Origin: Planctomycetota bacterium
GTDB lineage: Bacteria > Planctomycetota > J058
DNA length: 39,521 bases
Assembly (NCBI GenBank): GCA_024711205.1
Contig: JANJTH010000234.1
Span: 1 to 39,521 of the forward strand
Reading direction: 5' to 3'
Of this stretch, positions 1 through 39,521 are shown piece after piece. The notes beneath the pieces are model-generated. The model was not told the origin of the DNA, made no database searches, and saw nothing but the letters and a program-made list of their open reading frames with translations. The position numbers and the translations under genes are program-made. Every line of letters starts with the position of its first letter. Within the stretch, counting starts at the first letter, position 1.

Positions 1-1618
1 GGCGGCGCTCGCGCGCGCGCCGGCCGCCCCGGCGCTCCTCCGGCGCGGCCTGGCCGTGCCGCTCGGCGCCGGGCCCGCGCCGGCCTCACCCTCGGCCGGC
101 GGTCCCGGCCGGCCCGCGGCCGGCGAGCCCCGGACGCCGGAGCTCGACCGGCAGCGCCTGGCCGTCGCGCTCAGCCAGCTCGGCGGCCTGACCGTGATCT
201 CGGGCGGGCCGGGGACGGGCAAGACGACGGCCGTGAAGGCGGTCCTCGCGCTGGCGCGGGCGCAGTGGTGGGCGCGGGGCGGCCCGGCGCTGGGGCCGCT
301 GCGGGTCGCGGTGGCGGCGCCGACGGGGAAGGCCGCGGCGCGGATCGGCGAGTCGATCCGCCGCGGGCTGGAGCCGTTCCTCGACGCCTGGTCGGGCGCG
401 CTCGGCCCGGGCGGCTCGCGCGAGGACCTGGCCGGGTTCCTCACGGGGCTCGAGCCGCGCACGCTGCACCGCCTGCTCGGGAGCGACCCGTCGCGCCCGA
501 CCCGCTTCCGCCGCGACGCGAAGCGCCCGCTCGAGCACGAGCTCGTGATCGTGGACGAGGCGTCCATGGTCGACCTGGCCCTCTTCGCGCGCCTGCTCGA
601 CGCCGTGCGGCCCGAGGCCGCGCTCGTGCTGCTCGGCGACGCGAACCAGCTCGCCTCGGTCGAGGCCGGCAGCGTGCTCGCCGACCTGTGCGGGCCCCGC
701 CGCCAGGGCCGCCTCGCGCTCTCGCCTCCGCTCGCCCGGCGCCTGGCCGACGCGGCCGGGCTCGAGGTCCCCCCGGCCCACGTCGCCGCGGGCACGCCGG
801 CCCTCGGGGACGCGATCGTGCTCCTCGAGCGCGTGCACCGCTTCGGCGCCGAGAGCGGGATCGGCGCCTTCGCGCGCGCCTGCGTGGCGGACCCCGCGCG
901 CCCCGACGACGCCCTGGCCGTGCTCGCCGACCCGCGCTACCCCGACGTGACCCTCCGCGAGCCCCCCGCCGGCGGCCCCATGCCCCCGGACCTCCACGCC
1001 CTCGTCGTGGACGGGTTCCGGCCCTACCTCGAGCGCCTGCGCGCCGGGCCGGCCCCCGGCGAGACCGAGGAGGCGCACCACCTGGCCGTCCTCGAGGCCC
1101 TCGACGGCTTCCGCGTCCTGTGCGCCCACCGGCGCGGCCCCCTCGGGCGGGCCGGCATGAACGCCTGGATCGAGCGCGCCCTCCGCGGCGCCGCGGCCGG
1201 CTTCGAGCCCCGCGCCGGCTTCTACCCCGGCCGCCCGATCCTCGTCACGCGCAACGACTACGTGACGGGCCGCCGGAACGGCGACGTGGGCGTCGTGGTC
1301 CCCCACTCGACCCACGGCCTCACCGTCGCCTTCGCCGGCGCCCGCGGGCAGGTCGACTACCTCGCCCCGGCCCGCCTGCCCGCCCACGAGACGGTCTTCG
1401 CCATGACGATCCACAAGGCCCAGGGCTCCGAGGTCGCCCACGCCCTCGTGGTCCTCCCTCTCGAGCCCTCGCCGCTCCTCACCCGCGAGCTCGTCTACAC
1501 GGCCGTCACCCGCGCCAAGGCGCGCGCCACCGTGCTCGCCCGCCCCGCCGCGCTCCGCCACGCCCTCGCCCGCACCGTCCGCCGCGCGACCGGCCTCGAG
1601 CCGGCGCTGTGGGGGTGA
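1..1618 (+). CDS. recD: RecD-like exodeoxyribonuclease V alpha subunit / SF1 helicase, 5' truncated by window edge
   Basis: Walker A ISGGPGTGKTT, VAAPTGKAAARI, Walker B LVIVDEASMVD, GDANQLASVEAGSVL, C-terminal TIHKAQGSEVAHALVVLP and LVYTAVTRAK; frame is open to the window start (track start 56). Confidence 0.9.
   Translation, partial: AALARAPAAPALLRRGLAVPLGAGPAPASPSAGGPGRPAAGEPRTPELDRQRLAVALSQLGGLTVISGGPGTGKTTAVKAVLALARAQWWARGGPALGPLRVAVAAPTGKAAARIGESIRRGLEPFLDAWSGALGPGGSREDLAGFLTGLEPRTLHRLLGSDPSRPTRFRRDAKRPLEHELVIVDEASMVDLALFARLLDAVRPEAALVLLGDANQLASVEAGSVLADLCGPRRQGRLALSPPLARRLADAAGLEVPPAHVAAGTPALGDAIVLLERVHRFGAESGIGAFARACVADPARPDDALAVLADPRYPDVTLREPPAGGPMPPDLHALVVDGFRPYLERLRAGPAPGETEEAHHLAVLEALDGFRVLCAHRRGPLGRAGMNAWIERALRGAAAGFEPRAGFYPGRPILVTRNDYVTGRRNGDVGVVVPHSTHGLTVAFAGARGQVDYLAPARLPAHETVFAMTIHKAQGSEVAHALVVLPLEPSPLLTRELVYTAVTRAKARATVLARPAALRHALARTVRRATGLEPALWG
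1376..1618 (+). repeat. Direct repeat copy 1: 3' end of recD (243 bp)
   Basis: Ungapped alignment to 12889-13131 with 4 mismatches by eye, ending at the same TGA. Confidence 0.95.
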
Positions 1619-1939
1619 GGGAACGTACCGCCGGGCAAGGCCGACAGACTGCCGGGATCTCTCCTTGCGCGACGGTCCACGAAGCGGTCTCCGTGCCGCT
1701 GTCTACCTGCTGGGGCCAGTCTTCCGCAGTGGCGGCCGACGAGTCACCACAGGTCCAACGTCACCGGCCAACGGTCTCCGCGGGAGACTTGGTCAGGGGC
1801 CCCGACCCTCCAGAAGCTCGAGAAGTCGCGACCAGGAAGCTGGCCTCCAGCTCCTTGGGGCGAAGGGGCGCGTGCGAGGGCACGGGCGTGCGCTCTGCCA
1901 CGAGCCCCGACCAAGGGTCATGGCTATGCTGGGCGTCTC

Positions 1940-2839
1940 GTGAGTGGACCAACTTACATCGACGATCTCGAGTCCGAGAGCATCCACATTCTCCGCGAGG
2001 TGGCGGCGTCGTTCGAACGACCCGTGCTCCTCTACTCGGTGGGCAAGGACTCCACGTGCTTGCTGCACTTGTCGCGCAAGGCGTTCCACCCCGCGCCGAT
2101 TCCCTTCACTGCTCTTCACGTCGATACCACCTTCAAGTTCGCCGAAATGTACGCATGGCGCGACCACGCCTGCCGCGAAGCTGGCGTCGAGCTACGGGTC
2201 CATACCCAACGAGACGGCAGTCGCCTGAGAGTGAACCCCGGGGAGTTCGGCCTCGAGCGGTGCTGCGGCATTTGGAAGACTCGAGGGCTACTCGACGCGC
2301 TTGCGGAGGGCGGTCACGACGCCTCGATCGGTGGGGCGCGCCGAGACGAGGAGCGCTCGCGCGCAAAGGAGCGAGTCTTCTCGCTCCGAAACGCAAGCGG
2401 TGCGTGGGATCCAAGGCGGCAGCGGCCCGAGCCGTGGCGGCTCTACAACCCGCGCATCGCCCCAGGTGAACACGTTCGTGTCTTCCCGTTGTCAAACTGG
2501 ACCGAGCTCGATGTTTGGCGCTACATAGACAGAGAGAGCGTGCCCGTCGTTTCACTGTATTTCTCGGCCCGGCGCCGCGTCGTGCTGCGTGGAGGCCAGC
2601 CCGTCCCTGTGTCGGCTCGTGCCCCCGCGCGCCCCGGGGAGGCTGTCGAGGAGGTCATGTGCCGCTTCAGGACGTTGGGCTGCGTCCCGTGCACCGGCGC
2701 CGTCTTCTCCTCGGCAACGACCGTCGCGGAGGTTGTGGCTGAACTCGAGCGCGAGCGGACTAGCGAGCGCGCCACACGTGCGATCGATCACGATCGAACC
2801 GGCTCCATGGAGATCAAGAAGCGCGAGGGCTACTTCTGA
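1940..2839 (+). CDS. cysD: Sulfate adenylyltransferase subunit 2 (CysD-like)
   Basis: LLYSVGKDSTCLLHLSRKAF (SxGKDS PP-loop), LHVDTTFKFAEMYAWRD, GGARRDEERSRAKERVFS, FPLSNWTELDVWRYI, C-terminal MEIKKREGYF. Confidence 0.95.
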   Translation: MSGPTYIDDLESESIHILREVAASFERPVLLYSVGKDSTCLLHLSRKAFHPAPIPFTALHVDTTFKFAEMYAWRDHACREAGVELRVHTQRDGSRLRVNPGEFGLERCCGIWKTRGLLDALAEGGHDASIGGARRDEERSRAKERVFSLRNASGAWDPRRQRPEPWRLYNPRIAPGEHVRVFPLSNWTELDVWRYIDRESVPVVSLYFSARRRVVLRGGQPVPVSARAPARPGEAVEEVMCRFRTLGCVPCTGAVFSSATTVAEVVAELERERTSERATRAIDHDRTGSMEIKKREGYF

Positions 2840-4662
2840 CTCGGCTACTGCGCGTCGTCTCCCTCGGCAGCGTCGACGACGGAAAATCGACGCTCCTCGG
2901 CCGGCTGCTCCTCGAGACCGATGGTGCGCCGCTCGACCAGGTCGCCGAGGCCCGGCGCGCGACCTCACAGGCCTGGGTGGCTGCGACGGGCGAACCGATT
3001 GACCCGTCGCTCCTCACCGACGGGCTCCGCGCCGAGCGTGAACAAGGAATCACGATCGACCTCGCTTGGAGGACGCTGACTACTGCGCGGCGCCGCTTCG
3101 TCTTGGCTGACGCCCCAGGCCATGTCGACTTCCTACGCAACGTCGCTACGGGCGCTTCGACCGCGGATGCAGCGCTGCTCGTGATCGACGCCCGGACCGG
3201 ACCCAAGGAGCAGACACGCCGCCATGCCGCGGTCGCGGCGCTCATGGGCGTGCCTTGCGCCGTCATGGTGGTCAACAAGCTTGACCTGGTGGGATTCGAT
3301 GCCGGCTCATTCCACGCGGCGGAGACCGCTTGCCTCGACGTCGCGCGACGAGTTGGGTTCGAGCGGGTCACCTGCATACCGGTGAGCGCCCTCCACGGCG
3401 ACAACGTTGTTCGGCCTAGTCCGCGCATCGCATGGTGGCATGGCCCGACGCTCCTCGAAGAGCTCGAGACGCTCGCGCCGGAGCGCGGAGCTGAGGGACC
3501 GCTGCGCTTCCCTGTCCAGCTCGTCTTGCGGGCGCCCCACGGAGGACGCGGGCTGGCAGGGACGATCGCGGCCGGGACGATCCGTCCTGGCGACGAGGTC
3601 ATGATCCAGCCGGCCGGGCGACGCGCCCGCGTGTCGCGAGTGGCGACCTTCGACGGCGACCTCCCTGCAGCGAGCGCCGGTCGGGCGGTCGTCGTCTTCC
3701 TCGCAGACGACGTGGACGTCGCGCGCGGCGAACTGCTGGCGCGTCCCGAGCAACCTGCGCAGGTTTCACAGAGATTTCTTGCGACCGCGCTCTGGTTCTG
3801 CGATGTGCCCCTCACGCGCGACACCTCCTTCCTCGTACGCCACGCCACGGGCGTCGTCAGCGCACACGTCGAGGCCGTGCTGGACACTCTCGACGTCGAG
3901 ACTCTCTGCCCTCAGCCCGCCGCTCGTGTTCCGGAGAATGCGATCGGACGGGTCGTCCTCGCGCTCCAGCGCCCGATCCCTATCGATCCCTACGCGTTCG
4001 ATCGGACGACTGGCGCGGTCGCGCTCATCGACCCGATCACCAACGCGACTACGGGGGTTGGTGTCGTGCTTGAGGCCAACCTCGCCGGGGCGGGAGATCC
4101 GAGGCGTGGTCGTGGCACGGCCAAGCTCTTGGGACGTGCCGCGACCCTATGGCTCACCGGCCTGCCGGCTGCCGGCAAGACCACCCTCGCGAAGGCCCTG
4201 TGCGACGCTCTGATCGAGGAGGGACTCGCAGCCGCAGTCCTCGACGGAGACGTCCTGCGCGCCGGCCTCTCGCGCGATCTCGGGTTCTCGCCGATGGACC
4301 GGGCGGAGCAGGTCCGTCGCGCGGCGGAGGTGGCTCGGCTCATGAACGAGGCCGGCGTCGTGTCGATCGTTGCGCTGGTTTCACCGGAAGAGGCCGCTCG
4401 CGAGGCCGCGCGGAGGATCGTGGGGCCGGAGCGTTTCACCCTGTGCTGGGTCTCCACGACGCTCGAGGTATGCCGCCGCCGAGACCCCAAGGGCCATTAC
4501 GCGCGCGCCGAGGCGGGCGCATTACTCAACTTCACCGGTGTATCCAGCCCCTACGAGCAACCGATCCGGCCGGACGTCGTCGTCGACACCAACGAGACAC
4601 CGCTCGACGTGAGTGTCCGCGCCCTCCGCGATGCGCTCGCAGCAAGGCTCTCCTTGGACTGA
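2836..4662 (+). CDS. cysNC: Bifunctional sulfate adenylyltransferase GTPase subunit / APS kinase (CysN-CysC fusion, NodQ-like)
   Basis: N-terminal GTPase RVVSLGSVDDGKSTLLGRLL (upstream of the track start 2977), ADAPGHVDFLRN, VVNKLDLV; C-terminal APS kinase LTGLPAAGKTTLA, VLDGDVLRAGLSRDLGFS. No ATG/GTG/TTG precedes the GTPase motif; CTG at 2836 overlapping the cysD stop is the likely start. Confidence 0.9.
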   Translation: MTRLLRVVSLGSVDDGKSTLLGRLLLETDGAPLDQVAEARRATSQAWVAATGEPIDPSLLTDGLRAEREQGITIDLAWRTLTTARRRFVLADAPGHVDFLRNVATGASTADAALLVIDARTGPKEQTRRHAAVAALMGVPCAVMVVNKLDLVGFDAGSFHAAETACLDVARRVGFERVTCIPVSALHGDNVVRPSPRIAWWHGPTLLEELETLAPERGAEGPLRFPVQLVLRAPHGGRGLAGTIAAGTIRPGDEVMIQPAGRRARVSRVATFDGDLPAASAGRAVVVFLADDVDVARGELLARPEQPAQVSQRFLATALWFCDVPLTRDTSFLVRHATGVVSAHVEAVLDTLDVETLCPQPAARVPENAIGRVVLALQRPIPIDPYAFDRTTGAVALIDPITNATTGVGVVLEANLAGAGDPRRGRGTAKLLGRAATLWLTGLPAAGKTTLAKALCDALIEEGLAAAVLDGDVLRAGLSRDLGFSPMDRAEQVRRAAEVARLMNEAGVVSIVALVSPEEAAREAARRIVGPERFTLCWVSTTLEVCRRRDPKGHYARAEAGALLNFTGVSSPYEQPIRPDVVVDTNETPLDVSVRALRDALAARLSLD

Positions 4663-4680
4663 GCCGTCGGTCCGAGCGAG

Positions 4681-5202
4681 TCAGGGCGTCTCCGTCGCCA
4701 CTCGCCCTACGCGAGACTGCTCGAAGGGCACGTCGAGTCGGTGCACCCCCTCTCGTCCCAGCCAGTGGACGAGTCGCGCATACCACGTCTCGCTGTAGCA
4801 GTAGTCGTCGTAGTTCTCGGCCCCGCCGCGATTCACCGGGCGCTCGTAAAGCTGGAGGCGCCACCGATCGAGTGGTGGTAACAACAACCAGACGACCTCA
4901 TCCTCGCTGAGCGGAAAGATCGCCGACTCGGGCGCCAATCCCACCACGATCAAGAGTGCTGAGAGGCAGCGGTTGTCCTCATGCCGCTCAATGCGCCGGA
5001 TCAAGTCGACAAGTCGGCCATTCGCCTCGAGGATGCCCTTGCGAATGCGCGGAGGTCCTACGAGGGGGCCAAGCATGTCGTTCAACTCGACGACCCTTCT
5101 GAAACCGTGCGCTGCACTGCCAATGAACGTGGACTTCCCGGCCCCAGGCGGCCCGACGAGCCACGTCAGGCGGGCCCCAGGCGGTAGCGCGAAAGGCTCC
5201 AC
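4681..5202 (-). CDS. Small P-loop NTPase/kinase-like protein
   Basis: Walker A LTWLVGPPGAGKSTF near the N-terminus; 173 aa; last gene of the minus operon. Confidence 0.7.
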   Translation of the reverse strand: MEPFALPPGARLTWLVGPPGAGKSTFIGSAAHGFRRVVELNDMLGPLVGPPRIRKGILEANGRLVDLIRRIERHEDNRCLSALLIVVGLAPESAIFPLSEDEVVWLLLPPLDRWRLQLYERPVNRGGAENYDDYCYSETWYARLVHWLGREGVHRLDVPFEQSRVGRVATETP

Positions 5203-5960
5203 GGAAGTACCTCCTCACCCTCGGAGACTTGGCCTCGGACGGGGTGCCTTGGCACGTCCGTGAAGTCCCAGCGCGCAACACGCGGCAACCAGGAGATGGA
5301 CCAGGCGCGCCGTGTGCCACTGGACGTGTTAGGGCCAGAGCGATGCCAGCAGCAGGCGTGAAAGACGACGACGTCGCCTGGGCCGAGCCGAGGTAGATGG
5401 CCGACCTCTGGCCGGGCCACCGGTCCGCCGTCGTAGCCCTCCTGAGGTTCTCCCGTGTGGAGGTCGATCGGCGGCCCGATGCCGGAGCGGTGCGAGCCTG
5501 CAGCAAGCTCGAGGCCGCCGTTGGCCGCATCCATGGGGTCGAGGGCAAGCCAGCTCACCGCGCCTTCCCTGACATCGACGGGCCAAAACGGGAGGTCCTG
5601 GTGCCACGGGAACGTCGCGTGGCCAGGCCTCTTCGCCAGGGCCGCGTCCTGAAACGGTATGACCGGCATGCCCATGAGCTTCGAGACCAGCGCGATGAGC
5701 CGCTCCAAGACCGTCAGCGTGGCCGTCGACTCGAGGCGCCCCAAGGGGTAGAGCCACTGGTCCATCAAGCGGTCCAGGCCGGGCCGACCTGGGGGGGCCT
5801 TCCGCCGGGTGTAGAGCACCTGCCTGGACTTGGGCGCACCTACTTGCTCCAGACCCTCGAAGGCCCGGCGGAGCACTTCAACCTCGGACCGGGTGAGGAA
5901 GTCGTGCTGGATCACGTAGCCGTGGCGCGCCAGTCGTGAACGGCTGTCGTCCTGTGTCAA
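5166..5960 (-). CDS. Phytanoyl-CoA dioxygenase (PhyH)-like Fe(II)/2-oxoglutarate oxygenase
   Basis: HGYVIQHDFLTRSEVEVLRRAF, ATFPWHQDLPFW (HxD), NGGLELAAGSHRSG, DVVVFHACCWHRSGPNTS (distal His), RRAWSISWLP. Confidence 0.87.
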   Translation of the reverse strand: MTQDDSRSRLARHGYVIQHDFLTRSEVEVLRRAFEGLEQVGAPKSRQVLYTRRKAPPGRPGLDRLMDQWLYPLGRLESTATLTVLERLIALVSKLMGMPVIPFQDAALAKRPGHATFPWHQDLPFWPVDVREGAVSWLALDPMDAANGGLELAAGSHRSGIGPPIDLHTGEPQEGYDGGPVARPEVGHLPRLGPGDVVVFHACCWHRSGPNTSSGTRRAWSISWLPRVARWDFTDVPRHPVRGQVSEGEEVLPWSLSRYRLGPA

Positions 5961-6056
5961 GGTGACTCCCTTGGCGAGGAGGACGCCGCGGGCGTGCCGT
6001 CCTCGGCAACGGCCGCGTCCCCGCTTGGTCGAACTCGTCCAAGCCTAGGATCCTCA

Positions 6057-6947
6057 CTACTCAAGTCGGCCAAGTCCACCTAGAAGGAGCTTGTGAGGCG
6101 CTGGTTCGTCACCGCGGCAGAAGAGCCTCGGCACAGCCAGCGGTGACGTAGAGGCCTCGACGGGCCCGCGGTCCACTGTGCATGCCACATGGAATCCCGC
6201 TTCGGCGACTCGCTGGGCGACGCGCTCGTCCCACGCACCGTCGGGATAGGCAAAGTGGGCCGTACCGCTCTGGCCGAGGACGCATTCGAGGAGGCTCCGC
6301 GAGGCGTCCAGTTCGTCTCCGAGCGCCCGATCGTCGCACCCGGTGAGCCTCGCGTGCGTTCTTCCATGGCCACCGACTACCCAGCCTTGCCTGGCTAGTT
6401 CAGCAAGGTCCTCCACCCCGAGGTAGAAGTCGGGTGGCCGGGCGGTCGGCGCCAGCGCGACGAGTGCTGTCACGCACCTGCGGAGCGCCTCTGGCCCGAG
6501 GCCGGAAAGCCAGCGCTTGACCGGGCCGTTGATCCAGCCCTGCAAGTCGCGCGGCGGCTCGAGGCCCCATGACGCCACGAGTGCACCCAGCCCTGGCACC
6601 TCCGCTCCGACCGCCGCGTACAGGGCGTCGAACCACAGGGGCTCGCCGTCCAGGACCGGCGCGGCGCTTGCGAAGCAGGCGGCGCGCACGCCCAACCGCG
6701 CACAGATTGGTGCCGCGAGTCGGAGCGTCTCTCCATACCCGTCGTCGAAGGTGATCGCGACGCGGGGACCACGTCCGCCGCCATCCAGAACGAGTTCAGG
6801 CAGCGAGACGACTTCGAAGCGCTCCCTGACCCACGCGAGCTGGCGCTCGAGCGCCTCCGGCGTCACCGCCGTGCCCCTGGCAAACCAACACGCCGTCGCC
6901 GGGGTCCGTTCGCAGATCCGGTGGTACATCAGGACCCAGGAATTCAC
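6057..6947 (-). CDS. Polysaccharide deacetylase family protein
   Basis: VLMYHRI, VAITFDDGYGETLRLAAPICARLGVRAACFAS, GGHGRTHARLTG, HFAYPDGAWDERV; likely GTG start at 6947 (track ORF extends too far upstream). Confidence 0.87.
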   Translation of the reverse strand: MNSWVLMYHRICERTPATACWFARGTAVTPEALERQLAWVRERFEVVSLPELVLDGGGRGPRVAITFDDGYGETLRLAAPICARLGVRAACFASAAPVLDGEPLWFDALYAAVGAEVPGLGALVASWGLEPPRDLQGWINGPVKRWLSGLGPEALRRCVTALVALAPTARPPDFYLGVEDLAELARQGWVVGGHGRTHARLTGCDDRALGDELDASRSLLECVLGQSGTAHFAYPDGAWDERVAQRVAEAGFHVACTVDRGPVEASTSPLAVPRLFCRGDEPAPHKLLLGGLGRLE

Positions 6948-7960
6948 GAGCAAGGGCTCGGAGGCGGGAGGAGCGCGAAGACCTTGGCGTGCCGCGACTC
7001 GGTCAGGTCGATCCGCCCGCGGAGCGAGCCGGAGCGGCGGTCCAGCCACAGGACCGATGTCTCCGTCCGCGCGTAGTCCGTGTCCCGCCAGGCAAAGCGG
7101 GGCGCAGAGCGGATCTCGGTCAGCCCTACGGCGATCCAATCTGGACCGACAGCGAGGCCGCGGCACCACCCGAAGTGGCCCGTCGCCGCGGTATCCGCGA
7201 CCAGTTCCGGCACCGCCGGGTGGCCGTCGAGGCTCAGCCGCCATACCCGACCGTCGGTCGTCGTCAGCCAGAGTCGCCCGTCAACCCACACGCCGTCATG
7301 CGGATGGCCAGGAAGACGAGCGAGGGTGCGCAGGCTCCGCGCACAGCGAACCTCGCGGCCCGCCAGGAGGGTCACCGCCAACCTGCCTTCCACCAGTGCG
7401 ATGTGGTTGGGGTGGGCGTAGTCACGCACTCTGCTCCGGTGGAACGGTGCGCCAGCGGTGTAGTAGTGCCCGGCCGCGTCGGTCAGCGGAGGTGTTGGCG
7501 TAGGCTCCCAGCCGGCGGCGAAGACGCGGCGGAGTTCCTCCCGCGCGACGGCCGCGCCTCGTTGGCGCGCGGCCTCGAACCACGCGGGCGTCAGCCCGAT
7601 CCGGCCGACGAACGAGCCCGCGAGGTCGAACACCTCGACCGAGTCGAGGCCCGTGTTGCAGACGTAGATGTGGCCGTCGGCCACGCAAACGTCGTGGAGG
7701 TCATTGAAGTCCGGCTGGTGGAGTTGCCCGTCATGGTGGCCGGTCGCGATGTCGAACCTCCACACGGAGTCGAAGCCGCACACGAGGAGCGAACCGTCGG
7801 GGTGCCAGTCAGCACCTGTCAGCCCCTTCGTCGGGACACGGTGCGGCTCCGGCGGGACAAACGAAATGACTCGCTCGCGCCTCCCGTGCGCCAGGTCGAT
7901 CTGATCGACGAAACCCTCGCCGACACCGTCGAAGTAGCCGCCAGTGACGAAGAGCTTCAC
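6944..7960 (-). CDS. Beta-propeller-like protein of unknown function
   Basis: Repeated blades such as LTGADWHPDGSLLVCGFDSVWRFD, NDLHDVCVADGHIYVCNTGLDSVEVFDL, GHPHDGVWVDGRLWLTTTDGRVWRLSLDG; GTG start at 7960 (VKLFVTGGYFDG); 4-bp overlap with the deacetylase start. Confidence 0.7.
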   Translation of the reverse strand: MKLFVTGGYFDGVGEGFVDQIDLAHGRRERVISFVPPEPHRVPTKGLTGADWHPDGSLLVCGFDSVWRFDIATGHHDGQLHQPDFNDLHDVCVADGHIYVCNTGLDSVEVFDLAGSFVGRIGLTPAWFEAARQRGAAVAREELRRVFAAGWEPTPTPPLTDAAGHYYTAGAPFHRSRVRDYAHPNHIALVEGRLAVTLLAGREVRCARSLRTLARLPGHPHDGVWVDGRLWLTTTDGRVWRLSLDGHPAVPELVADTAATGHFGWCRGLAVGPDWIAVGLTEIRSAPRFAWRDTDYARTETSVLWLDRRSGSLRGRIDLTESRHAKVFALLPPPSPCS

Positions 7961-8535
7961 TGCCCACCGGCGCCAGGCAGCGAACGCCACCCACTTCCGA
8001 CATCGCCCGCGTCCCGCCGTCGGCCGACCAGCTCGCGACAAGCCGCGACGACCTCAGCGACGTCGGCGCAACCGCGGATCGGGACGTCCCCCCGCGCATC
8101 GAGGCACTTCCCAGCGAGCCTCCCACCCCAGCCCTCCCGCCCCAGCACCACGATGGGCCGGTCGAGTTGCCAGGCGAGCGCGAGCTCACTCAGGGTCCCC
8201 GAGCCGCCCCCGACGGCGACGACGACGTCGGACATGGCGACGACCAGCACGTTTCGCGCGAGTTGGAGCCCGGTCGGGACCACGATGTCGCACCACCGAT
8301 TCGCCTCGGACGCCCGATAGGAAGGCACGACACCGACGATCAAACCTTCGCGCCACTCGGGCGCCTCGCGCGCCCCCTGGCTCACGGCCTCCATGACGCC
8401 GCCCAGGCCGCCGGTGACGATCCGGAAGCTCTCGGCGATCAGCGCGGCCCCGAGCTCTCTTGCCTCCTGGACCCTGCATGGATCAGCCAGGGCGGCGTCA
8501 CCCACGACGCTCACGACATGCCTGCGCGTATTCAT
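7957..8535 (-). CDS. LOG/TIGR00725-like Rossmann-fold protein (lysine decarboxylase-like)
   Basis: HVVSVVGDAALADP, FRIVTGGLGGVMEAVSQGA, VGGGSGTLSELALAWQLDRPIVVLG; ATG at 8535. Confidence 0.8.
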   Translation of the reverse strand: MNTRRHVVSVVGDAALADPCRVQEARELGAALIAESFRIVTGGLGGVMEAVSQGAREAPEWREGLIVGVVPSYRASEANRWCDIVVPTGLQLARNVLVVAMSDVVVAVGGGSGTLSELALAWQLDRPIVVLGREGWGGRLAGKCLDARGDVPIRGCADVAEVVAACRELVGRRRDAGDVGSGWRSLPGAGGQ

Positions 8536-9932
8536 TGAGCGCACTCCTGGACGATGAGAGTCGCGCGATCCTGGAGCTCTCGGGCAACCGAGGGACAGCG
8601 GAGCGGGTCGCCGAACTCCTGGGAAAGAAGCCCCGCCACAGCACCCGGCACGCACGTTCTGCCCCAATCGAGAACGGCTCGCAGGGCATCCAGGCTGTGC
8701 ACCGGGACCCACCCGGGCGCCTGCGACAGCAGGCTCTCCAACCGTGCGATCGTCGCTGCAATTGCGGACGTGGCCTGCTCGATGCGTGCAATGCGCGCGT
8801 CGAGGAATGAGCGCGGGTCGCCGACGCCGCCTAGGCGCGCCTCGACTGCCCGCGCAAGTGCGGCACCCAGGGTGTCCGCCAGGAGCCCGCGCGCAAGCTC
8901 GCCGGGCGCAGGCCAAGCACACCCGCGCGGGCGCCGGTGGAGCACCGAGAAGCCGGAGGAGCGCACTCGCCCAGGTCGCCGGCGAGCCAGGCATTGAGCG
9001 CCGATCATGTCGCTCCGCCGGGTCTCGATGCCCGTGACGATCGCACTCGGATACTCGTGCTCGAGGAACGCCTCAACGTCGAAGAAGATTGCGTTGGCCC
9101 CCCGGCGGAGGCTCCCCCCGAGGCAGCCGAAGCGGAGCTCCTGGGCCAAGATCGGGCGGGTGACGGCCGCGCCGAGCGGCACGTGAGAGACTTCGGCGAG
9201 GAGCTCGGCGCACGCACCTGCCACTGTGAGGCCGGGTCGACGCGGTAGCCACGTCACGACCGACTCCCACGCTGGTCGCGGGCGATCGAGTGAGAGGTCG
9301 TAGTAGGCGTCCAGGCCATTCAGGACCTCGAGCGCGTGAGGGTCGGGCTCCCAACAGGACGCCGGCTCGCGCGCGAACAACAGCGTGAGGTTCGCGGCGA
9401 CGTCGGACAGCGTCGTCGCGAGCATCGCCGTCGCCGGCACCGGCGGGTCCCCTGACACCTCCCCGATCAGGAGGTCAACGTTCGGGTTTTCGGCCCCGAA
9501 GGCGAGCAGGAAACGGACGTGGTCATGGAGCGCCCGGACCTCGAGGTGGTCCTCGGCCCAGATCAGGTGAAGGAGACGCACGTCGTCGTCCAAGGCCCAG
9601 AGGAAGCCTGGCCTGGGCTCGTTGCGCAGCGCCCGGGCCATTTCGCGCAGCCGCAGCCGGCACGGCGCGATGCCATCGCCCGGACGGTCGCTCGCGTCGA
9701 CCCTGACCGTGATCCCCCGGCTGCGGAGGCGCGCGACAGTACGCTCGTTGGCCAAAAGGTTGGCCTCCTGCGCGCTGTTCTCCACGAGAAGGATCCCGAG
9801 CGGGAGCTGGGCTGCCTCTGCCTGTCTTGCGAGGTCATCGCAGAGCAGGCTGAGCGAGCCGGGTCGGTCGGTGGTCACGATCGCGGCCCACCACCCCGGC
9901 GCCTCGCGCTTCAAGCCCGCGCTCCAGGCCAA
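8532..9932 (-). CDS. Glycosyltransferase-like protein (GT-A-type)
   Basis: WWAAIVTTDRPGSLSLLCDDL, LLVENSAQEAN, GFLWALDDDVRLL (DxD-like); 4-bp overlap with the LOG-family gene. Confidence 0.6.
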   Translation of the reverse strand: MAWSAGLKREAPGWWAAIVTTDRPGSLSLLCDDLARQAEAAQLPLGILLVENSAQEANLLANERTVARLRSRGITVRVDASDRPGDGIAPCRLRLREMARALRNEPRPGFLWALDDDVRLLHLIWAEDHLEVRALHDHVRFLLAFGAENPNVDLLIGEVSGDPPVPATAMLATTLSDVAANLTLLFAREPASCWEPDPHALEVLNGLDAYYDLSLDRPRPAWESVVTWLPRRPGLTVAGACAELLAEVSHVPLGAAVTRPILAQELRFGCLGGSLRRGANAIFFDVEAFLEHEYPSAIVTGIETRRSDMIGAQCLARRRPGRVRSSGFSVLHRRPRGCAWPAPGELARGLLADTLGAALARAVEARLGGVGDPRSFLDARIARIEQATSAIAATIARLESLLSQAPGWVPVHSLDALRAVLDWGRTCVPGAVAGLLSQEFGDPLRCPSVARELQDRATLIVQECAQ

Positions 9933-10717
9933 GCGGCCAACGCCTCGGCAATGGGCAGCGCGCCGAGCCCGAGTTCGTCGGATAGCACCGGCGCGATCTG
10001 TTCGCTCAACAGGGTCGTCCGCTCGTGCCTACCCACATGGTATCGCGTTACCACATGGTCACGGATCGTGATCATGTAAGTGGAGGAGATCCGGACCGCC
10101 CTGAGTCCAGTGAGGAACGGCCCGAACCCTGGTTCGGCGTGGTGCCGCTCGATCACCCCGGCGAAGTGCGACCACGCGCGTGGACTCGGCGCCGCGCGGT
10201 ACACCCGACGCCGCGCGGGCTGGTCTGGCGACACCCGTTCGACGAGGAGCCGGTCGCCGTCGGGGCGCGAATCGACGACCCAGCCGAGGTGTGACTGCCG
10301 GAGCGGCCGGTCGGCGGGGAATGGAGTGAGGTAGGGCTGGCCATTCCCCACATCGGAGTAGTACGCGCTGCCGTCCACGACTGTCCGCACGAGGAGGTGG
10401 TCGTCCTCGTGGGTCACCGCGGCGCCGACGAGCGCAGAGTCGAAGCCCAGCGACCGCAGCAGCGCGAGGAACGCCGAACTCTGGACGTGGCAAGGCCCGC
10501 CTAACCCTGCGAGGCAGCGGGACAGGGCCGCGGCAGGTCCGAGAGGCGTTTGGCCCGAGCGCGACGCGGCCAGCAGGTCGATGTTGTGAAATGGCTGAGC
10601 GAAGCACCAGGCCGTCTGCAGCGCGGCAAGCAGCCCGAAGCTTGGCGTGGCGGGCTCGACGCCAAGCCGCGTGAGCAGCGCTCGCTGGTCCTCGGGCTGG
10701 AGGAGGTCAGGGACCAC
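9911..10717 (-). CDS. Arylamine N-acetyltransferase-like protein
   Basis: FAQPFHNIDLLAA (cf. PFENLD), GGPCHVQSSAFLALLRSLGF (catalytic Cys context), HEDDHLLVRTVVDGSAYYSDVGNG (His and Asp); GTG at 10717 preferred over track start 10810 because of overlap with the upstream gene. Confidence 0.78.
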   Translation of the reverse strand: MVPDLLQPEDQRALLTRLGVEPATPSFGLLAALQTAWCFAQPFHNIDLLAASRSGQTPLGPAAALSRCLAGLGGPCHVQSSAFLALLRSLGFDSALVGAAVTHEDDHLLVRTVVDGSAYYSDVGNGQPYLTPFPADRPLRQSHLGWVVDSRPDGDRLLVERVSPDQPARRRVYRAAPSPRAWSHFAGVIERHHAEPGFGPFLTGLRAVRISSTYMITIRDHVVTRYHVGRHERTTLLSEQIAPVLSDELGLGALPIAEALAAWPGARA

Positions 10718-11852
10718 CGCGAGCCTCTGCAATTTGTGCACCCAGAAGACGCCACCAGCGATCAACGACGCGAAGGTAGACGTCGCGCGCAGTGGACTCG
10801 CGACGGACACGTTCCTGCAGCTCGAGGTCGGCCAGGACCTCCTCGAGCTCGCTCGCGAGTTTTGCGGGCATGAGCCCGGTCGCGATCGCAGCCCGGATCA
10901 CCCGGTCGCTGCGGCCGGGCCCTAGCAGCTCGCCCATGCCCAGGGCACGCTCGTCAAGCAGCCACGCGATCTGGGCCGCGATGTCCCGGCTCGCCGAGAA
11001 CATGCTTGGCGCGCCAGGACTTCGCCGAGGCAGCGGGAACGCGATCGGCGTCCCCTCGTCCACATCAGACACAGCGCCGAACAGCGGGAACCAGGGTCCA
11101 TCGAGGCGCTCGCCGGGTCCTACCTCGACGTGCGCCGCGCTCGGGTGCCAACCGGCATGCTCGGGGACGAAGCGGGCTGTCGCAGGGACCCAAAGCGTGA
11201 GGTACGCCAGCCGATCCCGCGCCCCGACGTTCGGACCGCTGCCATGCCAGGTGAGCCCGTGAAGGACGACTGTTTCGCCGCGCCGTACTGGCAGCGCGAC
11301 GAGCCGCGGATCGTCGCGACGGATGGCCCCGCCGGAGGCCAAGAAGTCCTGGGGGGCGCCAGGTCCGTCCCGGTGGGATCCCTCGAGAACCTCGAGGCAG
11401 CCCCCGTCCGGGTGGACGTCGAAGGTGGGGCTCCACAGTGAGATGCCGACGCGGTCAAATGGCCAGTAGGCGGAGTCCTGATGCCAAGGGATCGTGCCCG
11501 ACCGATGGGCGGGCTTGCAGATCGCGTGGTCGTGAAAGAGTCGGACGCCGGAAACGCCAAGGAACCGCTGTGCGGCCCATGGTTGCCGGGTGCGGCGCAG
11601 GAGGAGATCCTCGAACTCGGGCGCCTTGCGCCACAGGTCGCGGTTCTGGGGGAACTTCTCGACGAAGGCCGTCGGCTCGAGTTCGACCTTCGACGACGCC
11701 TCCTGTACGACCCGCTCCCATCCGCGTCCGACCAGTTCAAGGTCGGCGTCGTCGAGGACCCCGGAGACGATCACGAAGCCGCGCTCGTCGAAGTGCCGCT
11801 GGGCCTCGGGGTCGTCCACCTCGAATCGCCTGGCGCCGAGTTCAGGCGTCAC
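10707..11852 (-). CDS. Second PhyH-like Fe(II)/2-oxoglutarate oxygenase
   Basis: RGFVIVSGVLDDADLELV, TIPWHQDSAYWPFD (HxD), GGCLEVLEGSHRDG, ETVVLHGLTWHGSGPNVGARDRLAYLTLW. Confidence 0.88.
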   Translation of the reverse strand: MTPELGARRFEVDDPEAQRHFDERGFVIVSGVLDDADLELVGRGWERVVQEASSKVELEPTAFVEKFPQNRDLWRKAPEFEDLLLRRTRQPWAAQRFLGVSGVRLFHDHAICKPAHRSGTIPWHQDSAYWPFDRVGISLWSPTFDVHPDGGCLEVLEGSHRDGPGAPQDFLASGGAIRRDDPRLVALPVRRGETVVLHGLTWHGSGPNVGARDRLAYLTLWVPATARFVPEHAGWHPSAAHVEVGPGERLDGPWFPLFGAVSDVDEGTPIAFPLPRRSPGAPSMFSASRDIAAQIAWLLDERALGMGELLGPGRSDRVIRAAIATGLMPAKLASELEEVLADLELQERVRRESTARDVYLRVVDRWWRLLGAQIAEARGGP

Positions 11853-12691
11853 GACGCCGCCGCCGCAGCGCGGAGCAAGGCTTGGAATTGCCGGACGCTC
11901 AGGTCCAGGTTCCAGGTCGGAATGGACTCGTCAGCCTGGTGGATCCGCGACTCGGGGTCATTGGGGCCGATGGCAAGGTAGGTCGAGTCGCCGACGAGAT
12001 GGGTCAGAAACGGGCAGTGCTGCGCGCCGAAGGCCTTGTTCAGGTACCGATCGTGTCGCTCCACCTCGCGACCCGCCGCTTCGGGGACCACAGTCGCGGC
12101 CGCGATCCAGGGCTCGGTCCGGGGGGTCGGCCTCCGGAGGAGCATGCGCTGTCGGCCGTCGCTCTCGAAGTAGCCCGTCTCCTCGACCCACAGGTCGACG
12201 GCTGGAAGTTCGAGGCCAGGGAGTTCTCGATGAGCCGTCGGAGAGCCGACCTCTTCCTCGCCTTCGAGGAGAAGGACCAAGCTCGGGACTTCGCCGCCGA
12301 GTTCCTCGAGTGCGAACAGTCGAAGCCAAAGGGGCCCCAGGTTGTCCGCCACGCCACGGCCGTAAAGCCGACCGGACTCGAACTTCGGCTCGAACGGATC
12401 GTGACGCCAGCCAGCGCCGGCCTCTTCGACGTCGTAGTGCCCCGTGAGGCCGATGGTCGCGGCGCCGCGCCCCTGGCGGGTGGCCACGAGAATGTCCTGC
12501 CCGCCTGGGACCGCAGCAACACGACGCACGTCGAAGCGCAGGGCCTGGAGCCGGGTCTCGAGGAACGACGCGGCGCGTCGAAGCCCGGAAGGATTCGTGG
12601 CGGTGGGGGGCGCCTCGAGGACGGTCGCGAGGTCGTCTCGCAGTCGCGTCGCGATGGCACGGTCAGCCGACGAAGTGGTGCAACCGGGCAC
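11849..12691 (-). CDS. Compact M20-like metallopeptidase
   Basis: GLTGHYDVEEAG (HxD), SGRLYGRGVADNLGP, LEGEEEVGSP, VEETGYF, ESRIHQADESIP; only about 280 aa. Confidence 0.72.
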   Translation of the reverse strand: MPGCTTSSADRAIATRLRDDLATVLEAPPTATNPSGLRRAASFLETRLQALRFDVRRVAAVPGGQDILVATRQGRGAATIGLTGHYDVEEAGAGWRHDPFEPKFESGRLYGRGVADNLGPLWLRLFALEELGGEVPSLVLLLEGEEEVGSPTAHRELPGLELPAVDLWVEETGYFESDGRQRMLLRRPTPRTEPWIAAATVVPEAAGREVERHDRYLNKAFGAQHCPFLTHLVGDSTYLAIGPNDPESRIHQADESIPTWNLDLSVRQFQALLRAAAAAS

Positions 12692-12888
12692 AGTGCCGCC
12701 TCAAGTCGAGCTGCATGCTACATCGGTCGGACGCGCGCGTGCGACTCGCGTATCACTCGCCGAGGACGCGCGGGGTAGAGCTGTTCTTGCCAGGGGCCCG
12801 AGCTCGCCGTCTGACCCGGCTGCCAATCCCGGGACGGGGACATGTGACGCCCCGCTGCGCGGCGCCTGGGGAGGCGATGCGCACCCGA

Positions 12889-13131
12889 CTGCCCGCCCAC
12901 GAGACGGTCTTCGCCATGACGATCCACAAGGCCCAGGGCTCCGAGGTCGCCCACGCCCTCGTGGTCCTCCCCCTCGAGCCCTCCCCGCTCCTCACCCGCG
13001 AGCTCGTCTACACGGCCGTCACCCGCGCCAAGGCGCGCGCCACCGTGCTCGCCCGCCCCGCCGTGCTCCGCCAAGCCCTCGCCCGCACCGTCCGCCGCGC
13101 GACCGGCCTCGAGCCGGCGCTGTGGGGGTGA
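12889..13131 (+). pseudogene. Direct repeat copy 2: detached recD 3' fragment
   Basis: Encodes LPAHETVFAMTIHKAQGSEVAHALVVLPLEPSPLLTRELVYTAVTRAKARATVLARPAVLRQALARTVRRATGLEPALWG, near-identical to the RecD C-terminus but lacking all upstream motifs. Confidence 0.93.
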
Positions 13132-13153
13132 AAGAGTGAGTGGGCGGGCGGGT

Positions 13154-13928
13154 GTTCCATCAGCGGCCGCGCCTGGGCGCTCGACGCCCGGCCGTTGCTT
13201 CGAGCTTCCAGGCCGCCCAGAGCAGGTGGAGCCCGCCGGCTTGCCTCTCGTCCCAGAGGGATCCCTCCTCGACCACGGGTAGGCGGCCGACCGCGCTTTG
13301 CCGTCCTCGGAGGAACTTCCCCAGCTTGCGCATGGACGTCTGCTGCATGGGCCCGAACGCGCGCACCTCGGCGAGCGCCGCGGGCTGGAGCGACCTGTCG
13401 AGCGCTCTCTCGTTCAGGAGCTGATCCCAGCTCTCCGGGACAGCAGGTTGAGAGAAGCAGGTGATCGCGAGCACGGCCCAACGTTCCGCGAGGAGATCCC
13501 AGAAGTCCGACGGCCTGTGCCCGTCCCGGAAGCGCCATGCGTGCTGAGGCGCGAACCGCTCCAGCCGCTCGGCGTCGCTCACGAGCTTCGACATCTTGAT
13601 CGCGCCGAAGGTCGAGGCCTCGACGACGAGGCCGAGTTCCGGGCCCGCGGCGAGCAGGTCGATCCGGCCCGTCTTGGACCTCTGCTTCGGCAGATCGGCC
13701 TGGCCGTAGACCGCGAACTTTGGCCCTGAGGAGCGCAGCACCCAGGTGCAGGACGAGGTTCTGCTCGGGGATCGGCTGGTCTTTGGCCCCGTTCAAGCGC
13801 CCACAAACACTCAGGCTTGCACCCAGCGACTCACGCGCGCCTGCAAGCGCGCCCTTCAAGGCCTCCGGCGCGGCCCGATCGGCAGGTGCCCTCTTCGCCT
13901 TTCCCATGGGGACGCCCCTTTCCTCGCG
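13154..13928 (-). pseudogene. Frameshifted hypothetical gene
   Basis: N-terminal half in one frame (MGKAKRAPADRAAPEALKGALAGARESLGASLSVCGRLNGAKDQPIPEQNLVLHLGAALLR) continues in another frame (SSGPKFAVYGQADLPKQRSKTGRIDLLAAGPELGLVVEASTFGAIKM...) at about 13728-13745. Confidence 0.55.
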
Positions 13929-13993
13929 CTCGATCATGGCCAAGGCGGTGGCACGCCGCCACGCAGCGGGCCCTGTTGCGTGCGGCTCCGGGC

Positions 13994-15178
13994 ATGGCTA
14001 CGGTCGGGGTCCGCGGGGGCGTGGCGGTGGCGACCTGGTCGTTGTTCGTCGACGAGTCGGGGGACTTCGATCGGGACCTCGGGCTCGGGCGCGAGCAGAG
14101 GATCGTCGTCGGGGTCCTCGCGCAGGCAGAAGCCGTGCGCGGGCTCGAGGCGGGGCTGCGCGACGCCCTCCGAGCGAGCGCGCCGTGGATCCCCTGGCCG
14201 CCGCACGCGACGCTGCTGCGGCGCCCGGTGTGCCACGCGCTCTGGGTCGGGCCCTGGCTGGGCACGGCCTCGAAGCGCGGCCGGCAGCGGGCGGACGCGG
14301 CGATCCGCGCGCGCGACGTGCTCGAGCGGGTCGCGGCCCTGGAGACCCGGGCGCTCACGGCCGCTCTGCAGGCGCGCCCGAAGGCCGATCACGCGCGCCT
14401 CCGTCGCCTGGAGGACGCGCTCGAGCGCGCGGACCCGAGCCTCTGGCGCGAGGTCTGCACCCTGGCCGAGGACGTCCGGGACCGCATCACGCAGGCGTTC
14501 CTGCGCCTGTCGAGGCCCCCCGCCGAGGGTGCCCTGCCGCGCTGCGTCCTCCTGGCCGCGGGCGAGGCCGCGCGCGGGGAGGAGCCCGCGAGTCGCTTGT
14601 CCGGGCGCTACCTCCCGCTCCTCGAGCTCCTGCTCGAGCGGGTCGCGGACGCGCTCACCGCCCTGGGCCTGCGGACGGGTGACCACGAGCACCGCGTCGA
14701 GGCCCACCTGCTCGGTCGGGACGTCGAGGACGACGCCCACGAAGAACGGCTGCCCCTCGACCGGGGCCACGTCGATCAGGTCTTCGACGCGACGACCGGG
14801 GGCGGCCCCGTGCGGCGCGCGGCCGGCGTGGCGGTCGAGCTCGCGCTCGGCGGCGTGCACGCCTTCGACGCCCAGGCCAGCCCCGGGCTCGTGCTGGCCG
14901 ACTTCGCGGCGAACGCGTCGCTCGGCCCGCTCTCGTCGAGCGCCGGACTCGGCACCGTGCGCGGGCTGGTCGCGCAGAACACGGGCCTGCCCGTCGAGCT
15001 CCAGCCCGAGGTCCCGTCGCTCCTGGCCGCCGGCGGAGACGCCCGGCGGCGGACGCTCGCCGCGCGCGGCCGGGCGGCGCCGTCCCCGCCCGGTCAGGCG
15101 CCGCTACGGCGCTGGGCCTCCGAGCAGGCGGACGCCTGGGCGCCGGTCCTCGCCGCCTGGGCCGAGGCGAGCCCGTGA
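13994..15178 (+). CDS. DUF3800-like (predicted RNase H fold) protein
   Basis: N-terminal TWSLFVDESGDFDRD and C-terminal SPGLVLADFAANASLG are typical of DUF3800 (FIDESGDF ... LADxxA). Confidence 0.65.
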   Translation: MATVGVRGGVAVATWSLFVDESGDFDRDLGLGREQRIVVGVLAQAEAVRGLEAGLRDALRASAPWIPWPPHATLLRRPVCHALWVGPWLGTASKRGRQRADAAIRARDVLERVAALETRALTAALQARPKADHARLRRLEDALERADPSLWREVCTLAEDVRDRITQAFLRLSRPPAEGALPRCVLLAAGEAARGEEPASRLSGRYLPLLELLLERVADALTALGLRTGDHEHRVEAHLLGRDVEDDAHEERLPLDRGHVDQVFDATTGGGPVRRAAGVAVELALGGVHAFDAQASPGLVLADFAANASLGPLSSSAGLGTVRGLVAQNTGLPVELQPEVPSLLAAGGDARRRTLAARGRAAPSPPGQAPLRRWASEQADAWAPVLAAWAEASP

Positions 15179-15900
15179 CCTGCGCCGGCTGCGGCGCCGA
15201 CCCGAGCGATCTGGCGGTCGCGTTCGAGCGCCGTCACCACCCGTGCTGCCATCAGCAGGCGTTCGTGACCCTCCACGCCGCTTGCTCGGACCTGGCGACC
15301 ACGATCTCGGGGCTCCCCGCTGACGCGCGGGACGACGTTGTCCTCAAGGTCCTGGGCAAGCTCCTGAAGAAGCCGGCGACCGAGCAGCTCGAGACGGTCG
15401 GGCGCACCCGTGCCTACATCCGGAAAGCGCTCAGGCACGCCTGGAAGGACGAGCTCCGGCGGATCGAGCGCCAGAACCGCCTCCTGAGCAAGGCGCCGCC
15501 GCCACCGCCGCCCGAGGAGCCCGAGGAGCCAGGCCCCGGTCGCGCGGAGCTCGCCCTTGGTCTCGAGGCCGTCCTCGCCGAGGCGAGCCTGGGCCTGCGC
15601 GGCAGCGAGGCCCGGGAGGGCTTCCTGCGCCGCTTGCGCGGACTGATCGACCTCCACCTGCGCGACAAAGGCTCTCGCGCCGACCACCTGGCCGCCGAAG
15701 GCCTCGACGCGAGCAAAGTGAACGTGCTCGAGAAGGCGCAGGAGCGAGACCGGGCCAAGCTGCTCCACCATCTCCTCGAGCGAGCCCGGGCCGCGCGAGC
15801 AGCGGCCGACGCTGACGAGCAGGAGCGCCTGAGGCACTTGAGTCGGGCCGTGTCGCGCCTCAAGGGCCCGAAGCGCCCGAAGGGCCCGCAGGGTGGCTGA
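15175..15900 (+). CDS. Putative sigma-70/ECF-like protein
   Basis: GLPADARDDVVLKVLGKLLKKP...GRTRAYIRKALRHAWKDELRRIERQ resembles sigma region 2 (DxxDxVQxxxxKLL ... YLxxxxRNxxxDxLRR); starts inside the previous gene's stop (GTGA). Confidence 0.45.
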   Translation: MTCAGCGADPSDLAVAFERRHHPCCHQQAFVTLHAACSDLATTISGLPADARDDVVLKVLGKLLKKPATEQLETVGRTRAYIRKALRHAWKDELRRIERQNRLLSKAPPPPPPEEPEEPGPGRAELALGLEAVLAEASLGLRGSEAREGFLRRLRGLIDLHLRDKGSRADHLAAEGLDASKVNVLEKAQERDRAKLLHHLLERARAARAAADADEQERLRHLSRAVSRLKGPKRPKGPQGG

Positions 15901-16266
15901 CGTGTTGCGGCAAGCCGCTCCGCGCGTCGGCGGCGGCCCGTGTCAGGCCGGAGCCGAGCGCACGTCCCGCGCGCGCTCGACGCGCTCGAGCCGAACCGTG
16001 TCGCGCCTCAAGGGCCCAAAGCGCCGGGTAAGCGTTCAGGGGGCTCCTCCTCTCTTTGTAGGGGAGGGGTTTACCCCCTCCCCGTCATGGCGGCCCGCAG
16101 GGACGGGCGGGGCTAAACCCCGCCCCTACGAAGACATGAACGGTGTCCCGTCCCCCCTGAACGCTTACAGCGCCGGAAGGCTCCCCAGGGTGATTGACCT
16201 GGCGCGGCAAGGACTTCCGCCCGCCGGAGCCGGCCCGCGTCAGGCCGGCGCCGAGCGAGCGTCCTC
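15850..16266. repeat. Diverged tandem duplication (about 110-120 bp unit, copies at 15850-15969 and 15998-16027 plus 16177-16266) covering the 3' end of the sigma-like gene
   Basis: With the MITE and one TSD removed, the first 110 bp align without gaps with 90 matches by eye; both copies encode VSRLKGPKR...(P/A)PQG(G/D)-stop. Confidence 0.85.
16028..16168. mobile_element. 141-bp MITE with IS66-type terminal inverted repeats and 8-bp target site duplication
   Basis: Left end GTAAGCGTTCAGGGGG (16028-16043), right end CCCCCTGAACGCTTAC (16153-16168), perfect 16-bp TIR; flanked by AGCGCCGG at 16020-16027 and 16169-16176; two internal GC hairpins; no coding capacity. Confidence 0.93.
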
Positions 16267-16305
16267 GTGTCGGGACACGGGCGGGGTCCCGTGCTCGGAG
16301 TCGCC

Positions 16306-17370
16306 ATGAATCCCATGCAGGACCACGTCGCGGCGCTGCGCGAGCTCGGGCTCGGCGGGCTCGACCTCGAGCCCGTCGCGATCGTCTCGCTCGCGGCCCA
16401 GGGGCCGGCCGAGGTCGCGCAGGGGCTGCAGGCCGCCCCCGAGGCCGTGGCCGGGGTGCTGGCCGCCGTGCTCGACGACCCGCGCCCCAGCCCGCACCCG
16501 ACGCAGCTCCCGCGCTCGTGGCTCCACGCCTTTCGGGACGCGCGCTACGACGCGGTCGTCGCGCTCGGCGCGGACGACGGCCTGGCCCTGGCGAGCACCA
16601 GCCGCGCGCTGCCGGGGATTCTCGAGCGCAAGGGCACGATCGCGGTCGACCTCCGGTTCTTCCAGGGACCGGCCGTCCTGCGCCCCACGGGCCTCGACGC
16701 GGCGTTGATCGTGCGCGCCGCGCCGGGGACGAACCGCCTGCTCGAGTTCGTGCTGCTGGAGCAGCCCGACCCCGACGCGCCGCGCGCGCTCCCGGCCCCG
16801 GACGTCGTGGCCTGGATCGGCGACGACGCCTGGCTGACCGCGAGCGTGGCCGAGCGGCTCCGCGCCGGCACGCCGATCGAGGTCGCGCAGGCCGTGGGCG
16901 ACGTGTGGCGCCTCCGCCGACGATCGCCCGAGGCGACGCGCGAGCACCTCGCGGCGCTGCTCGCCGGCCGGCCGGTCGCGGCCTTCGACCCGCCGCGGGC
17001 CTGGGCCGGGGCCCTCCCGGCCGAGGACCGGGACCGGCTCGAGCGGAGGGGCCTGGCCGCGGTCGACCTGCTCGAGACGCAGCTCGACGACGCGCTCGAC
17101 GAGGCGGACGTCGACGATCCGGCCTGGCAGCGACGGCTCCTGGCGCTCTGCCACCGGCGCGACGCGCTCGAGGGGCTGCTCCTCGTGCTCCAGGGCGCCG
17201 GCGGCGGCGCTGCGCTGGCCACGGCACTCGCGGCGCTCGACGATCGCGGCCAGGCGGTCTTCGGCGGCCTGCGCGATTGGCCGGCGCCGGCCGACGACGA
17301 GCGGCTCCGCCGCGCGGCCGAGCTCGACCCCGACGCCTGGTGGGCCGCCCCGGTCCGCGCCAAGGACTGA
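16306..17370 (+). CDS. Hypothetical protein
   Basis: Full-length ORF from MNPMQDHVAALRELGL; just upstream of and codirectional with the Lon-like gene; no family recognised. Confidence 0.65.
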   Translation: MNPMQDHVAALRELGLGGLDLEPVAIVSLAAQGPAEVAQGLQAAPEAVAGVLAAVLDDPRPSPHPTQLPRSWLHAFRDARYDAVVALGADDGLALASTSRALPGILERKGTIAVDLRFFQGPAVLRPTGLDAALIVRAAPGTNRLLEFVLLEQPDPDAPRALPAPDVVAWIGDDAWLTASVAERLRAGTPIEVAQAVGDVWRLRRRSPEATREHLAALLAGRPVAAFDPPRAWAGALPAEDRDRLERRGLAAVDLLETQLDDALDEADVDDPAWQRRLLALCHRRDALEGLLLVLQGAGGGAALATALAALDDRGQAVFGGLRDWPAPADDERLRRAAELDPDAWWAAPVRAKD

Positions 17371-17373
17371 CCC

Positions 17374-19317
17374 GTGCTGTGCCGGCTGCTCGCGCCGCTC
17401 CGCCCGCGTCACGAGCGGCTGGCCGCCCGGCTCACGCTCCTCCACGCGCCCTGGACCTGGCCTCGCGAAGACCTCCACGCCGCGGCCGCGGCCCGGGCTC
17501 GCGAGCTCACGGGCTCGGAGGGCCCGCGCGCGCCCCGGCCGGGCGAGGCGCTGCTCCTGTCGTGCCGCGACGGGTTCGGCGGCGTGTTCCCGCTGGCCCT
17601 CCCGGGGCCGGGCCCTGGCGCCCAGGCCCTGACGCTCGACGCCGCCGGAACCTGGTCGGCGGCCTGGCACGCGGTCGGCCGCTCGGCGCGGCTCCTGTGG
17701 CGCTCGCCCCGCCCGCGCCAGGCAGGCCTGCACGCGCACCCGCTCCGGCCGCTGCCCGACGCGCCGCCCCTGATCGACCCCCGGATCCCGGAGGACGGCG
17801 CCTGGACGACTCCTCCGAAGGTCCTGCAAGGCGACTCATTCGGGCTCTCCTTCGCGCTCGCCCAGGCGTCCGCCCTCTGGGACTGGCCCTTGCCGCTCGA
17901 CGTCGCGGCCTCGGCGGAGGTGAACGCAAGCGGCGGCCTCGCGAAGGTCGACGAGCGCGGGCTCGAGCTCAAGGTCCGCGCGGTGCTTCGGCTCGCGCCC
18001 CAGGTCCGGCGCCTGCTGGTCGCCGAGGCCCAGGCGGCGGTCGCGCGCGGGGTCGTCGCCGCGGCCCTCGCGGAGCAGCGCCGGAAGCTCGGGGTCGACC
18101 TCGAACTCGACGTCGTGGCCTGCCACGACCTCGCCGCGGCGTTCGACGCCGTGCGCCCCGACCTGACCCGCGACTGGGAGGCCACCGGCGACGACGACGC
18201 GACCCGGCGCGAGCGGATCGAGCGCCTCGTCCGCCTCGCGCTCGCGCGCCGCGACGAGCTGCTCGACTGGCACCCGGTCCGGGAGGCGGCCCGCGTGGCC
18301 GGGAAGACGTGGTCTCGCGCCACCCCCGACGAACGCTGGACCCTGGGCTTCGTCGAGGCCGTCGCGGCCCGCCACGAGGGCGAGGCGGTCGAGCTCGAGC
18401 TGCCGGATCGGGCGGTCCTCCACGCCGTCCCGCAGCCGCGGCGGCTCGAGCTCGTGGCGCACCTCGTTCAGCAGGCGACCGACACGGGGGCCCCCGACCC
18501 GGGGGCGCTCGTGGAGCTCGCGCGCCCCATGCTGCTGCGCGGGGCCGAGGCGTTCCCCAAGCACCTCGAGCTGCAGGGCGCGCTCGGCCGCCTGCTCGCC
18601 AACCTCGCCCGCCCCAAGGATGCCTTCGAGGAGCAGCTCGAGGCGGCCCGCGGCTGGGTCGCGCGCCCCGGCCTCGTCGGCGTCAGCTACCCGCTCGCGG
18701 AGGCCTACCGGCTCGCGGGCGTCCTCGGCTCCCCCGAGCGGTTCGAGCAGGTAGCCGCGCTCGACCGCGAGGCGCGCGCCGAGGGCGCGCTCGGCGAGAG
18801 CGACCTGCCCTGGGTCGACCCGCCCCGGGCCCGCGCGCTCCTCCTCCTGGACCGGCTCGACGACCTCGCGGGCTTCCTCGCCGAACGTCCCTGGGACGTG
18901 CGGGAGCCGGAGGGTCGCCTCGGGCCGGCCGAGCTCGTCGCCGCGCTCTGCCTGGGCCGGCTCCACCACGCGTTCGCGCTGCGCGGGGCCGACCTCGCCA
19001 AAGCCGAGGCGGTCCGGTCCTGCCTCGCGGGCTGGGCCCGGACCGCGGAGCTCCGCGCGCAGCAGGCCGCGCCGCGCGGCGACGAGACCCTGGCTGCGCG
19101 CAGGCAGGCCCACCGCCGCGCCCTCGCGACCGCCCTGGCCCTGGTCGAGCTCGACCTCGCGCTCGCGCGCGCACCGGGCGACGAGGACCCCGCCGCGCCG
19201 GCCGGCCGCCTCGCGGTGCTTCACCCCAAGCTCGTCCGCTTCCTCCGCGCGCGCTGGGCCCCGCCCGACCCCGGTGCCTGGCCCGGGGTGCTGGCCCGGG
19301 TCTTCCCCTACGGCTGA
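17374..19317 (+). CDS. Protein with Lon-like (S16) peptidase domain plus helical repeat-like C-terminus
   Basis: QGDSFGLSFALAQASALWDWPLPLDVAASAEVNASGGLAKVDERGLELKVRAVLRLAPQVRRLLVAE parallels the Lon Ser-Lys dyad region; candidate Ser155 and Lys200 are 45 residues apart (43 in E. coli Lon); GTG start. Confidence 0.6.
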   Translation: MLCRLLAPLRPRHERLAARLTLLHAPWTWPREDLHAAAAARARELTGSEGPRAPRPGEALLLSCRDGFGGVFPLALPGPGPGAQALTLDAAGTWSAAWHAVGRSARLLWRSPRPRQAGLHAHPLRPLPDAPPLIDPRIPEDGAWTTPPKVLQGDSFGLSFALAQASALWDWPLPLDVAASAEVNASGGLAKVDERGLELKVRAVLRLAPQVRRLLVAEAQAAVARGVVAAALAEQRRKLGVDLELDVVACHDLAAAFDAVRPDLTRDWEATGDDDATRRERIERLVRLALARRDELLDWHPVREAARVAGKTWSRATPDERWTLGFVEAVAARHEGEAVELELPDRAVLHAVPQPRRLELVAHLVQQATDTGAPDPGALVELARPMLLRGAEAFPKHLELQGALGRLLANLARPKDAFEEQLEAARGWVARPGLVGVSYPLAEAYRLAGVLGSPERFEQVAALDREARAEGALGESDLPWVDPPRARALLLLDRLDDLAGFLAERPWDVREPEGRLGPAELVAALCLGRLHHAFALRGADLAKAEAVRSCLAGWARTAELRAQQAAPRGDETLAARRQAHRRALATALALVELDLALARAPGDEDPAAPAGRLAVLHPKLVRFLRARWAPPDPGAWPGVLARVFPYG

Positions 19318-19475
19318 GCTGTCCGCGCGTGCCCGCCTCGGGTGACGACCGGGGGATCGGAGAGGCGGGACAGGGGCTCCTCGACGGCGCGACCTGGAGC
19401 TCGGCCTCGAGCGCCCTCGCGTGGCGCAAGGAAGTCCGGGCCGTGCCTTCCGCCGAGACGCCTGCTGCCCTGCCA

Positions 19476-19522
19476 GGAAAGACTCCTTGACTTCACCCGC
19501 GCGTCAGGAAAGACGTCTTTCC
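19476..19522. promoter_or_regulatory. Candidate operator upstream of fic: perfect 16-bp palindrome GGAAAGACGTCTTTCC (19507-19522) with an extra half-site GGAAAGAC at 19476-19483
   Basis: Exact palindrome 53 bp upstream of the GTG start; half-site spaced 31 bp (about three helical turns); TTGACT at 19487-19492 between them. Confidence 0.45.
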
Positions 19523-19574
19523 CAGCGCGCGGGGTAGCCTCCAAGCTCGTTCCCACCGCGGAGTCGGAGGCGTC

Positions 19575-20762
19575 GTGCCGCGGCGGGTCACGGGGCGCCT
19601 CGAGCGAACGCGCGTGGGCGGCGAGGAGGTCGCGGCCTTCGTGCCCCTTCCGCTCCCCCCCGGCGACCCACCGCTCGACCTCGGGGTTGACCGGTCTGCC
19701 CTCGTTCGCCGCGCCGAGCAGGCCCTGGCCCGCCTCGACCTCGCGGGGGGCCTGGTCCCGTCGATCGACTGGATCGTTCACGCGTTCGTGCGCAAGGAGG
19801 CCGTCCTGTCCGCGCAGATCGAGGGCAACCAGGCCACCCTCGTCGACCTCTTGACCTTCGAGGCGCAGGCGCCTTCCGCCGAGGGCACGGCGACTCCGGA
19901 CGTCGAGGAGGTCTGCAACGCGCTCGACGCGCTCACGTTCGCCCGGGCCCAGCTCGCGGATCCCCGCGGGCTCCCGCTGTCCATGCGCCTCCTGAACGAG
20001 ACGCACGCGCGGCTCATGCGGGGCACCCGGGGCGCGGACAAGCGCCCCGGCGAGGTGCGGCGCAGCCAGAACTGGATCGGCGGCACCCGCCCGGGCAACG
20101 CGCGCTACGTGCCCCCGCCCCCGCACGCGCTGGGCGAGGCGCTCGGCGCGCTCGAGGCCTACCTGCACGCCGACGACGAGCTCCCGCCGCTCGTGCGCGC
20201 CGGCCTGCTCCACGTTCAGTTCGAGTCGATCCACCCCTACCTGGACGGGAACGGCCGGATCGGCCGCCTCCTCGTCACGCTCCTGCTCGAACGCTGGGGG
20301 CTGCTGACCCGCCCCCTGCTCTACCTCAGCCTCCACCTCCAGCGGCATCGCGCGGAGTACTTCCGTCGTCTCGACGCGGTGCGGGCCGAGGGCGACTGGG
20401 AGGGGTGGCTCGACTTCTTCCTCGAGGCCGTCGCCACGACCGCCGACGAGGCCGTCGCGACCGCGCGCGACCTCTTCGCCCTCGTCGCGACCGACCGCGC
20501 CCGCGTGCTCGCGCTCCCCGGGGCCTCCCTCGGCGCAGTCCGGCTGCTCGAGCTCCTCCCGCGCAGCCCGATCGTGACCGTCGGCACCGTCGTGCGGCTC
20601 CTGGGCACGACCAAGCCCACGGCCGGCCGAGCGGTCGAGGCGCTCGTCGCAGCCGGCGTGCTCGTCGAGACGAGCGGGAAGAAGCGCGACCGGACCTTCG
20701 CCTACGCGACCTACCTCGACCGCCTCCGCGGCGAGGCCGACCTGGCCCCGCCTGCCGCCTGA
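19575..20762 (+). CDS. fic: Fic family protein (AMPylase-like) with N-terminal inhibitory motif and C-terminal wHTH-like region
   Basis: Fic motif HVQFESIHPYLDGNGRIGRLL; inhibitory helix LSAQIEGNQ; C-terminal TVGTVVRLLGTTKPTAGRAVEALVAAGVLVETSGKKRDRTFAY. Confidence 0.93.
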   Translation: MPRRVTGRLERTRVGGEEVAAFVPLPLPPGDPPLDLGVDRSALVRRAEQALARLDLAGGLVPSIDWIVHAFVRKEAVLSAQIEGNQATLVDLLTFEAQAPSAEGTATPDVEEVCNALDALTFARAQLADPRGLPLSMRLLNETHARLMRGTRGADKRPGEVRRSQNWIGGTRPGNARYVPPPPHALGEALGALEAYLHADDELPPLVRAGLLHVQFESIHPYLDGNGRIGRLLVTLLLERWGLLTRPLLYLSLHLQRHRAEYFRRLDAVRAEGDWEGWLDFFLEAVATTADEAVATARDLFALVATDRARVLALPGASLGAVRLLELLPRSPIVTVGTVVRLLGTTKPTAGRAVEALVAAGVLVETSGKKRDRTFAYATYLDRLRGEADLAPPAA

Positions 20763-20957
20763 CGGATGCATGGGGTTCGCGCGGGAGCCCGTGTCGCCAG
20801 GGGCGCACGAGCCGGCGCGTGGGCCGAAGTTCCGCGTCCTGCCGCAACCTGCCGGTCGTCGCAGCTCGCCGCCGCGATCCTCCGAGCTCTGCTCGACCGC
20901 ATGGGGGGCGGGTCTTCGGCTCGCGGGCGCCCTTCCGGGTCCAGGCGCCCACGCGGC

Positions 20958-21776
20958 TCATGGTCGACCTCGGCTCGAGTGCGTCGGGTCGAACTCGACG
21001 TGGTGGGACCGGACCGGCCCCTCCGAGGGCCTGGCGGCCAGCCGCTCGCGCAGCGCCTCGAGGGCCGAGCGCAGCGTCGGGACGCACTTCGGTTCGAGGG
21101 TGAGCCCGCGGGCCCGCGCGAAGTCGACGAGCTCCCCGAGCCCGTAGGTCTTCTCTCGCCCGCGCGTGAGCCCCTGCGGGAAGCCCTGCTTCTTCTTGTA
21201 GTTGCGGAGCGTGCGCGCGTCGACGCCCAGGAGCAGGGCGGCCTCCTTCGTGCTCAACCGGGGGGCGTCGTCCGCGAGCAGGTCGCGCAGGAGCGCCTCG
21301 TCGAGCGCGCCCGCCGGCCGCCCAAGCTCGTCCCGGCGCTCGCCCAGCCCGGCGGGGGGCTGCACGTCCTCGCCGCTTCGAATCCTCGCGCCCGCGACCC
21401 GACCGGCCTCGGTTAGCCGCAGCGCGCAGACACCGCCCTCGATCGCGACCCGCTCGAGCCAGCCGCCGGCCGCGAAGCCCTCGAGCGCCGCCCGCGCGGC
21501 CTCGAGGCGCACGCCGCTCGCCACCGCGAGCTCGAGCAGCCCCTCCTCGCCCCCGCAGCCGCCCTCCAACAGGCTCCACACGACCGAGCTGGCCTCGTCG
21601 GCCTCGCTCGCGAACACCGCGACGCCGTCGGCGCAGGCGCCGCCCGCCGCGACGGACCCCGGGTCGAACTCGCCCCTCAGGAGCGCCATGCCGGCCCGAT
21701 CCCGCCCGACGAACCGCAGCCCAAGCGCCTCGAAGTGCCCGCAGGACCTGGGCTCGCAGACGACGCGGACGATCAC
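20958..21776 (-). CDS. HTH DNA-binding protein, probable regulator
   Basis: LSTKEAALLLGVDARTLRNYKKKQGFPQGLTRGREKTYGLGELVDFARARGL resembles MerR/excisionase-type HTH. Confidence 0.6.
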   Translation of the reverse strand: MIVRVVCEPRSCGHFEALGLRFVGRDRAGMALLRGEFDPGSVAAGGACADGVAVFASEADEASSVVWSLLEGGCGGEEGLLELAVASGVRLEAARAALEGFAAGGWLERVAIEGGVCALRLTEAGRVAGARIRSGEDVQPPAGLGERRDELGRPAGALDEALLRDLLADDAPRLSTKEAALLLGVDARTLRNYKKKQGFPQGLTRGREKTYGLGELVDFARARGLTLEPKCVPTLRSALEALRERLAARPSEGPVRSHHVEFDPTHSSRGRP

Positions 21777-22131
21777 GGGGGCCTCGGTGCACCCAATCTA
21801 CGCGCAGCGTGTCGCAGCGTGAGCCGAGGGGCCAGCCGCTACCCGCCGGTCGCCCTGTTCCCCTTGGCTTCGCTGAGCAAGAGCCTCTCGGGGAGAAGCA
21901 AGGAGGCGCTCGAAGACCCGCAGTCGCAGCGGTCGGTCGGCTTGGTCCGGGAGTGCGTCCATGCAATAGGTGGCGAGTCCCCTTTGCAAGACGCGCAGGT
22001 GGGCAGAGGCCAGCATGGTGCGGCGGCCCCCTGGGCGTGGGCGGATCGTCTTCCCCCCGAGCCAGGCCCATCCGTCAGGCCATCGCGGCGATGAGCGTCC
22101 AGGGGATGAACCCGTCGCCCCGGAGAGCCGC

Positions 22132-22422
22132 ATGAAGCGCCGCGCCTATGACCTCGAAGACCTGGCCCTGATCTTCCTGACCCGGAGGGACGGCGCGAAC
22201 GCCGTCGAGCTCGCGGAGCGGCTCGGGCGCACGCCCTCCGCGATCGACTGGATCTGGCGGACTTGCGAGGAGTTCGGGGGGATCGGCCCGCGGCCGAGCC
22301 AGCGGCTCACCGCGCAGGTCGAGGCCGTCGCTGCCCGGTTCGGCTGGGCAGCGCGCATGTCCTGCCCGACCGTGGCCGCTGCGCTCGACCGCGTCCGCCC
22401 GTCCAAGCAGGGCGCTGCGTGA
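22132..22422 (+). CDS. Small HTH/SANT-like protein
   Basis: MKRRAYDLEDLALIFLTRRDGANAVELAERLGRTPSAIDWIWRTCEEFGG; complete ORF from ATG. Confidence 0.5.
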   Translation: MKRRAYDLEDLALIFLTRRDGANAVELAERLGRTPSAIDWIWRTCEEFGGIGPRPSQRLTAQVEAVAARFGWAARMSCPTVAAALDRVRPSKQGAA

Positions 22423-22666
22423 GGATCGCGGCCGCGTCGGCACAGGGGAGCGCGCCGGTGGGCTCGACCGACGGGCACAGGACCAGCCGTCCCCAGGGGC
22501 TGGTCGCGGCCGGCCGGATCGTGGTTCTCATGGAGCCGGGGGCGTCTTGGCTCCTCCATGGCTCTGCCGCGTCAGGAGCATGCCCGTGCGAGCGTCCACA
22601 TGTCTGCAGGGGCGCCCCGCGCGGACGCCCCGAACGTGGCCAGCCTAGGCAGAAGGAGCGAACACG

Positions 22667-22999
22667 ATGAGTCGACGTGGCATGTCCTGGTCCGACCAGG
22701 AGCTCGCGGTGCTGATCGAGGTGTACCGGGGTGTCCTCGAGGACGAGCGCGCCGACCGGCCCGTGAACAAGAAGTCCCGGCTCGAGGCGGCCGAGGCCGA
22801 ACTGCCCGGCCGTACGCACCACACGCTGATCCACCGCGCCTGTTGCATCTCCGAGGTGCTCGATCGCCACGGGAAGGCCTGGGTTCGTGGCTGGAAGCCG
22901 TCGGCTCTGTCCGGTCAGAGGCCGTGCTCGCCCGGCATGGTCGACAGCATCGAGCGCAACCTGGGAGACCTCTCCCGGTGGCCGCACCGAAGAAGGTAG
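22667..22999 (+). CDS. Small protein resembling the N-terminal domain found in some HNH endonuclease-type proteins
   Basis: MSWSDQELAVLIEVYRGVLEDERADRPVNKKSRLEAAEAELPGRTHHTLIHRACCISEVLDRHGKAWVRGWKPS matches the recalled pattern WxxxELxxLxxxYxxxLxxExxgxPxNKxxxxxxLxxxLpgRsxxxIxxxxxNISAVLxxxGxxWIxGYKP; no HNH motif here. Confidence 0.5.
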   Translation: MSRRGMSWSDQELAVLIEVYRGVLEDERADRPVNKKSRLEAAEAELPGRTHHTLIHRACCISEVLDRHGKAWVRGWKPSALSGQRPCSPGMVDSIERNLGDLSRWPHRRR

Positions 23000-23214
23000 G
23001 AGAGGCCCTCGACTGCCCAGCATTCGCCCAGCCACACTCCCGGCGCGGTCGTCCTGAAGTGGGGCGGCCGTCCGGGGCCACTTCGGCGTGCCCAACGTTC
23101 CCGAGGGAGTCCCGCGCCGAGTCGACGGGCGGCTACGTCTCTCGGGCATCCGGCTTGTCCTGCTAGGCGGCCTCCCGCCCGACGGCGGAGACGGGGCCCC
23201 ATGGGCGCGCAGCC

Positions 23215-23460
23215 TCCCGGGAGCGGATCCTCTCGCGCGAGCGCTCGAGGCGCATGGTCAAGTCGCCGACCCTGGCTTCGAGGCGCCTCGCCTCGTCGAC
23301 CGGCTCGGTCGACTCGCGGCCCTTGAGCGCGGACTCTCGGGCGGCGGGGGCGGGAGTCGCACCAGTCTGCGAGCCGCCGCGCAGTGAGGCTGAACTCGCG
23401 AGCCAAGAAGCCGAGCGTATGTCCCGCGAACATGCGCAGGATCACCTCGACCTCCACTTC
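23215..23460 (-). pseudogene. Decayed IS3-type transposase OrfA fragment
   Basis: MEVEVILRMFAGHTLGFLAREFSLTARRLADW followed, after a frame change, by ESALKGRESTEPVDEARRLEARVGDLTMRLERSRERIR (OrfA HTH plus coiled coil). Confidence 0.55.
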
Positions 23461-23620
23461 GCTGAGAGGCGGCGCTCGACGTACGAGCCCGAGCGGGGCT
23501 GGTCGTTCGAGCTGTTCGGGGGCGGGTAGCGTGGGTGGCGAGACTCGCGGGTGGGCAATGGCTTCTGGTCTTGGATTACTACTTCAAGCTGGTCACGGGC
23601 GCCCGGTCCTCGGGGAGGTC

Positions 23621-23710
23621 GACCGGCTCGAAGTCTCCCGAGCCGGTCGGCGAACCCCAGCAAGGTGCCCGAAGGGTTCTTGGAGCGTCGGAGCCCCCCG
23701 CGGCACCTTG
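23621..23710. promoter_or_regulatory. Two strong inverted repeats in the leader upstream of the druH-like gene
   Basis: GACCGGCTCG-8 nt-CGAGCCGGTC (23621-23648) and CAAGGTGCC-32 nt-GGCACCTTG (23661-23669 / 23702-23710); no T tract. Confidence 0.4.
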
Positions 23711-23840
23711 CATCAAGGCATCAAGCAGGGAGCGCGCCCGGCCCAGCAACGCCGTGGGGTCCCCTAAGCCGATCCCGGCTGCCTCGCGTCAGTCCAGTGG
23801 CGGCTCGTCGTCCGACCTGATAGACAACGGAGTAGGTGGG

Positions 23841-26800
23841 ATGCGCAGAGTCACTGGTCGCGAGCTGATCGACATCGAGCTCGAGCTCGCCAATGCGTGC
23901 CGAGAGCTCGAGTTGCTGTGCGAGCTCGACCTCGACGAGCGGGACACTGACCACCTCGCTTCAGGTATCCGACGACTCATCGAGGCCATGGGTCCAGGGC
24001 GAGCAACGGACCACTTGGCCGAGAAGTGGTCCCACGTGCTTGCCGCTTACCTCGTGTTCGAGGGCCTCAGGGGCTACTCCCAGGGTGACTTCTGGTCGGC
24101 GGTCTGCGCAAAGACCGGCCTCCCCGGCCCCAACTACGCGTGGAGGTGGGGGGCGGTCTTCCGTCAGGTCCTGGAGAAGCACCGCCTGCCCACGTTCGAT
24201 GAGTCGGGTGGAAACGTCCATATCACCCCGATCCTCCTTCACGGCGGCATCCCTGCCTATTGCCTTGCCGATTTCGTGCGCGAGTTCGTGATCCCAGGAG
24301 TCACGCGACCTGAGTTCGCGGGGCTTCGCGCAGGCGACCTACTGGCCTCGTGGCGCGACTCGGCTCGCATGGAGCGAGGAGATCGCCCGATCCGCAGGTT
24401 CCTGCAGCACGGTGGTCGCGGGGCGGAGGATTTCCTCGATCGGAGCCTGGATCTGGTCCGTGCGGTGCTGTCCGGGCAGGACGCGCGACCAGCGGACCAC
24501 GGCCTGCCGGACAAGTTCGGTCAGGTCGTGACCGAGACCCTCGAGAGCACGAAGACCCGGGGGCTCAGCTACGGCGGTGGCGCCCTTGGCGCCACCCGCC
24601 GCCTCGCGCCCAGGCTTGTCCTCGACGCATGGGGCGTGGGCCTCACGCTGCACCTCCCCGAACAAGCGATCGACGGCCAAGCAGCTCGCTGGGAGATCAC
24701 GATCGACGGGCAAGACCCGCTTCGGCACGCGCCGCGTGCTTGGCGCGCGCAGGGCGGCCTTCACCTCGAGTCAGAATCCATCCGCCCCGCCGCGCCCTTC
24801 CGGCACCTGCGTGTCCAGCTCGTCGTGGATGACGAACCGTGCGGTGCGCCCTGGACAATCGAAGGACTGACGCCCGAGCAACCTCTGCTGGCCTTCGACG
24901 AGGAACGCCTCGAGAGAATCGCCACCCGCAGGTTGGAGCCCCGCCCCGCCTGGTTCGTCGTGCCGCGGGACGCCCGACTCGAGGGGGGCCGCCCACTCTG
25001 CGGTCCGGCGCGCCTGCCAGGCGCCTGGGGTGAACTGGAGGCGCGCTGCCTCGACCTGAGCGAAGTGACGCGCCTGCGATTCGGCCATGGCGGGCGAACG
25101 CTCGACATCCCGGTCCTCGAGGAGAGCGCCTTCGTGCGACTCGACGGCCCTGTGTTGGACTCCGTTTCCTCCGCTCAGCGTGGAGCCGTGTTCACGGGAG
25201 GACCGGTCAAGGCGCGCTTCGGTGGTGTTCGTGGTCGTGCTGCGCTCCGGCTCCTGCCCGACTCCGGCGCGAGCCTGGCCTCGCCGTTGACGCTCGAGCC
25301 GGAAGGCTCGTCCTCCTCAGGCGAGCACGCGCTCGACCTCGACGCGCTCGGTCTCGAGGGCGCGTTTGGCAGCTTCGTCGCAGTCGTCCGAGGAGCACTC
25401 GGCCACTCCTGCCGTGTCGCGTTCGCGATCGTGCCGGGCCTAAGCATCGAGTTCGGCACGACGGGGGCGCCCCACGCGATCCTGCGTTGCCCTGACGTGC
25501 TGTTGCGCGTGGAGGATGGCGGCTGGCTGGAACCCGCCCGGGGTGGCCAGCGCCTCGTGTTCACCCCTGAGCGCAGGGAGGCGATCGTCGTCGCGAGTCG
25601 AGGCGCGAACTCGGTCAGCCTTCGAGTCCCGAATCCGGCGCCGCGCTGGGCCTTGGTCGGCATGGAGGAGGAGACGGAAGTCATCGCTTGGCACACGCGC
25701 GCGCTCGAGACCGATCGCGAGCGCCTTGAGCTTGCCCAGGCGCCCGCGGTGGTCGTCGAGTGGCCGGTCGATCGGGGTAGCGAACCCAGGCTCGTCCTCG
25801 AGCGCGCCGGGGAGACCGTCCAGGTGCTCGAGGCAGCGCGCACGGGCCGCGTCGCGCGCTTCGAGCTCGTTCCTGCTCGAGCGAACCTCGAACGCCGGCA
25901 GGGTGGGTTTGCCCGACTCGTCCTTCAACCCGGAGGCCACGAGGTCGTCCGCGTGCGCTCTGCCTGGTCACCACGCAACGTCCAGGTCGAAGCTTACGTC
26001 GAGGGCGAGACCACCCGCGTCGTCGCGTCCTGGTCGAGCGACGACGCCCTCCCCGGTCGAGAGCTTGCTCTGTTCGACCTCCAGCGCCCGTGGAGGTCGC
26101 CGCTGGCGCTCTCGATCCCCGACGCCGATACGAGCCGCTGTGGTGTGGATCTGCCTCACGCGGCGCTGCCCGGGGGACCGACTCGAGCCTGGCTCCGCCT
26201 GCGCGACCCGTGGGCAGCCGACCCCCAACCCTGGGACGTCCCGGCTCCGGGCTCGCGAGGGGTGTGCGACTTCGTCGCGCCGCCTTCGAGTGCCTCGGAG
26301 CAGGTGGAGGACGGCGCCCTCGCGTGCATCGAACGCGCCTTGGCCAGCCCGAACGCTCGCGCCGCGCTCACAGCGCTCGGCGGACTGGGGTGCGTGCCCG
26401 TCGACGCCTTCTCCCGGGTCGTCGAGCTCCTCACGGTCCTCATCCGGTACCCGTCCACGGACACGGTCCACCAGCGGGTCCGAGAACGCCTGCAGGAGCT
26501 GGTCCAGGCCGATCACCGCCCCTTCCTGGTCGCCCTGGCGCGACTCGGCGAGCGCATGCCCGTGGACGCCTTGCGGACGCTTGCCCGCGGACAGGACCTC
26601 GGCCAGCGAATCGCCGGGCGGCACCGCACCCCGTTTGTCCGGAATCCCGCCGGGGACAAGCAGCTCCTGGAGGCGAGCGACGAACTGACGGCCGACGAGG
26701 TCGTCGAGTTGCTGAAGAAGCCCGAGGCGCCGGTCGAGGGAGAGCGCCTGTCCGACGGCGAACTCGATGCGCTCGGGCGCATCTCGCCCGCGCTCGTGGT

Positions 26801-27680
26801 CTTCCTGGAGTCAGCGACGCTTTGCGACGAGGCGGCTGGAGCTCGGCGCCGGTTCGAGCGCCTCCTCGGCGAAACGACCGTGCAGGAGCTGCAGCCACTG
26901 CGGCCAAGGACCGTCGTGGCTGTCGGAGACCAGCCCGTCCTTCTCGCCTCGGTCTACACGGATGGGCTCGAGGTCGGGGCCGCGCTTCACGGACCGCGAC
27001 TGCCGGGTGGCCTCGTGCTCGTCGGCCAGCAGGTGCCTGGTCCTGGAGAAGTGAGAATTGAGCTCCAGCGTGACGGAGGGGTCATCGCGCGTATCGCCGA
27101 GCAAGACATCCGCGCCGAGGGCCTCCGCATGGATCTGCAGCAAGCCTTTCCAACCAGCAGATTCGCCTGCTGGGCCGAGGCCTGGCGGCCCGCTTTCGAG
27201 GCCGTGAGCGATGGCTCGAGGCCTGAGCTCGCCGCGCTCGGTGGCGGCGTGAGCTCCGTTGCTGGCGGCTTGCTCGATGCGGACCGCCTCGTCATCGCGG
27301 TCCGCGAGGCGCTCGAGGGCGTGGGTCGTCTCGGCGCCAAGGAACGGAAGGCGCTCGAGGTCCAACTCGGCAACGCCACGAAGCTCCTGGAGCGAGGGCT
27401 CCAGCTGAACGCGAGCCGTCTGCCTCGCGCGTTCGCCGTGGCCATCCGCCGTCGCCAGCGACCCGAGGCCAGCCGGTTCTGGCTCATGCACCTGCCGTTC
27501 GCCTCGCTCGCCGCCGCGACCATGCAGCGCCTGTTGGCGCGGCGCGAGGCGCAGGACGTCGGCATCCGTCCTCTGCAGTTGGCCGAGCTGGCGCGCGCGC
27601 TGGCCGGGATCGCTCCTACTCTGCAAGAGCGGGACCTCTGCCTCGCCGAGCTCGCGCTCGCGTGGTTCCGGGAGACCTGA
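23841..27680 (+). CDS. druH: DruH-like large protein of a Druantia type III-like system
   Basis: About 1279 aa of unrecognised domain content directly upstream of a DruE-like helicase; ATG at 23841 after AACGGAGTAGGTGGG; call rests mainly on size and gene neighbourhood. Confidence 0.6.
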   Translation: MRRVTGRELIDIELELANACRELELLCELDLDERDTDHLASGIRRLIEAMGPGRATDHLAEKWSHVLAAYLVFEGLRGYSQGDFWSAVCAKTGLPGPNYAWRWGAVFRQVLEKHRLPTFDESGGNVHITPILLHGGIPAYCLADFVREFVIPGVTRPEFAGLRAGDLLASWRDSARMERGDRPIRRFLQHGGRGAEDFLDRSLDLVRAVLSGQDARPADHGLPDKFGQVVTETLESTKTRGLSYGGGALGATRRLAPRLVLDAWGVGLTLHLPEQAIDGQAARWEITIDGQDPLRHAPRAWRAQGGLHLESESIRPAAPFRHLRVQLVVDDEPCGAPWTIEGLTPEQPLLAFDEERLERIATRRLEPRPAWFVVPRDARLEGGRPLCGPARLPGAWGELEARCLDLSEVTRLRFGHGGRTLDIPVLEESAFVRLDGPVLDSVSSAQRGAVFTGGPVKARFGGVRGRAALRLLPDSGASLASPLTLEPEGSSSSGEHALDLDALGLEGAFGSFVAVVRGALGHSCRVAFAIVPGLSIEFGTTGAPHAILRCPDVLLRVEDGGWLEPARGGQRLVFTPERREAIVVASRGANSVSLRVPNPAPRWALVGMEEETEVIAWHTRALETDRERLELAQAPAVVVEWPVDRGSEPRLVLERAGETVQVLEAARTGRVARFELVPARANLERRQGGFARLVLQPGGHEVVRVRSAWSPRNVQVEAYVEGETTRVVASWSSDDALPGRELALFDLQRPWRSPLALSIPDADTSRCGVDLPHAALPGGPTRAWLRLRDPWAADPQPWDVPAPGSRGVCDFVAPPSSASEQVEDGALACIERALASPNARAALTALGGLGCVPVDAFSRVVELLTVLIRYPSTDTVHQRVRERLQELVQADHRPFLVALARLGERMPVDALRTLARGQDLGQRIAGRHRTPFVRNPAGDKQLLEASDELTADEVVELLKKPEAPVEGERLSDGELDALGRISPALVVFLESATLCDEAAGARRRFERLLGETTVQELQPLRPRTVVAVGDQPVLLASVYTDGLEVGAALHGPRLPGGLVLVGQQVPGPGEVRIELQRDGGVIARIAEQDIRAEGLRMDLQQAFPTSRFACWAEAWRPAFEAVSDGSRPELAALGGGVSSVAGGLLDADRLVIAVREALEGVGRLGAKERKALEVQLGNATKLLERGLQLNASRLPRAFAVAIRRRQRPEASRFWLMHLPFASLAAATMQRLLARREAQDVGIRPLQLAELARALAGIAPTLQERDLCLAELALAWFRET

Positions 27681-27682
27681 CC

Positions 27683-30600
27683 ATGACACGCACCCTTCAC
27701 CCCATCGAGTCCTTCGCTGCGGTCAGGGACGAGTATCTGCGCTACCTGCGGAGCTTCTTCCGGTTCCGCGACCCGAAACTCGAGGCGCAGTTCGGCCGGG
27801 AGATCTCTACGCCGGGGCGCCTCGTGCGCGGACCTCTCCTCGAGTCGGTGCCGCCGTTCGTGCTTGGCCCCTCGATCCGCGACCTGGTCGAGGAGGGCGT
27901 GCTCTCGGCCGGCTTCGAGCGGCTCTGCGCGCGAGCTGGCACAGAGCTCCCCTATGACCGCCCTCTCTATGCTCACCAGGCGCGCGCAATCCGACTCGCC
28001 GTCGGCGAGGGCCGGAACGTCGTGGTCGCCACCGGAACTGGCAGCGGCAAGACCGAGTCCTTCGTGCTGCCGATCCTTGACCGCCTTCTTCGGGAGGAGG
28101 AGGAAGGGAGGCTCGGGCCCGGAGTGCGAGCTCTGCTGCTCTACCCGATGAACGCGCTCGCGAACGACCAGGTGAAGCGCCTCCGGAGGATCCTCTCCAG
28201 GTATCCGTCGATCACCTTTGGTCGGTACACGGGCCAGACCGAGGACGAGCCGCGCAGGGCCCGCGCGGAGTTCCGGAAGGTCAACCCAGGAGAGGAGGAG
28301 CTCGAGCACGAGCTCAAGAGTCGCGAGGAGATGCAGGCCACCCCGCCTCACATCTTGCTCACGAACTACGCCATGCTCGAGTATCTGCTGCTGCGCCCAC
28401 AGGACATCTCGCTGTTTGAAGGCCCGTCGACCGGGACGTGGGCCGACGTGGTGATCGACGAGGCCCACGTCTATGACGGCGCGAACGGCGCCGAGGTCGC
28501 GATGCTCCTGCGGCGAGTCCGCGACCGGGTCGCTCGAGGACGGAGCCTCCGCTGCTTCGCCACGAGCGCGACGCTCGGCTCGGGAAACTCGGCCCGCGAC
28601 GCCGCCGCGGGGTTTGCACGCACGCTCTTCGATCATCCCTTCGAGGCGACCGACGTCGTCCACGCAGAGCGGATCGAGTTGCCCGTCTTGGCACCGACCG
28701 ACGCCTGGAGACCGGCGCCCTCGTTGTATGGAGCCCTCGGCACCGCGCTGGAGAATGATGCGTCGAGAGACGAGTTGGGAGCGATCTGTACCCGTCACGG
28801 CGTGCCTGCCGCAGTCGTGGACGCTGCGCGCCGGCGTCGAGCCGTCGACGCGGCTCCGGCCTCCACGCCCGTCGCGACGACACCGGACGACCCTTGGGGG
28901 CTTGGCGGGTCCGCGCCGTCGCGGGTCGCGGCGGCCGTGAGAGCACCTCGGGACGACGTCTCGGGCTTCCTCTACGACGTGCTCGTCGGTGACGCGAACC
29001 TCGCGACGCTGCGCCGTCTCCTCAAGGAGGGCGGCCCGACGCTCGTAACCGAGCTCGTCGGCGCGGTGCTCGGGGAAGGCGACGAACGAGGACAACTCGA
29101 GGAGCTGGTCCAACTCGTGAGGCTGGCTGCCATGGCGAGGAAGGACCCGCGCTCCATGGCCCTCTTGCCCGCGAGGTACCACGTTTTCTGCAGGGCGATC
29201 GACGGTGTCTTCGTGTCCTTGGTCGAGGAACCCCTCGTGGAGCTCGGCACTGGTCGCCGGCTGTTCCTTGATCGGTGCGATCGGCATGAGCTTCGTGGCC
29301 AGTCGGTCCGGGTCTTCGAGCTCGCAGCGTGTCGCCGGTGCGGGCTCGAGCTCGTGTTCGGCTACCTCCGACCCACCGAGCCTCAGACACGGGAGCTCGT
29401 CCAGCTCAGCCCGGCCGAGCGCGAGGCCGCGGCGACCACGGCCACGCCGCTCGAGCCAGCGTACTTCGCCCTCGGGGTCGACGAGCCGGCTCCGCTCGAC
29501 GAGGACGGCGAGGTGCTGCAGCCGGAGCCGACACCCGAGCCGGCCCCGCCACCAGAGAAGCCCGCAGCCGACGGCAAGCCGGACGTGCCGGAGGGTGGCC
29601 CTCGCCGCCGCGCGCCGAGGGAGGGCGCACCGAAGGCTGTCCAACCCGACGCGTATCGACTCTGCGCTGCCTGTGGAGCGGTGGAGGAGGCCTCACCGCT
29701 GGCAGGTTCCTGCCGGTGCGAGCGACCGTCATGGCTGCCCGTCCGTCGCGCGGCGACCTCGCGTACCGACGAGCTCAAGTGCTGTCCTGGGTGCGGCGGC
29801 AGCTCGGTGGGTGGCGAGTCTCATCTGCGTTTCCTCACAGGTCAGGACGCGCCGGTCGCCGTCATTGCCGCGGCGCTCTACCACCAGCTCCCAGCCCTCG
29901 ACGCCACGCCGTCGGGTGGACGCAAGCTCCTGTGCTTCGCCGACAGCCGGCAGGACGCAGCGTTCTTCGCTCCTTATCTGGAGAGGAGCTACGGCACGCT
30001 GTTGCAGCGGCGGCTGATCGCCATCGCCCTCGAGCAATGCCGTGGCGCGGTGAACTTCGAGACGCTGGCGGACCAGGTTCGCCGGGCCGGCGAAACGAAG
30101 GGGGTCTTCCAGGCCGGCGCGACTCAGGCCGAACGGCAGACCGAGGCGCGACGCTGGCTCATGCGCGAGCTCCTGTCGCTCGATCGCGACATCGGCCTCC
30201 TTGGCCGAGGGATCCTCCACGTCGACGTGGAAGAAGTCCCGCCACTCCCCCGGCCCATTCTCGACGCGTGGAAGCTCGATGACGCGCAGGGGACCCAGCT
30301 CGTGAAGGCTCTGCTGACGAGCCTCGTCCCGCAGCATGCCATCGAGTTCCCGGTGGGCGTGCAGCCCACACACGAGGACTTCGAGCCGAGGAACTTCGAG
30401 ACGTTCGTTCGGGACCAGGGCTCCGATCGCATGAAGCGGATCCTGAGCTGGGTCCCGGCCACCCCGACCGGCAACAACCGCCGCCTCGACTACCTGCGCC
30501 GCGTTCTCGAGCGCAGCAAGGGTCGTCCGGCGGGAGTAGACCTCGTCTTCGATCTGCGCCGGCTGTTCGAGTGGGCCACCAAGGTGGCCCGCCTGCTCGT

Positions 30601-33600
30601 GCCCAAGACGATCCCGAACGAGGGCGAGGTCTTCCAGGTCCCGCTGTCGAGGCTGGCGTTCGAGTCGACAGCGGCCCGCGACCTCCGGCTCTGGCGCTGT
30701 GACCGCTGCCAGCTCGTCACGTCCTTCTGCTGCGCTGGGGCCTGTCCCGGCTACCGCTGCACGGGAGCTCTCGCGCTGGCCGAGTTCCCCGAGGACGACC
30801 ACTACCGGCGCTACTACCGAGGCACCGAGCCCGTTCCCATGCGGGTCATGGAGCACACTGCGCAGCTGGCCACGACCGAAGCCGCGAAGGTCCAGTCCGA
30901 CTTCGTCGCCGGCGAAGTGAATGTTCTCTCGTGCTCGACGACGTTCGAGCTGGGCGTTGACGTGGGCGAGCTGCAGGCGGTGCTGCTGCGCAACGTACCG
31001 CCGACGACGGCGAACTACGTGCAGCGCGCCGGGCGCGCTGGTCGCCGGACCGACTCCGCCGCCTTCTGCGTGACGTACGTCCAGCGCAGGTCGCACGACC
31101 TGGCACACTACGCGCGGCCCGAGCGCCTCGTGGGCGGCGAGATCCGAGCGCCTCGGGTGAAGCTCGCCAATGCCAAGATCGCGCGGCGACACCTCCACTC
31201 CATCGTGCTCGCCCACTTCTTTCGAACGCGCGCGCCGGACTCGGTCGGCAAGTGCGAGGACTTCTTCGCCGCCGATGGCGCAAAGACCAGCGCCGTCGAC
31301 TCGCTCGGCGAGCTTCTCCGCGCGCGCCCACCTGAGCTCGCCGAGTCGCTCCGCCGGTGCCTTCCTCCCGCGTTGCACGACGAACTCGGCCTCGATGGTT
31401 GGACGTGGGAGCTCCACCTGCTCGGCGAAGCGGGGCTCCTTCAGTGCGCGCGTGAGGAGTATGAGCAGGAGGTGAGCCAGTTCCGCACCATGCGCGAGGA
31501 GGCGAAGACCGAGAACAAGCTCATGCGGGCCAATCAGCTCCAGGAGTACCTCAACACGATCCAGCGTCGAGAGCTCCTCGGCTACCTCGCCTCCCGGGGA
31601 GTCCTGCCGAAGTACGGCTTCCCGGTCGACGTGGTGCCGCTCAAGCTGTACGGGCACCGCGAGGCGGCGCGCCGTCTCGAGCTCGAGCGGGATCTGTCGT
31701 TGGCGATCTCGGAGTACGCACCCGGCTCCTCGGTCGTGGCTGGCGGTCGTCTCTGGACGAGCCGCGCGGTCGCGCTGCGACGGGACCGGAAGCTCCCGCC
31801 GAGCGACTACTCCGAGTGCCGCTGCGGCTGGTTCCGGCGGTGGACCGGCAACGCGACCGAAGGCGCCCGCCCGGTGGAGTGCCCTCGCTGCAGGAGCGAC
31901 AAGCTGATTCACGGGAGCTACGTCGTTCCAGAGTTCGGCTTCGCGACCCTTGCCGACGACGAGCCGCGGGCCCCTGGGGCGTCACGACCGATGCGGGTCT
32001 GGGCGTCGCGGGTGCACTTCGTTTGCGACGACACAACGGATCATGAAGTGGTGCTCGGTGACGGCGAGCGACGTCGGACCGTGAGCATCGCCCGGCGTGC
32101 CCGCGGCGAGCTGGTGCTCGTCAACGCAGGACGCGCGAGTGTCGGCTACTGGATCTGCGATTACTGTGGCTTCGGCGAGCATGTCGCCAGCTCCGCCAAG
32201 CCGCCGAAGGATCACAAGCGCCCCTGGGGCAGCAAGTGCAAGGGCTTCTTTGAGCGGCCGCGCGCGCTCGGCCATGCGTTCCTCACCGATGTGTGCGAGC
32301 TCCGCTTTCCTGGCGCCGCGGCGACGACGGACACGAGGTTCTGGTCCAGCCTCCTCTATGCGGTTGTGGAGGGTGCGGCGAGCGCCCTCGAGCTACGCCG
32401 CGACGACATCGATGGGTGTCTCCACGCACTTGACGCCGATGAACCTTCGGTCGTCCTCTTCGACACCGTGCCCGGTGGGGCCGGCTTCGTCGAGCTGCTG
32501 CGCGAGCCCGAAGCGCTCGAGGCGGTCCTTCGTGCTGCATTCACTCGGGTAGAGGACTGCTCGTGCGCGGAGGACACGAGTTGCTACGAGTGCCTACGGG
32601 GCTACCGGAACCAGTGGTGTCACGACCAGCTCGTGCGCGGCCCGGTCCGGGCGTACCTGGAGGAGCTGCTGTCCGCGGTCTCCGGTGCACGCATGCACAT
32701 TCAGCCGGTCCCGGCGGTCGACCCCGGCCGCTGGCTGGCACGGGAGGTCCTTGCCGCCCGCAGCGTGGAGCTCGCCGTGCGAGGGTTTGGCTTTTCGAGC
32801 GAGCTCGACGCCGCTGCGCTCGGCCTGGCGCAGGACTGGTGGGAGATCATGGGCCAGGCAGCCCAGCGAGGCGCCAACGTTCGCCTCATGATCGGGGTCC
32901 CCAATCGGCCCTCGATCACGCGTCGACCGGACGACGGCCGGACGCTGACCGAGCTGCGTGCACTGGCCGAGCGAGGCGTGGACGTGCGACCGCTCGGACC
33001 GCGCGCGTCTCGCCCGGACTGGGACATGGCGCTCGTATGCGGAGACGGAACGACTGCGCGCCGCCGCTTGGTGCGGCTGCGCCGCACCACGGACGACCGC
33101 GAACTGGTCTTCCTTCCGGCCATGTTGCGCGGGGCTGCGCTCGAGACGTCCCTTCACCCAGAGGTGGTCGCTAGCGGGGTCGCCGAGCTGTCCCAGTTGC
33201 TCAGCAGCGTCCAGCGGCTCTCGGCGTCCGATCCGCGGCTGGACCTGACCGGGGCTCAGGTGCGCAGGATCGAGAGGGGCGAGCGAGGGTCCATCGGTAG
33301 CTACTTCCGGGAGTATCTGAACGCGGAGGTCACGGCAGTCGAACTTCTCGACCCGTACGTGCGTCGCCCGGAGCAGTTCGTGAACCTGCGGCGACTCGTC
33401 GAGGAGCTGAGTCAGGTCGCCGGGCGGGCTCTCGAGGTCCGCCTCACGACGACCGCTCCCCCTTCCGAGCGCGAGGCGGAGGTTCAAGTCCAGGCCGCTG
33501 AGGTCGAGCAGCTTCGAGCCTGGGCGCAGGATCGACAAACGAACCTGCGAATCGACCTGCGACAGGATCGCGCGTTCCATGACCGTGAGGTTCGCCTCAT

Positions 33601-33733
33601 CGAGCCAGCGACCGACTCTCGGACGGTCGTTCTGATTGGCCGTGGCCTTGACACGTGGACGGACACCAGACGAGCGCGCGACGCCCTCTCGAGGGAGACC
33701 TACCTCGCGGCATTCCGAGAGCCACTCGTTTGA
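27683..33733 (+). CDS. druE: DruE-like DEAD/DEAH helicase with DUF1998 and C-terminal PLD-like/MIT_C-like region
   Basis: VVATGTGSGKTESFVLPILD, LLLYPMNALANDQ, VVIDEAHVYDG, CFATSATLGSG, ANYVQRAGRAGRRTDSAAF; DUF1998-like Cys motif CSCAEDTSCYECLRGYRNQWCHDQLVRG; ATG at 27683, 2016 aa. Confidence 0.75.
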   Translation: MTRTLHPIESFAAVRDEYLRYLRSFFRFRDPKLEAQFGREISTPGRLVRGPLLESVPPFVLGPSIRDLVEEGVLSAGFERLCARAGTELPYDRPLYAHQARAIRLAVGEGRNVVVATGTGSGKTESFVLPILDRLLREEEEGRLGPGVRALLLYPMNALANDQVKRLRRILSRYPSITFGRYTGQTEDEPRRARAEFRKVNPGEEELEHELKSREEMQATPPHILLTNYAMLEYLLLRPQDISLFEGPSTGTWADVVIDEAHVYDGANGAEVAMLLRRVRDRVARGRSLRCFATSATLGSGNSARDAAAGFARTLFDHPFEATDVVHAERIELPVLAPTDAWRPAPSLYGALGTALENDASRDELGAICTRHGVPAAVVDAARRRRAVDAAPASTPVATTPDDPWGLGGSAPSRVAAAVRAPRDDVSGFLYDVLVGDANLATLRRLLKEGGPTLVTELVGAVLGEGDERGQLEELVQLVRLAAMARKDPRSMALLPARYHVFCRAIDGVFVSLVEEPLVELGTGRRLFLDRCDRHELRGQSVRVFELAACRRCGLELVFGYLRPTEPQTRELVQLSPAEREAAATTATPLEPAYFALGVDEPAPLDEDGEVLQPEPTPEPAPPPEKPAADGKPDVPEGGPRRRAPREGAPKAVQPDAYRLCAACGAVEEASPLAGSCRCERPSWLPVRRAATSRTDELKCCPGCGGSSVGGESHLRFLTGQDAPVAVIAAALYHQLPALDATPSGGRKLLCFADSRQDAAFFAPYLERSYGTLLQRRLIAIALEQCRGAVNFETLADQVRRAGETKGVFQAGATQAERQTEARRWLMRELLSLDRDIGLLGRGILHVDVEEVPPLPRPILDAWKLDDAQGTQLVKALLTSLVPQHAIEFPVGVQPTHEDFEPRNFETFVRDQGSDRMKRILSWVPATPTGNNRRLDYLRRVLERSKGRPAGVDLVFDLRRLFEWATKVARLLVPKTIPNEGEVFQVPLSRLAFESTAARDLRLWRCDRCQLVTSFCCAGACPGYRCTGALALAEFPEDDHYRRYYRGTEPVPMRVMEHTAQLATTEAAKVQSDFVAGEVNVLSCSTTFELGVDVGELQAVLLRNVPPTTANYVQRAGRAGRRTDSAAFCVTYVQRRSHDLAHYARPERLVGGEIRAPRVKLANAKIARRHLHSIVLAHFFRTRAPDSVGKCEDFFAADGAKTSAVDSLGELLRARPPELAESLRRCLPPALHDELGLDGWTWELHLLGEAGLLQCAREEYEQEVSQFRTMREEAKTENKLMRANQLQEYLNTIQRRELLGYLASRGVLPKYGFPVDVVPLKLYGHREAARRLELERDLSLAISEYAPGSSVVAGGRLWTSRAVALRRDRKLPPSDYSECRCGWFRRWTGNATEGARPVECPRCRSDKLIHGSYVVPEFGFATLADDEPRAPGASRPMRVWASRVHFVCDDTTDHEVVLGDGERRRTVSIARRARGELVLVNAGRASVGYWICDYCGFGEHVASSAKPPKDHKRPWGSKCKGFFERPRALGHAFLTDVCELRFPGAAATTDTRFWSSLLYAVVEGAASALELRRDDIDGCLHALDADEPSVVLFDTVPGGAGFVELLREPEALEAVLRAAFTRVEDCSCAEDTSCYECLRGYRNQWCHDQLVRGPVRAYLEELLSAVSGARMHIQPVPAVDPGRWLAREVLAARSVELAVRGFGFSSELDAAALGLAQDWWEIMGQAAQRGANVRLMIGVPNRPSITRRPDDGRTLTELRALAERGVDVRPLGPRASRPDWDMALVCGDGTTARRRLVRLRRTTDDRELVFLPAMLRGAALETSLHPEVVASGVAELSQLLSSVQRLSASDPRLDLTGAQVRRIERGERGSIGSYFREYLNAEVTAVELLDPYVRRPEQFVNLRRLVEELSQVAGRALEVRLTTTAPPSEREAEVQVQAAEVEQLRAWAQDRQTNLRIDLRQDRAFHDREVRLIEPATDSRTVVLIGRGLDTWTDTRRARDALSRETYLAAFREPLV

Positions 33734-33903
33734 TGTCAACTAGAATTTCCGGGGGACGACAATTCGAGCTCCTGGGCCCCAACTCTCGACGGGTCAGGCG
33801 CTTGCTGCTCAAGATCTTCGCCGGTTCCCTGATCGGCGTCGGGCTCCTTCTCCTTGCGCCGGGCGTGGGCTTCCTCGGCGCGGCACCTGTCCCCCGAGGG
33901 TAA
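33733..33903 (+). CDS. Possible 56-aa single-pass membrane peptide coupled to the druE-like gene
   Basis: TGATG overlap with the druE-like stop; MSTRISGGRQFELLGPNSRRVRRLLLKIFAGSLIGVGLLLLAPGVGFLGAAPVPRG has one hydrophobic stretch. Confidence 0.3.
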   Translation: MSTRISGGRQFELLGPNSRRVRRLLLKIFAGSLIGVGLLLLAPGVGFLGAAPVPRG

Positions 33904-33965
33904 CTGTCGACGTTGAACTCGAGGATCCGGGCGTGGTGGACCTCCCGTGGGCGTCGCCGACCTCC

Positions 33966-36900
33966 TCAGTCGCCTTGCTGGCCGAGGTGACGCGTGACGC
34001 CGGCCACGCCCGTCCGTGCGCCCCCGAGCCCGCGAGTGAGACGCGAATTGCGTGCGGCGGGCCGGCCGCTGGAATCAGGCGGAATCGGACCACCGACCAC
34101 ACGCCCCTCTGTGGTCGTGCCCGCCCACCTGGTGACGACCGAAGCGGCACCTCCCGCCGCCGTTACGAGGCCCTCGAGCCAGGAAGGTTCCTCGTCCTGG
34201 TCGTGCGCGCCGTAGGTCCCCAGGTGGTTCAGCACACGGAAGCTCCGTTGAACGGCCTCGGGGATTCGCCGGTCCTGACGTGGTCCCCTGGACCAGGCAG
34301 CGAGCGCGTCGAGGCGCGGCTGGAGATCCTTGCCGTCGCTCCTGCTGGCCTGCTCCGGTGAGGTCCACCGCTCCTCGGCCAGCCTTACAGCTCGCTCGAG
34401 CATGATTCGATACTGCTGCAGGGCCTGCTTCCATTCGCGCTTGCGAGCGTGCCGCTTCGCCTCCCTCTCTGCCCCCACGACCTCCTTCTGAACCGCGACG
34501 CAGCGTCGCCGGCGCTCCTCAGGGTCGAACCATGTCGGGTTTCGCGCTCGGAGGATGTCTCGACGCTCTGCCTCGGTGATCTGGCCTGATCGAGCCAAGG
34601 TCGTGAGAAGCGCGTTGAATTCGCCAGGCTTCAGGAGCGCGATCTCACCCTCGACCAGCTTCGGAAGCGCATCCCGCGGGATCCGGTGGACCCGTCGGAG
34701 GTCGAGCGACCAGGCACCTGGGCCGCCCTTGGCGACTTCGCGGAGCAGGGCCTTCTTGCTGCGAGCCTCGAGCCCCATGGGGTAGGCCATGACGGCGTCC
34801 TTGCTGTCCCAGAGGATCAGAATCACCTCGGGAATTCCCGGGAAGACGACGTCGCGACCGCGCAGCAAGTCACCCCGAGGCCTTCGAAGGTCGGGCAACG
34901 TCGCCTTGAGAAGATGCCCCGGACCGTAACGGACGTCCTCGCTCGGCCCTTTCCGGTCCAGGCCAGGGTTCGGTGCCGACGCCTCGCGTTCAGAGCGCCG
35001 CTGTGCTTGCTCGAGGCCCCGCTCCGCCTCGAGCACGTCCTCGTCGAGGAACCCACTCGGCCAAGTCGTCGGCTCGCCCCGCTCCGTCAACTCGACACGT
35101 GTCAAGGTCGCAGACGCGGCCACTCCCTCGCTCCCTTCGTGGAGCTCCGTGAAGTAGACGCCAACCCGCTCCGCGCACAGTTCGCCTGCGCCGACGGCCC
35201 GGCAGATCCGCCGCACGACGAGGTCGGATTGGGTCTCGAGCAGGATGGACTTCCCGGCACGCACGTGCTCCAGCAGGTGCTCGATCAGTCGCACCTGCAG
35301 GGCCGGGTGGAGGTGCACCTCCGGATTCTCCAGGACGAGCGTCTCCCCTGGCTGGGCGACCGTGGCCTGAAGAACGATCGGATAGAGGTGATGCCAGCCC
35401 GTGCTCATTTCAAGCGGGACGGCGCGCTCCGCCGCCGGGAACGCGGGGGAACTGAACCGTCGCTGGTGTTCCTCCCCCAAGCCGATTGACCCTCTGTACG
35501 GCCAGAGCATCCGCCGTTGTGTATCGAGCGGCCCTGGGTCGAGTTGCACTGCGCTGGGGCCCGGGACGGTCGCGCGCGAGGGTGACCGGGTCAACGACCC
35601 GATCACTTGATCCATGACGTCGGCGAGCGAGTTGGTGCTGCGTTGAAAGTGTATCGCCGCAATACTTGTCAGGTCGAGGAGCAGGAGCTCGTTCCGCCGT
35701 CGGAGGTCGGCCGGCTCCAACTTGGTGCCCGCGCACGAGAGAAGGAAAGCAAGCTCGGAACGCCGGGACAAGGACAGTCCCCTGCCGCGGCTTAAGAGCC
35801 GGGCCGGACTGGGGACGAGGTCCCTGTGCTCTACCCAATGCCGGACGCAGCCTCGCGTGAGCTGGGCCAGCTCCGTCATGCCGTGGAGCTCCTTCAGCAA
35901 GGCGGCGAGGCTCTCATGCCACTGATTCGCAACTTTGCTCTTCACCCCTCTGCTGTAAGAGAGCGGCTGGAAGTACCCGTAGTCGGACCTGGACCTCAGC
36001 GCATGATCGAGTTCGGGCAGGATGCGCCTGCCCAGCTCTTCCCAGGGGTCGCGGACAGGTTCGGGCAGCAGCGCGAGCCAGCGTGCCTGCTCTTCCGCCG
36101 AGATGCAGTCCGACGGGAACAAGACATGACGGCTCAACGCGAGCGCCTGTTCGTCCGAGAACTCGAGTCGCTTGGCGTGCGCCGCGAACGGGGGCTCGAG
36201 CGGACGAGTGTAATCGAATCCGATCGCTGACAGGACCTTCAGGGTTCGCTCCCCGCGAACACCTACGTGACGTCGAGAGACGTTCGGCGCGAGGCTGATC
36301 TTCGTCTCGACCGCGCTACGGGAGATCGCAGAGATCTCTCGGATCGACCCGACATGGAAGGAGCTGTCCACCACGGGGCAGAGCGTGCTTCGAAGACGCG
36401 AGGTCAGCGCGCGGACGAGCGGATCCCGGAACACGGGCCCATGCGCCTCACGGGAGCATGAGTGGCGTGCGAGGTCGCTCCCGGCAGGGCACTTGAATGT
36501 CACCTCGGCCTTTGCAGCAGGTGAGTCCGTGTTGCCCGAGTGGTTCAAGCGTGCCGCGAGGGTCCCTGCTCCGTGGAGCGTCATGGCGCACTCGGTCGAG
36601 CGTAAGGTCCCGGCGTCGAAGTGGCGACTGTATGTGTAGCTCGTGCGGACGGTGAAGGTGAAGCGGGCGCCCTTCGGCGCCTTCCCTCGCCAGAGCCACG
36701 CGTCGAAGTCCGGAGTGACCGTGGGGGCGGATTTGGGGCGGGACAGTTCGCCACAGTCCAGATCGGCCAGCAAGACGAACTCGAACTGGATCTCTCCAGG
36801 CTTCTCCGCCCCCTCCAGCGTGCGATCCCGCGAGACGAGATGGCCCATGTCGTAGTCGCGCTCCCTCCCGACCCGTAGCCACTCCCTCCGCACGATGGGA

Positions 36901-37958
36901 CGGAAGGGGAAGTCCTCCGACGGCACCGCCTCCTGGAGGTAATCCAGGACCGAGAGCCAGGTGCTCTTCCCGGTCCCGTTCGGCCCGCAGAGCACGGTCA
37001 GCGCTTGGAGTTCGAGGGTCGTCCTCGTCCGATAGGCACCAATGCCGTCGATCGTGAGCCGCTCGACGCGTGCCATGCCGCTGGGACGAGGGCTTGGCTT
37101 CGCGGACCAGAGGAGGCCCTCGACCCGGTGGGCAGGGACCGTCTCGCTGGCTTGGGCGTCGAAGGCTGGCGTGCCGGCTGGAGGGGGCACCTCACAGGGG
37201 CCCCCACATACGGCCGCGGCAGGGAGTCCAGCTCCCAGGGCCTCCAGGTCGCTTGCCAAGACCAGCGGCGCTGGAGGCAACCCATAGGCCTCTCGGGCGA
37301 GCTCGAAGAGATCCGGGACGTCTCGCACCGAGGTGGACCTGATGTGTCCGTACACTCGCCCAAGTCGAGGCACGCCGCGGAAGGCCGACTTGGTCGAGGA
37401 CTCGAGGAGGAGGATCCTCTCCCTTGGGCGGTCATCCGAGGCGGGGTGCCGATCCTGGTCATTGAGGAGATGAGTGTCCGGCTGGTGGCGCAGAGCCTCC
37501 CACACCTGGATGCAGAACTCGACATACTTCGCAGTCAGCGGCGGCTTCACTTTGCGAAAGGTGCCGACCGGCCGCTGCCAGTGCGTGGGGTCCTGGTTGT
37601 CGGCCCAGCGGCCCGCCCCTTTTCGAACCATTCGCTCAATTGGATCGGACCAGTCTTTCCGAAGCGCATGCACCCCACCAGGCACGCGCGTGCCCTTCGG
37701 TGACCTCCATGCCTGGGGGCCCGAGATGCCAATGGCAGACACCCCCTGAGAGCGCGCGAACTGCATGAGCGTGTCGACCAGGCGCTTGGGCGTCAGGGGG
37801 ACAGCTGGCCACGCAATGGGGCGGACGACCACGCCGACCCATGCGGGGCGCTCGGTCCGGAGGAAGGAGAGGCCCACGACGGAGTTCTCCGACCATGACT
37901 TCTCGGACAGGGCGAGGCCCAGGACACGAATGCGCCTCGGGTCGCTAGGGTCCGCCAT
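33966..37958 (-). CDS. RNase H-like (DUF429-like) N-terminus fused to OLD/DUF3696-like ATPase, with a possible HEPN/DUF4145-like C-terminus
   Basis: N-term RVLGLALSEKSWSENSVVGLSFLRTERPAWVGVVV...VSAIGISGPQAWRSPKG; ATPase VLCGPNGTGKSTWLSVLDYLQ and VLENPEVHLHPALQVRLIEHLLEHVRAGKSILLETQSDLVVRRI; C-term QQYRIMLERAVRLAEE...RSFRVLNHLGTYGAHDQDEEPSWLEGL. Confidence 0.7.
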   Translation of the reverse strand: MADPSDPRRIRVLGLALSEKSWSENSVVGLSFLRTERPAWVGVVVRPIAWPAVPLTPKRLVDTLMQFARSQGVSAIGISGPQAWRSPKGTRVPGGVHALRKDWSDPIERMVRKGAGRWADNQDPTHWQRPVGTFRKVKPPLTAKYVEFCIQVWEALRHQPDTHLLNDQDRHPASDDRPRERILLLESSTKSAFRGVPRLGRVYGHIRSTSVRDVPDLFELAREAYGLPPAPLVLASDLEALGAGLPAAAVCGGPCEVPPPAGTPAFDAQASETVPAHRVEGLLWSAKPSPRPSGMARVERLTIDGIGAYRTRTTLELQALTVLCGPNGTGKSTWLSVLDYLQEAVPSEDFPFRPIVRREWLRVGRERDYDMGHLVSRDRTLEGAEKPGEIQFEFVLLADLDCGELSRPKSAPTVTPDFDAWLWRGKAPKGARFTFTVRTSYTYSRHFDAGTLRSTECAMTLHGAGTLAARLNHSGNTDSPAAKAEVTFKCPAGSDLARHSCSREAHGPVFRDPLVRALTSRLRSTLCPVVDSSFHVGSIREISAISRSAVETKISLAPNVSRRHVGVRGERTLKVLSAIGFDYTRPLEPPFAAHAKRLEFSDEQALALSRHVLFPSDCISAEEQARWLALLPEPVRDPWEELGRRILPELDHALRSRSDYGYFQPLSYSRGVKSKVANQWHESLAALLKELHGMTELAQLTRGCVRHWVEHRDLVPSPARLLSRGRGLSLSRRSELAFLLSCAGTKLEPADLRRRNELLLLDLTSIAAIHFQRSTNSLADVMDQVIGSLTRSPSRATVPGPSAVQLDPGPLDTQRRMLWPYRGSIGLGEEHQRRFSSPAFPAAERAVPLEMSTGWHHLYPIVLQATVAQPGETLVLENPEVHLHPALQVRLIEHLLEHVRAGKSILLETQSDLVVRRICRAVGAGELCAERVGVYFTELHEGSEGVAASATLTRVELTERGEPTTWPSGFLDEDVLEAERGLEQAQRRSEREASAPNPGLDRKGPSEDVRYGPGHLLKATLPDLRRPRGDLLRGRDVVFPGIPEVILILWDSKDAVMAYPMGLEARSKKALLREVAKGGPGAWSLDLRRVHRIPRDALPKLVEGEIALLKPGEFNALLTTLARSGQITEAERRDILRARNPTWFDPEERRRRCVAVQKEVVGAEREAKRHARKREWKQALQQYRIMLERAVRLAEERWTSPEQASRSDGKDLQPRLDALAAWSRGPRQDRRIPEAVQRSFRVLNHLGTYGAHDQDEEPSWLEGLVTAAGGAASVVTRWAGTTTEGRVVGGPIPPDSSGRPAARNSRLTRGLGGARTGVAGVTRHLGQQGD

Positions 37959-38096
37959 GCGGCCGATCTCCCCTCACCTCGAACGGACGGTTCTGCCAAG
38001 GAGCGAGGCCAGGCCCTCGTTCAGAGGGGTGCAAGGGAGCTCCAGACACCCTGGTGCTGGCAGCCACGCTGGACCGAGCTTCGCCCAGGACTGTGC

Positions 38097-39452
38097 TCAC
38101 GGAGCGAACACCGGGGGACTGGGATCAGCCGGACTCAGCAAGCCCAATGCGAACTGGCGTGCGCGCTCCCTGGGCCCGTGGAGACACATGGCAAGTGTCG
38201 TGAGGGCTACGGGTCTCAGCTTGACCCGTGCCCGGGGCGTGCGTGCGAGCGGGTCGAGGATGTCCACCGCCGACTCCCGAGCGAGCGGGGAGGTCGTGGG
38301 GTAGAGGATCGTGGCCTCGCGCTGGCCGTGGCTCAGGGCGTAGATCGCGAGCTGGTAGAGCATGGAGGACGGGAGGGGGGTCTCCCAGAGGTCGCGGTAC
38401 TTCACGTCGAGGAAGGGGAGGACCCGGTTGCGGCGGCGGATCGCGAGGTCGGGGCGGGGCGTGGGGGCGGAGCGGTTGCGGGGGTTGAGGCCTGGGGCGT
38501 AGCGGAAGACGCCGGAGAGGCGGTGCTCGGACTCGACGCGGAAGTCGTCGGGCAGGTGCTCGGAGAGGAAGCGGGTGAGGACGGCCTGGAAGAGGCGGTT
38601 CATGTCGAACAGGAAGCCGGGGAGGGGGCGGTCGGCGCCGGTCGTGTCCCCGTCGTCGAGGCCGTGGGCCTCGTGGAGGAGGCGGATCAGGTCGACGACG
38701 GGCGTGTAGCGGTCGGTGAGGCGGCTGGTCGCGCGGTCGGCGGCGGCGAAGGTCGCGGCGTCGAGGCGGATGCGCGTGACGGAGTCGCCGAGGCGGGCGG
38801 CGAGGCGGCGGAGGGTGATCGCCAGGCCGCGGTCGGCCGTGAGGTCGGCGCCCAGCTCGAGGCCGGCGCGGAGGACGCGATTGAGGAGGACGTCCTCGCG
38901 GCGGGGGTGGTGGACGCAGGGGAGGGACGCGAGGGTCTGGGCGGCGGGGCCGCGGCGGGCGAGGGCGTCGAGGTCGAGCCGGCCGCGGGGGGAGGCGAGG
39001 TCCTCGGCGCGGCGGAGGTAGGCGCGGTGGAGGCCGGAGTCGAGGAGCTCGGCGGCCTCGGCGGCGAGCTGGGCGATCAGGAGGTCGGGCCAGGCCTCCG
39101 GGGTCGTGACGGCATCGACGAGGTCGACGAGCGCGAGGTCGCGCAGGCGGAAGCCGTAGCGGACGAGGGTCAGGAACGGCGCGCCTTCGATCTTGGGCAG
39201 GACGGTCAGGTCGAGCGCGCCGAGGCGCACGCGGCCGACCCAGGCGCTGGTCGTGATCGAGAGGCCGTGCCGGAGCTCGGTCACCTCGATCCGGCCCGAG
39301 CGGGTGAGGCGCTCGGCCACGCGGCGTCCGGCCGGATCGTCGTCAAACGTCTGTCCCCGCAGCGCCGGGTCGTCCCCGGGGCCGCGGGACTGCCACTCGC
39401 GAAGGACGAGCCGCGGGCGCGGGGGCGCGGGCGCGCGAAGCGTCGCCTTCAT
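38097..39452 (-). CDS. mcrC: McrC family protein (5-methylcytosine-specific restriction system component)
   Basis: Central PLPGFLFDMNRLFQAVLTRFLSEHLP, then RPDLAIRRRNRVLPFLDVKYRDLWETPLPSSMLYQLAIYALSHG (PD-(D/E)xK nuclease core). Confidence 0.85.
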   Translation of the reverse strand: MKATLRAPAPPRPRLVLREWQSRGPGDDPALRGQTFDDDPAGRRVAERLTRSGRIEVTELRHGLSITTSAWVGRVRLGALDLTVLPKIEGAPFLTLVRYGFRLRDLALVDLVDAVTTPEAWPDLLIAQLAAEAAELLDSGLHRAYLRRAEDLASPRGRLDLDALARRGPAAQTLASLPCVHHPRREDVLLNRVLRAGLELGADLTADRGLAITLRRLAARLGDSVTRIRLDAATFAAADRATSRLTDRYTPVVDLIRLLHEAHGLDDGDTTGADRPLPGFLFDMNRLFQAVLTRFLSEHLPDDFRVESEHRLSGVFRYAPGLNPRNRSAPTPRPDLAIRRRNRVLPFLDVKYRDLWETPLPSSMLYQLAIYALSHGQREATILYPTTSPLARESAVDILDPLARTPRARVKLRPVALTTLAMCLHGPRERARQFALGLLSPADPSPPVFAP

Positions 39453-39521
39453 GCGGGCCCCCGCCCGGGCGCGTCCGCCGGGCCGGCGCCCGGGCCGGCC
39501 GCGTCGCCGCCCCTCCGCGCG

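Follow-up and report, generated by a model that had tools for sequence, protein, structure and literature searches.

A conserved sigma-factor-like and Lon-type protease gene core in three bacterial phyla, possibly a protease-gated sigma switch used mainly in defence

We have analyzed a gene cassette in a 39,521-nucleotide stretch of DNA (the window: positions 1 to 39,521 of contig JANJTH010000234.1, assembly GCA_024711205.1) from a Planctomycetota bacterium. The conserved unit consists of three genes, here called genes 2, 3 and 4, which encode, in this order, a sigma-factor-like protein, a protein without a recognised family and a Lon-like protein; a DUF3800-like gene in front of them, gene 1, is optional. 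The most economical reading of this unit is a third protease-gated sigma switch. We consider it somewhat better than an even bet, at a probability of about 0.55, that genes 2-4 form such a switch, used mainly in defence and built on the plan of the Calp and Csx29-Csx30-CASP-sigma systems. The features of the window locus are as follows.

13994..15178, + strand: gene 1, DUF3800-like protein, 394 aa, presumed RNase-H-fold nuclease; optional member
15175..15900, + strand: gene 2, sigma-factor-like protein, 241 aa, region 2 recognisable
16028..16168, no strand assigned: MITE-like element between genes 2 and 3, an insertion outside the conserved cassette
16306..17370, + strand: gene 3, no known family, 354 aa, candidate anti-sigma factor and protease substrate
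17374..19317, + strand: gene 4, Lon (S16) protease domain followed by a TPR-like helical region, 647 aa, AAA-less
17836..17838, + strand: Ser155 codon of gene 4, predicted nucleophile, in the Lon catalytic Ser column and invariant in 12/12 sequences
17971..17973, + strand: Lys200 codon of gene 4, predicted catalytic Lys, in the Lon catalytic Lys column and invariant in 12/12 sequences

The four ORFs are codirectional, with an overlap of 4 bp between genes 1 and 2 and a spacing of 3 bp between genes 3 and 4; this confirms the coordinates and layout given in an earlier note on this DNA, which did not mention the 405 bp that separate genes 2 and 3. The frame of gene 3 extends up to a GTG at 16267, and comparison with relatives makes the ATG at 16306 the most likely start. 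Codon statistics favour all four ORFs as genes, but they were trained in part on these very genes; their conservation across phyla speaks more strongly for them.

Gene 4 has clear relatives in 4 of 393 Planctomycetota, 2 of 195 Myxococcota and 4 of 347 Acidobacteriota genomes (the window genome included), and a second Acidobacteriota MAG, additional to this count, has a near-identical locus. The independent loci number 11: ten with readable flanks and an eleventh, cut by a contig end, in which genes 3 and 4 are visible. The sigma-like gene, gene 3 and the Lon-like gene are adjacent and collinear at all ten readable loci, which span the three phyla, although at G581 the sigma-like gene was assigned by position, its copy having been missed by the profile. 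Core genes at these loci overlap or are closely spaced, often with 4-bp overlaps, the exception being the gap in the window. Since the identical gene order recurs in three phyla, mostly with short overlaps, the arrangement is far beyond chance. A gene 3 profile, built from the same members and thus liable to miss remote relatives, was searched against 740 genomes and recovered exactly the gene 4 loci and none besides. The co-occurrence check suggested in the earlier note therefore finds that genes 3 and 4 do not occur independently; the four-gene unit that it had proposed shrinks to genes 2-3-4, gene 1 being missing at four of the ten loci. Distance matrices of the three core proteins correlate with r of 0.59-0.67, uncorrected for shared species descent. 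Contig searches with a single protein returned nothing, and those with a 4-member alignment returned 6 loci, 3 of them new. No relatives were found among viral contigs and plasmids. Weak gene 4 profile matches in other planctomycetes (~19-33 bits) were set aside; those in open frames of ~780-880 aa are similar only over the S16 stretch and look like ordinary Lon, and those of ~470 aa are perhaps RadA.

By profile comparison and structural modelling the assignment of gene 4 to Lon is solid. The window copy scores below the Pfam cut-off for Lon (S16), and the family profile matches E. coli Lon in the PDB (8.5e-8). The AlphaFold model has a mean pLDDT of 70, mostly 77-94 over residues 150-260, and matches Lon/RadA protease domains in Foldseek with probability 1.00; there were 65 matches at E <= 0.001, and those listed are Lon or RadA. 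The S16 call of the earlier note thus survives both the profile and the fold test. Its proposed Ser-Lys dyad is upheld as well: S155 and K200 occupy the Lon catalytic Ser and Lys columns and are invariant in all 12 sequences compared, across three phyla. Gene 4 is accordingly a predicted protease with an intact dyad. The remainder of the protein is modelled as all-helical, and relatives show weak TPR matches and Lon_C matches in Pfam. Gene 4 has no Lon N-terminal domain, and no AAA ATPase module is seen, in agreement with the earlier remark that no AAA module is visible. SAVED is absent by Pfam and PADLOC in the window copy and by Pfam in two relatives, and gene 4 has no CARF domain and no recognised sensor domain.

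The sigma assignment of gene 2 holds, by profile, for region 2 only. The window copy matches TIGR02937 with an E value of 0.0012, under the cut-off of that model, and Pfam matches are likewise under cut-off; an orthologue matches Sigma70_r2 over the Pfam cut-off (3.8e-7), and a match to the ECF factor SigL (8.5e-5) was obtained with the family profile. Ten members were searched for sigma region 4 without a Pfam match. A conserved R-A-R stretch at the end of the protein resembles the end of ECF region 4 in the alignment, a likeness that is only suggestive. The sigma call of the earlier note is thereby borne out for region 2, with region 4 undetected in these ten members.

Gene 3 has no match in Pfam, NCBIfam or PADLOC, its profile finds no PDB chain at E <= 1, and a Foldseek fold search gave no significant match. 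In the alignment its most conserved part comprises the C-terminal helices and a closing P-x-A-W-W motif. Because it is placed between the sigma-like and protease genes and is strictly linked to both, it is a candidate for an anti-sigma factor and protease substrate.

Gene 1 scores 12.8 bits against the Pfam DUF3800 model (cut-off 21) in the window copy, and the relatives scanned are also below the cut-off. Its residues D20, E21, G23, H71 and D303 are invariant in 6 of 6 relatives, and the motif order, D-E-S-G, His, A-D, is that of DUF3800. An hhalign comparison with bona fide DUF3800 proteins was weak and aligned only the C-terminal A-D motif. A match to C45_proenzyme (E 0.042) and other sub-threshold Pfam matches were taken as noise. 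In certain class 2 CRISPR loci DUF3800 is reported to be a nuclease with an RNase H fold (PMC10910872, PMC12669027). The gene lies directly upstream of the core at six of the ten readable loci (window, G048, G091, G393, G581 and G782) and is absent from the other four (G394/G395, both copies in G914, and G714). It is presumed to encode a nuclease and may be a common co-encoded effector. The DUF3800-like member named in the earlier note thus stands as regards its motifs, with a sub-threshold match and an optional place in the cassette.

The gap between genes 2 and 3 in the window is due to an insertion. Elsewhere the junction ranges from a 4-bp overlap up to a gap of ~100 bp. The MITE-like element at 16028-16168 is 141 bp long, with perfect inverted ends of 16 bp and an 8-bp target duplication (AGCGCCGG), and diverged copies of it occur on at least five other contigs of the window genome. 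The sequence that surrounds it is a diverged tandem duplicate (period 156) of the gene 2 end. Co-transcription may therefore be looser in the window cassette than in the related ones.

Other features of the window lie outside the cassette. The last 248 bp (1371-1618) of a recD-like gene at 56-1618 are repeated with 98% identity at 12884-13131, 11.5 kb downstream. The repeats flank a block with CysD/CysN-like sulfate-activation genes and a run of minus-strand genes, an arrangement suggestive of an island that has inserted at the 3' end of recD. An interrupted recD was considered and rejected, the gene being complete at 56-1618 with only its end duplicated. The stretch 23841-33733 encodes a 1279-aa protein, unmatched in Pfam and PADLOC, and immediately after it a DruE-type helicase; the two are possibly a Druantia-like pair with an unrecognised partner. 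On the minus strand, 33966-37958 encodes a 1330-aa protein that matches OLD/NsnB-like defence ATPases; its AAA ATPase motifs fall into two groups, around 300-340 and 850-915, with ~500 residues between them.

Of the loci with readable flanks, most lie in defence contexts, and at least one lies among housekeeping genes. Three are embedded in type III CRISPR-Cas operons. At G048 the cassette is followed by cas6, csx1 (CARF-HEPN), cmr1, cas10, cmr3-5, a PrimPol-like gene, cas1 and cas2. At G091 a CRISPR array, cas10, III-D-like RAMPs, a CARF-HEPN gene and cas6 precede it. At G782 cas10 lies within ~115 bp after the cassette, followed by RAMP-like genes; close to the contig end there is an array. 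The GGDD motif is kept in all three Cas10 proteins. Because a Cas10 palm scored over the cut-off in only 34 of 150 sampled Planctomycetota genomes, we estimate the chance of a random locus lying within 15 kb of Cas10 at well under 1%, and three loci in ten are hard to obtain by chance. No Cas10 was detected in the window genome (~86% complete), so that within the assembled part the trigger of the window copy is not type III CRISPR.

Defence genes of other kinds accompany further loci. Downstream of the window cassette are SoFic, the DruE-type helicase, an OLD-like ATPase and McrC. Beside the core of G395 lie, on the minus strand at L010 10305-17224, genes for a HerA/mad8-like protein of 1786 aa and a mad7-like protein, which are part of a MADS-like defence set, and G581 has a large protein with a kinase-like region next to the core. 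An FHA-kinase-like gene was read from the sequence at G393. In two Acidobacteriota loci that lack the DUF3800-like gene, the second copy of G914 and G714, ordinary metabolic genes lie upstream and the core is followed by these features:

L063 11193-14474 and L065 10706-13960: OLD/LmuB-like ATPase and two small genes of no known family

The first copy of G914 is surrounded by lysine-pathway and other housekeeping genes. The PADLOC models match none of the four cassette proteins. A role in conflict, as put forward in the earlier note, agrees with the defence contexts of most readable loci and the three type III CRISPR operons; at least one locus has housekeeping neighbours instead.

Building on the observed domain identities, intact dyad, strict linkage, operon layout and CRISPR and defence contexts, we propose the following mechanism. 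Gene 2 would encode a divergent ECF-type sigma factor, which the gene 3 product would bind and keep inactive. Gene 4 would encode an ATP-independent Lon protease, itself inactive until a signal of infection is received, presumably by its TPR-like part; the source of this signal would be the type III machinery at CRISPR loci and another sensor elsewhere. Once activated, the protease would cut the gene 3 product and thereby free the sigma factor, which would activate the transcription of defence genes. The presumed DUF3800-like nuclease would be a common co-encoded effector. Regulated proteolysis of a sigma pathway in conflict, the central idea of the earlier note, is the best reading because the S16 and sigma calls survive, genes 3 and 4 co-occur and most loci lie in defence contexts, although the unit has no obligatory DUF3800-like gene. 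Several results count against the switch: gene 3 resembles no solved chain or fold, region 4 is undetected in gene 2 and no sensor domain is recognised in gene 4; in addition, the window genome has no Cas10, the first G914 copy has housekeeping neighbours and the window cassette carries the MITE-like insertion.

Three other explanations must be weighed. The cassette could control a toxin, with a DUF3800-like toxin restrained by the products of genes 2 and 3 and the Lon-like protease lifting this restraint on infection, without sigma-driven transcription. The 4-bp overlap of genes 1 and 2 in the window and several relatives, the position of gene 1 before the core at 6/10 loci and the reports of DUF3800 as an RNase-H-fold nuclease (PMC10910872, PMC12669027) would fit such an arrangement. 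We regard it as improbable: four loci keep the three-gene core but have no gene 1, which therefore cannot be the only target of the core, and gene 2 matches sigma factors. The core might instead be a regulatory or assembly complex, in which gene 4 encodes a scaffold that resembles a protease, and gene 2 an adaptor left with only a sigma-2-like fold. The S16 fold can have a non-protease role, as in RadA, which is among the Foldseek matches of gene 4, and region 2 alone was detected in gene 2. However, the invariance of the dyad Ser and Lys in 12/12 sequences from three phyla is unexpected for a scaffold, and the R-A-R stretch of gene 2, as read from the alignment, resembles ECF region 4; this explanation, too, seems unlikely to us.

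The defence neighbours could also reflect no more than shared islands, with the core serving as a sigma module for general stress responses that is not specifically linked to defence. The first G914 copy, with its lysine-pathway and other housekeeping neighbours, and the metabolic genes upstream of the second G914 copy and G714 are what such a module would predict. We nevertheless doubt it, given three loci within type III CRISPR operons when Cas10 occurs in so few of the sampled Planctomycetota genomes, and defence-type genes adjoining the core in the window, G395, G581, G714 and the second G914 copy. The protease-gated sigma switch used mainly in defence remains the reading that we prefer.

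More tentatively, and at slightly less than even odds, the sigma/anti-sigma/TPR-Lon core may be a portable one that has been coupled to several immune sensors (type III CRISPR, Druantia-type islands, OLD-like ATPases and MADS-like sets), that responds to protein contact at its TPR part and not directly to a cyclic nucleotide, and that represents a third lineage of protease-gated switches, found also outside CRISPR. To our knowledge, protease-to-sigma signalling in prokaryotic immunity has so far two lineages, SAVED-Lon and TPR-CHAT, each associated with type III CRISPR. If there is a third one that combines parts of these two and also occurs away from CRISPR, this would suggest that defence systems share the output module. 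Two questions would then become testable: the signal of a TPR-Lon protease and the target genes of a defence sigma factor.

A literature search that covered few subscription papers found no description of this sigma/gene 3/TPR-Lon combination. The cassette, a candidate new one in the earlier note, looks new in its combination of parts; the plan has precedents in CalpL/T/S and Csx29/Csx30/CASP-sigma. From the Lon (S16) family gene 4 has the protease fold and Ser-Lys dyad, but it lacks the AAA ATPase and Lon N-terminal domain and scores below the Pfam cut-off. Gene 1 shares its motif order with the DUF3800 nucleases found near class 2 CRISPR (V-A2, VI-F); in contrast to these, its similarity is sub-threshold and its neighbours are the sigma/Lon core and, where CRISPR-linked, type III systems. 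In the Calp system the SAVED-Lon protease CalpL cleaves CalpT, an anti-sigma factor bound to the ECF sigma factor CalpS (PMC11417357). The cassette resembles this system in combining an AAA-less Lon protease, a middle protein and an ECF-like sigma factor in one locus, and in its type III CRISPR linkage at three loci, with other CARF effectors alongside. It differs in that its Lon protein has no SAVED domain and has TPR-like helices after the Lon domain, gene 3 resembles no solved chain, a DUF3800-like gene is often present, and the majority of loci are away from CRISPR. In the type III-E Craspase, the TPR-CHAT protease Csx29 cleaves Csx30, which inhibits CASP-sigma; the structure of Csx30 is available as PDB entry 8EEY (PMC10028731). 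Here the likeness is in a TPR-containing protease, a middle protein and an ECF-like sigma factor, whereas the cassette has a Lon Ser-Lys in place of the CHAT Cys-His protease, its CRISPR partners are III-B and III-D-like systems with Cas10 and not Cas7-11, and gene 3 differs from Csx30 by sequence in the PDB profile search. Since SAVED and CHAT features were looked for and are absent, the cassette is a member of neither the Calp nor the Craspase family; without SAVED/CARF and CHAT, it combines the Lon of Calp with the TPR of Csx29.

Follow-up and report, generated by a model that had tools for sequence, protein, structure and literature searches.

In several defence systems (PARIS, Gabija and probably Menshen), sensing falls to an ABC ATPase of the OLD type. 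In PARIS (AriA/AriB), such an ATPase controls a toxic nuclease, and the two components also exist as AriAB single-gene fusions (PMC10568477). In a 2026 survey of BREX loci, Toprim, HNH, PD-(D/E)XK and PIN proteins were the partners of OLD-type ATPases, and a text search of that survey for MazF, PemK or CcdB returned no mention (PMC12839542). The stretch of DNA analysed here (39,521 nucleotides from a Planctomycetota bacterium; hereafter the window) encodes an ATPase of this type within a 1330-aa protein that partly resembles several known systems. The best PADLOC match of the ATPase is NsnB (E 6e-32, strongest toward the C-terminal end of the ATPase) of the Menshen system (NsnA-NsnB-NsnC). However, the window lacks the DUF262 protein NsnA and NsnC, the adjacent genes encode McrC and DruE, and the ATPase domain is about twice as long. 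AriA models match weakly (E 9e-12, PADLOC), whereas the Toprim nuclease AriB was not found: neither the last 335 residues (Pfam, PADLOC) nor the flanking genes match Toprim. The PADLOC candidate systems HEC-03 and PDC-M55 also have a DUF3696-type ATPase, in HEC-03 together with a small downstream gene, but their match is limited to the last ~130 residues of the window ATPase. Our preferred reading, to which we assign a probability of about 40%, is that a module of two genes, for an OLD/DUF3696-type ABC ATPase and a MazF-like ribonuclease, gave rise to this divergent gene for one polypeptide, and that the protein now acts as a non-cutting, ATP-dependent sensor or scaffold.

The ORF (33966-37958, minus strand) begins with ATG and is convergent with the gene of a DruE-like helicase (27662-33733, plus strand; PADLOC DruE1 E 2.6e-177), which agrees with the Druantia-like neighbourhood noted in a sequence-only reading of this DNA. 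A 451-aa McrC (38097-39452, minus strand; PF10117 E 5.5e-25 over 2-318 of 318) is encoded immediately upstream, 138 nt away, and the contig ends before any mcrB; the link between the fused protein and McrC is one of adjacency and nothing beyond. The window has a G+C content of 71% and contains a long spurious antisense ORF (885 aa, 26987-29644), and ORF length alone is therefore insufficient proof of a gene. Homology spans the frame, with residues 12-292 resembling a stand-alone DUF429 protein and residues 288-983 resembling eight stand-alone ATPases, so that the multi-part fusion proposed from the letters alone holds. Codon position 3 is the richest in G+C over most of the 1330-codon frame; residues ~1281-1330 are unlike the remainder, with a G+C content of 0.78 at codon position 2, and may be run-on. 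The gene is present as a single copy in its own genome, scanning genomes with either the entire protein or its N-domain yielded no second fusion, and the complete fusion is known from one genome only. Searches of viral and plasmid collections yielded only distant DUF3696 ATPases, and the window showed no DNA repeats of note.

The central ~690 residues (297-985; 35004-37070, minus strand) are, on the basis of family matches and motifs, an OLD/DUF3696-type ABC ATPase domain, as previously proposed. AAA_21 (47.7 bits, cut-off 27) and AAA_15 (41.7 bits, cut-off 32.1) matched above their Pfam cut-offs, while DUF3696 itself scored 14 bits, under the cut-off of 22; the DUF3696 likeness is borne out by the PADLOC match to NsnB. 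Walker A (GPNGTGKST, residues 325-333; 36960-36986, minus strand), the core residues of which are invariant with eight relatives, and the Walker B region (ENPEVHLHP, residues 877-885; 35304-35330, minus strand), which has the ABC-type form ENPExHLHP, are both intact. The switch histidine of the motif ETHSD, present in 8/8 relatives, is replaced by Gln910 (ETQSD; 35229-35231, minus strand). No other member of the set has diverged as far as the window ATPase, which retains 51/67 family-invariant columns compared to 86-100% in the others.

These closest relatives are stand-alone ATPases at eight loci (L049-L056) in Planctomycetota, Hydrogenedentes and Verrucomicrobia, which are full-length relatives of the ATPase domain (window residues 288-983) and have no DUF429 domain. 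In 7/7 loci with downstream DNA present, the ATPase gene is overlapped by 4-20 nt (with the start of the L056 partner set at the ATG at 3261) by a gene for a ~140-175-aa PemK/MazF-like protein. Two of the seven partners match PemK_toxin below its curated cut-off (E 3.6e-4 and 5.3e-3). Against PDB profiles, the partners matched five chains at E of about 0.2 and nothing else, all of them MazF/PemK/EndoA. The putative MazF Arg is found in 7/7 partners and the Thr in 6/7. HEC-03A did not match the partners, and a profile of them, searched against 294 genomes, matched only the genome of the closest ATPase, so that partner and ATPase occur together. One pair (L052) is flanked by PglW (E 3e-96) and PglX (E 4.5e-22) of a BREX locus, another (L029/L049) lies inside a prophage between phage connector and tape-measure genes, and the relative in L051 adjoins PDC-S14. 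Together with the upstream mcrC and the convergent DruE gene, the BREX and prophage locations of the relatives support the defence setting suggested earlier. They also suggest an effector other than the one first proposed and not visible in the window alone: a MazF-like protein with its own gene, which overlaps that of the ATPase. We found no published description of an ATPase and MazF-like dyad, and one may nevertheless exist. It is conceivable, if doubtful as a whole, that the relatives represent an undescribed abortive-infection module, in which an OLD/DUF3696-type ABC ATPase is translationally coupled to a MazF-like ribonuclease within BREX loci and prophages, and that the window protein is a derivative in which a toxin fold and an RNase H fold became joined to the ATPase, ceased to be catalytic and now serve as sensing or binding parts.

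In contrast to these pairs, the window contains no separate MazF-like partner gene, and a profile search found no free-standing one in its own genome. Instead, the ATPase reads in frame into a core of ~120 aa (C-core, residues 1006-1128; 34575-34943, minus strand), located where the relatives have their MazF-like gene, and then into a helical tail. Sequence comparisons of the C-core with the partners revealed no similarity (hhalign E 0.13; profile HMM), their score was equalled by 64/300 shuffles, and Pfam gave no family match to MazF/PemK. The structure model is of low confidence (pLDDT 58, pTM 0.48, with the partners included in its alignment); in the PDB its best Z was 4.8, with MazF/Kid/CcdB making up nearly all of the 50 matches listed. 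As the hhalign, profile HMM and shuffle tests failed, a MazF relation of the C-core is put forward as a suspicion only: position and the weak fold match of the model lead us to suspect a MazF-like fold. In the alignment with the partners, Glu1044 and Gly1062 occupy the putative sites of the catalytic Arg and Thr. Alternatively, the C-core and tail could constitute a new effector or adaptor without MazF kinship, the positional likeness to the partner gene being coincidence or replacement. This rather unlikely account fits the missing sequence support, the Foldseek search with the C-core model, which returned no match at E < 0.001, and the different genes downstream of other DUF3696 ATPases (NsnC, HEC-03A). 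However, four MAFFT modes all align the first half of the C-core to the GKxRPMLVL...PITSK stretch of the partners, and the PDB matches listed, albeit weak, are nearly all MazF/Kid/CcdB.

The tail (residues 1150-1280; 34119-34511, minus strand) is predicted to be helical by a low-confidence model; a single-sequence AlphaFold model of the last 335 residues reached a pLDDT of 40. It contains LNHLGTYGAH, which had been likened to HEPN/DUF4145 modules with the remark that a clear catalytic RxxxxH is missing. The remark is correct, as Asn occupies the place of Arg, whereas the likeness was set aside for want of family support: neither Pfam nor PADLOC gave a HEPN or DUF4145 match, or any other, even at E 10.

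The N-domain (residues 1-294; 37077-37958, minus strand) had been described as DUF429-like. It gave no match to PF04250 in the Pfam search, but residues 12-292 share 32% identity (E 2e-9) with a stand-alone protein (L040:9557-10315) from another member of the same family of bacteria; this homologue itself scores above the PF04250 cut-off (23.6 bits, cut-off 23). By this transitive homology, the N-terminus is a DUF429 domain. DUF429 has been placed in the RNase H-like superfamily, with a probable active site formed by aspartates in strands 1 and 4, and occurs mostly as a single-domain protein, with fusions to NUDIX or RelA/SpoT as exceptions (PMC3985635). At these two places, with strand positions assigned by alignment to the homologue, the window encodes Ala16 (37911-37913, minus strand; GLALS versus GVDLA in the homologue and GIDG in L103) and Ser79 (37722-37724, minus strand; GISGP versus GLDGP in the homologue and AVDMP in L103). 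The stand-alone homologue retains both aspartates, and the N-domain has thus lost its catalytic acids and is predicted to be nuclease-dead. The sequence-only reading had tied its proposal to the acidic residues and fold of RNase H at the N-terminus; the acidic residues are absent, while membership in the DUF429 family is kept. It had further envisaged a self-contained defence factor, with an active nuclease, RNase H-like and/or of the HEPN type, gated by the ATPase within one polypeptide. The superfamily assignment and the retained third acidic position (Glu186, aligned with the homologue) speak for this idea, but the aspartate pair is missing, and the tail neither matches a HEPN family nor contains RxxxxH; a self-contained RNase H nuclease was rejected on the missing acids, and an active nuclease of either kind is very improbable.

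The codon for Met295 (ATG, 37074-37076, minus strand) lies approximately where the stand-alone ATPases start, and the DUF429 homologue ends (HRVEGLIWTASPGG, followed by its stop) a few residues earlier, so that the end of one unit and the start of the other meet almost exactly. This coincidence, in a fragmented draft genome of 962 contigs, could reflect two or three separate proteins, which either appear joined because of a wrong base in the assembly or are translated separately, with initiation inside the frame, for example at Met295. Such an artefact would require frame-restoring errors at both junctions, no obvious ribosome site precedes Met295, and we regard it as highly unlikely.

Returning to the preferred derivative of an ATPase and MazF-like ribonuclease pair, the ATPase of the parent module would sense infection and keep the co-translated ribonuclease inactive until then, by analogy with PARIS, in which AriA holds AriB (PMC11455837). 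In the window, the ribonuclease would have ceased to have a gene of its own, an in-frame C-terminal core of putative MazF origin having taken its place, and the DUF429 domain with its RNase H fold would have been joined in front of the ATPase, almost exactly at the old gene boundary. The nuclease-fold flanks may bind nucleic acid or partner proteins, and cutting may be left to other proteins of the island, of which McrC, as a possible cooperating protein, is the nearest. Since the RNase H aspartate pair, the putative MazF Arg/Thr and the switch histidine are replaced while the ATP-binding motifs are intact, the protein is most likely an ATP-dependent sensor or scaffold with non-cutting, binding flanks, or a remnant. 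The latter would be an acquired ATPase-ribonuclease dyad in which stop codons and active sites have disappeared; a G+C content of 71%, at which stops seldom arise, would let it persist as a fused ORF without present function. Consistent with decay, every catalytic site but Walker A/B is altered, the ATPase is the most divergent of its family, the last ~50 residues are atypical in codon composition, the fusion occurs in a single genome and a further relative from the phylum, G276, is evidently disrupted. Yet 1330 codons without a stop, a third-position G+C signal over most of the frame and the preservation of Walker A/B and 51/67 family-invariant columns argue against it, and we consider decay a somewhat improbable outcome.

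With a MazF-like partner whose gene overlaps that of the ATPase, the group of defence systems built on OLD-type ATPases would gain a branch that cuts mRNA. A functional fused form in the window would represent the recruitment of nuclease folds into a defence ATPase for roles other than cutting; a non-functional one would document the demise of such a module.

The fused open reading frame (ORF; 33966-37958, minus strand) encodes a protein of 1330 aa and contains both ATPase motifs described in the sequence-only reading, with Walker A beginning at residue 325 and ENPEVHLHP at 877. The window has a G+C content of 71% and also contains a spurious ORF of 885 aa (26987-29644), so that ORF length by itself is no proof of a gene; the fused ORF is shown to be a gene by homology over residues 12-292 and 288-983 and by its third-position G+C signal. 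The codon-position composition of the last ~50 codons (33966-34118, minus strand) differs from that of the remaining ORF, and the gene may have lost its native stop. The fused ORF and a DruE-like gene converge, and mcrC precedes the ORF on the same strand with a 138-nt gap; upstream of mcrC, the contig stops before any mcrB. The window also encodes a Fic/DOC-family protein (19575-20759, plus strand; Fic E 1e-18, Fic_N E 7e-18) and a 1381-aa protein (23535-27680, plus strand) directly upstream of and overlapping DruE, which had no match in Pfam, PADLOC or NCBIfam and is perhaps an unnamed partner of the Druantia-like locus.

The N-domain (residues 1-294) by itself matched nothing in Pfam or PADLOC, even at E 10. 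A stand-alone homologue encoded by a genome from the window's bacterial family (32% identity over residues 12-292) matches DUF429 (PF04250) with 23.6 bits, just over the curated cut-off of 23. DUF429 is placed in the RNase H-like superfamily, and its active-site residues probably lie in strands 1 and 4 (PMC3985635). At two of these places the homologue reads GVDLA and GLDGP, another DUF429 member of the phylum GIDG and AVDMP, and the window protein GLALS (Ala16) and GISGP (Ser79); of the motif residues, the window protein keeps only Glu186, in a third motif. With Ala16 and Ser79 in place of the homologues' Asp, the nuclease site is predicted to be dead; of the RNase H-like N-terminus proposed earlier, the DUF429 relation thus stands through the homologue and both Asp are gone. 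The homologue ends in HRVEGLIWTASPGG directly before its stop, the window protein reads HRVEGLLWSAKPSPRPSG-MARVERL at the N-domain/ATPase junction, and Met295 lies near the start position of stand-alone ATPases, which locates the fusion at a gene boundary. Genes beside the homologue look, in our reading, like pterin and short-chain-dehydrogenase genes, not defence genes.

The proposed ATPase core was borne out, with Pfam AAA_21 and AAA_15 both over cut-off and Walker A and B intact; the best PADLOC model was NsnB of Menshen, strongest over the ATPase C-terminal end. Scanning genomes of 84,980 species with the ATPase alignment identified eight near full-length relatives (L049-L056), all stand-alone (588-848 aa), in MAGs labelled Planctomycetota, Planctomicrobium, Schlesneria, Hydrogenedentes and Verrucomicrobia. 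The L050 copy is truncated by a contig end, and the 1068-aa ORF of L049 begins upstream of the likely gene of 689 aa. Within the window's phylum, the long ATPase is present in only 3 of 343 genomes and broken in one of the three. A long-ATPase gene of the phylum besides that of the window (L030:2522-3340, minus strand) consists of a 272-aa fragment and seems to be broken. Of 67 columns that do not vary among the other eight ATPases, 51 are conserved in the window copy (86-100% for the others), and its substitutions include ETHSD to ETQSD and GFHQ to GWHH.

In all seven relative loci with downstream DNA present, the ATPase gene and the next one overlap, sharing 4-20 nt (for L056, 11 if the ATG at 3261 is taken, against 50 with the first ATG), and the latter gene encodes a product of ~140-175 residues. 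Two of these partners match PemK_toxin under the curated cut-off (E 3.6e-4 and 5.3e-3), and a profile of all seven retrieved only MazF/PemK/EndoA chains from the PDB (E about 0.2). The Arg of their GKxRP stretch is invariant and the subsequent Thr occurs in six of seven; Arg and Thr form the catalytic pair of MazF. The partners are likely MazF-like. Among 294 genomes, the partner profile was found only in the one carrying the closest ATPase.

The C-core of the window protein (residues 1006-1128) occupies the position of the partner, and the window genome gave no match to the partner profile, either as a fused part or as a free gene. Relatedness to the partners was not supported by sequence: the C-core reached E 0.13 in hhalign, scored on par with shuffles by profile HMM, and gave an alignment score reached by 64 of 300 shuffles. 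MAFFT in several modes placed its GIPEVILIL...AYPMG against GKPRPMLVL...LPITS of the partners. A structure model built with the partners in the alignment (pLDDT 58, pTM 0.48) gave no significant Foldseek match and, in VIA-align, hits that were nearly all MazF, Kid and CcdB chains, at Z <=4.8, with an unrelated chain at 4.0; because partners were fed into the model, this fold evidence is weak and partly circular. In the C-core/partner alignment, the partner Arg and Thr correspond to Glu1044 and Gly1062. The tail (about residues 1150-1280) is helical in a low-confidence prediction and matches no family, and LNHLGTYGAH carries Asn at the place of the Arg of catalytic HEPN domains; the suggested HEPN-like tail found no support among known families.

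One dyad of ATPase and partner (L052:1-3694, Planctomycetota MAG) is flanked by PglW (E 3e-96) and PglX (E 4.5e-22) and sits in a type-2 BREX (Pgl) locus. Both Hydrogenedentes loci contain a divergent gene upstream of the ATPase (L051:6922-7677 and L053:82-855, minus strand); that of L051, which adjoins the dyad, matches PADLOC PDC-S14 (E 2e-52). The dyad with the closest ATPase relative (L049, on the same contig as L029:4389-16421) is reversed and flanked by phage connector and tape-measure genes, with a major head protein gene near, and is a candidate for prophage-borne defence cargo. The relatives' surroundings of defence or phage genes, together with the McrC and DruE genes flanking the window ORF, favour the proposed defence neighbourhood, as judged locus by locus.

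In PARIS, AriB is sequestered by an AriA hexamer until phage Ocr is sensed (PMC11455837). By analogy, the ATPase of the parent dyad would sense infection and then release the ribonuclease. The window protein would retain an ATP-binding core flanked by nuclease-fold parts without catalytic residues; we tentatively propose, with a probability of about 0.4, that it acts as a sensor or scaffold, neighbours such as McrC doing the cutting; alternatively, with lower probability, it is a remnant left by decay. Within this scheme, we infer the sensing, the sequestration and any connection with McrC.

Known modules of ATPase and nuclease include PARIS, Gabija, Menshen and HEC-03. In the text of a large 2026 BREX survey, searched by term, the partners of OLD-ABC ATPases were Toprim, HNH, PD-(D/E)XK and PIN, and MazF, PemK and CcdB were unmentioned (PMC12839542). 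No defence pair of a MazF-like toxin and an OLD-ABC ATPase was found in the literature searched, the main classification work being outside its scope; the variant thus appears new and its kind known. Compared with the window fusion, the dyad of the relatives is the more testable part.
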